Part shown: positions 1 to 64,000 of the stretch, piece by piece
Numbering within the stretch: position 1 is the stretch's first letter
Layout: the number at the start of each line of letters is the position of its first letter
Assembly: GCF_035621355.1 (NCBI RefSeq)
Contig: NZ_CP141769.1
Coordinates: forward strand, 2,604,001-2,668,000
Direction: 5' to 3'
Length of the DNA stretch: 64,000 bases
Source of the DNA: Thiobacillus sp. SCUT-2
GTDB taxonomy: Bacteria > Pseudomonadota > Gammaproteobacteria > Burkholderiales > Thiobacillaceae
Translations under genes and position numbers: made by a program
Notes under the pieces: model-generated
Database searches by the model: none
Told to the model about the DNA's origin: nothing
What the model saw: only the letters and a program-made list of their open reading frames with translations

Positions 1-233
<233 letters not shown>

Positions 234-335
234 TTAGAATCAAGGCGGCCGATTATACCGCCCGCGCCCGGGCGCCTGCCGGGAGGCCGGGCGGGTGAGG
301 CGGCCGACCGTTTTCCCCCGCCACAAGGAGACATC

Positions 336-827
336 ATGAAACGTCTGCTGCCGCTCGTCCTCTTTGCCGCCAGCCTGCCCGCCCACGCCGCGCCGCCCGA
401 CCTGATTCCGGTCCGGCAGATCGGCCTCGAACTCGCGCGCGACATCGCGATGGCCGCGGTCGAGGCCTGCCGCCACGACGGCTACAACGTCTCCGCCGTG
501 GTGCTCGATCGCGCCGGCAACGTGCAGGCCGCGCTGCGCGACACCCTGGCCACCCGCCATACGCTCGAGATCGCCGAGCGCAAGGCCGGCATGAGCGTCA
601 TGTCGGGCATCGACTCGGGCGAATTCCGTGCCGCGCGCGCCGACATCCGCCCCGAACTCAACCACATCGACGGGCTCATCGTGATGGACGGCGGCCTGCC
701 GATCCGCGCCGCCGGCAGCCTGATCGGCGCCGTCGGCGTCTCGGGCGCGCCCGGCGGCGACAAGGACCGCGCCTGCGCCGCCGCCGCGCTGAAGCAGGTC
801 GAGGAAAGGCTCGAGTTCGCGATGTAA
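336..827 (+). CDS. Secreted GlcG/HbpS-like (DUF336) protein
   Basis: The product is 163 residues. A cleavable signal peptide (MKRLLPLVLFAASLPAHA) is followed by a GlcG/HbpS domain. Family features visible are the helical start, the AVVLDRAGNVQAALRD strand pair and the C-terminal GSLIGAVGVSGAPGGDKD segment. Relatives bind haem or cobalamin-like ligands or sit beside glycolate genes, but the role here is unknown. The ATG follows an AAGGAG ribosome-binding site, so longer upstream readings are rejected. It appears monocistronic and is probably periplasmic. Confidence 0.8.
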   Translation: MKRLLPLVLFAASLPAHAAPPDLIPVRQIGLELARDIAMAAVEACRHDGYNVSAVVLDRAGNVQAALRDTLATRHTLEIAERKAGMSVMSGIDSGEFRAARADIRPELNHIDGLIVMDGGLPIRAAGSLIGAVGVSGAPGGDKDRACAAAALKQVEERLEFAM

Positions 828-992
828 GCGTCCACTCCCCAAGGCCGCCGCGCCGTAAAGGACGCCCCGCCAGTCGGCGCGCAGGGGACGGACGCCCGCC
901 GCATCCGGCGCTCCCCTACCACGCCCCCCCCCTTGCGGGTAAAATGCGGCGGTTTCGCTTTCGTTTCCAGTCATCCTTCAGGGAGTCCCAGC

Positions 993-1880
993 ATGTCCAA
1001 GAAGCACCCCGTCATCGCGGTCACGGGCTCGTCCGGCGCCGGCACCACCACGGTCAAGCGCGCCTTCGAGCACATCTTCTTCCGCGAAAAGATCAACGCC
1101 GCCGTGATCGAGGGCGACAGCTTCCACAGCCTGTCGCGCGTCGAGTTCAAGGAGGCGGTGAAGAAGGCCGAAGCCGAAGGCAATTTCTCGTTCAGCCACT
1201 TCGGCCCGCAGGCCAACCATTTCGACAAGCTGGCCGAACTGTTCAAGACCTACGGCGAGACCGGCGGCGGCAAGAAGCGCTACTACATCCACAGCGACGA
1301 GGAAGCCGAGCACCACAACAAGCGCCTCAACACCAGCCTCAACCCGGGCGAGTTCACCCCCTGGGAAGACGTGCCGGCCGGCTCCGACGTGCTCTTCTAT
1401 GAAGGCCTGCACGGCCTGGTGAAGACCGACGCCGTCGACGTCGCCAAGCACGTCGACCTCGGCATCGGCGTCGTGCCCATCGTCAACCTCGAGTGGATCC
1501 AGAAGATCCACCGCGACGGCGCCGAGCGCGGCTATTCGGCCGACGTCATCGTCGACACCATCCTGCGCCGCATGCCGGACTATGTGAACTACGTCACCCC
1601 GCAGTTCTCGCGCACCGACATCAACTTCCAGCGCGTGTCGACGGTCGATACCTCCAATCCCTTCATCTCGCGTGACATTCCCACGCCGGACGAGAGCTTC
1701 ATCGTGATCCGCTTCCGCGATCCGAAGGGCGTCGACTTCCCGTACCTCCTGAACATGATCTCGAACTCCTTCATGTCGCGCCCCAACACCATCGTGGTGC
1801 CCGGCGGCAAGATGGGCTTCGCCATGGAACTGATCCTGGCGCCGATCATCCAGGACATGATCGCGAAGAAGGGCAAGTAA
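993..1880 (+). CDS. prkB: Phosphoribulokinase
   Basis: This 295-residue class I phosphoribulokinase phosphorylates ribulose 5-phosphate to ribulose 1,5-bisphosphate, the substrate of RuBisCO. The P-loop is GSSGAGTTT at residues 12-20. It is followed by the family regions AAVIEGDSFH and SHFGPQANHF. The length matches proteobacterial PRK. No RuBisCO genes are in the window, so autotrophy is inferred from this gene together with the dsr operon. E. coli-type PrkB of unclear function is the alternative reading. The ATG has a GGGAG site upstream, and a terminator hairpin follows directly. Confidence 0.88.
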   Translation: MSKKHPVIAVTGSSGAGTTTVKRAFEHIFFREKINAAVIEGDSFHSLSRVEFKEAVKKAEAEGNFSFSHFGPQANHFDKLAELFKTYGETGGGKKRYYIHSDEEAEHHNKRLNTSLNPGEFTPWEDVPAGSDVLFYEGLHGLVKTDAVDVAKHVDLGIGVVPIVNLEWIQKIHRDGAERGYSADVIVDTILRRMPDYVNYVTPQFSRTDINFQRVSTVDTSNPFISRDIPTPDESFIVIRFRDPKGVDFPYLLNMISNSFMSRPNTIVVPGGKMGFAMELILAPIIQDMIAKKGK

Positions 1881-1898
1881 TCCGCCCCGGCCGCCAAG

Positions 1899-1930
1899 AA
1901 AAAACGGAGCCCGATGGCTCCGTTTTTCTT
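1899..1930. terminator. Bidirectional rho-independent terminator
   Basis: An 8-bp GC-rich stem (ACGGAGCC / GGCTCCGT) with a four-base loop is flanked by A-runs on the left and T-runs on the right. It lies between the convergent phosphoribulokinase and MoaD-like genes and could stop transcription from both sides. Confidence 0.85.
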
Positions 1931-1947
1931 TGGCCGGCGATCTCGCG

Positions 1948-2199
1948 TCACACGACGGCAAACCCGACGAGCGCGATCTCGTCGCCGTCCTTCACCGGCG
2001 AGGATTTCTCGGCGAACTGCTTGTTGACCGTGACGTTGAGCTTGGGATTGCCGAGCAGCATCTTCTTCCACATCTCGCCGCGCTTCGCCAGCACGAACAG
2101 CAGGCGCTCGACGTCGGTGACGTCGGCCGGCAGGGCGATCTCGTCCGACGCCATGCCCAGCGTCTCGACCAGGTCGCCGAAGAACAGGATTTTCACCAT
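1948..2199 (-). CDS. MoaD/ThiS-like beta-grasp protein lacking the terminal Gly-Gly
   Basis: This 83-residue protein has the ubiquitin-like MoaD pattern: MVKILFFGDLVETLG, a central LPADVTDVERLL helix, then LNVTVNKQFAEKSSPVKDGDEIALV. MoaD and ThiS act as sulfur carriers through a C-terminal GG that is thiocarboxylated. Here the chain ends EIALVGFAVV, so the activatable diglycine is absent. It may be a non-carrier paralogue, a partner-binding protein, or a MoaD that uses another mechanism. A start 24 bp upstream is possible, but MVKILFF is the usual family start. It is divergent from uvrD. Confidence 0.75.
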   Translation of the reverse strand: MVKILFFGDLVETLGMASDEIALPADVTDVERLLFVLAKRGEMWKKMLLGNPKLNVTVNKQFAEKSSPVKDGDEIALVGFAVV

Positions 2200-2246
2200 C
2201 GCTAGCCCCTTATAATTCGTCATTGATCGCCGGATTCTACCCTCGC

Positions 2247-4379
2247 ATGTCCACCCTGCTCGATACCCTCAACCCCGAACAGCGCGCCGCGGTGACGTTG
2301 CCGCACGAGTCCGCGCTGATCCTGGCGGGGGCAGGATCGGGCAAGACGCGCGTGCTGACCACCCGCATCGCCTGGCTGATCCAGACCGGCCAGGTGTCGC
2401 CGCACGGCATCCTCGCGGTGACCTTCACCAACAAGGCGGCCAAGGAGATGCTGACGCGCATCTCGGCGATGCTGCCCCCTTCGACATCGCTCAGGGCAGG
2501 GGCCAACCCGCGCGGCATGTGGGTCGGCACCTTCCACGGGCTGGCCAACCGGCTGCTGCGCACGCACTGGCGCGAGGCCGGCCTGCCGCAGTCGTTCCAG
2601 ATCCTCGATTCGGCCGACCAGTTGTCGGCGATCAAGCGCCTGATGAAGGCGCTGAACGTCGACACCGAGAAATACGAGCCGAAGAAGCTGCAGTGGTTCA
2701 TCAACGGCAACAAGGAGGCCGGACGCCGTGCGCGCGACGCCGACGCCTACGACGACTACTCGATGCGGCTGGCCGAACTCTACGAGGCCTACGACGCGCA
2801 GTGCCAGCGCGAGGGCGTGGCGGATTTTCCCGAGCTGCTGCTGCGCTCCTACGAGCTCCTGTACCGCAACGAGCCGCTGCGCCAGCACTACCAGGACCGC
2901 TTCAAGCACATCCTGATCGACGAGTTCCAGGACACCAACACGCTGCAGTATCGCTGGCTCAAGCTCTTCGCCGGCCCGCACACGGTGCTGTTCGCGGTCG
3001 GCGACGACGACCAGTCGATCTACGCCTTCCGCGGCGCCAACACAGCCAACATGGCCGAGTTCGAGCGCGAATTCGCCCATGGCAACGTGATCAAGCTGGA
3101 GCAGAACTACCGCAGCCACGGCAATATCCTGACCGCCGCCAACACGCTCATTTCCCAGAACGCGCACCGCCTCGGCAAGAACCTGTGGACCGCGGAAGGC
3201 GAAGGCGAACCGATCCGCGTGTTCGAAGCCTATTCGGACCAGGACGAGGCGAGCTTCGTCGTCGACGAGGCCAAGGCGCTGAATCGCGAGGGCGTGTCGT
3301 TCTCCGACATGGCGCTACTGTACCGCTCCAACGCGCAATCCCGGGTCCTGGAGCACGCCCTGTTCTCGGCCGGCGTCGCCTACCGCGTCTACGGTGGCCT
3401 GCGCTTCTTCGAGCGCCAGGAGATCAAGCACGCGCTCGCCTACCTGCGCCTGATGACGCACCCGGAGGACGACGGCGCCTTCCTGCGCGTGGTGAACTTC
3501 CCTGCACGCGGCATCGGCGCGCGCACCCTCGAGCAGCTCGCCGACACGGCCGCGCGTTCCGGATCGAGCCTGTGGCAGGCGGCCTGCACGGGCAGTGGCA
3601 AGGTCGCCGGCTTCGCCAAGCTGATCGAGGACATCAAGCAGGCGACCACCGGCCTCACGCTCGCCGAGACGATCGACCACGCGATCGAGGCCTCCGGCCT
3701 GGCCGACTATTACCGCGCGGACAAGGACGGCGCCGACCGCCTGGAGAACCTCAACGAACTCGTCAACGCGGCGACGCTGTTCTCGGAGGAATCGGAAGAC
3801 AACACGCTGGATGCCTTCCTGGCGCATGCCGCGCTGGAAGCCGGCGAGCACCAGGCCGGTGCCGGCCAGGACGCGCTGCAGCTGATGACCGTGCACGCCG
3901 CCAAAGGCCTCGAATTCCACACCGTGTTCATCACCGGGCTGGAGGAAAGCCTGTTTCCGCACGAGCAGAGCGCGCACGAGGAGAACGGACTGGAGGAAGA
4001 ACGCCGCCTGATGTACGTGGCGATCACGCGCGCGCGGCGCCGCCTGTACCTGACCCACGCGCAGTCGCGCATGCTGCATGGCCAGGTGCGCTACGGCATC
4101 CCGTCGCGCTTCCTCGCGGAACTGCCGGAGCAGGTGCTGCTGCACCTCAACCGCCGCGCCGAGCCGAGCTACCGTTCGGTCAGCGAACCGGCGCCGCGCG
4201 CAACACCTGCGAACGACACCGGCTACCGCGTCGGGCAGAGCGTCGCCCACGCCAAGTTCGGCACCGGCATCATCATCGATTTCGAAGGGCGCGGCGCCGA
4301 CGCGCGGGTGCAGGTGAAATTCCGCGACGCCGGCACCAAGTGGCTGGCGCTCGCCTACGCCAAGCTGTCGCCGGCCTGA
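2247..4379 (+). CDS. uvrD: DNA helicase II (UvrD)
   Basis: This 710-residue SF1A 3'-5' helicase works in nucleotide excision and mismatch repair. Walker A is AGAGSGKT around residues 27-34. Motif II is LIDEFQDTN, motif III is VGDDDQSIYAFRGA, and the motif V/VI region carries TVHAAKGLEF and YVAITRARR. The C-terminus (FGTGIIIDFEGRGADARVQVKF) is the Tudor-like RNAP-binding tail typical of UvrD rather than Rep. A short extra segment, about residues 77-88, separates the AVTFTNKAAKEM region from GMWVGTFHGL and is encoded by a palindromic repeat. The 3' end overlaps the convergent membrane-protein gene by 25 bp. Confidence 0.95.
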   Translation: MSTLLDTLNPEQRAAVTLPHESALILAGAGSGKTRVLTTRIAWLIQTGQVSPHGILAVTFTNKAAKEMLTRISAMLPPSTSLRAGANPRGMWVGTFHGLANRLLRTHWREAGLPQSFQILDSADQLSAIKRLMKALNVDTEKYEPKKLQWFINGNKEAGRRARDADAYDDYSMRLAELYEAYDAQCQREGVADFPELLLRSYELLYRNEPLRQHYQDRFKHILIDEFQDTNTLQYRWLKLFAGPHTVLFAVGDDDQSIYAFRGANTANMAEFEREFAHGNVIKLEQNYRSHGNILTAANTLISQNAHRLGKNLWTAEGEGEPIRVFEAYSDQDEASFVVDEAKALNREGVSFSDMALLYRSNAQSRVLEHALFSAGVAYRVYGGLRFFERQEIKHALAYLRLMTHPEDDGAFLRVVNFPARGIGARTLEQLADTAARSGSSLWQAACTGSGKVAGFAKLIEDIKQATTGLTLAETIDHAIEASGLADYYRADKDGADRLENLNELVNAATLFSEESEDNTLDAFLAHAALEAGEHQAGAGQDALQLMTVHAAKGLEFHTVFITGLEESLFPHEQSAHEENGLEEERRLMYVAITRARRRLYLTHAQSRMLHGQVRYGIPSRFLAELPEQVLLHLNRRAEPSYRSVSEPAPRATPANDTGYRVGQSVAHAKFGTGIIIDFEGRGADARVQVKFRDAGTKWLALAYAKLSPA
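2474..2503 (+). repeat. Palindromic repeat inserted in uvrD coding sequence
   Basis: The segment has GCCCC/GGGGC outer arms around a TCGACATCGCTCAGGGCA core. It resembles the widespread short palindromes whose translation reads S-T-S-L-R-A-G or related peptides. It is in frame and lengthens UvrD by roughly ten residues in the loop before motif Ia. Confidence 0.6.
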
Positions 4380-5137
4380 TCCGGCGCCGGCACCTCGTCC
4401 GACCACACCGCGAAGATCGCCTGGTATGACGCGTACAGCGAGCCGAACAGGACCGGCATCGCCACCAGCAGACCCAGCAGCAGCGGCACCAGTGCGGCGA
4501 CGAGCAGGAGCAGGCCGAGCGCGATGCTGTTGGTCAGCATCGGCGCCCAGTTCCTGGCGACCGCCTTCAGGCTCACGCCCAGCGCCGTGGCGGGCCGCGC
4601 GCCGCCGAACAGGACGAGCGCCGGCGCAAACCAGGTCGCCATCAGGAGCGGCGTGAGCAGGGCCAGGCCGGTGAGTAGTGCCGGCGTGGCCTGGTTCATC
4701 ATGGCCTGCATTTCCGCCTGGCTTGCCTCGCCGCCCCGGGCGGCGGCCATGACCGCCTGGGGGTCGAATCCCATCGCGAGCATGATCCGGCTGATGACCA
4801 GCATGCCCAGCAGCTGCACCGCACCGAGCGTCATCAGCGGAATGATCGGCCCGCGTACCCCCGCCAGGAAATCCGGCAGTTCGAGCTCGCGCCCCTCGTC
4901 GAGCGCCCGGTAGGCCGCCATGAAGCCCGCCACCATCAGCGGCGAGGCCAGCTCGGACAGCGAATCGCCGACCATCGGGACCAGGCCGAGTGCCATCACG
5001 ACGCCGAACAGCAGGCCGAAGGCGGCGGACAGCAGCAGCGGATTCTTGCGGTAGAGGCGAAAACCGGTCGCGACCCAGCGGAAGCCCTGGCTTGCCGCGA
5101 CCTTGCGGGGAATGTCTTGGTTGGAAGGCGTGTTCAT
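4355..5137 (-). CDS. BPSS1780-like integral membrane protein
   Basis: This 260-residue protein has about six hydrophobic helices, for example NPLLLSAAFGLLFGVVMAL, ALLTGLALLTPLLMATWFAP and ALGLLLLVAALVPLLLGLLV. It resembles the betaproteobacterial BPSS1780 family of unknown function. A soluble N-terminal segment precedes the first helix. The start chosen is MNTPSNQDIP; the in-frame upstream extension is poor in family character. It is followed downstream, with tail overlap, by the convergent uvrD. Confidence 0.72.
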   Translation of the reverse strand: MNTPSNQDIPRKVAASQGFRWVATGFRLYRKNPLLLSAAFGLLFGVVMALGLVPMVGDSLSELASPLMVAGFMAAYRALDEGRELELPDFLAGVRGPIIPLMTLGAVQLLGMLVISRIMLAMGFDPQAVMAAARGGEASQAEMQAMMNQATPALLTGLALLTPLLMATWFAPALVLFGGARPATALGVSLKAVARNWAPMLTNSIALGLLLLVAALVPLLLGLLVAMPVLFGSLYASYQAIFAVWSDEVPAPDQAGDSLA

Positions 5138-5184
5138 GCGGGCGATTCTAACCGACGCGCACGCCAGCATTCAGGGTAGCCGGC

Positions 5185-5508
5185 TTACCATTCCTTGATC
5201 ACCCACATCGGCGGCCGCATGCCCGAGTCGAGGCTGTCCTGGCGGGCGAACTGGCCGTCGCCCTTCTGGTCTATGAGGTAGTAGGGCTTGCCGACCTTGG
5301 GAATGACCTTGAGCATGTAGAGCTTGCCGTTGGCGCGATATTCGACGACGCGCCCCTGCCCGCTCGGCTTGATGGTCACGGCCGGCGCGTCACCCGGCCC
5401 CGGCGGGCCGTCCGGGACGGGGGCCAGTCCGGCCGGACGCTCCGAGGGGCCGGCGGCGACGGCCGCACCGCAGAGCAGCAGGGTCAACAACAGGGCGGGA
5501 TAGCGCAT
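5185..5508 (-). CDS. DUF2782-like small secreted protein
   Basis: The 107-residue product has a signal peptide (MRYPALLLTLLLCGAAVAA), a Pro/Gly-rich linker, and a domain containing VEYRANGKLYMLKVIPKVGKPYYLID, characteristic of the DUF2782 family in beta- and gammaproteobacteria. In many relatives this gene lies beside polA, as it nearly does here. The function is unknown, and a periplasmic location is inferred. Confidence 0.75.
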   Translation of the reverse strand: MRYPALLLTLLLCGAAVAAGPSERPAGLAPVPDGPPGPGDAPAVTIKPSGQGRVVEYRANGKLYMLKVIPKVGKPYYLIDQKGDGQFARQDSLDSGMRPPMWVIKEW

Positions 5509-5562
5509 GACGGGCTCCAGAATGCGAATGGTGCTAGCTTAAACGAGGAAGGCGCCGGCCGC

Positions 5563-6291
5563 TTACAGGCTGAACTGGATTTCGCGCTCGGCCGGCGAGG
5601 GAACGAATCCTCGTTTCTCGTAATGGCTGAAGATCGCATCGACGACCTCGGTGGGGTCGTCGATGATGTGCATCAGCTCGACATCCTCGGGCGCGATCAT
5701 GCCCTCCTCGACGAGCCGCCCCCGGACCCAGTCCGCCAGCCCCGCCCAGAATTTCGACCCGACGAGGATGATCGGAATGCGCGCGATCTTGCCCGTCTGC
5801 ACTAGCGTAAGCGCCTCGGTCAGCTCGTCGAGCGTGCCGAAGCCGCCCGGCATGACGACGTAGGCGGCGGCGAACTTGACGAACATGACCTTGCGCGCGA
5901 AGAAGTGCTGGAAGGTCTGGCTGATGTCCTGGTAGGTATTGGCACTTTGCTCGTGCGGCAACTGGATGTTGAGGCCGATGCTGGGCGACTTGCCGAAATA
6001 CGCGCCCTTGTTGGCGGCTTCCATGATGCCGGGGCCGCCGCCAGAGATGACCGAGAAACCCGCGTCGGAGAGCTTGCGCGCGATGTCCTCGGTGAGCATG
6101 TAGTAGGCATGGTCGGGGGGCGTGCGCGCACTGCCGAAGATCGAGACCGCCGGACGGATCGACGCGAGGCGCTCCGTCGCCTCGACGAACTCTGCCATAA
6201 TCCCCAGCATCCGCCACGACTCGCGCGCCGAGTAATTGATCTCGGCGGTACGTCCCGGATCGGCGATGGCGGGCAATTTATCCAAGTGCAT
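5563..6291 (-). CDS. LOG-family (TIGR00730-like) Rossmann-fold protein
   Basis: This 242-residue protein carries the two lysine-decarboxylase-like/LOG signatures: SGGGPGIMEAANKGA and VVMPGGFGTLDELTEAL. LOG enzymes hydrolyse nucleoside 5'-monophosphates such as cytokinin ribotides to base and ribose 5-phosphate. The bacterial substrate is usually unknown. The N-terminal extension with ESWRMLGIMAEFVEATERL is typical of the longer bacterial subfamily, which supports the ATG used. It is divergent from polA, with start codons only about 14 bp apart. Confidence 0.85.
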   Translation of the reverse strand: MHLDKLPAIADPGRTAEINYSARESWRMLGIMAEFVEATERLASIRPAVSIFGSARTPPDHAYYMLTEDIARKLSDAGFSVISGGGPGIMEAANKGAYFGKSPSIGLNIQLPHEQSANTYQDISQTFQHFFARKVMFVKFAAAYVVMPGGFGTLDELTEALTLVQTGKIARIPIILVGSKFWAGLADWVRGRLVEEGMIAPEDVELMHIIDDPTEVVDAIFSHYEKRGFVPSPAEREIQFSL

Positions 6292-6304
6292 TTTCGAGCG
6301 CCTC

Positions 6305-9031
6305 GTGAACGAATCTAATGTAAGCCAGCCCGGCAGGGTGCTGCTGCTGGTGGACGGCTCGTCCTATCTGTATCGCGCCTTTCACGCGCTCCCCGACCTG
6401 CGCAACTCGGCGGGCGAGCCGACCAGTGCGATCAAGGGCGTACTCTCGATGCTGCACCGGCTGCGCAAGGACTACGCGGCGGATTATATCGCCTGCGTGT
6501 TCGACGCGAAGGGCAAGACCTTCCGCGACGAACTCTATCCTGCGTACAAGGAACACCGGCCGCCGATGCCGGACGATCTCGCCCGCCAGATCGAGCCCCT
6601 GCATGCGGCGATCCGTGCCGAAGGCTGGCCGCTCGTCATCGTCGACGGCGTCGAGGCGGACGACGTCATCGGTACGCTGGTGCGCCATGCGACCCGGCGC
6701 AATGTGCGCAGCATCGTGTCGACCGGCGACAAGGACATGGCGCAGCTGGTGGACGGCCACGTCACGCTGGTCAACACGATGAGCCAGGAGATCCTCGACG
6801 CGGCCGGCGTCGCCGCCAAGTTCGGGGTGCCACCCGAGCGCATCGTCGACTACCTCACGCTGGTCGGCGATGCCGTCGACAACGTCCCCGGCGTCGCCAA
6901 GTGCGGCCCGAAGACCGCCGCCAAATGGCTTGCCGAATATGGTTCGCTCGACACCCTGATGGCACGTGCCAGCGAGATAAAGGGCGTGGTCGGCGACAAC
7001 CTGCGCGCCGCGCGGGACTGGCTGCCTCAGGCACGCGTGCTGGTCACCATCAAGACCGACGTCGACCTGCCCTTCGATTTCGACGACCTCGTGCTGAAGC
7101 CGCGCGACACCGATGCGCTGCGCAGCCTGTTCGAGCGCTACGAATTCCGCACCTGGCTGCGCGAGCTCGATGCCGCCGGCAGCCCGGCGCCGGACGCCCC
7201 GGAAGAGGATGCGAGCGGCGCGCATCGCCATCGCTACGAGACGATCCTCAGCGAATCGCAGCTCGACGCCTGGATCGCCAAACTTCAGGCGGCGCCGGCA
7301 TTCGCGCTCGACACCGAGACCACCAGCCTCAACGCGATGCAGGCCGAACTGGTCGGCATCTCCTTCGCCACGTCCCACGGCGAGGCCGCCTACCTGCCGC
7401 TGGCCCACCATTACGCCGGCGCCCCGCAGCAGCTCGACCGCGATGCCGCGCTGGCGAAGCTGAAGCCGCTGCTGGAGGCGGGCGCGGCCCGGATCGTCGG
7501 CCAGCACCTGAAGTACGACCGGCATGTCTTCGCCAACTACGGCATCCGACTCGGCGGCGTCGTCGACGACACCCTGCTGCAGTCCTACGTGCTCGAGGCA
7601 CACCAGCCACACGAACTGGGCAACCTCGCATCCCGCCACCTCGGCCTCGCGACGATCAGCTACGACGACGTCACCGGCAAGGGTGCATCCCGCATCGGCT
7701 TCGAGCAGGTGGCGATCGAGCGCGCCAGCGAGTACGCGGCGGAAGATGCCGACGTCACGCTCAGGGTGCGCGATGCAATGGCGCCGCGCATAGACGCCTC
7801 GGACAAGCTGACCTTCGTCTACCGCGAGATCGAACTGCCGGTCGCGGACATCCTGTTCCGCATGGAGCGCGCCGGTGTGCTGCTCGACCGCACGCTGCTC
7901 GCCACGCAGAGCGGCGAGCTTGGCCGCAAGATGCTGGAGCTGGAACAGCGCGCCTACCAGGAGGCGGGACAGCCGTTCAACATGAGTTCGCCCAAGCAGA
8001 TCGGCGACATTCTCTTTACGCAAAAGGGACTGCCGGTCGTCAAGAAGACGCCCAGCGGCGCGCCGTCCACCGACGAGGAAACGCTGGAACAGCTCGCGCT
8101 CGACCATCCGATCGCGCGGGCGATCCTCGACTACCGGGGTCTCGCCAAGCTGAAGTCGACCTACACCGACAAGCTGCCGCAGATGGTCGACGCGCGCACC
8201 GGCCGCGTCCACACCAGCTATTCGCAGGCGACCGCGGTGACCGGCCGGCTGGCGAGCGCGGACCCCAACCTGCAGAACATTCCGGCGCGCACCGCCGAGG
8301 GGCGCCGCATCCGCGAGGCCTTCATCGCGCCGCCCGGGCACGTGCTGCTCTCCGCCGACTATTCGCAGATCGAGTTGCGGATCATGGCGCACCTGTCCGG
8401 CGACGCCGGCCTCCTGAAGGCCTTCGCCGAGGACCGCGACATCCACACGGCCACCGCCGCCGAGGTGTTCGGCGTCGGCCTCGACGCAGTCAGCGCCGAC
8501 CAGCGGCGCATGGCCAAGGTGATCAACTTCGGGCTGATCTACGGCATGTCGGCGTTCGGCCTGGCGAGCCAGCTCAACCTCGAGCGCGCCGCCGCGCAGG
8601 CCTACATCGACCGCTACTTCGCGCGCTACCCCGGTGTCGCCGACTACATGCAGCGCACCCGCGACGCGGCGCGCCGCCAGGGCTACGTCGAGACCGTGTT
8701 CGGCCGCCGCCTGTATCTGCCGGAGATCAACGCGAAAAACCCGGCGCGCCGCCAGGGAGCCGAGCGGGCGGCGATCAACGCACCCATGCAGGGCACGGCC
8801 GCGGATCTGATCAAGCTGGCGATGATCGCCGTGCAGCGCTGGCTCGACGAGGAAAAGCTGGGCAGCCGACTGCTGCTGCAGGTGCACGACGAACTGGTGC
8901 TGGAAGTGCCGGAGCACGAGCTCGACCGCGTGCGCGCAGAACTGCCGGCCCACATGTGCAACGTCGCCGAACTCAAGGTGCCGCTGCGTGTCGGCCTCGG
9001 GGCGGGCCGCAACTGGGAAGCGGCCCACTGA
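6305..9031 (+). CDS. polA: DNA polymerase I
   Basis: This is a 908-residue family A polymerase with all three domains. The 5' nuclease is VLLLVDGSSYLYRAFHAL near the N-terminus. The 3'-5' exonuclease keeps its acidic residues (DTETTSL, the D of QHLKYDRHVF, and YAAEDAD), so proofreading should be active. The polymerase carries DYSQIELRIMAHLSGD, RMAKVINFGLIYGMSAFGL and QVHDELVLEVP. It acts in Okazaki fragment maturation and repair. The GTG start gives a normal N-terminus. An ATG 38 bp upstream is in frame but would run into the divergent LOG gene. Confidence 0.93.
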   Translation: MNESNVSQPGRVLLLVDGSSYLYRAFHALPDLRNSAGEPTSAIKGVLSMLHRLRKDYAADYIACVFDAKGKTFRDELYPAYKEHRPPMPDDLARQIEPLHAAIRAEGWPLVIVDGVEADDVIGTLVRHATRRNVRSIVSTGDKDMAQLVDGHVTLVNTMSQEILDAAGVAAKFGVPPERIVDYLTLVGDAVDNVPGVAKCGPKTAAKWLAEYGSLDTLMARASEIKGVVGDNLRAARDWLPQARVLVTIKTDVDLPFDFDDLVLKPRDTDALRSLFERYEFRTWLRELDAAGSPAPDAPEEDASGAHRHRYETILSESQLDAWIAKLQAAPAFALDTETTSLNAMQAELVGISFATSHGEAAYLPLAHHYAGAPQQLDRDAALAKLKPLLEAGAARIVGQHLKYDRHVFANYGIRLGGVVDDTLLQSYVLEAHQPHELGNLASRHLGLATISYDDVTGKGASRIGFEQVAIERASEYAAEDADVTLRVRDAMAPRIDASDKLTFVYREIELPVADILFRMERAGVLLDRTLLATQSGELGRKMLELEQRAYQEAGQPFNMSSPKQIGDILFTQKGLPVVKKTPSGAPSTDEETLEQLALDHPIARAILDYRGLAKLKSTYTDKLPQMVDARTGRVHTSYSQATAVTGRLASADPNLQNIPARTAEGRRIREAFIAPPGHVLLSADYSQIELRIMAHLSGDAGLLKAFAEDRDIHTATAAEVFGVGLDAVSADQRRMAKVINFGLIYGMSAFGLASQLNLERAAAQAYIDRYFARYPGVADYMQRTRDAARRQGYVETVFGRRLYLPEINAKNPARRQGAERAAINAPMQGTAADLIKLAMIAVQRWLDEEKLGSRLLLQVHDELVLEVPEHELDRVRAELPAHMCNVAELKVPLRVGLGAGRNWEAAH

Positions 9032-9101
9032 CCGCGGCGCACCCGTAACAAGAAGGGCAACCCGCCGCCCGGACTGCCCTGTCGGCGCCGGACGCGGCGC
9101 C

Positions 9102-9524
9102 CTATTTCTTCAGGCTGTCGCGGATTTCGCGCAGCAGCACGATGTCTTCGGGCGGGGCGGCCGGCGCAGCGGGCGGCGGCGCCTTCTTCAGTCGGTTGAG
9201 CTGCTTCACCAGAACGAAGACGATAAACGCGAGAATGATGAAATTCAGCAGGATGGTGAGGAAGCTGCCGTAGGCGAACACCGGCACGCCCGCTTTCTTG
9301 ACTTCGGCCAGCGTCATCGCCACGCCTTCCGGAACGGCCTTGAGCGCGATGAACTTGTTGGAAAAATCGAAGCCGCCGAATATCGCCCCGACGATCGGCA
9401 TGATGAGGTCGTTGACGATCGAATCGACGATCTTGCCGAACGCGGCACCGATGATGACGCCGACGGCCAGATCCATCGCGTTGCCCTTGACTGCGAACTC
9501 CTTGAACTCCGACATGAAACTCAT
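9102..9524 (-). CDS. mscL: Large-conductance mechanosensitive channel MscL
   Basis: The product is 140 residues with two membrane helices, the first being [23 protein letters not shown], which lines the pore. The second helix begins at [22 protein letters not shown]-terminal helix after a Pro/Ala linker forms the cytoplasmic bundle. The homopentamer opens under membrane tension during hypo-osmotic shock. The length and the conserved N-terminal FKEFAVKGN are normal. It is transcribed convergently to polA. Confidence 0.95.
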
Positions 9525-9658
9525 GTTTCCTCCTTTTGCTTATGAATGAGGCGCTGCCCAATAAAATGGTAGACGCTACGCGAGCATGCCACCAGTGCCT
9601 CAAGTAATTTCTAGCCGGCTTGGTGGGGACCCGCGGCAAGGGTAAAATGCCCCCCCTT

Positions 9659-10711
9659 ATGCGCATCGGTCCCCACACCCTCAAGAACCGCCTCGTCGTC
9701 GCCCCCATGGCCGGGGTGACCGACCGGCCGTTCCGCCAGCTTTGCAAGAAGCTGGGCGCTGGCATGGCGGTATCGGAGATGGTGACGTCGAATTCGCTGC
9801 TGTACGGCTCGGCGAAGACGGCGCGGCGCGCCAACCACGAGGGCGAGGTCGACCCGATCAGCGTGCAGATCGCCGGTGCCGATCCGAAGATGATGGCAGA
9901 CGCCGCGCGCCACAACGTCGACCGCGGCGCGCAGATCATCGACATCAACATGGGCTGCCCGGCCAAGAAGGTCTGCAACGTGATGGCGGGCTCGGCGCTG
10001 CTGCAGGACGAGGCGCTGGTCGGCCGCATCCTCGACGCCGTGGTCAAGGCCGTCCCCGACGTGCCCGTCACGCTGAAGATCCGCACCGGCTGGGACCGCG
10101 AGCATCGCAACGCGCTCAGCATCCTGAAGATCGCCGAGAACGCCGGCGTGCAGGCGCTGGCGATGCACGGCCGCACCCGCGCCTGCGGCTATACCGGCGA
10201 GGCCGAGTACGACACCATCAAGGCCGTCAAGGCCGAGGCGAAGATCCCGGTAATCGCCAACGGCGACATCACGACTCCCGAAAAGGCGAAGTACGTGCTC
10301 GACTACACGGGCGCCGACGCCGTCATGATCGGGCGCGCCGCCCAGGGCCGCCCCTGGATCTTCCGCGAGATCGAACACTTTCTGAATACCGGCGCGCATC
10401 TCCCCCAGCCTGAGGTTGCCGAGATCCACGCCGTGCTGCTCGGGCACATCCACGACCTGTACGCGTTCTACGGCGACGTCACCGGCGTGCGCGTCGCGCG
10501 CAAGCACATTTCCTGGTACACGAAGGGACTGGTCGGCAGCAGCGCTTTCCGCCACACCATGAATCAATTCGACACCGTGGCGGAGCAGCTGGCCGTGGTG
10601 GACGAGTATTTTGCCCAGGCGGCACGCGCCGACAGCCGGCTGCGGTACGACGCCGGCGACGAAGACAAGAACACGCGAGATATGGCGCCCGTGTCCCGCC
10701 TCGCGGCATAA
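9659..10711 (+). CDS. dusB: tRNA-dihydrouridine synthase B
   Basis: This 350-residue FMN-dependent TIM-barrel enzyme reduces uridine 17 of tRNA. Family features are [26 protein letters not shown], the catalytic cysteine in [14 protein letters not shown], and [15 protein letters not shown]. The start MRIG matches characterised DusB; an in-frame ATG 12 bp upstream (MPPL) is less likely. It is the first gene of the classic dusB-fis operon, with fis following after 14 bp, so it probably shares growth-phase control with fis. Confidence 0.95.
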
Positions 10712-10725
10712 AGGGGAACTCAAAA

Positions 10726-10965
10726 ATGATAGAAGAAAACGAAATCGCCGCGTGCATGCGGCGGTCGCTCAACCGCTATTTCAAGGACCTCGACGGCGAA
10801 GCGCCGAGCGAGATCTACGGCATGGTGCTGAGCGCGGTCGAAAAGCCGCTGCTTGCCTACATTCTCGACCGCGCCGAGGGCAACCAGACCCGCGCGGCCG
10901 ACATGCTCGGCATCAACCGCAATACGCTGCGCAAGAAGATGCGCGAATACGGCCTCTCCGACTGA
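10726..10965 (+). CDS. fis: Fis-family nucleoid/transcription factor
   Basis: This is a 79-residue Fis-type protein. The C-terminal helix-turn-helix reads [28 protein letters not shown], and the N-terminal half forms the dimer. Fis bends DNA and activates stable-RNA promoters during rapid growth. The betaproteobacterial form is shorter than the 98-residue E. coli Fis. It lies directly after dusB, with an AAGGGGA ribosome site, and 20 bp before purH, probably in one transcript. Confidence 0.92.
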
Positions 10966-10985
10966 CCCTTCCCTACGACTGCCCC

Positions 10986-12545
<1,560 letters not shown>

Positions 12546-12551
12546 TTGTGG

Positions 12552-12635
12552 GTGAGCGGCAAGCGGTGAGCAGTGAGCGGGAACCCCCGAACTCACGTCA
12601 CCCCTTCCGCTCACCGCTTACTCCTTACCGCTCAC
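12552..12635. repeat. Inverted array of 7-bp repeats between purH and purD
   Basis: The left arm holds four consecutive heptads close to GTGAGCG. The right arm, about 28 bp later, holds four heptads close to the complement CGCTCAC. The whole gap can fold into a long imperfect hairpin. A related direct array lies at the end of purD, and an array with a different heptad but the same design lies at about 53.1 kb. Confidence 0.75.
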
Positions 12636-12642
12636 CACCCCT

Positions 12643-13920
12643 ATGAAACTCCTCGTCATCGGATCCGGCGGACGCGAACACGCACTGGCATGGAAACTCG
12701 CGCAGTCGCCCAAGGTGTCCCACGTCTACGTCGCGCCCGGCAATGGCGGCACCGCCGTTGAAAGCGGTCTCGTCAACCTGCCGCTTTCGGAGATTGCGTC
12801 GCTGGTCGAATTCGCCCGCCGCGAGGACATCGCACTGACCGTGGTCGGCCCGGAAGCCCCGCTCGCCGCGGGCGTCGTCGACGCCTTCCGCGCCGCCGGC
12901 CTGAAGATCTTCGGGCCGACGCAGGCCGCCGCGCAGCTCGAAAGCTCCAAGGATTTCGCCAAGCAGTTCATGGCGCGGCACGGCATCCCCACGGCGGCCT
13001 TCGGCACCTTCACCGACCCCGCGGCGGCGCACGCGTATATCGATGACAAGGGCGCGCCCATCGTCGTCAAGGCGGACGGGCTGGCCGCCGGCAAGGGCGT
13101 CGTGGTCGCATCGACCGCGACCGAGGCCCACGCCGCGGTCGATGCCATGCTTGCCGGCAACAGCATGGGCGAGGCCGGCCACCGCGTCGTGATCGAGGAA
13201 TGCCTCCTGGGCGAGGAAGCGAGCTTCATCGTCATGGTCGACGGCGAGCACGTGCTGCCGCTCGCCTCGAGCCAGGACCACAAGCGCCTGCTGGACAACG
13301 ACCAGGGCCCCAACACCGGTGGCATGGGCGCCTATTCGCCGGCGCCGGTCGTCACCCCGGAGCTGCACGCGCGCATCATGCGCGAGGTGATCCATCCCAC
13401 GGTCGAAGGCATGGCCGCCGACGGCATCCGCTACACCGGCTTCCTCTACGCCGGCATCATGGTGTCTGCGGACGGCGCGCCCAAGGTGCTGGAATTCAAC
13501 TGCCGCATGGGCGACCCCGAGACGCAGCCGATCATGATGCGGCTGAAATCCGATCTCGTGGCCCTGGTCGACGCCGCCGTCGCTGGCAAGCTCGACCAGG
13601 TCGAGGCGGAATGGGACCGCCGCACCGCGCTGGCCGTGGTGCTCGCCGCCGAAGGCTATCCCGATGCACCCAGGAAAGGGGCCGTCATCGGGGCATTGCC
13701 GGCCGCGGCCGAGGACCTCCACGTCTTCCATGCCGGCACCGCGACGCAGGACGGCCGGACCGTCGTCAGCGGCGGCCGCGTGCTCGCGGTAACGGCGCTC
13801 GGCGACAGCGTGCGCATGGCGCAGAAGCGCGCCTACGAAGCCGTCGCCGCGATCCGCTTCGACGGCATGCAGTACCGCCGCGACATCGGCTGGCGGGCGC
13901 TGGATCGGAACAAGAAGTGA
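12643..13920 (+). CDS. purD: Phosphoribosylamine-glycine ligase (GAR synthetase)
   Basis: This 425-residue ATP-grasp enzyme ligates glycine to phosphoribosylamine in purine synthesis. The N-terminal [19 protein letters not shown] is diagnostic. ATP-grasp features include [17 protein letters not shown], the metal-binding stretch FLYAGIMV...[14 protein letters not shown], and [11 protein letters not shown]. It is complete, with the usual length. Its stop codon falls inside the first unit of a heptamer array that also contains the tsaC start. Confidence 0.96.
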
Positions 13921-13951
13921 GTGGTGAGCGGTGAGCGGGAAACGGTGAGGG
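13917..13951 (+). repeat. Direct array of 7-bp repeats spanning purD stop and tsaC start
   Basis: Five heptads in a row (consensus GTGAGCG, one degenerate) begin inside the last purD codons and end within the first tsaC codons. The units provide both the TGA of purD and candidate GTG starts of tsaC. Confidence 0.7.
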
Positions 13952-14493
13952 GGGATGCCGTCGCGCTACGCGCGCACCTTGCCCGCGGCGGGCTGATCGC
14001 CTACCCGACCGAGTCCTGCTACGGGCTCGGCTGCGACCCGCGCAACCTGCAGGCCCTCCGGCGCCTCATCGCCCTCAAGGGGCGCAGCGCCGCCAAGGGC
14101 ATGCTGCTGATCGCCGACCGCTACCGCCGGCTCGCCCCCTACGTCGGCAGGCTTGCCGCCGCCGACCGCGCGCACATGCAGCGCAGTTGGCCCGGCCCGG
14201 TCACCTGGGTCGTGCCGGCGTCCCGCGCCTGCCCCGCGCTCCTGACCGGGGGCCGTCCGACCATCGCGGTGCGCGTCACCGCCCACCCCGGCGCCGCACG
14301 CCTGTGCCGCGAGCTCGGCATGGCGCTGGTTTCCACCAGCGCCAACAAAACCGGCAGGAAACCCGCCAAAACCGCCGCCGAATGCCGCAAAATATTCGGC
14401 GCGCGCGTACGGGTCGTTCCCGGCCGCATCGGTACGCGCAAACGCCCTTCCACCCTGATCGACCTCGCAACCGGAACCGTCCTTCGCCCCTGA
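13921..14493 (+). CDS. tsaC: TsaC/YrdC threonylcarbamoyl-AMP synthase
   Basis: The product, about 190 residues, makes threonylcarbamoyl-adenylate for the t6A37 tRNA modification. YrdC-fold features are [41 protein letters not shown] and [14 protein letters not shown]. The start is uncertain: GTG codons at 13921, 13924 and 13945 are all in frame, and the first 24 bp are heptamer repeat, so the true start may be 13945. The stop overlaps the hemF start codon (TGATG), so the two are translationally coupled. Confidence 0.88.
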
Positions 14494-15566
14494 TGTCCGC
14501 CACCACCGCTGCCACGTTCGACACCGCCGCCGTCAAGACCTACCTGCTCGATCTGCAGGCACGCATCGTCGCCGCACTGGAAGCCGCCGACGGGCTGCCC
14601 TTCCGCACCGACGCGTGGGAGCGCTCCCCCGCCCCCGGAGCGGAAGCGGGAGACAAAGCCGGGGCGGCCACCGTCTCCCCGCCCTCTCCCCAAGGTGGAG
14701 AGGGGGACAAGGCTGGGCCGAGCGCCCTCTCCCCGCCCTCTCCCCACACGGGAGAGGGGGACAAGGCTGGGGCTGCCTTCAATGGCGGCGGCGGCATCTC
14801 GCGCCTGATCGAGGAAGGGCGCGTCCTCGAGCGCGGCGGGGTGAACTTCTCGCACGTCACGGGCAGCCGGCTGCCGCCTTCGGCAAGCGCGCACCGGCCC
14901 GAACTCGCCGGCCGGCGCTGGGAAGCGATGGGCGTCTCGCTGGTGCTGCATCCGCGCAACCCCTATGTGCCGACGGTGCACATGAACGTGCGCTGCTTCG
15001 TCGCCCTGAAGGATGGCGAGGCGCCGGTGTTCTGGTTCGGCGGCGGCATGGATCTCACGCCCTACTATGGCTTCGAGGACGATGCGCGCCATTTCCACGC
15101 CACCTGCAAGGCCGCGCTCGAGCCGTTCGGGGCCGATCTGCATCCGCGCTTCAAGGACTGGTGCGACCGCTACTTCTTCCTCAAGCACCGCAACGAGCCG
15201 CGCGGCATCGGCGGCATCTTCTACGACGACTTCGCCGAAGGCGGCTTCGAGCCTGCCTTCGCCATGACGCGCGCGGTCGGTGACGCTTTCCTCTCCGCCT
15301 ACCTGCCCATCCTCGAACGCCGCCGCGACATCCCCTACGGCGAGCGCGAGCGCGATTTCCAGGCCTACCGGCGCGGCCGCTACGTCGAATTCAACCTGGT
15401 CTACGACCGCGGTACGCTGTTCGGCCTGCAGTCGGGCGGACGCACCGAATCGATCCTGATGTCGCTGCCGCCGATCGTGAAATGGCGCTACGACTGGCAT
15501 CCGGAACCCGGGACCCCGGAGGCGGCGCTGTACACCGATTTCCTCGTCGCCAAAGACTGGGCCTGA
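14493..15566 (+). CDS. hemF: Oxygen-dependent coproporphyrinogen III oxidase with a repeat-encoded insertion
   Basis: HemF decarboxylates coproporphyrinogen III to protoporphyrinogen IX using O2. Conserved regions are [70 protein letters not shown] and [25 protein letters not shown]. The product is 357 residues, some 50 longer than E. coli HemF. The surplus is a low-complexity segment, about residues 45-94, encoded by palindromic DNA repeats between the N-terminal helix and the GGGGISRL loop. Because the flanking reading frame and all core motifs are kept, the enzyme is probably active. Confidence 0.93.
14618..14777 (+). repeat. Tandem palindromic repeat elements inside hemF
   Basis: Two clear units share CCCTCTCCCC, a short loop, GGGAGAGGGGGACAAGGCTG, and a third degenerate unit lies upstream. 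Each folds into a hairpin. Read in frame they give Ser/Pro/Gly-rich peptides such as [14 protein letters not shown], a translation seen for dispersed palindromes in many proteobacteria. Confidence 0.75.
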
Positions 15567-15567
15567 C

Positions 15568-18500
15568 ATGCGCAAGCTTCCGCGCCGCATCCTCATCGGC
15601 CTCGGCCTGCTTCTGCTGCTGGTGGCCCTCGTCGGCGTCGTCGCCTACGAACTGGTGTCGTCGGCGCTCGAAGCGAAGTACCTCGTCAAGACCGCGCAGA
15701 AGATGACCTGGCAGGTCCGGCCCGGCCCCTCGACGCGCATCCGCTTTCCCGGCCCGGGGCCCTACGACGTGCGCCTCGGCTACCACGCGCTGCCCGATTT
15801 CCTGACGCGGCTCGACCAGGCCGGCTGGCAGATCGACGAGCAGGCCCGGATCAGCATCCAGATGGCCCGCGCGCACGACCTCGGCCTGTTCCTCCCCTAT
15901 CGCGAGAAGGACCAGGCCGGCCTCACGCTCCTCGACAGCGACGGCAAGACGCTCTACCGGAGCGCCCATCCGATGCGCGTCTACCAGCGGTTCCAGGACA
16001 TTCCGCCGGTGCTCGTGAACGCACTCCTCTACATCGAGAACCGCGAGCTGCTGGCCGAACAGTTTCCCACCCGCAACCCGGCGGTCGAGTGGGACCGCCT
16101 GGCGCAGGCGCTGATGGAAAAAGGCATCAGCCTCGTCGACACCAGCCGCAACGTGCCGGGCGGCAGCACGCTGCCGACGCAGATCGAGAAGTACCGCCAC
16201 TCGACCGAAGGGCTCACCACCAGCATGAGCGAAAAGCTCCGCCAGATGGCCACCGCGAGCCTGCGGGCCTACCTCGACGGCCCCAACACCCTGCCGATGC
16301 GCCGCAACACCGTGATGGCCTATCTGAATACCGTGCCGCTTGCCGCGGCACCGCGCTTCGGCGAGGTCAACGGGATCGGCGACGGCCTGTGGGCCTGGTA
16401 CGGCCTCGACTTCGCCGAGATCAACAAGACGCTGGCGAAGGAGCCGCACGCGCATGACGCCGCCTACGCCAGCGCGCTGAAGCACGCGCTCTCGCTGGTC
16501 GTCGCCGAGCGCCGGCCGTCCTACTACCTGTCGGCCAACCGCAAGGCACTGGACGCGCTGACCGACGACCACCTCGACCTCCTCGCCAGCGCCGGCGTGA
16601 TATCGCGCCCCCTGGCCGAGCTCGCCAAGCGCGTCGAGCTGCGCGGCCCGCACCACCGCATCGATCCGCCCGCGCCGCGCTTCGTCGACCAGAAGGCAAC
16701 CAACGCCCAGCGCATCCGGCTGGCTCAGCTGCTCGGCGAGCACCGCCTGTACGACCTCGACCGGCTGGATCTGCAGGCGCGCACCACGATCAACCAGCCG
16801 GCGCAGAAAATCGTCAGCCGTTACCTGCAGAGCCTCGCCTCGCCGGATGCCGTGGCCGCGTCGGGGCTGTTCGGCTTCCGCCTGCTGCAGCCGCAGAACA
16901 CGCTCAGCCACGTCATCTACAGCTTCACGCTGTACGAAAAGACGCCGCAGGGCAACGCGCTGCGCGTGCAGGCGGACAATCTCAACCAGCCCTTCGACAT
17001 CAACAGCCAGGCGCGCCTCGACCTCGGTTCCACCGCGAAGCTGCGCACGCTGGTCACCTACCTGCAGATCATCTCGCGCCTGTACGACGAGGACCGCACG
17101 CTCGATCCCGCCGCGCTGCGGCAGAAGGCGCAGCCGCAGCGCGATGTGCTGGCGCAGTGGGTCGCGGCGACGCTGCTGGCGCACCCCGACATCACGCGCA
17201 GCGCGCTGCTCGACGCGGCGATGGGACGCCAGTATTCGGCCGCGCGCGAAATGTTCTTCACCGGCGGCGGCCTGCACGACTTCGTCAACTTCGACGCCAA
17301 GGACAACACGCGCGTGATGGACGTGTGGGAGGCCACCAAGAACTCGGTGAACCTCGTCTACATCCGCATCATGCGCGACATCGTCCGCCACTACGCCACC
17401 GCTTCGCCGGGCGCCGCCGCCCGCATCCTCGACGATGCGAGCAACCCGCTGCGCCAGACCTATCTGATGCGCTTCGTCGATCAGGAAGGACGCGTCTTCA
17501 CCAGCCGCTTCTACCAGCGCCACAAGGGCCAGACGGCGAACCAGATGGCAGAGGACCTGTACGCCCGGGTGCACGCCAATCCACGCCGCTTCACGTCCGT
17601 ATACCGCTACCTCGAGCCGCAGGCCGGCTTCGAGGCCTATGTGCAGGCGCTGCACGCCCACGTGCCGGAGAGCGCCACGCTCAGCCCGAAGACGCTGGAA
17701 GCGCTCTACAAGACGCACGGCCCCGACGCCTACAATCTCACCGACCGCGGCTACGTGACGCAGATCCATCCGCTCGAACTGTGGGTGGTGAAGACGCTGC
17801 GCAACGCACCGCTGACCGACCTCAAGACGCTCGACACCCAGGGAGCGGACGTGCGCCGCGAGGTCTACAACTGGCTGTTCAAGACGAGCCGCAAGAACGC
17901 GCAGGACATCCGCATCCAGTCGCTCCTCGAGGTCGAGGCCTTCGACGGCCTGCTCCGCGACTGGAAGCGGCTCGGCTATCCGTTCGACAACATCACGCCT
18001 TCGTATGCAACCGCGATCGGCGCATCGGGCGACCGTCCCGCGGCGCTGGCCGAGCTGATGGGCATCCTCGTCAACGACGGCGTGCGGGCGCCGACGGCCA
18101 GCCTGACCGGACTGCACTTCGCGGCCGACACGCCTTACGACACGCGCCTGTCGCTTAAGCCGACGCAGGGCCAGCGCCTGCTGCCGATCGAAGTGGCGCA
18201 GACGGTGCGCCGCGCGCTGGCACGGGTCGTCGAGGGCGGTACCGCCGGACGCCTCGCCGGCGCGCTCAAGGACGCCGCCGGGCAGCCCATCGTCATGGGC
18301 GGCAAGACCGGCACCGGCGACCACCGCTTCGAAACCTACGGCAAGGGCGGTCAGCTGATCGAATCGCGCGTGGTCAGCCGCTCCGCCACGTTCGTGTTCT
18401 ACCTCGGCGACCGCTACTTCGGCACGATGACCGCCGTGGTCGAGGGCGAAGAGGCCGGGCAGTTCGGCTTCACCAGTTCGCTCACCGCGCAGATGCTGAA

Positions 18501-18783
18501 AATCCTGCTGCCGCAGCTGCAGCCCCACCTGCATCTGCAGGGTGCGCCGATCCACCAGCCCGCGCCGGCAGCCGCCGCGAAACCGGCTGTCGCACCGCCG
18601 CCCGCACCGGTGAAGGAGACACCCGACGACACCACCAGCCGCGCCGACCCGGCCCTCAAGGAGCAGCCGAGCCCGGGCGGCTTCCCGGAGAAGCTCGAAC
18701 CGGGCGTCGTGATACCGGTCCCCCCCGCCCCTGCCCAGGCGCCTGCCGGGCCCCCGGTGAACACCGCGCCGCCGGCCCCCTGA
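15568..18783 (+). CDS. Divergent class A penicillin-binding protein (GT51 plus transpeptidase)
   Basis: This 1071-residue protein has one N-terminal membrane anchor (ILIGLGLLLLLVALVGVVAYEL). A glycosyltransferase-51-like region follows, with altered motifs: IENREL for the usual EDxxF, and GGSTLPTQIEKYRHS for GGSTxTQQ. The penicilloyl-serine transpeptidase domain retains STAK, SVN (KNSVNLVYI) and KTGTGD. The C-terminus is a Pro/Ala-rich tail. It should polymerise or crosslink periplasmic peptidoglycan, but the GT site divergence makes full bifunctionality uncertain. It begins one base after the hemF stop. Confidence 0.82.
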   Translation: MRKLPRRILIGLGLLLLLVALVGVVAYELVSSALEAKYLVKTAQKMTWQVRPGPSTRIRFPGPGPYDVRLGYHALPDFLTRLDQAGWQIDEQARISIQMARAHDLGLFLPYREKDQAGLTLLDSDGKTLYRSAHPMRVYQRFQDIPPVLVNALLYIENRELLAEQFPTRNPAVEWDRLAQALMEKGISLVDTSRNVPGGSTLPTQIEKYRHSTEGLTTSMSEKLRQMATASLRAYLDGPNTLPMRRNTVMAYLNTVPLAAAPRFGEVNGIGDGLWAWYGLDFAEINKTLAKEPHAHDAAYASALKHALSLVVAERRPSYYLSANRKALDALTDDHLDLLASAGVISRPLAELAKRVELRGPHHRIDPPAPRFVDQKATNAQRIRLAQLLGEHRLYDLDRLDLQARTTINQPAQKIVSRYLQSLASPDAVAASGLFGFRLLQPQNTLSHVIYSFTLYEKTPQGNALRVQADNLNQPFDINSQARLDLGSTAKLRTLVTYLQIISRLYDEDRTLDPAALRQKAQPQRDVLAQWVAATLLAHPDITRSALLDAAMGRQYSAAREMFFTGGGLHDFVNFDAKDNTRVMDVWEATKNSVNLVYIRIMRDIVRHYATASPGAAARILDDASNPLRQTYLMRFVDQEGRVFTSRFYQRHKGQTANQMAEDLYARVHANPRRFTSVYRYLEPQAGFEAYVQALHAHVPESATLSPKTLEALYKTHGPDAYNLTDRGYVTQIHPLELWVVKTLRNAPLTDLKTLDTQGADVRREVYNWLFKTSRKNAQDIRIQSLLEVEAFDGLLRDWKRLGYPFDNITPSYATAIGASGDRPAALAELMGILVNDGVRAPTASLTGLHFAADTPYDTRLSLKPTQGQRLLPIEVAQTVRRALARVVEGGTAGRLAGALKDAAGQPIVMGGKTGTGDHRFETYGKGGQLIESRVVSRSATFVFYLGDRYFGTMTAVVEGEEAGQFGFTSSLTAQMLKILLPQLQPHLHLQGAPIHQPAPAAAAKPAVAPPPAPVKETPDDTTSRADPALKEQPSPGGFPEKLEPGVVIPVPPAPAQAPAGPPVNTAPPAP

Positions 18784-18846
18784 TAAGCGGCTTGGGAACA
18801 TCCGCAAATCGGAATATGCTGGTAAGTGCTCTTCCCTGATCGCACC

Positions 18847-20064
18847 ATGAACGACAACGTCCACCCCCTGCTCCAGCACACGCCGAGCGACCCCGGAAAC
18901 GTCAGCGTGCCGGCGCTCCGCGTGCTGTCGGAGATCACCACCAGCCTGTCGACCGATGCCAACGTCGAACAGCTGCTGGGGCGCTTTCTCTCGACCATGA
19001 TCCGCCTGGCCGGCGCCCAGGCCGGCGCGGTGCGCGTCATCACCGACGACCGCACCCATCTGCGCCTGATCGGCTCGGTGGGCCTGCCGCCCGAACTGGT
19101 CGAACACGAGCACATCGTCAGCGTCGACTGCGGCGTATGCGGCAAGGCCGCGCGCGAAGTCACCGTGAGCAGCTGGAACAACGTCGCCTTCTGCAAGCGC
19201 CAGGCCAACGATCCCTATTTCACGAGCACCTGCAACAGCGTCGTCGCCGTGCCGCTGATGCACAAGAACCAGGTGATGGGCGTCTACAACCTGTTCATGG
19301 AAGAAGGCAAGAGCGTCCCCGAGGACGTGCGCCTGCTGTTCCGCTCGATCAGCGAGCACCTCGGCATCGCCCTGGAGAACGCGCGGCTCACCCGCGAGAA
19401 CATGCGCATCTCGCTGATGAACGAGCGCCAGATGCTCGCCAACCAGATCCACGACTCGCTCGCGCAGACGCTCGCCTACGCCAAGATGCGGCTCACCGTG
19501 CTGAACGACGCGATGCGCCACGAGGACTACCCCAAGGCCAACCGCTACCTCGGCGACGTCGAGGAGGCGGTCGATCTCGCCTATGCCGACCTGCGCGACC
19601 TCATCACCCAGTACCGCGACCGCATCAACCCGCGCGGGCTGGTGCCGGCGATCCAGGAGCTCGCCAAGAGCTTCCGCAAGAAGGCCAACGCCGACGTCGA
19701 CTTCCTCAACCTGGTGCAGGACGTCAACCTCTCGCCCGACGAGGAAATCCAGGTCTTCCACATCATCCAGGAATCGCTGTACAACATCGCCAAGCACGCC
19801 CGCGCGCGCCACGTCGTCATCACCTTCGACCTCGAGAACGGGCAGTACATCGTCAACGTCGCCGACGACGGCGTCGGCGTGCAGAAGAAGCACGACGAGT
19901 CGTCGACCATGGGCAAGAGCTTCGGCCTGACCATCATGCGCGAGCGCGCCGCGAAGTTGAACGGCCGGCTCAGCGTGGAATCGCGCCCGGCCGGCGGCAC
20001 GGTCATCCGCCTGGTCTTCCCGCAGCGCGCCGCGTCCCACCAACACAGCGAACACCCCGCATGA
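18847..20064 (+). CDS. GAF-domain sensor histidine kinase, NarX/HisKA_3 type
   Basis: This 405-residue kinase has no evident membrane segment. A GAF domain (about 30-180) is followed by a HisKA_3 dimerisation helix with phospho-acceptor His202 in ANQIHDSLAQTLAY. The HATPase region includes ESLYNIAKHARA, VADDGVG and FGLTIMRERAAKL. The GAF domain contains several cysteines (DCGVCGKAAR, FCKRQ, STCNS) that could bind a cofactor or sense redox, which is inference. It overlaps the response-regulator gene by 4 bp (ATGA), so they form a pair. Confidence 0.9.
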   Translation: MNDNVHPLLQHTPSDPGNVSVPALRVLSEITTSLSTDANVEQLLGRFLSTMIRLAGAQAGAVRVITDDRTHLRLIGSVGLPPELVEHEHIVSVDCGVCGKAAREVTVSSWNNVAFCKRQANDPYFTSTCNSVVAVPLMHKNQVMGVYNLFMEEGKSVPEDVRLLFRSISEHLGIALENARLTRENMRISLMNERQMLANQIHDSLAQTLAYAKMRLTVLNDAMRHEDYPKANRYLGDVEEAVDLAYADLRDLITQYRDRINPRGLVPAIQELAKSFRKKANADVDFLNLVQDVNLSPDEEIQVFHIIQESLYNIAKHARARHVVITFDLENGQYIVNVADDGVGVQKKHDESSTMGKSFGLTIMRERAAKLNGRLSVESRPAGGTVIRLVFPQRAASHQHSEHPA

Positions 20065-20723
20065 GCCTCACCCGCATCATCCTCGTCGATGACCACACGC
20101 TGTTCCGCAAGGGCCTGGCGGAGCTGCTGGAGCAGAGCGGCCACATCGAGGTCACCGCCTTCACCGGGAACCCGGACGACGTCGCCATGCTGCTGCGCGC
20201 GCATCGCCCCGACGTGCTGATCCTCGACCTCAACATGCCGGGCACCGACGGAATCACGCTGATGCAGCAGCTGCGCGCCGATGATTTCGACCTGCCCATC
20301 CTCATCCTCACGCTGTCGGAGGCGGAGGACGACCTCGCGCGCGCGCTGCGCGCCGGCGCCAACGGCTATCTGCTGAAAAGCATGGAACCCGACGAGGTGG
20401 TCGACGCGATCCTGCGCGCGCAGCGCGGCGAAACCGTCGTCGCCCCGGCGATGACCGCCAAGCTCGTCAAGCTCTACGACCAGAAGGGCCAGGATGCGAG
20501 TTCCCTGCTCGACGCGCTGACGCCGCGCGAGCGCGAAATCCTCTCCCACCTGTCGCGCGGCGAATCCAACAAGGCCATCGCGCGCACCCTCGACATCAGC
20601 CACGACACCGTCAAGCTGCACGTCCGTCACATCCTCGCCAAGCTCAACCTGTCGTCGCGCGTCGAGGCGGCGGTGTTCGCGGTGGAGCACAAGGTCGCGC
20701 CGGGCGGGCGCGAGGGACGGTAG
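20061..20723 (+). CDS. NarL/FixJ-family response regulator
   Basis: The product is 220 residues. The receiver domain has acidic residues in ILVDDHTLF and the phospho-acceptor in VLILDLNMPGTDGI. The C-terminal LuxR-type HTH reads LTPREREILSHLSRGESNKAIARTLDISHDTVKLHVRHIL. It is translationally coupled to the kinase upstream and closely resembles NarL. No nitrate-reductase genes are nearby, so the signal and targets are not defined by the window. Confidence 0.92.
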   Translation: MSLTRIILVDDHTLFRKGLAELLEQSGHIEVTAFTGNPDDVAMLLRAHRPDVLILDLNMPGTDGITLMQQLRADDFDLPILILTLSEAEDDLARALRAGANGYLLKSMEPDEVVDAILRAQRGETVVAPAMTAKLVKLYDQKGQDASSLLDALTPREREILSHLSRGESNKAIARTLDISHDTVKLHVRHILAKLNLSSRVEAAVFAVEHKVAPGGREGR

Positions 20724-20766
20724 CGAATTCGCGTCCCCCTGCATCAAACGCACCGCCGCCGCTATT

Positions 20767-22998
20767 TCACCGCCTGCTCATCGAACGAATTGGCTCTGGT
20801 TCGTGGATGCCATAGCCTTGGCCATAGTCCACGCCGATTTCTTCCAGCAGCTTCCTGACCGTGTCGTTCTCCACATACTCTGCGACCGTCTGTATGCCCA
20901 TGACACTGGCTACTCTGGCGATCGCCTCCACCATGGCCGCGTCCACCTTGTCTTCAAGTATGTGCTTGATGAAAACGCCGTCGATCTTGAGGAAATCCAC
21001 CGGCAGGTATTTGAGATAACCGAAGGACGACATTCCGCTTCCAAAGTCGTCCAGTGCGAAGCGGAAGCCGTGCTGCTTGATTTCCCCGATCAGGCTGGCG
21101 GTATGCGTCAGGTTGGCGACGGCAGCCGTCTCCGTGATTTCGAAGCAGATTTGCGCAGGGTTCACGCCCGACGCCTGCGCCGTCTTGCTGATGAAGGACG
21201 CGATGTGTTCATCGTTGAGCGTGTTGCCGGAGAGATTGATCGACAGGAGCAGGGGGCGTCCGCCCGGCTTGTTCTCGTCCGCAAGATAGGCAAACGCCTT
21301 TTCGATGACGTAGCGATCGATGCTGGGCATCAGGCCGTAGCGTTCGGCAGCGGGAATGAAGGCCATGGGGGGCACCATTTCCCCTTCATCGTCCCTGAGC
21401 CTGATCAGGATTTCATGGTGCGCCACCTTCTCCGCATCGCTGGACAAGGCTTCGATCCTTTGCGCATACAGTTCGATCCGTTCTTCCTTCAGTGCGGTCC
21501 TTAGGCGTCCTACCCAGTCCATCTCGCGCCAGCGGGCGACGAGTTCGTTGTCCTCTTGCCGGTAAACCTGTACGCGATTGCGGCCTTTTTCCTTCGCCAG
21601 GAAACACGCCGAGTCGGCCGCGCTCAGCGCGTCGGCGGGGCTCGTTGCGGGGTCGCTGAAGGAAAGCAAGCCGATGCTGACGCTGCCGCCGAAGACGCGG
21701 TTCTGCCAGATGAATTCCACATCCTTGATCGCTTGTCGCAATTCCTCGGCAATATGGCATGCCGTCTCGATCGGGCAGTTCTCAAGCAGAAGGCCGAATT
21801 CGTCTCCTCCCAGACGCGCCAGAATATCGGTCGACTTTATCTTCGAATTCAAAACCATGCTGATCAGACGCAGGAACTCGTCGCCGGCCCGATGTCCGCA
21901 CGTATCGTTGACCAGCTTGAATTGATCAAGGTCCAGATACATCAACGAGTGCCCGTCATGCTTGCCCGACAGGTTCTTGATTGCCCGTTCCACCTGCAAC
22001 CCGAACTCACGACGGTTGAACAGCCCGGTCAGGGAATCGTGCGCAGCCTGGTGACTCAGCTTCTGCGACAGCTCATGCGCTTCGGTGACATCGTGTCCCT
22101 GTACGAAAATGCCGGAAACCGTACCATCCTGCTCGAATATCGGCTGATAGACGAAGTCGATATAGCGCTCGACCAGCGGCGAGCCGGGCTCCTGCTGAAA
22201 CAGGATCGGCATGGCGCGCCCGATGAAGGGCTTGCCTGACTGGTACACCTGATCAAGAAGCTCGTAGAACCCCTGGCCTTCGAGCTCCGGCAAGGCTTCG
22301 CGCACGGGTTTGCCAAGCAGTTCACGGTGGCCGACCAGTTGGTAATAGGCTTTGTTGGCAAGCTCGAAGGTGTGCCGGTTCCCTCTCCCGACGGCCACGA
22401 AACCCGGGGCCTGCTCCATCAAGGCGCGCAGCCTTTTGCGCTCGCTGTCCATCGCGCTCAGTTCCAGCGCGAGGTTCGCGCGGCGAATATCCTGCAAATT
22501 GCTGAATCGGTTGCGCTCCGCGCCATCCTGTTGGAAGAAATGGCTTATGTCGGTGACATAGTTGAGAATCAGCGAAACCTCGCCATCCTCATCGAATAGC
22601 GGCGTATTCACCACCGTCCAGTACCTGTCCTCCCAAACCTCGCCAGTCCCGGTCCGATGCACGATCGGATAATGCAGGTGATGGATCGTGTCTTCGACTT
22701 CGTTGGCCACCACGCGGGCAAAGGACGCACGCAATTGCTGCAACTGCGCCTCTCCCGGAACCGGAAAGACATCGAACAGGTGCCTGCCGAGGACCTCTTG
22801 ACGCTCGAAACCCGTCAGGCGCAGATGCGCGGCGTTGATGTCGACCAGAATCAGGTCGGGCGTAAGCAGGATATAAGCATTGGGCGAAGCGTGAAAAAGC
22901 GACTCGTAGTAATTCTTGAAGGTTCTAAGCATTCTTCTTCGCGCCCCCTTGCCCGCCGGTTGCCGGATGACCGGCCCTACCGTCATACGGTTCTGCAT
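20767..22998 (-). CDS. PAS-PAS-GGDEF-EAL cyclic-di-GMP signalling protein
   Basis: This 743-residue protein has two PAS sensor domains (about 30-160 and 190-310). A diguanylate cyclase domain has an intact GGDEF at about residues 396-400. A phosphodiesterase domain follows, where the EAL signature reads EILIRL at about 530. The later EAL residues in EITETAAVANL, LDDFGSGMSSFGYLKYLPVDFLKIDG and AEYVEN are present. Either or both activities may be retained. It has no transmembrane segments, so cytoplasmic redox or ligand sensing is likely. An internal start at MLRTFKNYYES would remove 22 residues of unclear value. Confidence 0.9.
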   Translation of the reverse strand: MQNRMTVGPVIRQPAGKGARRRMLRTFKNYYESLFHASPNAYILLTPDLILVDINAAHLRLTGFERQEVLGRHLFDVFPVPGEAQLQQLRASFARVVANEVEDTIHHLHYPIVHRTGTGEVWEDRYWTVVNTPLFDEDGEVSLILNYVTDISHFFQQDGAERNRFSNLQDIRRANLALELSAMDSERKRLRALMEQAPGFVAVGRGNRHTFELANKAYYQLVGHRELLGKPVREALPELEGQGFYELLDQVYQSGKPFIGRAMPILFQQEPGSPLVERYIDFVYQPIFEQDGTVSGIFVQGHDVTEAHELSQKLSHQAAHDSLTGLFNRREFGLQVERAIKNLSGKHDGHSLMYLDLDQFKLVNDTCGHRAGDEFLRLISMVLNSKIKSTDILARLGGDEFGLLLENCPIETACHIAEELRQAIKDVEFIWQNRVFGGSVSIGLLSFSDPATSPADALSAADSACFLAKEKGRNRVQVYRQEDNELVARWREMDWVGRLRTALKEERIELYAQRIEALSSDAEKVAHHEILIRLRDDEGEMVPPMAFIPAAERYGLMPSIDRYVIEKAFAYLADENKPGGRPLLLSINLSGNTLNDEHIASFISKTAQASGVNPAQICFEITETAAVANLTHTASLIGEIKQHGFRFALDDFGSGMSSFGYLKYLPVDFLKIDGVFIKHILEDKVDAAMVEAIARVASVMGIQTVAEYVENDTVRKLLEEIGVDYGQGYGIHEPEPIRSMSRR

Positions 22999-23357
22999 CC
23001 GCGGAATTTACCCTTTATAGGTCATGGAATTCGTGCCTGGGGGCGTACGCGAATCCAAGCCGATTGAACCAATATGGGGCTTCCGATGTGCACTCCGTCG
23101 AATGCCATACCCGCGGATACGGCATTGCCTCGCGCCACCGTGACAATTGAAGGGGCCAGGTTCGAATACCCTTCCAGAAGCAGGGGGCACGGGTATTTGC
23201 CGTCGCCGTCGTCGTCATCGCCTGGCAAGACCACCGTTCCATCTGTCCAATCGCTTGAGCGGGACCGGGCCGTGTCATACGCCTTGGCCGGTTCTTCACA
23301 TACCGTGTTCAGATGGCTGCATCATGCAGGGCAACATGCGAACAAAATGGAAACCAA
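22999..23357. other. Divergent intergenic region without a recognised gene
   Basis: This 359-bp gap separates the divergent GGDEF-EAL and peroxiredoxin genes. Short reading frames cross it on both strands, but none has family character or a good ribosome site. It may hold promoters for both genes or decayed sequence. No strong palindrome was found. Confidence 0.5.
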
Positions 23358-23924
23358 ATGAATTCAAGGAATCTGCTCGTTCTACCCGACGATTTGCCTG
23401 TCCCTGAAGATGACGGCGCGTGCGCCCACCTAGAAGGGATGAACATGCCTGTCATCGCCCTGGCAGGCACTTCAGGCACCAAGGTCAATCCTGGGCTCGA
23501 AAGAGGAATATCCGTTGTTTACTTCTATCCCATGACGGGGAGACCGGACGCGCCTCCGATGGTCGGCTGGAACGAGATTCCTGGCGCACGGGGTTGCACG
23601 CCTCAATCCTGTTCATTTCGTGACCACCATGCCGACTTGCTCGATTTGGGCGCGAGGACTTATGGTGTGAGTTCGCAGACCTCGGAAGACCAGAGAGAAG
23701 CCGTCCAGCGCCTCCATTTGCCTTTCGAGTTGTTGAGCGACAGCCATTTCGAGTTGGCGACCGCATTGCGGCTGCCTACGTTCGAATACAACGGACTTCG
23801 CCTCATCAAAAGGCTCACGCTCATCATTGAAGACGGCGCAATACGCAAAGTCTTCTATCCGGTCTTCCCACCGACCGAAAACGCCGCCAATGTCATTGGC
23901 TGGCTCCAGGAAAACGCGGCCTGA
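23358..23924 (+). CDS. PrxQ/BCP-like peroxiredoxin
   Basis: This 188-residue thiol peroxidase has the PrxQ-type site GCTPQSCSFRD, with the peroxidatic Cys80 and a probable resolving Cys85 five residues later. The next segment, LGARTYGVSSQTSEDQREAVQRLHLPFELLSD, matches the AhpC/TSA fold. It reduces peroxides in the cytoplasm using a thioredoxin-type donor. The ATG beginning MNSRNLLVLP is preferred over longer readings, which start in unconserved sequence. Confidence 0.85.
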   Translation: MNSRNLLVLPDDLPVPEDDGACAHLEGMNMPVIALAGTSGTKVNPGLERGISVVYFYPMTGRPDAPPMVGWNEIPGARGCTPQSCSFRDHHADLLDLGARTYGVSSQTSEDQREAVQRLHLPFELLSDSHFELATALRLPTFEYNGLRLIKRLTLIIEDGAIRKVFYPVFPPTENAANVIGWLQENAA

Positions 23925-23936
23925 CTTGGCAATACA

Positions 23937-25028
23937 CTAAGTTTCCTCAAGCCTCACGAACAGGGTATCCGCCGCCACGAAGGCGGCGCTGACCGCACGG
24001 CTTGCGAGCAACTCGTCGCCGGCTCGCCTGGGGCCGTCGCCGAAGGCCCACACGTAGTCGTCGAGCAGCACCCAGCCGCCCTCGCCGACCAGCGGCAGCC
24101 ACGTTTCGAGATCGCGCTTGACCGCCTCGTAGCGGTGGTTGCCGTCGATGTGCAGCAAGGCGATCCGGCCGTCGACCGTCGTGCGGCCGAACTCCTTCGA
24201 GCTCACGCCACCCGCGGCGGCGGCCTCGCGGTAGAGGCCGACGGCATGATCGGATGGTGCGCGCAGGTAGTTCACATTGTCGAAGCCGGCGAGCGAGGCG
24301 CAGAACCCGAGAAATGCCTGCTGCCAGTCGCGGTTGCCGACGGCGCGGTTGATGAGCCGCGCGGACTCGCCCTGGTTGCGGATCGAGGCGATTTCCCACG
24401 GATCGACGCAGAGCACGCTGCCCACGCGGTGGAATCTGGCGAGCCAGGCGAGCGCGAAGGCCGACTTTCCGTACAGCGCGCCGATCTCGACGACGTCGCC
24501 GCGAGCAAGCTGGCGCGCGATCTGCGCCAGGGCGAGGAGCTTGGTGTTGTCGCTCTGGCCCGGGATCAGGTTGTAGCTTCGGTAAAGCCCGGCATAGTTC
24601 GACACGGGCAAGGCGGGGGCGGCCTCACCCGGCGCCAGCGGTTCGGCGGCATGGCACGCCTCGGCCCAGCGGTAGGCCTCGCCGTAGGGCTGCCAGTCCA
24701 TCTCGTACGGCGACTCGTTGCAAAGACGGAACGCGTGCGGGAAGTCGCCGCGCTCGGCGAGCGCGCGCAGATGCCACCAGATCGCCGGGTGCGACGCGAA
24801 GACGGCGTCGATCCGCTGCCGTGCGAGCAGGTCGGCCAGCGCGACGTCGAAGGCCGCGTCGGTGACGTAGGGCAGGTACGCCGTCGCGCAGTCGGGAAAC
24901 TGCGCCGGATCGAGCGGCTCGGACGACGCCGCCACCACGCGGAAGCCCAGCTGGCGGGCGGTGCGGACGAACGCCTGCGACTGCGGCAGGTCGATCGGGA
25001 ACACCAGCAGCGACCGTTGGGGGTTCAC
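23937..25028 (-). CDS. Class I SAM-dependent methyltransferase, last gene of the glycan operon
   Basis: This 363-residue protein has an N-terminal nucleotide/ATP-grasp-like region (RSLLVFPIDLPQSQAFVRTARQLGFRVVAAS). A C-terminal methyltransferase domain of the Methyltransf_24 type carries DVVEIGALYGKSAFALAWLA, VLCVDPW and LLHIDGNHRYEAVKRDLETWLPLVGEGGWVLLDDY. The GTG start overlaps the stop of the sulfotransferase gene by 4 bp. Context suggests methylation of a sugar or sugar-modified protein. The open frame continues upstream, but that part is antisense-like readthrough. Confidence 0.8.
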   Translation of the reverse strand: MNPQRSLLVFPIDLPQSQAFVRTARQLGFRVVAASSEPLDPAQFPDCATAYLPYVTDAAFDVALADLLARQRIDAVFASHPAIWWHLRALAERGDFPHAFRLCNESPYEMDWQPYGEAYRWAEACHAAEPLAPGEAAPALPVSNYAGLYRSYNLIPGQSDNTKLLALAQIARQLARGDVVEIGALYGKSAFALAWLARFHRVGSVLCVDPWEIASIRNQGESARLINRAVGNRDWQQAFLGFCASLAGFDNVNYLRAPSDHAVGLYREAAAAGGVSSKEFGRTTVDGRIALLHIDGNHRYEAVKRDLETWLPLVGEGGWVLLDDYVWAFGDGPRRAGDELLASRAVSAAFVAADTLFVRLEET

Positions 25029-26050
25029 CGTGCGGTGGCCTCGCTGCCGGACCAGGCGGTCAGCGCGGCTTCGATCGCGGCACGCTCGCCGATCTCGCCG
25101 CGCCGGATGTCGAAATGCGCGGGGCCGTCGTAGTGCGCCGCGGGCCGTCCGAGCTTCTCGGCGAGCCGGCGGAACACCGCCTCGGGCTGCCCGCAGAAAT
25201 CCTCGTACTGCACGACGAGCTTGCGCGATTCGGCAACCCCGGCCATGCCGCGGTCGACCGCGCGGTTGATGCAATGCAGCTGCCCCGCGGCCTGGGCGAT
25301 CGGCTCCAGTTCGCTGAGCTGCGGATACTCGGGAATCCTGAACGAGTACCACGCGGCGCGGCTGCCCAGCTGCCGCTCGCGCGCCTCCAGGATGGAGGCG
25401 ACGTTGGCGACGGGATCGCGCCGTATCTGGACGAACACCGCCTGCTCGAACAGTGCATCGAGGAAGGGAATGTTGTAGTTGAGGATCATCGCCTTGAGCG
25501 CGAACGGCTTGTCGAACACCTGCGTCAGCGCGGTCAGCTCCGACACCAGCGTGGCGCGGTCGACGGCGCGCGACAATTCGTCGTCGGGCAGCCAGTCGAG
25601 TTCGCCGAATGGCAGGAAGCGGCGCCAGAAATACCAGAACTCGTTGGGCGCCAGCGCGCCGCGGGTCTTGCCGTTCTCCGACTCGAACGCGATGGGCGCG
25701 CCGAAATCCAGGATCTCGTCGCGGAAGTTGTAGCGCGGGTCGGTCAGCAGCAGCTGGATGTGGGCGCCGACGACCGGGGCGCCGTAGAAACGCGAAAGCA
25801 GGTTGGTCGGATAGGCGACGAGGCCCGTCTGCGCCAGCCATTGCATGAACAGCGTCGTGCCGCTTCGCAGCGGCCCCATCACGAACACCAGCGGATGAAC
25901 AGGGGCGGTCCGCCGTGCCGCGCCGTCGAGCGCGGCCTGCTCGGAACACGCCAGCAGGCCGTTCAGCGACTGCAGGAGCGCTTCCAGGCGCAGGTTGCGG
26001 CGGAAGGGATCGGTGCGTTCCGCGTCGTCGCCCGGCACGCCCGCGCTCAT
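25025..26050 (-). CDS. PAPS-dependent sulfotransferase family protein
   Basis: This 341-residue cytoplasmic protein has the 5'-phosphosulfate-binding loop PLRSGTTLF at residues 60-68. The 3'-phosphate region is VQIRRDPVANVASILEARE. Such enzymes transfer sulfate from PAPS to sugars or proteins. It overlaps both neighbours by about 4 bp. Sitting in a run with an aminotransferase, WbqC, a methyltransferase and a GT41-like enzyme, it likely decorates a surface glycan or glycoprotein. The acceptor cannot be read from the sequence. Confidence 0.82.
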   Translation of the reverse strand: MSAGVPGDDAERTDPFRRNLRLEALLQSLNGLLACSEQAALDGAARRTAPVHPLVFVMGPLRSGTTLFMQWLAQTGLVAYPTNLLSRFYGAPVVGAHIQLLLTDPRYNFRDEILDFGAPIAFESENGKTRGALAPNEFWYFWRRFLPFGELDWLPDDELSRAVDRATLVSELTALTQVFDKPFALKAMILNYNIPFLDALFEQAVFVQIRRDPVANVASILEARERQLGSRAAWYSFRIPEYPQLSELEPIAQAAGQLHCINRAVDRGMAGVAESRKLVVQYEDFCGQPEAVFRRLAEKLGRPAAHYDGPAHFDIRRGEIGERAAIEAALTAWSGSEATAR

Positions 26051-26757
26051 GCGGCCTCCCTCAGGTCGTATGCCTCGAGATGCGGCCGGATGCCCGCCGC
26101 CCCGAGCGCCATGAGCGCATCGATGATCGACAGGGAGGGAACGAAGGCCGCGCTTCGTTGCGCGTAGGGAATCGGTCGCATGGCAATGAAGCGCAGATCG
26201 ATGCCGGCGCCGCGGAAGGTCCCGGCGTCGTAAAGCGCCTGCCCGCCGGAGGCGTTGACGTAGGTATCCGCGCCTTCCCGCCGGCAGATGTCGACGACGC
26301 GCGCCTGGGCCGCGAGCGCGGCATTGCCGTAGGCGCGGCTGGACGGCACGAACTCGGTCCGGATCCCCAGGAAGGCCGCGATCGTCCGCAATTGATGGAC
26401 CAGGTACTCGGACAGGCTGTCGGTTTCATGGCGCACGAGGTCCGCGACGAACGGATACACCTCGTCGAAGCAGGGTGCCCTGCGGTAGGCCAGTTCGATC
26501 GTCCTGACGAGTTTCTCGCGCCACGGCCGCGCCGGCGCGAGGCGCGTGTCGCAGATGCGGCGGAAGGGCGACGCGTGATCCAAAGGCACGGTGAGATAGA
26601 CGACCTCGCCGTTGACGAGCACCCGGTTGCGGTTCACCCATCCTCCCTTGATGTAGTTGACGTCGTCGTAGATCACGAACCGGTCCACTGCACGGATCAG
26701 TTGCCAGTATCCGATATAGGGGAAGAAATAGGGCTGCATGATCGCCAGCCGGGTCAT
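26047..26757 (-). CDS. WbqC-family protein
   Basis: The product is 236 residues. The N-terminus TRLAIMQPYFFPYIGYWQLIRAVDRFVIYDDVNYIKGGWVNRNRV is the WbqC family hallmark. Members occur in O-antigen and other sugar-modification loci and are thought to act on aminosugar nucleotides, though the reaction is not established. It is coupled by ATGA overlap to the aminotransferase upstream, which fits a shared sugar pathway. Confidence 0.88.
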   Translation of the reverse strand: MTRLAIMQPYFFPYIGYWQLIRAVDRFVIYDDVNYIKGGWVNRNRVLVNGEVVYLTVPLDHASPFRRICDTRLAPARPWREKLVRTIELAYRRAPCFDEVYPFVADLVRHETDSLSEYLVHQLRTIAAFLGIRTEFVPSSRAYGNAALAAQARVVDICRREGADTYVNASGGQALYDAGTFRGAGIDLRFIAMRPIPYAQRSAAFVPSLSIIDALMALGAAGIRPHLEAYDLREAA

Positions 26758-27881
26758 GCGCCCGGTCCCGCGACCAGCCCGATGACGTGGTCGATCTCTT
26801 CGTCGGCGAGCCCCGGATAGATCGGCAGGCAGATCACCCGGTCGGCCGCCCGGCGCGCCACCGGCAGGTTGGCGTGCGCGGCGGAAGGCATCCCGCGGTA
26901 CATCGGGAAGTCGCTGATCAGGGGATAGAAGTAGCGCCGCGCATGCACGCCGTTGTCGCGCAGCTTCTGGTAGAGCGCGTCGCGCGCGAGCGGATAGTCG
27001 GGGCCCACCATGATCGGGAAATACGCGTAGTTCCGCGCGCCATCGGCTTTGTCGCTGAGGCAGTCGATGCCGGCGACGCCCGCCAGGCCGGCGCGGTAGC
27101 GGGCGTCGATGGCGCGCCGCTGGCGCAGCGCCGCGTCGATCCCCTTGAGCTGCAGCAGGCCGAAGGCCGCGTTGATCTCGCTCATCTTGCCGTTGATGCC
27201 GGAGGCCACGACGGTCACCTCGTTGACGAAGCCGAAGTTCTTCAGATGGTCGATGTGGCGCTTGGTCTTGGCGTCCTGGCAGACGATCGCGCCGCCTTCG
27301 AAGGTGTTGAAGACCTTGGTCGCATGGAAGCTGAGCACGGACAGATCGCCGTGGTTGAGGACGCTTTCGCCCTGCGACTGCACGCCGAAGGCGTGGGCGG
27401 CATCGTAGATGACCTTGAGGCCGTAGTTGTCGGCGATCTCCTGGATGCGCGCCACGTCGCAGGGGCGGCCGTAGCAGTGGACCGGCATGATGGCGGTGGT
27501 CTGCGGCGTGATCGCCGCCTCGATCCGTTCGGGGTCGAGGTTGAGCGTGACCGGATCGACGTCGACGAACACCGGCCTGATGCCGTTCCACAGCAGCGAA
27601 TGCGCGGTCGCCACGAAGGAATACGGCGTGGTGATGACCTCGCCGGTGATGCGCAGCGACTGCAGCGCCGTCACCAGCGCGAGCGTGCCGTTGGCGAACA
27701 GCGAGATGTGCCTGACGCCGAGGTAGTCGCACAGCGCCTGTTCGAACTCCTGGTGAAAGGGGCCGTTGTTGGTCAGCCACTTGTTGTCCCAGATCTGCTG
27801 CAGATAGGGAATGAAGTCCTCCAGCGGTGGCAGCAGTGGCCGCGTGACGTAAACCGTCGACGTTTTCTCAGGTGTCGTCAT
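26754..27881 (-). CDS. DegT/DnrJ/EryC1-family PLP sugar aminotransferase
   Basis: This 375-residue fold-type I enzyme aminates keto-sugar nucleotides. The PLP lysine is Lys189 in SFHATKVFNTFEGG. Other features are ANGTLALVTALQSL, TPYSFVATAHSLLW, VHCYGRPCDVARI and IYDAAHAFG. The N-terminal VTRPLLPPLEDFIPYLQQIWDNKWLTNNGP is typical of the family. It overlaps the GT41-like gene by 4 bp. The product would feed an amino sugar to the operon's glycan. Confidence 0.92.
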   Translation of the reverse strand: MTTPEKTSTVYVTRPLLPPLEDFIPYLQQIWDNKWLTNNGPFHQEFEQALCDYLGVRHISLFANGTLALVTALQSLRITGEVITTPYSFVATAHSLLWNGIRPVFVDVDPVTLNLDPERIEAAITPQTTAIMPVHCYGRPCDVARIQEIADNYGLKVIYDAAHAFGVQSQGESVLNHGDLSVLSFHATKVFNTFEGGAIVCQDAKTKRHIDHLKNFGFVNEVTVVASGINGKMSEINAAFGLLQLKGIDAALRQRRAIDARYRAGLAGVAGIDCLSDKADGARNYAYFPIMVGPDYPLARDALYQKLRDNGVHARRYFYPLISDFPMYRGMPSAAHANLPVARRAADRVICLPIYPGLADEEIDHVIGLVAGPGA

Positions 27882-30820
27882 GGCTTCGTTTCCCCCATCG
27901 TCGCATCCAGCTTATCCAGCGACACTTCGAAGGTGTCGGCAGGCAATCCCGCGCACCAGCGCCGCCACATTTCCCGCAAGGCAAGGTCGAGTCCGGCGGC
28001 AAGCAGTTCCGGCCTGCGCAGCGGCGACTGCGCGAGATGCTCGCGCATGCCGGCGCGCAACTCGGCCAGCCGCGGCAGGTGGTTCGCCCAGTGGACGCCG
28101 CGCGCCACGAACGCGTCGGCGTCCTCGACCACGAAATCCTGCAGCCCGACACGCGACAGGATCGCCGTCCCGACCCTGCCGGGCATGCTGTCACCCTCGA
28201 TGACGAGGGTCGGCACGCCCATCCAGAGCGAATGGTGCGTGGTCGTGCCGCCGTTGTAGGGAAACGTGTCGAGGCAGATGTCGACCCCTTGGTAAAGCTT
28301 CAGATAGTCCTCCATGCCGCTGCGCGGATGGAAGTCGAGCCGCTCCGGCACGATCCCTTCCTCGGCAAACCAGCCGAGCAGCGTGTCGGAGTGCCCCCGC
28401 TCCGGCATGCCGCCGAGCAGCAGCCGGGAATCGGGCAGCGCGCGCAGCAGCCGCGACCACACGGCGATCACCGCACGGCTCAGCTTGTTCGGCCGGTTGA
28501 AGCTGCCGAAGGTGAGATGGCCGTTCTGCAGCGCGGGCAGGTCGCTCACCGCAGGCGCCGCCGCGTGCGGGAGGAACGGCGCATTGGCCGGCAGGCGGAC
28601 GATCTTCTCGGTGAACTGGTCGTCGAACCGCCCCGGCGGCAGCAGGAAGCGATCGGCCAGATAGTAGTCCACCGCGCGCAGCCCCGTCGTCCCCGGGTAG
28701 CCCAGCCAGCTTGCCTGCACCGGCGCCGGCTTGCGCGCGAATGCGAGCAGGCGATTGCTGGCGGTGTGGCCGGTGAGGTCGATCAGGATGTCGATGCCGT
28801 CCGCCTGGATCGCGTCCGCCAGTTCCGCATCCGACAGGTCGGCAACCGGATGCCAGTGCGCGAAATGCCCCCGCAGGCGACGGGTGACGTCGTCATGGAT
28901 GAAGCTGTTGTAGAAGGCGTGCAGCGTCAGGTGCGGATAGCCGGACAAATGGATCAGCACCGGCTCGATGAACGATGCGACCGCATGGTTATGGAAATCG
29001 GGCGAAACGAAGCCCACCCGCAGGCCGCGCTCCGGATCGCGCGTGTTCGCATGTGCCGGCCAGTGCGGCCTCAGCCCGGTCTCGAACCGCTCGCCGAAGC
29101 CGCGATGCTCGGCGGACACCGCCTGCGGATCGGCCGAGGCGCTGAGCGTCAGATAGTAGAGGAAGTTGCTGTACAGCGCCCCGTGGTCCGGGCTCGTTTG
29201 CAGCGCCTGCCGGAAGCACTCGTCCGCCTCATTCAGCCGTCCCTGGTCCAGCAGAACCTGAGCAAGGTTGCTGAGCACGCCCGCATTGTCCGGCCAGCGT
29301 TGCGAAATCGCCCGATAGCACGCCTCGGCTTCACCGAGCCGCCCAAGCGTCTGAAGCGCAAGCGCCAATCCCGTATGGGCATCGGCATGATCCGGGAGAA
29401 TATCCAGCGCACGCCTGAAACTGGTCTCAGCCGCACTGGCGTGCCCCAGTTTCCGCAGCACATTTCCAAGTTTGACATGCGTGTCGACGTCCTCGGGATT
29501 TCGCTCCAACGCACGTCGGAAATTGGCTTCTGCTTCCGGCAACCGCCCCATGTGGCGAAGTAGATTGCCCCGGTTGGCCAGCGTCCGGGCATCGTCCGGG
29601 CGTATGTGCAGCGCGATCTGGAAATGCGCGTCCGCCTCCTCCAGACGGCCTTGCCGTTGATTCAGTACCGCCAGATCATTATGAATATCGGCGTCGTCTG
29701 GATTGATCTGCAATGCCTGTCGGTAACTCGCAGCGGCTTCCTCCAGATGCCCCATCTGCTGGAGACATTTGCCGAGGTTTCCCTGATACACGGCGTCGTC
29801 CGGTCTCGCTCGAAGCGCCTGCCGCAGGCTCGCCTCGGCCTCGTCGAGCCGCCCCTGTTCCCGCAGGATGCTGCCGAGATTGCCGTGCGCCTCGGCGTAG
29901 TCCGGTCTGACCTGCAATGCCTGCCGCAGGCTCGCCTCGGCCTCGTCCAGGCGGCCGAGGCGCTGGAGCGCGACGCCCAGGTTGAGATGTGCATCGGCAT
30001 AGAGCGGATCGATCTGCAGCGCCTGCCGGTAGCTCGCCTCCGCTTCGTCGAGGCGTCCCAGCTCCTGCAGGGTGACGCCCAGGTTGTAGTGCGATTCGAC
30101 GTCTGCCGGCGAGAGCCGCGCCGCCCGCCGCATCGGCTCGAGCGCCTCCTGGCCGCGGCCCAGCAGCTTGAGCGCGACCCCGAGGATCTTCCAGCCGAAG
30201 ACATGCTGCGGGAATCGCTCGGCCAGCCGCTGCGCGCCGGCGACGACCTCGCCGTAACGGCCTGCAGCGAACAGCGTCACGAGCGCATCCATGTCCTGGC
30301 GGCCGGGGACGCCCTCGCCTGAGTGAGATGCCGCGCGCGCCCACCCGCCCTCGTCGTGCGGCCCGTCCGGCTCCGCCTGCGCGGTCGGCGCCAGCCCGAT
30401 GCGCGTCGCCAGCGCATCGGTCTCGTCGCCCCCCAGCCCCTGCTGCCGCGCCAGTTCGAGCACCGCGCGCGCATCCTCCGCCTGCCCGGCCTGGAACAGG
30501 GCGTCGATATAGTGGAGCCAGTACGCGGCGCGTGTCGGGTCGGCATCGAGTGCGGCCGCGAAATACGGCAGGCCGGCGACCGGCTGCCCCGCCTCGACCG
30601 CAATCATCGCGAGATTGTGGTTCGCCTCGGGATGCACCGGCTCGCGTTGCAGGATGGCCTGGTAGAGCTGCCCCGCCTCCAGCAGCCGGCCCGAGCGATG
30701 GTGCGCGATGGCCTGCTGCAGCAGCAGGTCGATCGCTTGCGGCGCGGCATGGTCGGAGCTGGAATGGGCGCTCAATTGGGCTGATCCTGGTCGGTTGGTG
30801 GATTTTCGGGTTGCTTGCAT
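27878..30820 (-). CDS. TPR-rich GT41 (O-GlcNAc transferase/SPINDLY-like) glycosyltransferase
   Basis: This 980-residue protein opens with more than a dozen tetratricopeptide repeats over about residues 30-560, many near GRLDEAEASLRQAL..PDYAEAH. The catalytic half of GT41/SPINDLY type follows: RVGFVSPDFHNHAVASF, ILIDLTGHTASNRLL, APVQASWLGYPGTTG, FGSFNRPNKLS and DTFPYNGGTTTHHSLWMGVPTL. Bacterial relatives O-glycosylate proteins such as adhesins or flagellins. It is the first gene of the five-gene operon. The TPR section is repetitive at DNA level with a 102-bp period. Confidence 0.88.
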   Translation of the reverse strand: MQATRKSTNRPGSAQLSAHSSSDHAAPQAIDLLLQQAIAHHRSGRLLEAGQLYQAILQREPVHPEANHNLAMIAVEAGQPVAGLPYFAAALDADPTRAAYWLHYIDALFQAGQAEDARAVLELARQQGLGGDETDALATRIGLAPTAQAEPDGPHDEGGWARAASHSGEGVPGRQDMDALVTLFAAGRYGEVVAGAQRLAERFPQHVFGWKILGVALKLLGRGQEALEPMRRAARLSPADVESHYNLGVTLQELGRLDEAEASYRQALQIDPLYADAHLNLGVALQRLGRLDEAEASLRQALQVRPDYAEAHGNLGSILREQGRLDEAEASLRQALRARPDDAVYQGNLGKCLQQMGHLEEAAASYRQALQINPDDADIHNDLAVLNQRQGRLEEADAHFQIALHIRPDDARTLANRGNLLRHMGRLPEAEANFRRALERNPEDVDTHVKLGNVLRKLGHASAAETSFRRALDILPDHADAHTGLALALQTLGRLGEAEACYRAISQRWPDNAGVLSNLAQVLLDQGRLNEADECFRQALQTSPDHGALYSNFLYYLTLSASADPQAVSAEHRGFGERFETGLRPHWPAHANTRDPERGLRVGFVSPDFHNHAVASFIEPVLIHLSGYPHLTLHAFYNSFIHDDVTRRLRGHFAHWHPVADLSDAELADAIQADGIDILIDLTGHTASNRLLAFARKPAPVQASWLGYPGTTGLRAVDYYLADRFLLPPGRFDDQFTEKIVRLPANAPFLPHAAAPAVSDLPALQNGHLTFGSFNRPNKLSRAVIAVWSRLLRALPDSRLLLGGMPERGHSDTLLGWFAEEGIVPERLDFHPRSGMEDYLKLYQGVDICLDTFPYNGGTTTHHSLWMGVPTLVIEGDSMPGRVGTAILSRVGLQDFVVEDADAFVARGVHWANHLPRLAELRAGMREHLAQSPLRRPELLAAGLDLALREMWRRWCAGLPADTFEVSLDKLDATMGETKP
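29800..30080 (-). repeat. 102-bp tandem repeats encoding TPR units
   Basis: Within the GT41-like gene, the block CTGCCGCAGGCTCGCCTCGG and its variants recur exactly 102 bp (34 codons) apart at 29819, 29921 and, with changes, 30023. Such near-identical units can expand or contract by recombination without a frame change. Confidence 0.7.
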
Positions 30821-30955
30821 TATGTGGTGCCCGTCGCCATGGCAAAACGCGGAAAAGCGCCGCTTTTCCCGGGCTATTCGCCCCGCGGAGCTGCGCCGCG
30901 CCCCATTTCTGTATATAACGACAGATCAATGCCCCGATTTCAGGTGAGGAACGCC

Positions 30956-31600
30956 ATGCCCTCCGCCCTCGACACCAGAAAAGTGCGCTGCCTGGACGGC
31001 CTGTACTACTCATTCCAGATGCTCCGGCACCATTACGCGGGCCTGTGGGAGAGCTGCTGCGAGATCCCGAGCCACGAGTCGAAGCTGATCGCGGCGCTGG
31101 GGTCGGCCTGGGGCTTCATCGACGCCCTGCACCGCATCCGGGAAATCGCCCAGGCGGTGCCGGGCCTGAGCATCAAGCACCCTGAAATGCAGGCTTTCCT
31201 GCCCGCCTCGAGCCTGGCCGACGAGTATCGGCATTACATCCATCATTTGCGCAGCGAACTGGCCAACGATGCGCCCGGCAACGCCTTCCCGGTCTGGGGG
31301 ACGCTGTCGTGGGTCGATCCCGTCAACCCGGTGCGGTCCCACATGGCGGTGCTCGGCACCCAGGTCGAGGGGACGCACTACGCCGGGTGCCACTTCGACC
31401 CCGTCGCCAGGCGCTGGACGAGCAAGGTCTGCCTCGGCCTGAACGGAAAATCCTTCAACTTCGACCCCGCCTTCGAGGCAGCCGCCCGATTTGAAACCTT
31501 CGTTTTGCCTTTTCTCGACGGCAGGCCCGCCGCGCCGGAAGCCGCCAAGCCCTCCCCTCCCCTCATCTCGGTCGACTTCATTCGCGGGACGCGCACCTAG
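30956..31600 (+). CDS. Uncharacterised protein (214 aa)
   Basis: I do not recognise a family. The product is soluble-looking, with an N-terminal helical section (RCLDGLYYSFQMLRHHYAGLWESCCEIPSHESKLIAALGSAWGFIDALHRIREIAQ) and a C-terminal more polar region with two cysteines (TSKVCLGLNG and AGCHFDP). The chosen ATG has a GAGGA site 5-6 bases upstream; an ATG 27 bp earlier lacks one. Codon use matches the surroundings. It is divergent from the glycan operon, with a 135-bp gap. Confidence 0.65.
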   Translation: MPSALDTRKVRCLDGLYYSFQMLRHHYAGLWESCCEIPSHESKLIAALGSAWGFIDALHRIREIAQAVPGLSIKHPEMQAFLPASSLADEYRHYIHHLRSELANDAPGNAFPVWGTLSWVDPVNPVRSHMAVLGTQVEGTHYAGCHFDPVARRWTSKVCLGLNGKSFNFDPAFEAAARFETFVLPFLDGRPAAPEAAKPSPPLISVDFIRGTRT

Positions 31601-31755
31601 AATTGCGCGAGGCACAACACGTCGGCTGCCCGCCATGAGGGGCAGGCCCGAGCGGGGAACCGCCGCGCAGGAAGACGTGGTGCGACTGAATTTCCCGCCC
31701 CCGCGACGGTCATATGCGCGTCGGGCCGCCGTGGCCCGGCGTGCCGGATGCCCAG

Positions 31756-32259
31756 ATGATCATCGTTGCCACCTTCTGCGTCGCGCTGCTCGTCGCGACG
31801 ACCCTGATTCACTATGAAGTGCTGCGTGCGCTGACGCTCAGCCTCCCCGTGCTAACGATCCCGCCGCGCAGCAAGCTCATCGCCGTCATCTTCGGCGCGT
31901 TCTTCGCGCACACGGCGGAAATCATCCTGTACGCGCTGACGACCTATGTGCTCGTCCGCTATCTGGGGCTGGGGAAGCTGGGCGAGATCCGCCATCTCAG
32001 CATGAGCGCGGCGATGTATTTCTCGGCCGAGACGTATACCTCGCTCGGCTACGGCGACGTGATTCCGAGCGGTGACCTGCGCATGCTCGCCGGCGCCGAA
32101 GCGCTCAATGGCCTGCTGCTGATCGGCTGGTCCGCGTCCTACACCTACATCGCGATGGAACGCTTCTGGAGCGGCGACGAGGGCGAAGCCGCGAAGGTAC
32201 GTCGTGCGCCCGGCGCGCACCGGCGTACCCGACGCCATCCGGACGTGTTCCGACGCTGA
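31756..32259 (+). CDS. Two-TM potassium-channel-like protein
   Basis: The 167-residue protein has an N-terminal helix (MIIVATFCVALLVATTLIHY), a second (LIAVIFGAFFAHTAEIILYALTTYVLV), a pore region with the K+ selectivity filter TSLGYGD at residues 95-101, and a final helix (LNGLLLIGWSASYTYI). This is the Ion_trans_2 pattern. No cytoplasmic RCK regulatory domain follows; the tail is short and basic. It probably forms a small K+ channel in the inner membrane, but gating is unknown. Confidence 0.82.
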   Translation: MIIVATFCVALLVATTLIHYEVLRALTLSLPVLTIPPRSKLIAVIFGAFFAHTAEIILYALTTYVLVRYLGLGKLGEIRHLSMSAAMYFSAETYTSLGYGDVIPSGDLRMLAGAEALNGLLLIGWSASYTYIAMERFWSGDEGEAAKVRRAPGAHRRTRRHPDVFRR

Positions 32260-32266
32260 CCGGTAC

Positions 32267-33280
32267 TCAGCACCACACGCCGGGGCGCGGCGTGTAGCTG
32301 TCGAGCACGCGCAGGTAGCTGGCGCGTGCGACCACGGAGGGATCGGGAAGATTGCGCTGGCTCATGCTGCCCTTCAGCTGCGCGATGGACGCGTACTCCT
32401 TCTCCTCCATCCAGTTCAGCATCGCTGCGAGGATCTCGGTGAGCTTGTCCGGGCCGTGCTGCAGCAGGCAGGAGGCGAGATGCACCACGTCGGCGCCGGC
32501 GAGCAATAGCTTCAGCGCCTCGCTCTCGCTGTGGACGCCGCCCGTCGCGGCAAGCGTCAGCCGCGTCCGGCCGTGCAGGATCGCGATCCAGCGGATGCGC
32601 AGCAGGGCCTCCTCGGCCGTCGACAGATGCAGCTGGTCGGTCATGCGCAGTTCGTCGAGGTCGATGTCCGGCTGGTAGAAGCGGTTGAACAGCGCGACGC
32701 CCTGCGCCCCGGCGGCTTCCAGCCGCTGCACGAGATGCGGCAGCGAGGAGAAGAACGGCGACAGCTTCATGACGATCGGCAGACTCACCACGCGACGCAG
32801 CTCGGTGAGCAGCTCGACGTAGCGCGCCTCGACCGCCGCGCCGTCCGCGTGCATGTCGGCGGCGACATGATAGACATTGAGCTCCAGCGCATCGGCCCCG
32901 GCCTGTTCGAGCGCGCGCCCAAGCTCGACCCAGCCCGACGGGGAGATGCCGTTGAGGCTCGCCACCACCGGAATCTCGAGCCGCCGCTTGAGCTGGTGCA
33001 GCTGCGACAGATAGCGGTCGAGGCCGCCATGGAAGGCGCCGGCGCCGGGCAGATAATTCTCCGCCTCGGCGTGCCCGAGTTCGCCGTGCAGCAGGAAGCG
33101 GTCGAGCATCGCGTCTTCGGCGTGCAGTTCCTCCTCGAACAGGGAATACATCACCAGCGCCGCGGCGCCGGCGTCTTCCAGCCGCAAGGCCGTATCCAGA
33201 TTGCGCGACAGCGGCGAGGCGGAGGGCACCAGGGGGTTCTTCAGCCGCAGCCCGAGATAGTCGGTCGAAAGATCGGTCAT
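32267..33280 (-). CDS. Dihydroorotate-dehydrogenase-like flavoprotein
   Basis: This 337-residue FMN TIM-barrel protein is related to PyrD and PreA. It has LSTDYLGLRLKNPLVPSASPLSRN at the N-terminus, IPVVASLNGISPSGWVELGRALEQAGADALELN, LPIVMKLSPFF and LAATGGVHSESEALKLLLAGADVVHLAS. It starts two bases after the stop of the pyruvate:ferredoxin oxidoreductase, so they are co-transcribed. It is probably not the pyrimidine enzyme itself. A ferredoxin-linked reductase partner is an inference from context. Confidence 0.85.
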   Translation of the reverse strand: MTDLSTDYLGLRLKNPLVPSASPLSRNLDTALRLEDAGAAALVMYSLFEEELHAEDAMLDRFLLHGELGHAEAENYLPGAGAFHGGLDRYLSQLHQLKRRLEIPVVASLNGISPSGWVELGRALEQAGADALELNVYHVAADMHADGAAVEARYVELLTELRRVVSLPIVMKLSPFFSSLPHLVQRLEAAGAQGVALFNRFYQPDIDLDELRMTDQLHLSTAEEALLRIRWIAILHGRTRLTLAATGGVHSESEALKLLLAGADVVHLASCLLQHGPDKLTEILAAMLNWMEEKEYASIAQLKGSMSQRNLPDPSVVARASYLRVLDSYTPRPGVWC

Positions 33281-33281
33281 G

Positions 33282-36200
33282 TCAGGCTCCGGGTTTGGAT
33301 ACGTCGGCAGGCGCCTGCGCCAGGGCCTGATAGGTCTTGAAGCGCCGCTCGGCCTCCTGCTGCGCCTGCTCCAGGAAACGCTTCGCGGCTTCCGGATGGC
33401 TGCGCGCGAGCATCGCGAAGCGGGTTTCCGATTCCATGAAGGCCTTGACCGGCTGCGACGGGGGCGCCGAGTCGAGCCGGAACGGATTGCCGCCGGTCTC
33501 CGCCACGCGCGGGTCGAAACGGAACAGCGGCCAGTGCCCGCTCTTCACCGCGAGCTCCTGCTGGCGCTGGTTGTAGAGCATGTCGTAGCCGTGGGCGATG
33601 CAGGGACTGTAGGCGACGATCAGCGAGGGCCCGGGATAGGCCTCGGCCTCGTGGAAGACGCGCAGGGTCTGCACGTCCTTCGCGCCGTATGCGACCGTCG
33701 CGACGTAGACGTGGCCATAGTCGCTGGCGAGCCTGGCGAGATCCTTCTTCGCCGTCGCCTTGCCGCCGGCGGAAAACTTGGCGACCGCGCCGATCGGCGT
33801 GGCCTTGGAGGTCTGCCCCCCGGTGTTCGAGTACACCTCGGTGTCGAGCACCAGGATGTTCACGTCGTAGGGCAAGGCCAGCACATGATCGAGGCCGCCG
33901 TAGCCGATGTCGTAGGCCCAGCCGTCGCCGCCGATGATCCATACCGAGCGCCGGACCAGCCATTCGGCGACCGCGACGAGTTCCTGCGCGCGCGCATGCC
34001 GCGACGCCGCGAGCCGATCGCGCAACAGCGCCACGCGTTCGCGCTGGGCGACGATGCCCGCCTCGTCGCGCTGGTCGGCGCTGACGAGCGCCTCGGCGAG
34101 GTCGCCGCCGATGTCCGAAGCGAGCTCGCGCACCAGCTGCTTTGCGTAGTCCATCAGGTGATCCGCAGCCAGGCGCATGCCGAGCCCGAACTCGGCGTTG
34201 TCCTCGAACAGCGAATTGCTCCACGCCGGGCCACGCCCCGCCGCGTTGACCGTGTAGGGCGTGCTCGGCAGGTTGCCGCCGTATATCGAGGAGCAGCCGG
34301 TCGCGTTGGCGATCAGCATGCGGTCGCCGAACAACTGGGTGGCGAGCCGGATGTACGGCGTCTCGCCGCAGCCGGCACAGGCACCGGAAAACTCGAACAG
34401 CGGATCGAGCAGCATCGAGCCCGGGATGGTGCCCTGCTTCAGCAGGCTGCGGTCGAACTCGGGCAGGCGCAGGAAGAAGGCGAAGTTCTCGCGCTCCTGC
34501 TCGCGCAGCGGGCCGATCGGCGCCATGTTGACGGCGCGTCGCGAGACGTTGGATTTGTCGTGGATCGGACAGGCCTCGACGCAATCGCCGCAGCCGGTGC
34601 AATCCTCCGGCGCCACCTGGTAGCTGATGTGCGTGCCGGCCGGCAGGTCCTTGCTCTTGATCGCCACGTGCTTGAATGTCGGCGGTGCGGCGACCGCCGC
34701 CTCGGCGGCGAAGGCGCGAGCGCGGATCGCGCTGTGCGGGCAGACGAACACGCACTTGCCGCACTGGGTGCACAGATCGGGATCCCACACCGGGATTTCC
34801 AGCGCGATGTTGCGCTTCTCGTACTGCGCGGTGCCGAGCGGATAAGTGCCGTCGGCCGGCATCATCGAGACCGGCAGGGCATCGCCGTGGCCGTGATAGA
34901 GCGGCAGGGTCAGGTCGCGCACGAAATCAGGCAGCTCGGCAACGGCTTCGTGCACGGCCGCCCTCGCATCGGCGCCGGCTTCGGCTGGGACAGCCGCCTG
35001 GTGCAGCGCCGCCAGCGCCATGTCGATCGCCTGGTAGTTCAGCTCGACCAGCCGCCGGCTCTTGCGCCCGTAGGTCTTGTCGACCGCGTGCTTGATCGCG
35101 ACGATGGCCGCGTCCTTTTTCAGGACGCCGGATATCGCGAAGAAGCAGGTCTGCATGATCGTGTTGATGCGGCGTCCCATGCCGGCCGCGGCGGCGACGG
35201 CGTAGGCGTCGATCACCCACAGCTGCAGACGCTTGTCGACGATCTGCGCGCGCAGTCTCGCCGGCAGGGTCTCCCATACCGCATCGGGTGATGCCGGCGT
35301 GTTGAGCAGGAAGACCCCGCCCGGCGCGGCGTGCTCGAGCAGCTCGTAGCGGTCGACGAACATCGGCTGGTGGCAGGCGACGAAGCCTGCCATCCCCGGC
35401 TCGACGAGGTAGGACGACCGGATCGGCGCGGGGCCGAAGCGCAGGTGCGACACCGTCACCGCACCGGATTTCTTGGAGTCGTAGACGAAGTAGCCCTGCG
35501 CCTGCAGGGCGGTCGCCTCGCCGAGGATCTTGATCGAGTTCTTGTTGGCCGACACGGTACCGTCCGAGCCCAGTCCCCAGAACACCGCATGCTGCAGGCG
35601 GCGCGAGGCATCCGTGCGAAATGCCGCGTCCCACGGCAGCGACAGATGCGTCAGGTCGTCGTGGATGCCGATGCTGAACTGGCGCCTGGGCGCCGCGGCG
35701 GCGAGTTCGTCGAACACCGCCTTGACCATGCCCGGGGTGAACTCCTTGCTCGCCAGGCCATAGCGGCCGCCGATCACGCGCGGCATGGCGCGCACGCCAT
35801 CGGCCGCCGCCTGCGCCAAGGCCGTCACGACGTCCTTGTAGAGCGGCTCGCCGTCGGCACCCGGCTCCTTGCAGCGGTCGAGCACGGCGATCGCGCGGGC
35901 GGTGGCGGGCAGGGCCGCGAGCAGCGCGTCGGCGGCGAATGGCCGGTACAGGCGCACCTTCAGCACGCCCACCCTGGCGCCGCGCGCGTTCAGATGCTCG
36001 ACCGTCTCGTGCGCGGTTTCCGCGCCCGAGCCCATCAGCACGATGACGCGTTCGGCGTCGGCGTCGCCGACGTATTCGAACAGCCGGTAGGACCGGCCGG
36101 TGCGTTCGCCGAAACGGTCCATCGCCGCCTGCAGCACCCCGGGAAACGCGTCGTAGTAGGGATTGGCGCGCTCGCGCGACTGGAAGAACACGTCCGGGTT

Positions 36201-36857
36201 CTGCGAGGTGCCGCGCAGCACCGGGTGCTCGGGCGACAAGGCGCGCGCGCGATGCGCCGCGATGAGGTCGGCGTCGAGCATCGCGCGGACCGTCGCCTCG
36301 TCGACCGCTTCGATCTTGACGACCTCATGCGAGGTACGGAAGCCGTCGAAGAAGTGGACCACCGGCAGGCGGCCGGCGAGCGTCGCGGCGTGCGCAATCA
36401 CCGCAAGGTCCTGCGCCTCCTGCGGCGAGCCGGAGGCAAGCAGCGCGCAGCCGGTCGCCCGCACCGCCATCACGTCGGACTGGTCGCCGAAGATCGACAG
36501 CGCGTGCGTGGCGATTGCGCGCGCCGCGACGTGAAGCACGAAGGGGGTCAGCTCGCCGGCGATCTTGTAGAGGTTGGGGATCATCAGGAGCAGGCCCTGG
36601 CTGGCGGTGAAGCTCGTCGCCAGTGCACCCGAGGTCAGCGCGCCATGCAGCGCGCCCGCCGCGCCGCCCTCAGACTGCATCTCGATGATTTTCGGAACCG
36701 CCCCCCACAGGTTGGTGCGCCCCTGGGAGGCCCATTCGTCGGCCCATTCGCCCATGCTGGAGGCGGGGGTGATGGGGTAGATCGCAATCACCTCGCTCGC
36801 GAGGTAGGCCATGCGGGCAACGGCTTCGTTGCCGTCGATGGTGTGCGTGCGCGTCAT
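33282..36857 (-). CDS. nifJ: Pyruvate:ferredoxin (flavodoxin) oxidoreductase
   Basis: This 1191-residue single-chain enzyme interconverts pyruvate and acetyl-CoA with ferredoxin or flavodoxin. Domain order is normal: N-terminal pyrimidine-binding part (TIDGNEAVARMAYLASEVIAIYPITPASSMGE), the gamma and EKR regions, two 4Fe-4S motifs (CTQCGKCVFVCPHSAI and CTGCGDCVEACPIHDK), and the TPP domain with GACAGCGETPY and IIGGDGWAYDIGYGGLDHVL. The oxygen-sensitive chemistry suggests use under anoxic, denitrifying or fermentative conditions. The start MTRTHTIDG is preferred over the seven-codon extension. Confidence 0.94.
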   Translation of the reverse strand: MTRTHTIDGNEAVARMAYLASEVIAIYPITPASSMGEWADEWASQGRTNLWGAVPKIIEMQSEGGAAGALHGALTSGALATSFTASQGLLLMIPNLYKIAGELTPFVLHVAARAIATHALSIFGDQSDVMAVRATGCALLASGSPQEAQDLAVIAHAATLAGRLPVVHFFDGFRTSHEVVKIEAVDEATVRAMLDADLIAAHRARALSPEHPVLRGTSQNPDVFFQSRERANPYYDAFPGVLQAAMDRFGERTGRSYRLFEYVGDADAERVIVLMGSGAETAHETVEHLNARGARVGVLKVRLYRPFAADALLAALPATARAIAVLDRCKEPGADGEPLYKDVVTALAQAAADGVRAMPRVIGGRYGLASKEFTPGMVKAVFDELAAAAPRRQFSIGIHDDLTHLSLPWDAAFRTDASRRLQHAVFWGLGSDGTVSANKNSIKILGEATALQAQGYFVYDSKKSGAVTVSHLRFGPAPIRSSYLVEPGMAGFVACHQPMFVDRYELLEHAAPGGVFLLNTPASPDAVWETLPARLRAQIVDKRLQLWVIDAYAVAAAAGMGRRINTIMQTCFFAISGVLKKDAAIVAIKHAVDKTYGRKSRRLVELNYQAIDMALAALHQAAVPAEAGADARAAVHEAVAELPDFVRDLTLPLYHGHGDALPVSMMPADGTYPLGTAQYEKRNIALEIPVWDPDLCTQCGKCVFVCPHSAIRARAFAAEAAVAAPPTFKHVAIKSKDLPAGTHISYQVAPEDCTGCGDCVEACPIHDKSNVSRRAVNMAPIGPLREQERENFAFFLRLPEFDRSLLKQGTIPGSMLLDPLFEFSGACAGCGETPYIRLATQLFGDRMLIANATGCSSIYGGNLPSTPYTVNAAGRGPAWSNSLFEDNAEFGLGMRLAADHLMDYAKQLVRELASDIGGDLAEALVSADQRDEAGIVAQRERVALLRDRLAASRHARAQELVAVAEWLVRRSVWIIGGDGWAYDIGYGGLDHVLALPYDVNILVLDTEVYSNTGGQTSKATPIGAVAKFSAGGKATAKKDLARLASDYGHVYVATVAYGAKDVQTLRVFHEAEAYPGPSLIVAYSPCIAHGYDMLYNQRQQELAVKSGHWPLFRFDPRVAETGGNPFRLDSAPPSQPVKAFMESETRFAMLARSHPEAAKRFLEQAQQEAERRFKTYQALAQAPADVSKPGA

Positions 36858-36950
36858 GATGCGGCCTTCGGACAATTCTGTCCTTTATTCTAGCCGCACG
36901 AGGGAAATGGGCCAGCCCGGCGACATGCGCTCAGGGCGGCGAAGCGGATG

Positions 36951-37184
36951 TCAGGTGCGGGGATGCACGCAGCTCGCGACCACCCGGCGGACCAGCGGCG
37001 CCATCACCATGACCGAGGGAAACGCCACGGCCCAGGAGCCGAGCCAGGCCGACAGCCACTTGCCGGCGAAGCCGGCGATCAGGCCGATCGTCTGCCAGGT
37101 GGCCACGCCGGATACCAGCAGCGACATCAGCCCGGACAGCAGCAGGGAAAACAGCGGGTGCGCGAAACGGGCAGGCAGCTTCAT
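36951..37184 (-). CDS. Small DUF2798-like membrane protein
   Basis: The 77-residue protein has two membrane helices: FAHPLFSLLLSGLMSLLVSGVATW and WLSAWLGSWAVAFPSVMVMAPLV. The pattern, with MKLPARFAHPLF at the start and an R-R-V end, matches DUF2798 proteins of unknown function. It follows cysG by about 35 bp and may be the last gene of the dsr transcript. The start chosen skips a basic N-terminal extension that overlaps cysG. Confidence 0.65.
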   Translation of the reverse strand: MKLPARFAHPLFSLLLSGLMSLLVSGVATWQTIGLIAGFAGKWLSAWLGSWAVAFPSVMVMAPLVRRVVASCVHPRT

Positions 37185-37218
37185 GACGCGTCGACGATGC
37201 ATGAGGCGGCGCCGCGCT

Positions 37219-38658
37219 TCAACCCAGCTGGTCGGGTGCCTCGAGCGGCGTCCGATGGCCCTGCTCGCCGTGCAGCTGGGGCTGGTACCACCCCAGCTTC
37301 TCGCGCAGCCTGACGACATTGCCGACGATGATGAGCGTCGGCGGCTTCAGCCGGGCCTCTTCCGCCAGCGTCGGCAGGCTCCGCAGGTCGCCGGTGATCA
37401 CACGCTGGGTCGGCAGCGTGCCGTGCTGGACGATCGCCGCCGGGGTGTCGGGCGTGAGCCCGTGCTTGATCAGCGCCTCGCACAACAGCGGCAATCCCTT
37501 CAGGCCCATGTAGATGACGATCGTCTGATCCTGACGGGCGATGCCTTCCCAGTTGAGATTGAAGGTGTTTTCCTTCAGGTGGCCGGTGACGAAGGCGACC
37601 GACTGCGCATAGTCGCGGTGGGTGAGCGGAATGCCCGCATACGACGCCACGCCGGCGGCGGCCGTGATGCCTGGCACGACCTGGAACGGCACGCCGTGCT
37701 CGACCAGGGTTTCGATCTCCTCGCCGCCGCGGCCGAAGATGAACGGATCACCGCCCTTCAGCCGCAGCGTGCGCTTGCCCTCCTTGGCCAGCCGCACCAG
37801 CATGAGGTTGATTTCCTCCTGCGGCACCGCGTGGTCGTCGCGCTCCTTGCCGACATAGATGCGCTCCGCGTCGCGCCGGCACATGTCGAGAATCGGTGGC
37901 GAGACGAGACGGTCATAGACGATGACGTCGGCCTGCTGCATCAGGCGCAGCGCGCGGAAGGTGAGCAGGTCCGGATTGCCCGGCCCTGCGCCGACGAGGT
38001 AGACCTCGCCGCGGCTGATGTCGTGCTGCGCTCCCTCCCGGATCATCGCGTCGAGCTGGGTCTCGGCCTCGGCGTCGCGGCCGGAGAACACCATTTCGGC
38101 CACCGGCGAGAGGAAGACCTTTTCCCAGAACGCGCGCCGCTGCTCCGGCTTGATCGCGTCCCGCACGCGGTCCTTGTAGCGCGACGCCAGCGCCGACAGC
38201 CGCCCGTAGGCGGCAGGAATCAGCGTCTCCAGGCGTGCCCGCAGCATGCGCGCGAGTACCGGCGATTCGCCGCCGCTGGACACCGCCACCATGATCGGCG
38301 AGCGGTCGATGATCGACGGCAGGATGAAGCTGCACAGCGCGGGCTTGTCGGCCACGTTCACCGGGATGTGCCGTGTGCGCGCGGCGTCGGCAACCAGTTT
38401 CGCCGCGGTGGCGTCCTCCTCGACGACGATTACGGCGTCCTTGCCTTCGAGCAGTTCGGGGCGGAAGGCGTCGGCCACGCGGGCCACGCGTTCGGCGTGC
38501 GGAAGCCGCGCGAAGCCTTCATGCAAGTCAGGGGCGGCGACATCGACGCGCGCGCCGGCGCGCAACAACAGCTCCGTCTTGCGCGCCGCGGTTTCGGAGC
38601 CGCCCACCACCAGGCAGTGACGGTCGCGCAGATCGAGGAAAATCGGCAGGTAGTTCAT
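37219..38658 (-). CDS. cysG: Sirohaem synthase (uroporphyrinogen methyltransferase / precorrin-2 dehydrogenase / ferrochelatase)
   Basis: This is a 479-residue fusion. The N-terminal CysG^B part has YLPIFLDLRDRHCLVVGGSETAARKTELLL and makes sirohaem from precorrin-2. The C-terminal SUMT part has GEVYLVGAGPGNPDLLTFRALRLMQQADVIVYDRLVS and FGRGGEEIETL. It starts 4 bp after the dsrR stop. Its product is the prosthetic group of DsrAB next door, and DsrN upstream is thought to amidate that sirohaem, so the three form a cofactor supply line. It may also serve assimilatory reductases. Confidence 0.94.
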   Translation of the reverse strand: MNYLPIFLDLRDRHCLVVGGSETAARKTELLLRAGARVDVAAPDLHEGFARLPHAERVARVADAFRPELLEGKDAVIVVEEDATAAKLVADAARTRHIPVNVADKPALCSFILPSIIDRSPIMVAVSSGGESPVLARMLRARLETLIPAAYGRLSALASRYKDRVRDAIKPEQRRAFWEKVFLSPVAEMVFSGRDAEAETQLDAMIREGAQHDISRGEVYLVGAGPGNPDLLTFRALRLMQQADVIVYDRLVSPPILDMCRRDAERIYVGKERDDHAVPQEEINLMLVRLAKEGKRTLRLKGGDPFIFGRGGEEIETLVEHGVPFQVVPGITAAAGVASYAGIPLTHRDYAQSVAFVTGHLKENTFNLNWEGIARQDQTIVIYMGLKGLPLLCEALIKHGLTPDTPAAIVQHGTLPTQRVITGDLRSLPTLAEEARLKPPTLIIVGNVVRLREKLGWYQPQLHGEQGHRTPLEAPDQLG

Positions 38659-38662
38659 CGGG

Positions 38663-38983
38663 TCACTCGGCAGGCGCGGCTTGGTCGGCCTCCTCGGCCG
38701 AATACGGGGGGATGAAGATGAAGCGCATGTCGCCCGGGCTCATCTCGACGAAATCGAGCGTCACGCCCTGCAGGTAGGGCGTGCTTTGCGGCGCGATCAG
38801 CAGCTGAATGCCGTTGACGATCAGATGCTCGTCGGCCTCGCGTTCGGTGTCGAAGCCCATGCCGTAATTCACGCTGCCGTCTTCTTCCTGGTAGGCGGCG
38901 ACCCGCAGGATCATCTCGAATACGTCGGGGTTGTTGTTGGCGACACGAATCTGCGCGGCGGCAGCGTCGGTGATCTTGATCAT
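38663..38983 (-). CDS. dsrR: DsrR, A-type-scaffold-like protein
   Basis: This 106-residue HesB/IscA-fold protein begins MIKITDAAAAQIRVANNNPD and contains GMGFDTEREADEHLIVNGIQLLI. It lacks the three conserved cysteines of IscA scaffolds, which is the known hallmark of DsrR. In Allochromatium vinosum DsrR is needed for normal dsr expression at the post-transcriptional level, not for cluster assembly. It sits between dsrN and cysG, as expected. The A. vinosum neighbour dsrS is not found here. Confidence 0.88.
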   Translation of the reverse strand: MIKITDAAAAQIRVANNNPDVFEMILRVAAYQEEDGSVNYGMGFDTEREADEHLIVNGIQLLIAPQSTPYLQGVTLDFVEMSPGDMRFIFIPPYSAEEADQAAPAE

Positions 38984-39000
38984 GGGCCTTCCCTCGAAAA

Positions 39001-40407
39001 TTAAGCGGCGGCACGCGCCTTGTGCGTGCGCACCTGATTCAAAAACGGTCCGATCCAGCCGCGGGGGCCGGACCCGCGGCGGTGGACGTAGCCGGCGAGC
39101 AGGTTGCGATGCTGGTATCCGTCGTGCCGGCCGTCGATGCCGTGACCCCGCGTGACCTCGTAGGCGAATATGGCGTCGGCGGGGAGGTTTTCCAAGCTCG
39201 AATAGTGAAATTCATGCGCCGGAATCTCAGCCGTCTCCTGCCAGTGGTCCGCGCCCGTCGGCTGCAGCCTCGCATAGCCGCGGCCGACCGGCCGGTCGTG
39301 CATCACGGTATTTCCCGGCACTGCACCGACCATCCGGCAGGTCCTGCCCTGCCAGCTGAGCTCGCGCGACAGGTACATCAGCCCGCCGCACTCGGCGTAG
39401 GTCGGCAGGCCGGCATCGATCGCATCGCGGATCTGCCCGCGCAGCGTCGCATTTGCCTCGAGTTCGTTCATGAACATCTCGGGGAAGCCGCCGCCGATGA
39501 GCAGCCCGTCGACGTCCGGCAGCACGCGGTCGCGCAAGGTGTCGATCGCGACCAGCTCGACGCCGGCCCCGCGCAGGGTGTCGAGATCTTCGCTGTAGTA
39601 GAAGCCGAAGGCCGGATCCTGGGCGATGCCGATGCGCAGTCGCTCGGCGGACGTCGCCTGCAGGGGCGCCTGCGGCATAGGAAAGTCCGGAGCACTGTCC
39701 GCGATCGCAACGACCCGGTCGAGATCCACCTGCGCCGCGACGCGCTCGCCAACCCGCTGAATGCGCACGCGCGCGGCGTCCTGCTCGTTGGCCGGCACCA
39801 GGCCGAGATGCCGCTCGGTGATCTGCATGCCGGCATCGTGCTGGACGGCGCCGAGGACCTCGACATCGGTGTAATGCTCGATCACCGCGCGCAGCTTCGA
39901 TTCGTGGCGGCTTCCGCCGAGGTTGTTCAGGATCACGCCGGCGATCCGGATGTCGCGGTCGAAGGCCTGGTAGCCGAGGATCAGGGGCGCGACGCCGCGG
40001 GTCATGCCGCGCGCGTCGATGACCAGCACGACCGGTGCACCCAGCAACTTGGCGAGGGCGGCGTTGGAGTTGCTGCCGTCGAGATCGAGGCCGTCGTAGA
40101 GTCCCTTGTTGCCCTCGATCAGGCTGACGCGGGCGCCGGCGCCCGCGCGCCCGAACAGCCCCGTGATCTCGGCGTGCTGCATCATGTGGAAATCGAGGTT
40201 GTAGCAGGGCCGCCCGGCAGCCATGCCGAGCCAGAGCGGATCGATGTAATCGGGTCCCTTCTTGAAGGGCTGCACCGCCTGGCCGCGCGCGTGCAGCGCC
40301 GCGCATAACCCCAGGGTCAGGGTCGTCTTCCCGGACGATTTGTGCGCCGCAGAAATGAAGACGCGGGGCCTGGAAGCCCCGCGCGCGTTCGAATCGTTCG
40401 TCATCAT
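39001..40407 (-). CDS. dsrN: DsrN, sirohaem amidase (CobB/cobyrinate diamide synthase-like)
   Basis: The product is 468 residues. The N-terminal P-loop domain begins VFISAAHKSSGKTTLTLGLCAAL. The C-terminal class I glutamine amidotransferase has ECGGLMYLSRELSWQGRTCRMVGAVPG and the Cys of the PTYAECGG nucleophile elbow. DsrN is proposed to amidate sirohaem to the form bound by DsrAB. Two adjacent ATG codons (MMTNDSNARG) make the start ambiguous by one codon. Upstream readings extend into the intergenic gap after dsrP. Confidence 0.9.
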   Translation of the reverse strand: MMTNDSNARGASRPRVFISAAHKSSGKTTLTLGLCAALHARGQAVQPFKKGPDYIDPLWLGMAAGRPCYNLDFHMMQHAEITGLFGRAGAGARVSLIEGNKGLYDGLDLDGSNSNAALAKLLGAPVVLVIDARGMTRGVAPLILGYQAFDRDIRIAGVILNNLGGSRHESKLRAVIEHYTDVEVLGAVQHDAGMQITERHLGLVPANEQDAARVRIQRVGERVAAQVDLDRVVAIADSAPDFPMPQAPLQATSAERLRIGIAQDPAFGFYYSEDLDTLRGAGVELVAIDTLRDRVLPDVDGLLIGGGFPEMFMNELEANATLRGQIRDAIDAGLPTYAECGGLMYLSRELSWQGRTCRMVGAVPGNTVMHDRPVGRGYARLQPTGADHWQETAEIPAHEFHYSSLENLPADAIFAYEVTRGHGIDGRHDGYQHRNLLAGYVHRRGSGPRGWIGPFLNQVRTHKARAAA

Positions 40408-40466
40408 GTTGGCCGATTCATGCCTGACGCCCGCCTGCCGGCCTTCGTCCGGCAGGTCGCCGCACG

Positions 40467-41669
40467 TCAGTGTTCCAGCTTGGCGACGGTGGCGTCGTCC
40501 AGGCTGACCGGCAGCAGACGGAGCACCTTGACCGCGAAGGTCGTGATGAGCAGCGCGATCGCCACCCCGCCGAGCCCGAGGAACCATTCAGGCGTACTGG
40601 GCGAGTAGTCATGCACGACGCCGTCATAGAACGTGCTCTTCATCGTCATGCCCGGGAACATTTCCAGGGGATAGGCCTGGGCGCCGATGATGGTCACGTA
40701 CTCCTGCGCGATGCCGCCGAGGATCACGAGCACGCAGGCCACGAGGACCCAGCTGCGCTGCTTGCCAAGGCCGGTCAGCAGGATCACGAGCGGAAGCACG
40801 CAGCCGACGACGATCTGGCCCACCCAGAACAGGGTGGTGATGTCCCCCCCATCGCGCAGGATGAAGGCTTCCGCCCCGTGCATTTTCGCGAAGTAGAGGT
40901 TGGTCAGGTGGTAGACCACCACGAAGTAGAGCACGGCGGCGACGAATACGGCCAGCAGGTAGCGCAGGCGGTTCATCACGACGTCGCCGAGCGGGCGACC
41001 GGTCCATGCGTACGACGCGGCCAGCACGAGCAGATAGATCGCGAGGCCGTAGGCAAACGACATGATGATGAACATCGGCGCCAGCATCGCACTGCCGTAC
41101 AGGGCACGCGCGATCAGGAAACCGAACAGCGAACCGGTACCGGTCGTGAGAATCAGCCGCCACAGGAAGGCGGCGGTGCCGGCGACCTTCGTATACGCCT
41201 TCACGCTGCTGTCGAGCATGGTCCAGAGGTAGATCCCGACCAGCACGAAGAAACCCGAATAGAGGAACACGTTCCACGTGAACATCGACGTGAAGTTGAA
41301 GTGGGTCATCGCGACGATCAGGCGGTCCGAGCGGCCGAGATCGAGGACGAGCACCAGCAGGCCACCCGCCAGCAGGGCCAGCGCGAGAATCGCCGAAAGC
41401 GGCGCCAGCGGCTTGTACATGGGTTTGTTGAACACCGACGCGATCGACGCGACGTTCAGCGCGCCCGAGGCCGCCACGATCAGGAACACCGCAAACACGT
41501 GCGGCAGGCCCCAGACGACCTGGTTGTCCATGCCCGTCACGACGTGGCCGTGATGGTGCATGTACAGGTAGGACAGAAAGCCGAACAGCACGAAAAGGCC
41601 GATGCCGCCGAACAGCATCCAGTACTTCAGGCTGCTGCCTTCAACTTCGCGGAAAGTAATGCTTGCCAT
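40467..41669 (-). CDS. dsrP: DsrP, NrfD-type quinone-interacting membrane subunit
   Basis: This 400-residue protein has about ten membrane helices, for example YWMLFGGIGLFVLFGFLSYLY, HVFAVFLIVAASGALNVASI and LRYLLAVFVAAVLYFVVVYHL. It belongs to the NrfD/PsrC family. In the DsrMKJOP complex it exchanges electrons with the quinone pool through DsrO. It starts 6 bp after dsrO, and dsrN follows about 60 bp downstream. The length is normal for DsrP. Confidence 0.93.
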   Translation of the reverse strand: MASITFREVEGSSLKYWMLFGGIGLFVLFGFLSYLYMHHHGHVVTGMDNQVVWGLPHVFAVFLIVAASGALNVASIASVFNKPMYKPLAPLSAILALALLAGGLLVLVLDLGRSDRLIVAMTHFNFTSMFTWNVFLYSGFFVLVGIYLWTMLDSSVKAYTKVAGTAAFLWRLILTTGTGSLFGFLIARALYGSAMLAPMFIIMSFAYGLAIYLLVLAASYAWTGRPLGDVVMNRLRYLLAVFVAAVLYFVVVYHLTNLYFAKMHGAEAFILRDGGDITTLFWVGQIVVGCVLPLVILLTGLGKQRSWVLVACVLVILGGIAQEYVTIIGAQAYPLEMFPGMTMKSTFYDGVVHDYSPSTPEWFLGLGGVAIALLITTFAVKVLRLLPVSLDDATVAKLEH

Positions 41670-41675
41670 GTTGTT

Positions 41676-42452
41676 TTAGATTCCGTGGTAGCGGACGCCG
41701 ACATTGAGATTGAGGTCGGCGCGGACCTGCTTGGTCGGCAGTTCGCGCAGCCGCTTCGAAATCTCGCTTTCGGGGTCGTTCATGTCGCCGAACACCAGGG
41801 CGTTATGACCGGCCTTGGTACAGGCCTCGACGCAGGCGGTGGTGCCGTCGCCGCGGTCGACCTTCTGCACGCAGAACGTACAGGCCTCGACACATCCAAC
41901 GCCGCGGGGAACATCCGGCTTCTGCGTGTCGTTCAGCGGCTCGTGAACCAGCGAGCGAGCCTTGTACGGGCAGGCCATCATGCAGTAACGGCAACCGATG
42001 CAGGTGTGGCGGTTCACCAGGACAATGCCGTCGGCACGCTTGAACGACGCGCCCGTCGGGCAGACGTCGACGCACGGCGGCTCGGCGCAGTGCTGGCACA
42101 GCATCGGCAGGTTGGTCTCCTGCTGCGTCAGCGGATCCTGGAGTTCCAGCTTGCGGATCCACTGCGGCGCCTGCTTGGGGTGCTTGCTCTCGGCAACCGG
42201 CGTCCAGCCGTTCTCGGTGCTGCACGCGCTGACGCACTCGTCGCAGCCGCTCGCGCACTTGGTGGCGTCGACCAGCATGCCCCAGCGCACCGCGCCGCTG
42301 GCCGCCTGGTCTTCGGGGCGGCCGTGCGCCACTTCGACCAGCATCACGCCTGGAGCGAGCGTGACGCCTGCGGCGACCGTAGCGGCCCCGAGAAACCGGC
42401 GCCGCTCGGGCGACGCGGGCGAATTGTCAGTCATCGATTTCATCTCGGTCAT
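41676..42452 (-). CDS. dsrO: DsrO, periplasmic iron-sulfur subunit
   Basis: The product is 258 residues with a Tat signal (ERRRFLGAATVAAGVTLAPG) and several 4Fe-4S motifs, including CASGCDECVSACS, CQHCAEPPCVDVCPTGA, CIGCRYCMMACPYKAR and CTFCVQKVDRG. It relays electrons between the DsrJ c-type cytochrome and DsrP in the DsrMKJOP complex. The ATG overlaps the dsrJ stop (ATGA). Starts further down, such as MTDNSPASP, are possible and would keep the twin arginines. Confidence 0.93.
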   Translation of the reverse strand: MTEMKSMTDNSPASPERRRFLGAATVAAGVTLAPGVMLVEVAHGRPEDQAASGAVRWGMLVDATKCASGCDECVSACSTENGWTPVAESKHPKQAPQWIRKLELQDPLTQQETNLPMLCQHCAEPPCVDVCPTGASFKRADGIVLVNRHTCIGCRYCMMACPYKARSLVHEPLNDTQKPDVPRGVGCVEACTFCVQKVDRGDGTTACVEACTKAGHNALVFGDMNDPESEISKRLRELPTKQVRADLNLNVGVRYHGI

Positions 42453-42946
42453 TTGGCAACCCCGGCCATGTCTTCGGGGCTGATCTTGCGATCGGCCTGT
42501 GCCGCCAGCTGATGGGCGTAATGGGCCGACTCCGCGTTGAGCGGATGCATGGCCATCGAGCCCTGCGGCTTGGTGGAGTGGCAGTCGAAACAGTCGATCT
42601 TCACCGCGGCATAGGTGTGGCAGCTGACGCAGAAGTCGTCCTTCGAGGCCGCAACGCTGCCAGTCTTTTCGCTGGCGTGGCAGTTGATGCATTCCTTCAG
42701 GCTGTACTTCTTGGTACGAATCCCTTCGAGCACCGTCTCGTCACGATGGTGCAGCAGCACCTTCATGTGGTTGCGGCGCATGAACTCGTTGGGTTCGACG
42801 CAGTGCTCGCCCTTGGCGGCCTTCGTGATCACCGGCTTCGGGGCCCCCCCGGCCTTGGGCTGGTCTTCCGACCCGGCCCAGGCCAGGGCCGCGGTCGTCA
42901 GGACGACCGCCCCCAGAGCCAGAAGGCGTTTGAACTTGCGGGCCAC
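42449..42946 (-). CDS. dsrJ: DsrJ, triheme c-type cytochrome
   Basis: This 165-residue periplasmic cytochrome has an uncleaved or cleaved N-terminal helix (RLLALGAVVLTTAALAWA). Three CxxCH motifs bind haem: CINCH at 86-90, CVSCH at 106-110 and CFDCH at 119-123. An extra cysteine, Cys49 in GEHCVEP, probably matches the unusual His/Cys axial ligand reported for DsrJ. It starts with GTG two bases after the dsrL stop. It may oxidise a periplasmic sulfur compound or just transfer electrons. Confidence 0.94.
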   Translation of the reverse strand: MARKFKRLLALGAVVLTTAALAWAGSEDQPKAGGAPKPVITKAAKGEHCVEPNEFMRRNHMKVLLHHRDETVLEGIRTKKYSLKECINCHASEKTGSVAASKDDFCVSCHTYAAVKIDCFDCHSTKPQGSMAMHPLNAESAHYAHQLAAQADRKISPEDMAGVAK

Positions 42947-42948
42947 GC

Positions 42949-44910
42949 TTAGTCACCCATGCCCATGACGATGTAGCCGGTCGGGCAGACGTCCGCACAG
43001 ATGTGGCAGCCGATGCACTTGCCGTAGTCGGTGTCGACGTAACGACCCACGGTCGGGTTGTCCTTCTTCTTCACCTTGAACACCGCGGTCTGCGGGCAGT
43101 AGACGACGCAGTTGTCGCACTCGAAGCACTGGCCGCAGGACATGCAGCGCTTGGCCTCTTCCACGACCTGCTTCTCGGACAGCGCGTGCAGGCGTTCTTC
43201 GAAGTTGCCCAGGGCCTGTTCCTTGTCGAGCACGGTCACGTCACGGATGTGGCGCGCAACGTTGGGGAAATGGCCGAGGAACAGCTCGTTGTGCGGGATG
43301 ATGTGACGCTGCGACCGATCTTCGAAGTTGTGCAGGATGTCCTTGCGCGCAGAAGTACCCCAGTCCTGGCCATGCACTTCGTTGTACTCGTGGCCGGATT
43401 CGAGCCACTTGCGGATCTCGTCGAAGTGGTGCACGTCGACCTTCGGACGCTTGTCGAGCTCCTTGCCGGCGAGGAAGGCGTCGATGCCGTCGACGGCGAT
43501 CGAGGCGTGGCCGATCGCGGTAGTCAGCAGGTGCGGACGGATCACGTCGCCGCCGACGAAGACCTTGTCGTTGCCGGGGAAACGGTAGTTCTTGTCGGCC
43601 TTGATCAGGCCGTTGTTGTTGTTGAACTGTTCGAGGCCCGTGAAATCGACGCCCTGGCCGATCGCGGAAACGATCAGGTCGGCCGGCAGGTCACGCTCGG
43701 TGCCTTCGACAATCTTGGTTTCCTTGCCTTCCATCACGAAGTCCGCCACGCGCAGGGCGGTGGCACGGCCGTTGGCGTCAACGACCACCGCCACCGGGGT
43801 CACGCCGCCGATGATCTCGATGCCTTCCTGCTGCGCATGCTCGACTTCATGCTTGTTGGCGGCCATCTTGTCGACGGTGGCGCGGGAAACCAGCACCACG
43901 TCGGCGCCTTCGCGGGCGGAAATGGCGGCAACGTCGGACGCCATGTGCCCGGAGATCACGGCTTCCGGACGATCGTCATGGCTGCCGGACTTGGTCACAT
44001 TGCCGAGACGGCGAGCAACGGTCGCGACGTCGATCGAGGTATCGCCGCCGCCGATGACGACGACGCGGTTGCCGACGTGCTGCAGGCGGCCCTCGTTGAA
44101 GGCACGCAGGAAGGCGACGGCGGTCACGCAGTTGGGCGCCTCGGCGCCGGGAACCGGGAGCGGACGGCCAGCCTGGGCACCCATGGCCATGAAGATGGCA
44201 TCGTAGTTCTTGTCCAGTTCGTCGAAGCTGATGTCGCTGCCGACGCGGGTCTTGAGACGGGTCTCGACGCCCATGGCGATGATGCGGTTGATTTCGGCGT
44301 CGAGCATTTCGCGCGGGGTGCGGAAACCCGGGATGCCGTAGCGCATCATGCCGCCAAGCTCCTCGTGCTCGTCGAAGATGGTGACGGCGTGGCCGCGCAG
44401 GCGCAGCTGGTAGGCGGCGGCCAGGCCCGCCGGGCCGGCGCCGATGACGGCGACCTTCTTGCCGGTTTCGGTCGCGGCGGAGGTGAACGCCATGTTGTTG
44501 GCAATGCCCCAGTCGCCGATGAAGTGCTCGACGGAGTTGATGCCGACGTGGTCTTCGACCATGTTGCGGTTACAGCCGGATTCGCACGGCGCCGGGCAGA
44601 CACGGCCCATCACGCCCGGGAAGGGGTTGGCTTCGGTGAGGCGGCGGAAGGCGTACTCCTGCCAGGTCACGCCTGCAGGCGGCTTCTCGATGCCGCGCGC
44701 GATGTTCAGATAGCCGCGAATGTCTTCACCCGCCGGGCACGAGCCCTGGCAGGGAGGCGTGGAGAGCATGTACTCGGGACACTTGTGGGTCCAGCTCGAC
44801 TGGAAGATGCGATCCTGCGAAGAACGATAGTTCTTGTCGGACTCGCCATCCTTGAAGCGACGCCATGTCATGCCTTCGGTCTTTGCTGCTTTGTTCGTCG
44901 TGACAGCCAT
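42949..44910 (-). CDS. dsrL: DsrL, NAD(P)H:DsrAB oxidoreductase
   Basis: This 653-residue iron-sulfur flavoprotein belongs to the GltD/NfnB family. The N-terminal cluster region has CPEYMLSTPPCQGSCPAGEDIR. The FAD site is VAVIGAGPAGLAAAYQLR. A second dinucleotide fold follows (RVVVIGGGDTSIDVA). The C-terminal ferredoxin part has CMSCGQCFECDNCVVYCPQTA and CIGCHICADVCPTG. DsrL takes electrons from DsrAB during sulfur oxidation and reduces NAD(P)+, and it is essential in A. vinosum. It is a marker of oxidative dsr systems. Confidence 0.95.
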   Translation of the reverse strand: MAVTTNKAAKTEGMTWRRFKDGESDKNYRSSQDRIFQSSWTHKCPEYMLSTPPCQGSCPAGEDIRGYLNIARGIEKPPAGVTWQEYAFRRLTEANPFPGVMGRVCPAPCESGCNRNMVEDHVGINSVEHFIGDWGIANNMAFTSAATETGKKVAVIGAGPAGLAAAYQLRLRGHAVTIFDEHEELGGMMRYGIPGFRTPREMLDAEINRIIAMGVETRLKTRVGSDISFDELDKNYDAIFMAMGAQAGRPLPVPGAEAPNCVTAVAFLRAFNEGRLQHVGNRVVVIGGGDTSIDVATVARRLGNVTKSGSHDDRPEAVISGHMASDVAAISAREGADVVLVSRATVDKMAANKHEVEHAQQEGIEIIGGVTPVAVVVDANGRATALRVADFVMEGKETKIVEGTERDLPADLIVSAIGQGVDFTGLEQFNNNNGLIKADKNYRFPGNDKVFVGGDVIRPHLLTTAIGHASIAVDGIDAFLAGKELDKRPKVDVHHFDEIRKWLESGHEYNEVHGQDWGTSARKDILHNFEDRSQRHIIPHNELFLGHFPNVARHIRDVTVLDKEQALGNFEERLHALSEKQVVEEAKRCMSCGQCFECDNCVVYCPQTAVFKVKKKDNPTVGRYVDTDYGKCIGCHICADVCPTGYIVMGMGD

Positions 44911-44960
44911 GTTGGTTCTCCTAACGCCTACACAAAATGAATGTTTGTTGAATATTTGGA

Positions 44961-46484
44961 TCAGTCGAGCTTGACCGCCCGGCCGACCAGCTGATGCACA
45001 CCGCCCACCATGCTCATGTCGAAGCCGTACTTGGGCAAGACCTTGGTGAATTGCGCCTTGCAGATGGCGCAGATCAGGGCCAGGAAGTTGACCTGGTGTT
45101 CCTTGACCACGTTGTTGAGTGCGGTCGCGCGGGGCAGCGCACCCTTGACCCGCACCTCCATGAGATCGTCCGTCAGCAGGCCGCCGCCACCGCCGCAGCA
45201 GAACGTGGCCTCACGGATCGTGCCGTCCGCCATGTCGTGGTAGTTGTTCACGACCGCCTTGATCAACTCGCGCGGAATTTCGAACTGGCCGCCCGGCTCC
45301 GTGCCCATGCGCGAAGCGCGGGCGACGTTGCACGAGTCGTGGTAGGTCACGACGAACTCGTCGTTGACCGACGGGTCGACCTGGATCTTGCCCTGCTTGA
45401 TCAGGTCGTTGGTCAGTTCGCAAATGTGCTGGGGCTGCGGGTAGCTCGGGTCGAGCTGTTTCTGCAGTTCGATCGAGAACGGGTCATCGCCGCCGTAGCC
45501 GATACCGGTCAGCGTGTTCCAGAAGCTGTAGGCGACGCGCCAGGCATGGCCGCACTCGCCCACCACGATGCGCTTGGCGCCCAGTTCCAGAGCCGCGTCG
45601 CGGATGCGCATGGCGACATTGCGCATCGTCTCGTAATTGCCGTTGAAGAGGCCAAAGTTGCCGGCTTCCGACGCGTAGGACGACAGCGTCCAGCTGATGC
45701 CCGCGGCATGGAAGACCTTGGCATAGCCGATCAGCGACTCGACGTGCGGCTCCGAGAAGAAGTCGGCGGAGGGCGTGATCAGCAGCACTTCGGCACCTTT
45801 CACGTCCATCGGCAGCTTGACCGGCACGCCGGTGTCGGCTTCGATGTCCTCCTCGAGGCCGGCGAGCGTGTCTTCCAGCGCCGGTCCCGGCAGGCCGAGG
45901 TTGTTGCCGATCTTTTGCACCTTGCCGAGAATCTCGTTGGAGTACTTCTGCCCGATGCCGACGTGGTTGAGGATCTCGCGACCGGCCATCGTGATCTCGG
46001 CGGTGTCGATGCCGTATGGGCAGAAGACCGAGCAGCGACGGCATTCGGAACACTGGTGGTAATAGCTGTACCACTCGTCGAGGATGTCCTTGGTCAGGTC
46101 CTTTGCGCCGACGAGTTTGGGGAACAGCTTGCCGGCGGGGGTGAAGTAGCGACGGTAAACCTGGCGCATCAGGTCCTGCCGCGCGACCGGCATGTTCTTG
46201 GGGTCGGACGTGCCGAGGTAGTAGTGGCACTTGTCGGTACAGGCGCCGCAATGCACGCAGGCGTCGAGAAAGACCTTGAGCGAGCGGTACTTGCCCAGCA
46301 GGTCGCCCATCTTCTCGATGGCACGCTCCTTCCAGTCTTCGACGAGCTCGTGCGGATAACCCATGAAGTCCTGCACCGCCTTCGGCGCGGGGAACGTCTT
46401 GACGTGCGCCATCACGCCTTCCCGCAGCTTGGGAACCTCGATGTCGTCCTTCAGTTCTGGAATATCAAAATCTGCAGCAGCCAC
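44961..46484 (-). CDS. dsrK: DsrK, HdrD-like catalytic subunit
   Basis: This 507-residue protein resembles the heterodisulfide reductase HdrD. It has two 4Fe-4S motifs (CVHCGACTDKCHYYLG and CSECRRCSVFCPYGID). A C-terminal CCG-type segment (FCCGGGGGLLTDD) probably holds the non-cubane cluster. In DsrMKJOP it acts on the DsrC trisulfide or disulfide. The start is a GTG eight bases after AGAGGA. The ORF stays open further upstream, but that overlaps the dsrM tail without a ribosome site. Confidence 0.93.
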   Translation of the reverse strand: MAAADFDIPELKDDIEVPKLREGVMAHVKTFPAPKAVQDFMGYPHELVEDWKERAIEKMGDLLGKYRSLKVFLDACVHCGACTDKCHYYLGTSDPKNMPVARQDLMRQVYRRYFTPAGKLFPKLVGAKDLTKDILDEWYSYYHQCSECRRCSVFCPYGIDTAEITMAGREILNHVGIGQKYSNEILGKVQKIGNNLGLPGPALEDTLAGLEEDIEADTGVPVKLPMDVKGAEVLLITPSADFFSEPHVESLIGYAKVFHAAGISWTLSSYASEAGNFGLFNGNYETMRNVAMRIRDAALELGAKRIVVGECGHAWRVAYSFWNTLTGIGYGGDDPFSIELQKQLDPSYPQPQHICELTNDLIKQGKIQVDPSVNDEFVVTYHDSCNVARASRMGTEPGGQFEIPRELIKAVVNNYHDMADGTIREATFCCGGGGGLLTDDLMEVRVKGALPRATALNNVVKEHQVNFLALICAICKAQFTKVLPKYGFDMSMVGGVHQLVGRAVKLD

Positions 46485-46533
46485 TTGAAAGTCCTCTGTC
46501 CGTACGTATGTGTCCGTCGTCGCTACCGACGGA

Positions 46534-47268
46534 TCAGTTGTTCCGTTCCAGGCGCGCCGCCCAGGCCGCGACGTGGCGATGCTCACGCGGGTTGTCGACC
46601 TGGTTGCGGGTCGGGCTGAAGAACACGCCCGGAGCATGCAACAGCTTGCTGATCGGGAAAATGACCATCAGCGTCGCGACCAGCGCCAGGTGCACCAGCA
46701 GGGGAGGATCCTGGGGGAGCGGCTGGATGTCGAAATACATCAGGCCCATGAAAAATTCTTTCAGCGAGATGATGTCGGTATGGGCGACGAAGGTCATCAC
46801 CATGCCCGACGCGCCGATGGCGAGAAGCAGGACCAGGATGAGGTAGTCGGAGGGCGTCGAGATGTAGCGCACGCGGTCGACAAGGAAGCGCCGCGCCAGA
46901 AGGCCCGCGAGGCCGATCACCATCATGATGCTCGCGTACTTGCCGAACGGCTGGACGATATCGACCCAGAACCAGACGGGTTGGGTGAAATAGCGGAGAT
47001 GACGTGCGAGGACTAGGAACAGGCCGAAGTGGAACAGCCAGCCGAAGACCCAGATCCACTTGTTCGACTTGAAGAGCGACTCGAAGACCACGACCTCCTT
47101 GGCCATGCGGTAGACGACGCCCGGCTTCGTGGTCGGGGCGGGAGTCGTCGGGATGAGCAGCGGAGCGGGCGTCCGGCTGTAATCAAAAATCTTGTAGATC
47201 AAGCCCACCACCAGCAGCACGGTGGCGATGTAGAACAGCCCGGCGTAAATCATCGTCACAGTAGACAA
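46534..47268 (-). CDS. dsrM: DsrM, NarI-like cytochrome b subunit
   Basis: The product is 244 residues with five membrane helices, such as MIYAGLFYIATVLLVVGLIYKIF, IWVFGWLFHFGLFLVLARHL and LVHLALVATLMVIFPISKLLHAPG. Helix-located histidines are the likely haem b ligands. DsrM anchors DsrK and exchanges electrons with quinones. A TTG start with GGAGA about 8 bases upstream is the best start. GTG four codons later and ATG six codons later are alternatives. It follows dsrC after a 175-bp structured gap. Confidence 0.9.
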   Translation of the reverse strand: MSTVTMIYAGLFYIATVLLVVGLIYKIFDYSRTPAPLLIPTTPAPTTKPGVVYRMAKEVVVFESLFKSNKWIWVFGWLFHFGLFLVLARHLRYFTQPVWFWVDIVQPFGKYASIMMVIGLAGLLARRFLVDRVRYISTPSDYLILVLLLAIGASGMVMTFVAHTDIISLKEFFMGLMYFDIQPLPQDPPLLVHLALVATLMVIFPISKLLHAPGVFFSPTRNQVDNPREHRHVAAWAARLERNN

Positions 47269-47283
47269 ATTCCATCTCCCATT

Positions 47284-47392
47284 GGGTCCGGACCCGTTTC
47301 ACGCGAGCGCGTGGACGAATCGTTTTCCGCAGCACGTTGTGTTTACGAATCGAACGCGGTCCGAAATCTGGACGCATTCGATCGGGAAACAC
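47284..47392 (-). promoter_or_regulatory. Structured dsrC-dsrM intergenic region with a long stem-loop
   Basis: In the minus-strand RNA, GGACGCATTCGAT (47370-47382) pairs with ATCGAACGCGGTCC (47349-47362) with one bulge and one wobble. This is extended outward by GTGTTT/AAACAC, giving a hairpin of about 54 nt downstream of dsrC. A perfect 12-bp palindrome GGGTCCGGACCC and CACGCG-AG-CGCGTG lie further towards dsrM. It probably stabilises or partly terminates the dsrC message, and promoter elements for dsrM are possible. Confidence 0.6.
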
Positions 47393-47443
47393 GACCGGGA
47401 CGGACTCGCGCCGCGATGCGGGGCGAGCCGCCGGTCTTGCAGC

Positions 47444-47779
47444 TTAGATACAGCCAGTCGGCTTGGGCAGGCCGGCGATCTTACAGGCCTGCTTGGCGGG
47501 GCCGTAGGGGAACAACTCGTACAGGTACTTGTTGTTGCCCTTCTCGGGGCCGAGCTTCTTGCCGATCGCCTTGGTCAGAACGCGGACAGCGGGGGCGATC
47601 TGGTATTCGGCGTAGTACTCGCGCAGGAAGTTGACGACTTCCCAGTGCGCTTCGGTCAGGTCAACCTTTTCTTCGACGGCCATGTACTTGGCAATGTCTT
47701 CGTTCCACTGCGACAGATCGACCAGATAGCCTTCCTCGTCGACTTCGACTTCCTTACCGGCGATGTTCACCATAGGCAT
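47444..47779 (-). CDS. dsrC: DsrC, sulfur-carrier protein
   Basis: This 111-residue DsrC/TusE family protein has both redox cysteines in its C-terminal arm, Cys99 and Cys110 (KQACKIAGLPKPTGCI). It receives sulfur from the DsrEFH/TusA relay, presents it to DsrAB as a persulfide, and its trisulfide or disulfide is processed by DsrMKJOP. The ribosome site AAAGGAG is strong, which fits its known high abundance. It lies between dsrH and a hairpin-rich gap. A cysteine-free paralogue is encoded at about 52.9 kb. Confidence 0.96.
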   Translation of the reverse strand: MPMVNIAGKEVEVDEEGYLVDLSQWNEDIAKYMAVEEKVDLTEAHWEVVNFLREYYAEYQIAPAVRVLTKAIGKKLGPEKGNNKYLYELFPYGPAKQACKIAGLPKPTGCI

Positions 47780-47801
47780 AGCAATACTCCTTTGTTAAAA
47801 G

Positions 47802-48101
47802 TTACAGCCAAGACTGACAGTTGCTGTGTTCTGCGACCAGATCCACAAAACCGCCGTAATCCACGACATTGACACCGTCCAGCACGCGCCCGGCCATGCC
47901 ACGCGCCGCCAGATCGGGACCGAGTGCGTAAATCTTGAGGTCAGCTTGTGCTGCCTGGATTTTCGCCGCCACCGGATTGCCCTTGGTCGCAGCGTAGACC
48001 GCGTCCTCGATCAGCAAAACGGCGGAACCTTTGGTGGCCAACTTCAGGCAGCTGTCCAGCGAGCTGCGCTCAGAGGCCGATTTGTTCACGATATGCAGCA
48101 T
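47802..48101 (-). CDS. dsrH: DsrH, DsrEFH sulfur-relay subunit
   Basis: This 99-residue TusB-like protein reads MLHIVNKSASERSSLDSCLKLATKGSAVLLIEDAVYAATKG. Cys18 is in the position of the conserved cysteine. DsrEFH forms a heterohexamer that passes sulfur from TusA to DsrC. The last residues, NCQSWL, resemble other DsrH tails. It is flanked closely by dsrF and dsrC, with its own GGGGA ribosome site. The presence of DsrEFH marks the oxidative direction. Confidence 0.93.
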   Translation of the reverse strand: MLHIVNKSASERSSLDSCLKLATKGSAVLLIEDAVYAATKGNPVAAKIQAAQADLKIYALGPDLAARGMAGRVLDGVNVVDYGGFVDLVAEHSNCQSWL

Positions 48102-48111
48102 GTGTATCCCC

Positions 48112-48507
48112 TTAGAAGCTGATCACGACGTCTTGCTCGGCCATGAGATTCTTCATCTCGTCGTCCGATAGAACGGTCACGTCGACAATCAGGTCATCCT
48201 CGGTCAGGCCGCGCGCGTCCATCGAGGAACGGTCGACATAGAGTTTCTCGATGTCGTAGCCTTCCAGCGCACGGTAGGTCTTGGAAAAGTCCTTGACCTC
48301 GACACCCTTGGTGTCGATGCCCTTCATCAGCTGGTACACGCCGTCGTCGGTGAACACCAGGCTCACGTCCTGATCGAAAGCAGCGGTAATCAACACCACC
48401 TCCAGGCCTTCCAGCGCGTACACGGTACCGTGCGGCGCCTTGCGGTTCAGGAACATGAATTTCTTGACGATGCCGGAGCCGTCGTCTTCCATATCCATAT
48501 CGCTCAT
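48112..48507 (-). CDS. dsrF: DsrF, DsrEFH sulfur-relay subunit
   Basis: This 131-residue TusC-like protein has KKFMFLNRKAPHGTVYALEGLEVVLITAAFDQDVSLVFTDDGVYQLMKG, the DsrF signature. No cysteine is needed for sulfur transfer in this subunit, and none is obvious here. The start MSDMDMEDDG has GAGGA upstream. A start five codons earlier overlaps the dsrE stop and is possible. It acts as the structural middle member of DsrEFH. Confidence 0.93.
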   Translation of the reverse strand: MSDMDMEDDGSGIVKKFMFLNRKAPHGTVYALEGLEVVLITAAFDQDVSLVFTDDGVYQLMKGIDTKGVEVKDFSKTYRALEGYDIEKLYVDRSSMDARGLTEDDLIVDVTVLSDDEMKNLMAEQDVVISF

Positions 48508-48518
48508 CTCGTTATTCC

Positions 48519-48878
48519 TCAATCACCGAACGTCACGAGACGATCGTACTGAATACCCATTTCCACCAACTGACCCAGACCGGAAATGCGGAATCCCGGG
48601 GCCAGCAGTTCGTCCTTGATGCCGCGACGGAGCGCGGCGGCCACGCACACGACGAGATCGATGCCGTGATCTTCGGCCAGCTTGGACCAGCGCGCGGTGA
48701 CGTTGCGGTCATCCTGCGGCGGCTCGGCCATGCGCGTCGAGTTGTTCACGCCGTCATGGTAGAAAAAGACACGGGGAATCTTGTGACCCTTCTCGATCGC
48801 CGTGCGGGCGAAGAGATAAGCGGAGTCACTGGCCTGATGGTTGTAAGGCCCCTCGTTAATCAGAATGCCGAATTGCAT
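48519..48878 (-). CDS. dsrE: DsrE, sulfur-binding subunit of DsrEFH
   Basis: The product is 119 residues of the TusD type. The essential sulfur-binding cysteine is Cys78 in DLVVCVAAALRRG, at the same position as in A. vinosum DsrE. The N-terminus MQFGILINEGPYNHQASDSAYLFARTAIEKGH is typical. Cys78 accepts persulfide sulfur from TusA and passes it towards DsrC. It follows dsrB after a 92-bp gap containing a strong hairpin. Confidence 0.95.
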   Translation of the reverse strand: MQFGILINEGPYNHQASDSAYLFARTAIEKGHKIPRVFFYHDGVNNSTRMAEPPQDDRNVTARWSKLAEDHGIDLVVCVAAALRRGIKDELLAPGFRISGLGQLVEMGIQYDRLVTFGD

Positions 48879-48921
48879 GGCTACTCAAACTCCGAAAAAT
48901 CCAGTCATTGTTATCAAGCGA

Positions 48922-48948
48922 CCGCCGCAGCCTGGTCGGCCGCGGCGG
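48922..48948 (-). promoter_or_regulatory. Stem-loop between dsrB and dsrE
   Basis: A perfect 7-bp GC stem (CCGCCGC / GCGGCGG) with a 13-nt loop lies in the 92-bp gap in the dsr message. No U-run follows, so it is more likely an RNA-processing or stability element than a terminator. It would allow separate control of dsrAB and dsrEFHC levels. Confidence 0.5.
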
Positions 48949-48970
48949 CGCTGACTACTCCCCGAACCGC

Positions 48971-50041
48971 TCAGAAGCGGATGTGCGCGGAGGCGTTCAG
49001 GTTGTAACGGCCACCACGCCAGTTATCGATGTGATACTTGGTGAAGGGCAGACCGGTCTTCTCGAAGAACGCGGGCCAACCGATACGGTCGATCCAGTCG
49101 ATCATGCGCTCCCAAGGCTTGCCGTCTTCCTTGTAGGTCGCGAGGATCTTCTTGACCACTTCGGCAACTTCCGGCCAGCGCGGCGCCCTGTTCGGCAGTC
49201 CGTTCGCAACCAGCTTGTGGAAGGTCGGCTTGGAACGGGCGTTCGAGTTCTTGCCGCCCACCCAGATCGCGATCTTGGAGTGCTCGGGATCGTTGATCTG
49301 CATCGGCGGGCAGGGAGGATAGCAGGCGCCGCAGCAGATACATTTCTTCTCGTCCACTTCCAGCGAGGGCTTGCCGTTCACCAGGGCGGGACGGATCGCA
49401 GCCACCGGGCAGCGCGCCACGACGGAAGGACGCTCACACACGTTGGCCACCAGATCGTGGTTGATCTTGGGCGGCTTGGTGTGCTGGACGATGATGGCGA
49501 TGTCCGCCTGGCCGCCGCAGTTGATCTCGCAGCACGAGGTCGACAGCTTGACGCGGTTAGGCATCTCGCACTTGACAAAGTCGTCGTACAGCTCGTCCAT
49601 CAGCGCCTTCACCACGCCGGAGGCATCGGTACCAGGGATGTCGCAATGCAGGAAGCCCTGGGTGTGCGCAATCATGGACACCGAGTTCGCGGTGCCACCG
49701 ATGGGGTAGCCCTTCTCGCTCAGCGCCTTGATCAGCGGCTCGACCTTGGAACCGTCGGCCACCATGTATTCGATGTTGGAACGCGCAGTGAAACGCACGT
49801 AACCGTCAGCGTATTGGTCGGCGATGTCAGCCAGCTCGCGGATGGTGTAATGGTCCATCTGGCGTGCCGTGCCGGCCTTGACGGTCCAGATTTCGTCGCC
49901 GGACTCGGCGCGGTGGTACAGGACACCCGGCTTCGGGTGGCTGTGGAAAGCCCACTTGCCGTAGTTCTTCACCATCACGGGGTGCATGTAGGGCATCGGA
50001 TCCGGTGCGCCGGACTCGATAGGCGGACGTAGTTCTGCCAT
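48971..50041 (-). CDS. dsrB: Dissimilatory sulfite reductase beta subunit (oxidative type)
   Basis: The 356-residue subunit forms the alpha2beta2 enzyme with DsrA. It has the nitrite/sulfite reductase domains and a ferredoxin insert with CICCGACYPPCPPMQINDPEHSKI. The CCEINCGGQADI region contributes to the sirohaem-[4Fe-4S] site. In sulfur oxidisers it converts DsrC-bound persulfide to sulfite. It starts with ATG after GGAGA, 65 bp downstream of dsrA. Confidence 0.96.
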   Translation of the reverse strand: MAELRPPIESGAPDPMPYMHPVMVKNYGKWAFHSHPKPGVLYHRAESGDEIWTVKAGTARQMDHYTIRELADIADQYADGYVRFTARSNIEYMVADGSKVEPLIKALSEKGYPIGGTANSVSMIAHTQGFLHCDIPGTDASGVVKALMDELYDDFVKCEMPNRVKLSTSCCEINCGGQADIAIIVQHTKPPKINHDLVANVCERPSVVARCPVAAIRPALVNGKPSLEVDEKKCICCGACYPPCPPMQINDPEHSKIAIWVGGKNSNARSKPTFHKLVANGLPNRAPRWPEVAEVVKKILATYKEDGKPWERMIDWIDRIGWPAFFEKTGLPFTKYHIDNWRGGRYNLNASAHIRF

Positions 50042-50106
50042 GTTTTATCTCCAACGGATTTAATGCACGGACCCCAGCTCTCGCCGAGGCCCGCGGTAAA
50101 CGAAAC

Positions 50107-51411
50107 TTAAGCGGCGGACGACTGCTTGTACTCGTTCCACTTCTCGACCTGCTCGTCCCAGTCGTCGGAACGGAAGTAGGGGTTGGAACGCGGCGCATTG
50201 ATCATGTTGGGATCGACCGGGAGATCCATGCCTTCGAGGAAGTTGGCCAGACCGATGCGGTCGATCATCTCGCCGGTGCGCTCGTGCTCCAGCGCGTTCT
50301 CGGCGAAGAAGTCGATGATGTTGCGCGACAGCTCGTTCAGCCGTTCGAAATCCTCGTCCGACTCGAGCTTCATGAACGGGATCACGACCGTACCCATGGT
50401 GGCGCCGATCTTCAGCACGCCCTTGCCGCCGACCAGGATGGTCACACCCTTGTCGAGGCCAACACGCAGGCCGCCGGGGATGACGTTCAGGCAATGCATG
50501 CAACGGACGCAGTTCTTGTTGTCGATGCACATCGTGTTGCCGTCGCCCAGGTTGGCGGCAGAAATCTTATCACCACCCTTGAATTCGGCGCTGGCAACCA
50601 GGGTGATCGCCTTGGTCGGGCACTTGCTGATCACGTCGTTGACCAGACCCTTCATGCCGTGGTCCTTGTAGTAGGCCTGGACCTGCGCCTCATCGACACG
50701 GATGTTGTCGCGCCAGGTGCCGATGGTAGCCATGTCGGAGCGCTGGATGGCGTTGACGCAGTCGTTCGGGCAGCCGGAGAACTTGAACTTGAACTTGTAG
50801 GGCAGCGACGGACGGTGCATGTCGTCGATGTTGTTGTTGATGACGGTGCGCAGCGCCTTGGCTTCGTCGAAGCAGGAATGCTCGCAGCGCGCAGCGCCGA
50901 CGCAGGACATCGACGTACGCAGCGCGGGGCCTGCACCACCCAGGTCAAAGCCCATTTCGTTCAGCTCGTCGAACGCCTTCTGGACGTTTTCGGTCTTGAC
51001 GCCCTGGAACATGATGTCGCCGGACTGGCCATGGAACGCAATCAGGCCCGAACCGCCGGTGGCAGTCCAGACGTCGCACATCTTGCGCAGCAGGTCGGAC
51101 GTGTAGTGCATGCCGGCGGGCGGCTGGATGCGGAGGGTGTGGAATTCGGCAGCCTCGGGGAACAGCGGCTGATGATTTTCGTCCTTCAGTTCGGTGAAAC
51201 GGGGAATCACGCCACCACCGTAACCGAACACGCCGACCGTACCGCCCTTCCAGTAACCCTTCATGTCCTTGTAGGACGTTTCCAGCTGACCCATCAGGTC
51301 AACCATCATGTCGTTCTCCTTGGCCAGGCGCTTCAGACCCGTCACGAAGCTAGGCCACGGACCGCTCTCGAGCTCGTCCAGATTGGGCGTATCAATCATC
51401 TTCTTTGCCAT
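50107..51411 (-). CDS. dsrA: Dissimilatory sulfite reductase alpha subunit (oxidative type)
   Basis: The product is 434 residues. The cluster ligands coupling [4Fe-4S] to sirohaem are Cys170, Cys176, Cys214 and Cys218 (SCVGAARCEHSC and GCPNDC). A ferredoxin domain has CIDNKNCVRCMHCLNVIPGG. The start MAKKMIDTPNLDEL is fixed by an AGGAGAG ribosome site. It is the first gene of the dsr operon. The set of linked genes (dsrEFH, dsrL, dsrN) indicates the reverse, sulfur-oxidising direction. Confidence 0.96.
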   Translation of the reverse strand: MAKKMIDTPNLDELESGPWPSFVTGLKRLAKENDMMVDLMGQLETSYKDMKGYWKGGTVGVFGYGGGVIPRFTELKDENHQPLFPEAAEFHTLRIQPPAGMHYTSDLLRKMCDVWTATGGSGLIAFHGQSGDIMFQGVKTENVQKAFDELNEMGFDLGGAGPALRTSMSCVGAARCEHSCFDEAKALRTVINNNIDDMHRPSLPYKFKFKFSGCPNDCVNAIQRSDMATIGTWRDNIRVDEAQVQAYYKDHGMKGLVNDVISKCPTKAITLVASAEFKGGDKISAANLGDGNTMCIDNKNCVRCMHCLNVIPGGLRVGLDKGVTILVGGKGVLKIGATMGTVVIPFMKLESDEDFERLNELSRNIIDFFAENALEHERTGEMIDRIGLANFLEGMDLPVDPNMINAPRSNPYFRSDDWDEQVEKWNEYKQSSAA

Positions 51412-51793
51412 AGTTTTCTCTCCTAGAACATTTCGAAATGCCCGCTCAGCCGATAGCTCAACGGTATTCGACCATCGTATTCGGTTGATGACGGCCGGGC
51501 CATCATTCTCATGGGTAAAACGGCTAGCCCATCCCGGTAGGTTCCAACCTACCCATATGGAGTAGGTCGTTTTCCCCAACGCGGTAATGCCTCAACCAGG
51601 CAAAGGGTGAGAAATTACGGGCCCGCGACAGGAATAGATAAGCGTATTAAAATATTGTTGCGAACGCAAGCCCATGTTTTTAGCATGGTTGAAATGCGGC
51701 GCGACGCCCCAATTCGATCACCACCTGGCTCACGCACGGGCCGGGAATGTTTATATACCTTTAAGACGCCGCTTCGATCAGGTTCAAGACTCC
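51412..51793. promoter_or_regulatory. Divergent control region of the dsr operon and accessory cluster
   Basis: This 382-bp gap is AT-richer than its surroundings and must hold the dsrA promoter and probably that of the plus-strand cluster. It contains the palindrome described separately and a small TGCCT/AGGCA hairpin (51588-51602). A TATTAAAAT-like element (51645 region) could be a -10 site. No convincing coding sequence is present; an open frame starting near 51607 has no family character. Confidence 0.65.
51536..51567. promoter_or_regulatory. Palindromic operator candidate upstream of dsrA
   Basis: GGTAGGTT-CC-AACCTACC is followed at once by CATATG and another GTAGGT half-site, so ACCTAC and GTAGGT pair twice in overlapping symmetry. 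It lies about 125-155 bp upstream of the dsrA start codon. The spacing suits a dimeric helix-turn-helix regulator, but the regulator is not identified. Confidence 0.55.
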
Positions 51794-52015
51794 ATGCCCG
51801 AGATTACCCTCCTAGACAAGATGCGCCTGCCCTTCGGCGGTCAGGAAGTCGAATTCCAGCACCTGACCCACGAAGCAGGCGGCGTTCCGTTCCTGCGCAT
51901 CCGCATCCGCGAGAACAAGCGCTTCACGATCTTCGACGTCGACCCGGCCAGCGCGCAGCAATGGGCCGAGCTGATGGCGGCGTGGGCCCGCGAGCACGCC
52001 GGAGACAAGCCATGA
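51794..52015 (+). CDS. Small conserved-looking protein (73 aa), first gene of accessory cluster
   Basis: The product MPEITLLDKMRLPFGGQEVE... is compact, soluble and free of cysteines. The central RIRENKRFTIFDVDPASAQQWAELMAAWAREH part suggests an alpha/beta fold. I do not recognise a characterised family; it may be a domain of unknown function conserved in sulfur oxidisers. Its stop overlaps the next start (ATGA), so it is translationally coupled to the Cas6-like protein and could be its partner. Confidence 0.7.
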   Translation: MPEITLLDKMRLPFGGQEVEFQHLTHEAGGVPFLRIRIRENKRFTIFDVDPASAQQWAELMAAWAREHAGDKP

Positions 52016-52668
52016 CCTGGAGCTTCCCCGAGCACAAGCCCGAGGAATACACGCCGCGCATGGTGGACCTGCAGTTCGATCTGGTGGGCACCACGATCCC
52101 CGCGGAAAACGCCCAGCTGCTGGCCGACGCCCTGCTCGGTCTGCTCCCCTGGCTGGGCGAGGATCCCGGCACGGGCATTCAGCATCTCAAGGGTGCCGAG
52201 ACGAACCAGGGCGACGCCGCGCTCAACATCAACCGGCGGACCAAGCTTTTCATCCGGACGCCGAAGACTCGCGTCGCGGACATGCAGCAGGTCGTCGGCA
52301 AGACGCTCCAGCTCGGCGGGCACACGCTGACGCTCGGCGGCTTCAAGACCCGGGAATTCAGTCCGTTCGCCAATATCTACGCCCACTTCGTTGACACTGG
52401 CAGCGCCACTGAAGAACAATTCGTACAGGATGTGATGCGCGAACTGGATGGACGCTTCCAGTTGCGCTGCGGCTTCATCTGCGGCAAGCGGCAAAGCCTG
52501 CAAAGCGCATCCGGCCCCCTTTACGGCTATAGCCTGATGCTGCACGACGTGCCTCGGCACAAGTCGCTGCAATTGCAGGACGAAGGCATCGGGCGAAACC
52601 GTATGCTCGGTTGCGGGATATTCATTCCGCACAAATCCATCGCGCCGGTCGTACCGGACATTTTTTAA
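52012..52668 (+). CDS. Cas6/Cmx6-like RNA endonuclease family protein, no CRISPR nearby
   Basis: The product is 218 residues. The layout resembles type I-MYXAN Cas6/Cmx6: MVDLQFDLVGTTIPAENAQLLADALLGLLPWL, GIQHLKG, TKLFIRTPK, GKTLQLGGHTLTLGG, and a C-terminal glycine-rich loop GIGRNRMLGCG (residues 192-202) of the GhGx5GhG form. Cas6 proteins bind and cut stem-loop RNA, typically with a catalytic His; His58 is a candidate. No array or other cas gene is seen, and the gene is divergent from the dsr operon and precedes an RspA-like gene. Assignment is by motif and layout, not by a database search. Confidence 0.7.
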   Translation: MTWSFPEHKPEEYTPRMVDLQFDLVGTTIPAENAQLLADALLGLLPWLGEDPGTGIQHLKGAETNQGDAALNINRRTKLFIRTPKTRVADMQQVVGKTLQLGGHTLTLGGFKTREFSPFANIYAHFVDTGSATEEQFVQDVMRELDGRFQLRCGFICGKRQSLQSASGPLYGYSLMLHDVPRHKSLQLQDEGIGRNRMLGCGIFIPHKSIAPVVPDIF

Positions 52669-52719
52669 ACCTGCCGCCGGCATGCCGGCGCATTTAATCA
52701 ACCCCGAAAGGAGTATGTC

Positions 52720-53052
52720 ATGTCCTATGTTGTGAACGGCCAAGAACTGGAAAGCGGTGAAGAGGACTTCCTGCTGGAAGCCAACTTCAGCGACGAGGTT
52801 CCGCCCGTCATCGCCGCCAACGAGAAGATCACGCTGACCGACGAGCACTGGCTGGTCATCCACTGGCTGCGCGAGAAGTACAAGGAAGACGGTCAGACCC
52901 CGAACTTCCGCAACATGGTGTCGATGCTCGAGGACGACCATCCCGGCACCGACTGGAAGAAGAAGCTGTACGACCTCTTCCCCAACCAGCCGGCCCGCCA
53001 AGGCCCGCGCATCGCCGGCCTGACCAAGCCCTACGGCAAGGGCGGTTACTGA
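52720..53052 (+). CDS. Cysteine-free DsrC/TusE paralogue (RspA type)
   Basis: The product is 110 residues. It aligns with DsrC through LTDEHWLVIHWLREKYKEDGQTPNFRNMV and WKKKLYDLFPNQPARQGPRIAGLTKPYGKGGY. Both DsrC cysteines are gone (Cys99 position is Pro, the last Cys is Gly) and the protein has no cysteine at all. Such homologues have been termed RspA and are thought to be regulatory rather than sulfur carriers. It has a strong AAAGGAG site and sits between the Cas6-like and sulfurtransferase genes. Confidence 0.88.
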   Translation: MSYVVNGQELESGEEDFLLEANFSDEVPPVIAANEKITLTDEHWLVIHWLREKYKEDGQTPNFRNMVSMLEDDHPGTDWKKKLYDLFPNQPARQGPRIAGLTKPYGKGGY

Positions 53053-53134
53053 TCCAGGGATCAGGATTCAGGGGCCGGGATTCAAGCGCGGCCCCGTGCC
53101 GCCCGTCTCCGGACCCCCTGATTCGTGATTCCTG
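53051..53134. repeat. Inverted array of 7-bp repeats after the DsrC paralogue
   Basis: Five heptads around GATTCAG form the left arm. CCCCCTG, ATTCGTG and ATTCCTG form a shorter right arm about 30 bp later. It has the same two-arm heptamer design as the purH-purD gap but a different repeat word, and may act as a hairpin after the RspA gene. Confidence 0.65.
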
Positions 53135-53152
53135 CCCTGCAATTTCGAGCCT

Positions 53153-54001
53153 ATGTTCTCCAATACCCTCGTAACCACTGAAGACCTGGCCGCGCACCTC
53201 GACGACCCCAACTGGGTGGTCCTCGATTGCCGCTTCACCCTCACCGACACCGGGGCGGGTCGTCAGGCCTACGAGAAGGCTCACGTCCCGGGTGCACGCT
53301 ACGTGCATCTGGACAACGACCTGTCGGCGCCGGTCGGAGACAAGACCGGTCGCCATCCGCTGCCCGACCCGCAGGTGCTGAACGAGAAGCTCTGCCAGTG
53401 GGGCGTCGGCGTCAACAAGCAGGTCGTCGTCTACGACGACAGCTTCGGCTCGATGGCCGTACGCCTCTGGTGGCTGATGCGCTGGCTCGGCCATCCCGGC
53501 GTGGCGCTGCTCGACGGTGGCTATCCCAAGTGGACGCGCGAGAAGCGTCCGGTGACGGCCGAAACCCCGACCGTCCACAAGGCCGCCTGCGCCTGCCTGC
53601 CGGAACCCAGCCAGGTCGTCACCGCGGAAGAAATCCTGCGCGCCTCGCAGACCGGCGAGCAGTTGATTCTCGACGCCCGCCCCGACCGCCGTTTCAGCGG
53701 CGAATTCGAGCCGCTCGACCCGGTCGCGGGCCACGTGCCCGGCGCGATCAACCGCCCGTTCGAGGACAACCTCGACCTCGACGGCACCTTCCAGCCGCCC
53801 GAGGCGCTGCGCGAGGAGTACCAGGCCCTGCTGCAGGGCCGCGCGCCCTGGCAGGTCCTGCACATGTGCGGCTCGGGCGTCACCGCCTGCCACAACGTGC
53901 TGGCGATGGAAATCGCCGGTCTTCCCGGTTCCCGCCTCTATCCCGGTTCGTGGAGCGAGTGGATCACCGATCCGTCGCACCCCGTCGCTACAGGAGAATA
54001 A
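53153..54001 (+). CDS. Two-domain rhodanese-type sulfurtransferase
   Basis: This 282-residue protein has an inactive-type N-terminal rhodanese domain and a C-terminal domain with active Cys239 in the loop CGSGVTAC. This loop is typical of the 3-mercaptopyruvate sulfurtransferase branch rather than of classical thiosulfate rhodanese. It carries sulfane sulfur as a persulfide. There is no signal peptide. Lying 100 bp after the RspA-like gene and near dsr, it may feed or drain the cytoplasmic sulfur relay. Confidence 0.9.
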   Translation: MFSNTLVTTEDLAAHLDDPNWVVLDCRFTLTDTGAGRQAYEKAHVPGARYVHLDNDLSAPVGDKTGRHPLPDPQVLNEKLCQWGVGVNKQVVVYDDSFGSMAVRLWWLMRWLGHPGVALLDGGYPKWTREKRPVTAETPTVHKAACACLPEPSQVVTAEEILRASQTGEQLILDARPDRRFSGEFEPLDPVAGHVPGAINRPFEDNLDLDGTFQPPEALREEYQALLQGRAPWQVLHMCGSGVTACHNVLAMEIAGLPGSRLYPGSWSEWITDPSHPVATGE

Positions 54002-54003
54002 GC

Positions 54004-54624
54004 ATGGTCAAACCCGTACGTGTCCGCACCGTCTGGTTCAAGAAGGACGGCGAGCGCAGCGCCGAGGAGATCGCCACCGCGGTCGCTTCGACCGTCTGGC
54101 GCGTCGCCGACAAGGCGATCGACAACCTCGGCCGCGAGAACTACGACATCATCACGCCGGCGCGCGGCTTCAAGCTGATCGCCGAGTTCGTCGCGTTCCT
54201 GGTGCACTACTGCGACCGCATGGCCTACGCCTCGCTCACGCCTGAGCGCCGCGGCGCGGTGCTGCAGGCGATGGCGAACCGCCTCGGCGAAGTGATGGAA
54301 GAGAACATCATCAGCGTCGTCGGCCCGGACCCCAGCCGCAACTTCAAGGCGGAGTTCATCGACTTCCTCAACCGCCGCTTCGCCGACTACGCGGAGTTCG
54401 AGTTCCCCGACGACGAGAAGGCCAGCTTCCCGGCGCTGCGTTTCCTCGGCCTGCAGATCCGCGAAGAGATGGGGGACAGCGACAAGACCTGGATCATGGA
54501 CCAGATCATGGAGATCGAGATGCCCGAGATGATGGGCACCGTGCGGAAGAGCTTCAAGGGCCTGCTCTCCGACGCGCCGGTCCAGCGCGGCTTCGGTTCC
54601 CCCGACATGCTGCCTCCGGAATGA
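54004..54624 (+). CDS. Uncharacterised protein (206 aa) between sulfurtransferase and TauD-like genes
   Basis: I do not recognise a family. The sequence is alpha-helical and charged, with FKKDGERSAEEIATAVASTVWRVADKAIDNL and HYCDRMAYASLTPERRGAVLQAMANRLGEVMEENI. It has no signal peptide or membrane helix. It starts two bases after the sulfurtransferase stop and its stop is 4 bp before the TauD-like start, so the three are co-transcribed. A role in sulfur or organosulfonate handling would be context inference only. Confidence 0.8.
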   Translation: MVKPVRVRTVWFKKDGERSAEEIATAVASTVWRVADKAIDNLGRENYDIITPARGFKLIAEFVAFLVHYCDRMAYASLTPERRGAVLQAMANRLGEVMEENIISVVGPDPSRNFKAEFIDFLNRRFADYAEFEFPDDEKASFPALRFLGLQIREEMGDSDKTWIMDQIMEIEMPEMMGTVRKSFKGLLSDAPVQRGFGSPDMLPPE

Positions 54625-54628
54625 ATCC

Positions 54629-55528
54629 TTGACGGCGTCCCCCTTCGATCTCGCCAACGAATCGGGCTACCGCGCCTGGCGCGACGCCCGGCTAGCTGCC
54701 TATCCGCGCAGCGCCGATGAACTCGTCGTGCCGCTCGCCGATCCGCGCCAGCTGACCGCGGCCGAGTTCGCCGCGCTCGAAGACCGCTGCGCCCGCGCCA
54801 ACATGGCGATCTACAGCGCACCGCACCTGCCGGCCGCGGACAAGTCGATCCCCAAGGAGCTCGGGCGCCAGCTCGGCCTCGTACGCCTCGAAGGCAATTA
54901 CCTCGCCGACGAGGACGGCCTGTCGTCGATCACCCCGGCCGACGATGCCGGCAGCGGCGTGCGCGGCGATTTCATCCCCTACACCCACAAGCCGATCAAC
55001 TGGCATACCGACGGCTACTACAACGCGCTCGACCGCCGCATCCTCGGCATGACGCTGCACTGTGCGCAGGACGCCGAATCCGGCGGCGAGAACGACCTGC
55101 TGGATCACGAGATCGCCTACATCCAGCTGCGCGACGTCAACCCCGACTATGTCGCGGCATTGATGGAGCCTGATGCGATGACGATTCCGGCACGCATGGA
55201 CGAGGACAACGTCGCGCGCCCCGAACAGTCCGGCCCGGTATTCGCGGTCGACCCGGCCGAGGGCTTCCTCGTCATGCGCTACACCGCGCGCACGCGCTCG
55301 ATCGTCTGGAAAGCCGACGCCGTCACCCAGGCGGCAGTCAAGACGCTCGCCGACATCCTGGCGAGCTCCGAATACCTCCTGACCGCGCGGCTCGCGCCCG
55401 GCATGGGCCTCGTCTGCAACAACGTCCTGCACACCCGCAGCGGATTCACCGATTCCCCCGGCCACCGCCGCCTGCTCTATCGCGGGCGCTACTACGACCG
55501 CCTCCGCTTTCCCGCACGCGCAGCTTAG
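54629..55528 (+). CDS. TauD/TfdA-family Fe(II)/2-oxoglutarate-dependent dioxygenase-like protein
   Basis: The 299-residue protein has the iron-binding HxD in NWHTDGYY (His126, Asp128). The distal ligand is the His in NNVLHTRSGF, followed by HRRLLYRGRYYDRLRFP. Family members oxidise taurine, alkylsulfates or other compounds. The TTG start has only a weak ribosome site, and no better start was seen. The substrate is unknown; the neighbourhood suggests an organosulfur compound or a modified small molecule. Confidence 0.82.
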   Translation: MTASPFDLANESGYRAWRDARLAAYPRSADELVVPLADPRQLTAAEFAALEDRCARANMAIYSAPHLPAADKSIPKELGRQLGLVRLEGNYLADEDGLSSITPADDAGSGVRGDFIPYTHKPINWHTDGYYNALDRRILGMTLHCAQDAESGGENDLLDHEIAYIQLRDVNPDYVAALMEPDAMTIPARMDEDNVARPEQSGPVFAVDPAEGFLVMRYTARTRSIVWKADAVTQAAVKTLADILASSEYLLTARLAPGMGLVCNNVLHTRSGFTDSPGHRRLLYRGRYYDRLRFPARAA

Positions 55529-55578
55529 GCGGCGGGTAAAGTAAAATAGCGGTCTTCGTTTTTCGGCCACCTGCCGTC

Positions 55579-56829
55579 ATGCAGCTTCTTACCCTCGGGG
55601 TCAATCATCACACTGCACCGCTTGCGATCCGCGAGCGGGTGGCGTTCGGCCCCGACAAACTGGTCGAGGCGCTGCACGACCTCACCGGCAGCCAGCGCGC
55701 CTCCGAGGTCGCGATCCTGTCGACCTGCAACCGCACCGAACTCTACGTCAACACGCCTTCGCCCGACGCCGTCGCGCAATGGCTGGCCGACTTCCACCAC
55801 ATCGAGCGGCGCGACCTCGCCCCCTACCTCTACACGCTGCCGCGCGAGAAGGCAGCGCAGCACGCCTTCCGCGTTGCCGCCGGCCTCGACTCGATGGTGC
55901 TCGGCGAAACCCAGATCCTCGGCCAGATGAAGCAGGCGGTGCAGGCGGCGGAGGAAGCCGGCACGCTCGGCCTCCTGCTGCACAAGCTGTTCCAGCGCAC
56001 CTTCTCGGTCGCCAAGGAAGTCCGCACCAGCACCGAGATCGGCGCCAACTCGGTGTCGATGGCCGCCGCCGCGGTGCGGCTCGCCGCGCGCATCTTCCCC
56101 GGCATCAAGGAGCAGGCCTGCCTGTTCATCGGCGCCGGCGAGATGATCGAGCTGTGCATGACGCACTTCGCGGCGCAGCACCCGCGGCGCATGACCGTCG
56201 CCAACCGCACGGCCGAGCGCGCCCGTCCGCTGGCCGAGCGCTTCGGCGCCGGCGTCATTCCCCTCACCGCGTTGCCGGACGAGGTCGCCTCCTACGACAT
56301 CATCATCACGTCGACCGCGAGTCCGCTGCCTATCCTCGGCAAGGGCATGCTCGAACGCGCCATCAAGCAACGCCGCCATCGGCCGATCTTCATCGTCGAC
56401 CTCGCCGTTCCGCGCGACGTCGAGGCCGAGGTCGCCGATATGGACGACATCTTCCTCTACAGCGTCGACGACCTCGGCCAGGTCGTGCGCGAAGGCCTCG
56501 ACAACCGCGTCGCCCAGGTCGCGCAGGCCGAGGCGATCATCGAGACCAGCGTCGAAACCTTCGTGCACTGGATGGAAGGCCGTGAACTGGTGCCGATCAT
56601 CCGTGGCCTGCGCGACGCAGCCGAGCGTCACCGCCGCCACGAGATCGAAAAGGCCGAGAAGGCGCTCGCGCGCGGCGACGATCCGCGCGCCGTGCTCGAT
56701 GCGATGAGCCACGCGCTGTCCAACAAGCTGCTTCACGCGCCGACGCACGCGCTAAACAGCGCCACGCGCGAGGACCGCGAGCAGATCGTCCGCCTCATCA
56801 GCCAGCTGTACGGGCTGCATCAGGAATGA
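55579..56829 (+). CDS. hemA: Glutamyl-tRNA reductase
   Basis: This 416-residue enzyme reduces glutamyl-tRNA to glutamate 1-semialdehyde, the first step of tetrapyrrole synthesis. Family features are [20 protein letters not shown], the catalytic Cys in [10 protein letters not shown], and [21 protein letters not shown]. The C-terminal dimerisation helix ends ISQLYGL. It supplies precursor for both haem and the sirohaem of DsrAB. It overlaps prfA by 4 bp. Confidence 0.96.
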
Positions 56830-57908
56830 AGGCGTCGCTCGCCGGCAAGCTCGCTCGCGCCGACGAGCGGCTGGAGGAACTCGACGCGCTCCTGGCGCAG
56901 CCCGAGATCGCCGGGGACATGGACAGCTACCGCAAGCTGTCGCGCGAGCGCGCCGACCTCGATCCGGTGGTCACGCTGTATCGCCAGTACAAGCAGGTCG
57001 AGGCCGATCAGAAGACCGCCCGCGACCTGCTCGCCGACCCCGACATGCGCGAGCTCGCCGAAGCCGAGCTCGCCGACGGCGAGGCGAAGATCGCCCGGCT
57101 GGAAACCGAACTGCAAACGGCGCTGCTGCCCCGCGACCCCAACGACGAGCGCAACATCTTTCTCGAGATCCGCGCCGGAACGGGCGGCGACGAGTCGGCG
57201 CTGTTCGCCGGCAACCTCCTCAGGATGTACACGCGCTACGCCGAGCGCCAGGACTGGAAGGTCGAGATCGTCTCGGAAAACCCGGGCGAGGTCGGCGGCT
57301 ACAAGGAGATCATCGTCCGCATCGTCGGTCACGGCGCCTACTCGCGCCTCAAGTTCGAGTCCGGCGGCCACCGTGTGCAGCGCGTCCCGGAGACGGAGTC
57401 GCAAGGCCGCATCCATACCTCGGCCTGCACCGTCGCGGTGATGCCGGAAGCCGACGAAGTCGGTGAAGTCGACATCAACCCGGCCGACCTCCGGATCGAC
57501 ACCTTCCGTGCCTCCGGCGCCGGCGGCCAGCACATCAACAAGACCGACTCCGCGGTGCGCATCACCCACCTGCCGACGGGCCTCGTAGTCGAGTGCCAGG
57601 ACGACCGCTCGCAGCACCGCAACCGCGCGCAGGCGATGAGCGTGCTGGCGGCGCGCCTCAAGAACCGCCAGCTGCAGCAGCAGCAGGCAGCGGAAGCGAG
57701 CACGCGCAAGAGCCTGATCGGCAGCGGCGACCGCTCCGACCGCATCCGCACCTACAATTTTCCCCAGGGGCGCGTCACCGACCATCGCATCAACCTGACG
57801 CTGTACAAGATCGACGCCATGATGGACGGCGACCTCGCCGAACTGCTCGACGCGCTCGCCGCCGAGCACCAGGCCGAGCAGCTTGCAACGCTCGCCGGAG
57901 AAAGCTGA
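56826..57908 (+). CDS. prfA: Peptide chain release factor 1
   Basis: The product is 360 residues. The GGQ catalytic motif is in [25 protein letters not shown], and the stop-codon-recognition PxT motif of RF1 type is in [21 protein letters not shown]. It terminates translation at UAA and UAG. The ATG overlaps the hemA stop, and prmC, which methylates the GGQ glutamine, follows 3 bp downstream: the standard hemA-prfA-prmC order. Confidence 0.97.
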
Positions 57909-57911
57909 ACC

Positions 57912-58775
57912 GTGAGGGACGGGAGTGCCACCGTCGCCCGCCTGCTCGAAGACGCCACGGCCCGCATCGGCACGACGCTTGGACTGGACAGGCGCGAAGC
58001 GCGGCTCGAGGCGCGCGTGCTTGCCGCGTTCGCCTGGGACGTGGCGCCGGCCTGGCTCGTCGCCCACGATACCGACATCGTCGAAGACGGCCCGGCTGCG
58101 CAGTTCGCCGGCCTGCTCGCGCGCCGGCTGGCCGGCGAACCCGTCGCCTACCTGACCGGCACCCGCGAATTCTTCGGGCGACCGTTCCTGGTCACGCCGG
58201 ACGTGCTGATCCCCCGCCCCGACACCGAGCTGATCGTCGAGCTCGCGCTCGCGCGCATGCCACCGGAAAGGCCGGTCGACGTGCTCGATCTCGGCACCGG
58301 CAGCGGCTGCATCGCGATCACGCTCGCGCTCGAGCGCCCGCTCGCCCGGATCGCCGCGGTCGATCGCTCGCCCGCCGCGCTGACCATCGCGCGACGAAAT
58401 GCGGAGAAGCTCGACGCCCCCGTCGAATTCATCAACAGCGACTGGTACGAGACGCTCGGCGACCGGCGCTTCGACCTGATCGTCAGCAACCCGCCCTACA
58501 TTGCCCCGAACGACCCCCATCTTGTCCGGGGCGACGTCCGCTTCGAGCCGCGCTCCGCGCTGACGGCCGATCACGCGGGCCTGGCGGACCTGCGCCGCCT
58601 GATCGTCGGCGCGCGGAGGCACCTTCGTCCGCACGGCGCCCTGCTGCTCGAACATGGGCACGATCACGCTGCCGCCGTCCGCCGTCTATTGAGTGCAGCC
58701 GGCTTCGACCGTCCGCAAAGCTGGCGGGATCTCGCCGGAATCGAGCGCGTGAGCGGCGGCGGCGTGTCGGAATAA
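57912..58775 (+). CDS. prmC: Release-factor glutamine N5-methyltransferase
   Basis: This 287-residue SAM-dependent enzyme methylates the GGQ glutamine of RF1 and RF2. It has LDLGTGSGCIAITLALERP (SAM site) and the NPPY catalytic motif in LIVSNPPYIAPNDPHL. The N-terminal helical domain recognises the release factor. A GTG start lies 3 bases after prfA. It is the last gene of the hemA-prfA-prmC operon, followed by a 137-bp gap. Confidence 0.95.
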   Translation: MRDGSATVARLLEDATARIGTTLGLDRREARLEARVLAAFAWDVAPAWLVAHDTDIVEDGPAAQFAGLLARRLAGEPVAYLTGTREFFGRPFLVTPDVLIPRPDTELIVELALARMPPERPVDVLDLGTGSGCIAITLALERPLARIAAVDRSPAALTIARRNAEKLDAPVEFINSDWYETLGDRRFDLIVSNPPYIAPNDPHLVRGDVRFEPRSALTADHAGLADLRRLIVGARRHLRPHGALLLEHGHDHAAAVRRLLSAAGFDRPQSWRDLAGIERVSGGGVSE

Positions 58776-58912
58776 TTTACACATCTTCTTCCCTTCGCCC
58801 CCCGGCGGTGGCGCCATCCTGCGTCAGACGGGCGTTCGGCGCGGGCACGGTGTATATTGGTGCGATTCTTGCTGCTTTTCCGGACGAATCCCAATAATGA
58901 CCGAGGCACGCC

Positions 58913-59566
58913 ATGTCTGACCGTACCCCCGATACTCCGGAGACCCCGACCGCTCCCGAACCGGACGCGATCGACCAGTCGCGCCGCAAGCTGACGGGCG
59001 CCGCGCTCGGTGCGTCGGCCATCTTCACCCTGGCGAGCCGCCCCGTCTGGGCAAACCAGTGCAGCATTTCCGGCATGGCGTCCGGCAACCTGTCCGCCCC
59101 CAAGGTCACCTGCGAAGGCTGCACGCCCGGCTACTGGAAGGTCTGCAACCACTTCGATTCGTGGGGCCCGACCGGCTTCAAGCTCACCGACACCTTCAAT
59201 TCGGTTTTCGGGGTCACCCAGTACGTCGACTGCAAGGGCACGCCCTACACGCTGCTGGACGTGCTGTACCTGAACGGCAATTCCTATTCGTGCGGCCCGA
59301 ACGGCAACAAGGACGCCAATCCGAGCGGCCCGCCCCCCGGCTGCACCAACGGCAGTTGCTTTCCCAAGCTCGGTGGCGACCCGATCTCGACCAACCTCGG
59401 CTTCCATGCGGTCGCCGCGCTGCTGAACTCGGCCTACCCCAACATGAATTTTGGCTACACGTCCGGCGAACTGATCGCGTTCTTCAAGGCACACTACCTG
59501 ACCGACCCGGCGGGCCTGAAGAATTCTCTCGCGATGCTCAACGAGCGCCACTGCCCGCTGAACTGA
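58913..59566 (+). CDS. Tat-exported Cys-rich CTPGYW-motif protein, candidate substrate of the HPr-rel-A cassette
   Basis: The product is 217 residues. A proline-rich leader precedes a Tat signal: SRRKLTGAALGASAIFTL, with cleavage likely after PVWA (about residue 47). The mature protein has nine or more cysteines and the segment CEGCTPGYWKVCNH at 67-80, followed by SFGVTQ-like repeats of small residues. It lacks catalytic motifs I know. Its position directly before a PqqD-like, an HprK-like and a nucleotidyltransferase gene makes it a plausible target of that system. Confidence 0.75.
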   Translation: MSDRTPDTPETPTAPEPDAIDQSRRKLTGAALGASAIFTLASRPVWANQCSISGMASGNLSAPKVTCEGCTPGYWKVCNHFDSWGPTGFKLTDTFNSVFGVTQYVDCKGTPYTLLDVLYLNGNSYSCGPNGNKDANPSGPPPGCTNGSCFPKLGGDPISTNLGFHAVAALLNSAYPNMNFGYTSGELIAFFKAHYLTDPAGLKNSLAMLNERHCPLN

Positions 59567-59570
59567 GCCG

Positions 59571-59843
59571 ATGACCCTGCCGCCGCTCTCGCCCTCCCGC
59601 CTGCTGAAAGTCTGGGGAGACGAGGCTGTCGTCTACGACACGGAGTCGGGCGATACGCACTACCTGAATCCGCTCACGCTCGCGCTCTACCGCATCTGCG
59701 GCGAGCGGGCCAGTTGCCGCGCAACCGACCTTGGCGCCGCCCTGGCGGCGCATTTCGAGGTCGAGGAAACGCCACAACTCGAGGAGCGGGCTGTCGAAGC
59801 CTTCGACAGCCTGTGCAGAATCGGCCTCCTCGCAGCGGCATGA
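59571..59843 (+). CDS. PqqD-like peptide chaperone (HPr-rel-A system)
   Basis: This 90-residue protein has the PqqD fold: LLKVWGDEAVVYDTESGDTHYLNPLTLALYRICGERASCRATDLGAALAAHF. PqqD-like RiPP recognition elements bind precursor peptides and deliver them to modifying enzymes. The stop overlaps the ATG of the HprK-related gene (ATGA), and the Tat-protein gene ends 4 bp upstream. The whole module is therefore one transcript. Confidence 0.83.
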   Translation: MTLPPLSPSRLLKVWGDEAVVYDTESGDTHYLNPLTLALYRICGERASCRATDLGAALAAHFEVEETPQLEERAVEAFDSLCRIGLLAAA

Positions 59844-60760
59844 AGTTGCTGCAGCTTCCTCGTGCCGACCTGCGTCGGCAGCTCGCCGGTGCCGGCGTGT
59901 GGCTCCGCACCGGCCCGTTCTCGCTGCGGGTGCAGTCGCGCGTACCCGCGGTAGCGGAAGGCCTGGCCGAACTCTACGGGCAGTTCGAGATACGCGGCGT
60001 GAACGAGGCGTTCGCCGATTTCCACGTGTCGGTCAACCCGCCCGCCAGCCTGCGCCGCTGGCTGCGCCCGCAGGTTCGCTTCTCCTTCGACGGCGTGCAC
60101 CCGTTCAAGCCGCTGCCGCGCGACCAGGCATTTCCGATGCTCGAATGGGGATTGAACTGGTGCGTCTCGACCCAGGCGCACCATTACCTCGTCATCCACG
60201 CAGCGGTCGTCGAAAAGAACGGGCTGGCAGCCATCCTCCCCGCCCCGCCCGGCTCAGGCAAGAGCACGCTCACCGCCGGCCTGGTGCTGTCGGGCTGGCG
60301 CCTGCTGTCGGACGAATTGACCCTGATCGACCGCAGAACCGGCCTGATCCAGCCGCTGCCGCGCCCCGTCAGCCTGAAGAACCGCTCGATCGACGTGATC
60401 CGCGCCTTCGACCCGGACGCCTACATCAACCGCCCGTCGCATGACACCGTCAAGGGGACGGTCGCCCACATGCGCCCCCCGCGCGAAAGCGTGCTGCGCC
60501 AGCACGAGCCCGCGCGCCCCGGCTGGGTGATCTTCCCCAGGTGGGATGCCGGCGCGCCGACCACCCTGGCGCCCCGCTCGCAGGCGCAGACCTTCATGTT
60601 CCTGGCACAGAATGCCTTCAACTACAGCCACCTCGGCGCCGACGGCTTCCGCGTCGGCGCCGCCCTGATCGACGAGGTCCACTGCTATGATTTTCATTAC
60701 AGCGACCTCGACGACGCCATTGCGACCTTCGACCGCCTCGCCGCGCGTCGCCCGTCCTGA
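59840..60760 (+). CDS. HprK-related kinase A
   Basis: The product is 306 residues. The C-terminal half resembles HPr kinase/phosphatase, with a P-loop in APPGSGKSTLTAGL (residues 135-148) and DELTLIDRRTGLIQPLPRPVSLKNRSIDVI. The N-terminal half (TGPFSLRVQSRVPAVAEGLAELYG) is specific to the HPr-rel-A family. HPr itself is not encoded nearby, so the phosphorylation target is probably different. It acts in the cytoplasm with the adjacent PqqD-like and nucleotidyltransferase proteins. Confidence 0.87.
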   Translation: MKLLQLPRADLRRQLAGAGVWLRTGPFSLRVQSRVPAVAEGLAELYGQFEIRGVNEAFADFHVSVNPPASLRRWLRPQVRFSFDGVHPFKPLPRDQAFPMLEWGLNWCVSTQAHHYLVIHAAVVEKNGLAAILPAPPGSGKSTLTAGLVLSGWRLLSDELTLIDRRTGLIQPLPRPVSLKNRSIDVIRAFDPDAYINRPSHDTVKGTVAHMRPPRESVLRQHEPARPGWVIFPRWDAGAPTTLAPRSQAQTFMFLAQNAFNYSHLGADGFRVGAALIDEVHCYDFHYSDLDDAIATFDRLAARRPS

Positions 60761-60763
60761 TAC

Positions 60764-61861
60764 ATGCAGCCGCTTTCGCCGATCCTGCTCGCCCGCACGC
60801 TTCGCTCGCCGGAACTGGTGAGCCGCTTCTCGCTGGGCGACTGGGATCTGCTGGTGCGGCAGGCGCGTGCCGCCGGACTGCTCGCCCGGCTGGGACACCG
60901 GCTGCGCCAGCAGGGTCAGGCGGCGGCCATTCCAGCGGCGGTCCGGTGGCATTTCGACGCTGCCGAGACGCTCGCGAACAAGCAGCGTACCGCGGTGCGC
61001 TGGGAGTTGCGGCAGATCCGCAAGGCGCTCGCCAGCGTCGACGGTCCGCTGATCGTCCTCAAGGGTGCGGCCTACGTGGCCGCCGGCCTTCCTGCCGCGG
61101 AAGGCCGGCTGTTCAGCGACATCGACATCCTGGTGCCGCGTGAATCCCTGCCGCGGGTGGAAGGCGCGCTGCGCCTGGCCGGCTGGCACGCCACCGGCCT
61201 CTCCGAATACGACCAGCGCTACTACCGGCGCTGGATGCATGAAATTCCGCCCCTGCAGCACGCCCAGCGCGACACCGTGATCGATGTGCACCACGCGATC
61301 CTGCCCGACACGGCACGCTACCACCCCGACTCCGCCCGGCTGCGCAGCCGCGCCGTCGCGGTGGAGGATTTGCCGGGCATCCTGGTGCTGGCGCCGGAAG
61401 ACCGCATCCTGCATTCCGCCGCGCACCTGTTCCACGACGGCGAATTGCCGCACGGCTTGCGCGACCTCACCGACCTCGACCTGCTGCTGCGCGAAGCGGC
61501 GGCCGCACCGGAATTCTGGCCGCGTCTCGTCGCGCGCGCCGAGGAACTGCAGCTGAGCCGCTCGCTGTTCTACGCCCTGCGCTACCTGCGGCATTTTCTC
61601 GATACACCGGTGCCCGACGGCATCGCGGCGAGCCTGGCGCCGTGGGCGCCGGGCCGCCTCACGCTCGCCCTGATGGACCCGATCTTCACTCGCGCCCTGC
61701 GACCCGACCATGCGAGCTGCGCCGACACCCTCGCCCCTGCGGCCCGCCTTGCCGCCTTCGTGCGCGCGCACTGGCTGCGCATGCCCGTTCACCTGTTGAT
61801 CCCGCACCTGTTCCACAAGGCATTCATCAGCCCCTGGCAACGGTCGTTGAAGCCCGCTTGA
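60764..61861 (+). CDS. Nucleotidyltransferase-family protein of the HPr-rel-A cassette
   Basis: The 365-residue protein has an NTP_transf_5-like core: VLKGAAYVAAGLPAAEGRLFSDIDILVPRESLPRVEGALRLAGW, with the DIDILV acidic pair that would bind metal. The rest is helical (RILHSAAHLFHDGELPHGLRDLTDLDLLLREA). It is the last gene of the cassette, 3 bp after the kinase. It might transfer a nucleotide to a protein or sugar; the substrate is not known. Confidence 0.85.
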   Translation: MQPLSPILLARTLRSPELVSRFSLGDWDLLVRQARAAGLLARLGHRLRQQGQAAAIPAAVRWHFDAAETLANKQRTAVRWELRQIRKALASVDGPLIVLKGAAYVAAGLPAAEGRLFSDIDILVPRESLPRVEGALRLAGWHATGLSEYDQRYYRRWMHEIPPLQHAQRDTVIDVHHAILPDTARYHPDSARLRSRAVAVEDLPGILVLAPEDRILHSAAHLFHDGELPHGLRDLTDLDLLLREAAAAPEFWPRLVARAEELQLSRSLFYALRYLRHFLDTPVPDGIAASLAPWAPGRLTLALMDPIFTRALRPDHASCADTLAPAARLAAFVRAHWLRMPVHLLIPHLFHKAFISPWQRSLKPA

Positions 61862-61924
61862 CGACCGATTCTTCGTGCGTATAATTCCCGACTATTCCAG
61901 TCAGGTATTACCCAGGAGCCGACC

Positions 61925-62245
61925 ATGACCCCTCTCGACCGCATCCGCGACCAAGTCACCAACAACGCCATCGTGCTGTACATGAAAGGCACGCCCCAGT
62001 TTCCGCAGTGCGGCTTCTCGGCGCGCGCCGCCCAGGTGCTGCAGGCCTGCGGCGTCAAGGATTTCCTGGCGGTGAACGTGCTGATGGATCCGGAAATCTT
62101 CGAAAACCTGAAGTACTACGCCAACTGGCCGACCTTCCCGCAGTTGTACGTGAAGGGCGAGCTGATCGGCGGCTCCGACATCATGATCGAGATGTACCAG
62201 AAGGGCGAAATCCAGAAGCTGCTGGAAGAGGCCCAGACGGCCTGA
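61925..62245 (+). CDS. grxD: Monothiol glutaredoxin (Grx4/GrxD)
   Basis: This 106-residue protein has the monothiol CGFS site with Cys29, in MKGTPQFPQCGFSARA, and the WPTFPQLYVKGELIGGSDIMIEMY region that binds glutathione. CGFS glutaredoxins bind a shared [2Fe-2S] cluster and deliver it to apo-proteins such as the many Fe-S proteins encoded nearby. A CCAGGAG ribosome site and a downstream terminator support a single-gene unit. Confidence 0.95.
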   Translation: MTPLDRIRDQVTNNAIVLYMKGTPQFPQCGFSARAAQVLQACGVKDFLAVNVLMDPEIFENLKYYANWPTFPQLYVKGELIGGSDIMIEMYQKGEIQKLLEEAQTA

Positions 62246-62261
62246 AGCAGGCTGCGCGCTG

Positions 62262-62295
62262 ACAAGGAAAGCCGACCACGGGTCGGCTTTCTTGT
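62262..62295. terminator. Bidirectional rho-independent terminator between grxD and ntrC
   Basis: GCCGACC-ACG-GGTCGGC forms a 7-bp stem with a 3-base loop. Flanking AAA/TTT and ACAAG/CTTGT extend it. It sits between the convergent grxD and ntrC genes. Confidence 0.88.
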
Positions 62296-62318
62296 TGGGG
62301 CGTCGCTGAAGCAGCCTG

Positions 62319-63737
<1,419 letters not shown>

Positions 63738-63742
63738 GGGGA

Positions 63743-64000
63743 TCAGCCTGGCAAGGGAAGGAAAATGGAAAACACGGTGTGGCCCGGCCGGCTCTCGCAC
63801 TCGATGGTACCGTGGTTCTGCGCGACCAGCGTCTGTGCCACGGCGAGCCCGAGGCCGCTGCCGCCCTCGCGGCCGGACACCAGCGGAAAGAAGATCTGCT
63901 CGCGGATCGCGTCCGGGATGCCGGGGCCGTTGTCGATGATCTCGACGCGCATGCCGAGCTGATACTTGCGGCTTTCGAGCGTGATCTGGCGCGCCACGCG
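63743..64000 (-). CDS. ntrB: NtrB nitrogen sensor kinase, C-terminal fragment (runs off the window)
   Basis: The last 85 codons or so are visible. They hold the HATPase G-boxes DNGPGIPDAIREQIFFPLVSGREGGSGLGLAVAQTL and the typical end HGTIECESRPGHTVFSIFLPL, a very good fit to NtrB/NR(II). It is a PII-controlled kinase/phosphatase of NtrC. The upstream part, including the PAS and H-box, lies outside the window. The stop is 5 bp before the ntrC ATG. Confidence 0.9.
   Translation of the reverse strand, partial: RVARQITLESRKYQLGMRVEIIDNGPGIPDAIREQIFFPLVSGREGGSGLGLAVAQTLVAQNHGTIECESRPGHTVFSIFLPLPG

Follow-up and report, generated by a model that had tools for sequence, protein, structure and literature searches.

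What does a protein of CRISPR RNA processing do beside the genes of sulfur oxidation? A preliminary description of the window (the whole stretch of 64,000 nucleotides analysed here, from Thiobacillus sp. SCUT-2) reported a Cas6/Cmx6-like RNA endonuclease encoded next to the dsr operon, and suggested that it had been recruited to process a cellular RNA, possibly the dsr message.

The cas6 gene and its neighbours

Profile searches bear out the Cas6 similarity: Pfam Cas6 (PF09559) matches the 218-residue protein with 194.5 bits (cut-off 26.7) and NCBIfam TIGR02807 (cas6_cmx6) with 220.8 bits (cut-off 98.85), and no second PF09559 match occurs in the host genome (3.01 Mb, one contig). The profiles and the predicted model agree on a Cas6 (RAMP) fold. 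The ORF is as first reported, with the glycine-rich loop GIGRNRMLGCG and an ATGA overlap (52012-52015) that couples it to a preceding 73-codon ORF. The equivalog TIGR02807 names all three dsr-type proteins tested (those of the window, L113, and L133) CRISPR Cas6/Cmx6, L113 clearing its cut-off by less than 2 bits.

Table 1. Features of the cas6–dsr region and the CRISPR locus of the host genome (window positions unless a genome coordinate is given)
Feature	Position	Strand	Details
cas6, dsr-linked subfamily, 218 aa	52012..52668	+	Gly-rich loop residues 192-202, then PHK (206-208)
DUF6967 protein, 73 aa, ATGA overlap with cas6	51794..52015	+	PF22295 E 4.4e-30
DsrC-like paralogue without cysteines, C-terminus GKGGY	52720..53052	+	PF04358 E 1.8e-27, alignment
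Rhodanese-domain protein	53153..54001	+	PF00581 E 1.2e-27; present in Thiobacillaceae loci
TauD-family dioxygenase	54629..55528	+	PF02668 E 3.6e-19
83-base palindromic element, dsrA leader (candidate)	51500..51582	-	ends 88 bases before dsrA start
dsrA, divergent from cas6 module	50107..51411	-	TIGR02064 match at C1:2654128-2655381
dsrB E F H C M K L (remaining dsr operon in window)	42949..50041	-	ORFs; dsrC by PF04358 E 1.3e-48
Type II CRISPR locus: Cas9, type II Cas1, Cas2, array	G000:C1:2281136-2286380 (L042)		profile matches

The genes around cas6 are dsr genes and those for DUF6967, DsrC-like, rhodanese and TauD-family proteins (Table 1). The names dsrB E F H C M K L are those we assume from the known dsr order, and the same order recurs in relatives when the window proteins serve as queries. 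The DUF6967 protein has 140 homologues at E ≤ 0.001; its predicted model (pLDDT 90.5) comprises four strands and one helix, a fold whose likeness to the PUR and PC4-like single-strand nucleic acid binders is only suggestive. The genome carries dsrA a second time, at G000:C1:1416478-1417731 (L297), with 85% identity between the two copies; the 20 kb fetched around this other copy contain no further dsr gene and no leader element.

The arrangement recurs in 56 loci, which were picked because cas6 and dsrA lie together and therefore cannot measure linkage. In 53 of them (all but L052, L053, and L055), the next gene after cas6 encodes a DsrC paralogue with a KGGY end, most of these proteins lacking cysteine, and in 54 a small ORF precedes cas6, sorted by pattern into DUF6967 (15), a 63-residue type (25), and a 108-residue type (14). 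Scores of hhalign between these small-protein groups were odd and are given no weight. Of the 40 linked gamma loci, 36 have a TauD-family gene in the interval from cas6 to dsrA. Four genomes from two further families (L054, L056, L057, and L058) encode DUF6967 with no dsr gene close by, so that the small protein has other settings too.

CRISPR context of the host genome

The window had been described as free of repeats and of other cas genes, and both statements hold. A scan of the 64 kb for CRISPR-like repeats (at least three 18-mers spaced 45-90 bases), with the host genome's own array as positive control, found none. The single Cas1 match of the genome lies outside the window, the profile search of the whole genome found no RAMPs-family gene, and all Cas3 matches fall under the cut-off (best 30.9 versus 102.45 bits). 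The type I-MYXAN set, in which cas3, cas8/cmx8, cas7, and cas5 adjoin cas6, is absent from the window. An array does exist elsewhere in the genome, at the Cas9 locus and with a 66-base period; there, a type II Cas1 (259.7 bits) stands between Cas9 (732.7 bits) and Cas2 (78.6 bits). Type II systems use RNase III and tracrRNA, not Cas6.

Co-occurrence with dsrA

The distribution of Cas6 follows that of DsrA. The class sampled, which we take to be Gammaproteobacteria in the GTDB sense ('gamma' and 'beta' are labels that we assume from named relatives and general taxonomy), was represented by 370 genomes at least 90% complete, with DsrA accepted at E < 1e-50 and read by hand among the matches listed. 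Among those matches, DsrA occurs in 125 genomes, Cas6 in 128, both in 122, and neither in 239; Cas6 is thus present in 122 of 125 dsrA genomes versus 6 of 245 others (Fisher p 5e-86, in a test that ignores shared ancestry). In the three genomes with DsrA and no Cas6, a contig end cuts off dsrA (G193 and G284) or the module (G205). Five of the six with Cas6 and no DsrA (G158, G179, G209, G362, and G378) have the small ORF, tauD, or the KGGY gene beside cas6, the module lying at a contig end in four and in a different order in G362. In G454, cas3 and cmx8 adjoin cas6 and an array is present: this is a true I-MYXAN CRISPR locus.

The preliminary description had placed Cas6 beside the dsr operon; dsrA is directly divergent from the module in the window, and the survey of other dsr carriers extends the observation. 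Distances were taken for 129 of the 130 listed Cas6 rows, a second fragment in G333 being left out. Cas6 is near dsrA in 91, far from it on the same contig in 3, on another contig in 29, and without dsrA in 6. The 91, among the 123 rows of dsrA genomes, lie 662-4511 bases from dsrA (median 1696), and all are divergent. Hand sorting of the 29 gives 19 in which cas6 is truly apart, its contig having room and no dsrA (18 genomes plus one f96 genome), and leaves 10 unsorted. With the 3 far and 19 apart counted, 113 cases can be resolved, of which 91 have cas6 beside dsrA and 22 do not.

Separation from dsrA seldom means separation from the module. In all 20 unlinked or unsorted loci that were opened, the best-matching query is a dsr-type Cas6, and in 16 a module gene (small ORF, KGGY gene, or tauD) adjoins cas6; queries found none beside it in G129, G137, G258, and G183. 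G336 has dsrE to dsrL beside cas6 without dsrAB. Three f96 loci (L234, L235, and L236) have cas6 apart from dsrA and divergent from ORFs that we read as rnc and era, with about 7-8 kb between cas6 and the KGGY gene. Two extra repeat hits among the 20 loci are a coding repeat (L304) and a three-copy 54-base repeat (L311).

One of these loci is of another kind. In G426 (L307), where dsrA does not adjoin the dsr-type cas6 (9525-10265), a CRISPR array (approximately 5487-6530) is located some 3 kb from cas6; the array has a period of about 65 bases and repeats ending in GAAATTGAAAC; no match to cas3 or cmx8 was found in 20 kb around the gene. The array suggests that some family members may still serve arrays, and it speaks against a clean separation from CRISPR in one lineage. 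A trans-acting role, in which the protein processes CRISPR RNA for arrays at other places of the genome, would agree with this locus, with the family name carried by TIGR02807, and with the presence of Cas1 in 10 of the 27 module genomes tested. We nevertheless consider it very improbable as a general account: the other 17 module genomes lack Cas1, occurrence tracks dsrA and not Cas1, and the only CRISPR system found in the host genome is of type II, with RAMPs and any Cas3 over the cut-off absent. Of 100 genomes of the host family, 59 of them good, Cas6 is present in 90 (57 of the good ones) and Cas1 in 56 (35 of the good ones), and six genomes of only 1.0-1.1 Mb carry dsrA, cas6, and the KGGY gene and lack Cas1.

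Two wider surveys set the limits of the association. A motif scan of GTDB genomes confirmed at least 577 stretches, of which the best 80 were kept; many of these 80 bear titles of Thiobacillus, Hydrogenophilales, Sulfuricella, Sulfurimicrobium, and Gallionellaceae, the others being unspecific apart from one Rhizobium. In 78 of 80 named betaproteobacterial loci (the best 80 of at least 577), dsrA is divergent at a median of 597 bases, and the remaining two are contigs that begin inside the module. In a phylum sample of 319 genomes, Cas6 occurs in 5, each with dsrA adjacent, and in none of 32 further genomes of other classes over the DsrA cut-off. Cas6 is hence not needed for Dsr chemistry as such, and its tie to dsr is, as far as these genomes go, class-specific.

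Module genes occur without it outside the class. Two DsrA loci of another class (L244 and L245) have tauD, the 63-residue ORF, and DUF6967 beside dsrA and no cas6, the next ORF in L244 presumably encoding siroheme synthase, and two DsrA genomes of another class that likewise lack cas6 (G643 and G651; L280 and L281) have a KGGY gene elsewhere. Cas6 therefore looks like a class-specific addition to an older set. In G643, the KGGY gene adjoins an ORF that we take to be ttcA, encoding a tRNA thiolation enzyme. Together with the membership of the KGGY protein in the TusE/DsrC family, this would fit a role in sulfur transfer to tRNA or in tRNA quality control via a DsrC/TusE-like partner, in place of dsr regulation; KGGY proteins, however, lack the C-terminal cysteines of DsrC and the co-occurrence is with dsr, which leaves this an improbable reading.

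Conserved residues and descent

Residue counts and the tree leave out the 20 loci opened late. Across 148 dsr-linked sequences, the glycines of the loop are nearly invariant (G194 and G202 in 148, G192 and G200 in 147 each), as are R76 and R82 (148 each), E134 (147), and K208 (146), so that the RNA-binding signature is retained; position 134 is proline in all eight outgroup rows. The candidate catalytic residue is less constant. His58, singled out in the preliminary description, is indeed present, but is kept only within Thiobacillus (42 of 43); the family-wide histidine column, where homology places the catalytic residue, is residue 57, which is glutamine in the window protein. This column holds histidine in 95 of 148 dsr-linked sequences, glutamine in 39 of 43 from Thiobacillus, and phenylalanine in all four from f96. 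His58 may substitute for the lost histidine in Thiobacillus.

Glutamine and phenylalanine at this column suggest that cutting may have been lost in some lineages. An RNA-binding protein that no longer cuts, and acts as a scaffold or translational regulator of the dsr or another message, is a rival with some weight, if an unlikely one overall. Retention of histidine in the 95 sequences argues against it; CRISPR-linked relatives vary at the column too, which is mostly non-histidine in the eight outgroup rows (asparagine in three; glutamine, leucine, and alanine in one each of those shown) and may thus not report on catalysis.

In a tree rooted on seven CRISPR-linked Cas6 proteins from cyanobacterial plasmids, the 82 dsr-linked Cas6s form a separate group on one side of a branch with support 100/95, and that of G454 and a Gloeobacter sequence with an unclear genomic setting fall on the outgroup side. 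Compared with plasmid sequences, the window protein matches two cyanobacterial Cas6s; no match was found among phage sequences. Within Thiobacillus, dN/dS is 0.156 for cas6 (33 pairs, dS defined for 32), 0.103 for DUF6967, and 0.200 for the KGGY gene, values that point to purifying selection. Gene clusters can travel together, and cas6 might be a hitch-hiking relic retained beside dsr by chance. Its dN/dS, its retention in genomes of 1.0-1.1 Mb, and its retention even when apart from dsrA make this hardly credible.

Hairpins of the dsr message and the dsrA leader

Strong hairpins after dsrB and dsrC had been noted when the dsr message was proposed as a possible substrate. When each gap of 40 to 220 bases is folded against 20 dinucleotide shuffles, z falls below -2 in 33 of 45 dsrC-M gaps and 14 of 22 dsrB-E gaps, versus 5 of 56 and 4 of 54 coding controls; the corresponding counts are 26 of 54 for dsrA-B, 7 of 48 for dsrK-L, and 8 of 56 for dsrA leaders. 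The hairpins are thus above chance. The step from hairpin to Cas6 substrate is not supported: cas6 is kept in six small genomes in all of which the gaps after dsrC and dsrB are shorter than 40 bases and so fall outside the folding test, none of three dsrC-M examples examined (L113, L115, and L128) has a strong hairpin, and by eye no common sequence was seen between the dsr hairpins. As a Cas6 site they were set aside. So was a hairpin in the gap between cas6 and the KGGY gene, which is present in the window and not conserved (z below -2 in 2 of 49 gaps). An Rfam search of 42-56 kb gave no credible match.

The dsrA leader holds a further element of 83 bases, found in 38 of 40 Thiobacillus leaders and ending 86-89 bases before dsrA. 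In 26 of 29 equal-length sequences (the poorer matches L179, L180, and L181 being left out), 81.8% of cells pair and 7 of 25 pairs change on both sides; the covariation score is reached by none of 500 shuffles, a kind of control that overstates support for related sequences. G.T pairs number 43 versus 24 A.C. Leaders also contain a related palindromic motif in two spacings. TACYC-N5-GRGTA occurs in 29 of 39 leaders from Thiobacillus, in 6 of 38 from other beta genomes, and in 2 of 13 from older Thiobacillaceae, a group that includes the window; TACYC-N4-GRGTA occurs in 0, 13, and 9 of these, respectively. Neither form is found in 43 gamma dsrA leaders, and both are rare elsewhere in 1.3 Mb of the same loci. 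The motif is likely to be a dsr operator, and the 83-base element is a candidate operator or RNA hairpin and no more. For the leader element, an operator at the beta level is no less likely than a Cas6 substrate.

A proposed role in sulfur oxidation

Cas6 lies outside CRISPR clusters in nearly all sampled dsr genomes of the class, usually adjacent to dsr, and has thus probably been adopted for an ordinary cell function. Of the original proposal, recruitment outside CRISPR and the tie to dsr are strongly supported, by the profiles, the co-occurrence, the tree, and the small genomes without Cas1; the dsr message as substrate is not. We consider it very likely that this Cas6 is dedicated to dsr and not to CRISPR, and judge from its family that it likely acts on RNA. 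That it controls dsr expression in particular is offered tentatively. As a whole, we think it probable that a Cas6 subfamily departed from CRISPR and has since been a constant companion of the sulfur-oxidation genes of reverse dissimilatory sulfite reductase (rDsr), acting on RNA with partners and fitting dsr to sulfur.

By this mechanism, Cas6 would bind a single, specific cellular RNA with structure, and in most lineages probably cut it. Its likely partners would be the small protein (in the window, DUF6967) and the DsrC-like KGGY protein, and dsr expression or assembly would be fitted to the sulfur supply as the net effect. A bolder and rather doubtful version makes the former CRISPR nuclease an obligatory rDsr helper in all dsr carriers of the class. 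It would join a small protein that binds nucleic acid and a DsrC that has no cysteines and senses the sulfur load, in a dedicated ribonucleoprotein switch; by cutting or holding a single conserved RNA, the switch would gate energy metabolism, and a CRISPR component would have turned metabolic riboregulator.

The main reading, if correct, would be the clearest case known to us of a single Cas protein shifted from immunity to core energy metabolism, and this clade-wide and not in one species only. Unexplained components are added to the rDsr pathway, on which much of biological sulfur oxidation depends, and for these genomes 'type I-MYXAN CRISPR-associated protein Cas6/Cmx6', as databases call the protein, can be a misleading label.

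Comparison with known systems

The KGGY neighbour belongs to the family of the DsrC and TusE sulfur carriers; it differs from DsrC in ending in KGGY without the C-terminal cysteines, and the window paralogue has no cysteine at all. A group of DsrC proteins without cysteines is called RspA.

Type I-MYXAN Cas6/Cmx6 of cyanobacterial plasmids shares the TIGR02807/PF09559 family and the glycine-rich loop with the window protein. Eight plasmid regions of this sort were opened. In six, cas3 is accompanied by cas8a1 or cmx8; a seventh, next to a TniQ gene, lacks cas3 but contains cas8a1 and cas5, and the eighth shows no annotated cas neighbour. None of these genes is in the window. The dsr-linked proteins branch apart from this type and differ from it in E134. 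The Cas6 of a type I-B CRISPR-associated transposon (PDB 8fcj chain B) belongs to a Cascade complex entry, whereas no Cascade gene was found near dsr. The literature searched yielded no description of a dsr-linked Cas6.

Exapted CRISPR modules are comparable too. The examples given in section 6 of PMC8730458 keep several Cas proteins, and none of those is a lone Cas6 tied to energy metabolism. Among them, the myxobacterial dev operon, CAST, type IV systems, and HRAMP, like the dsr-linked Cas6, have Cas proteins that serve beyond host immunity.
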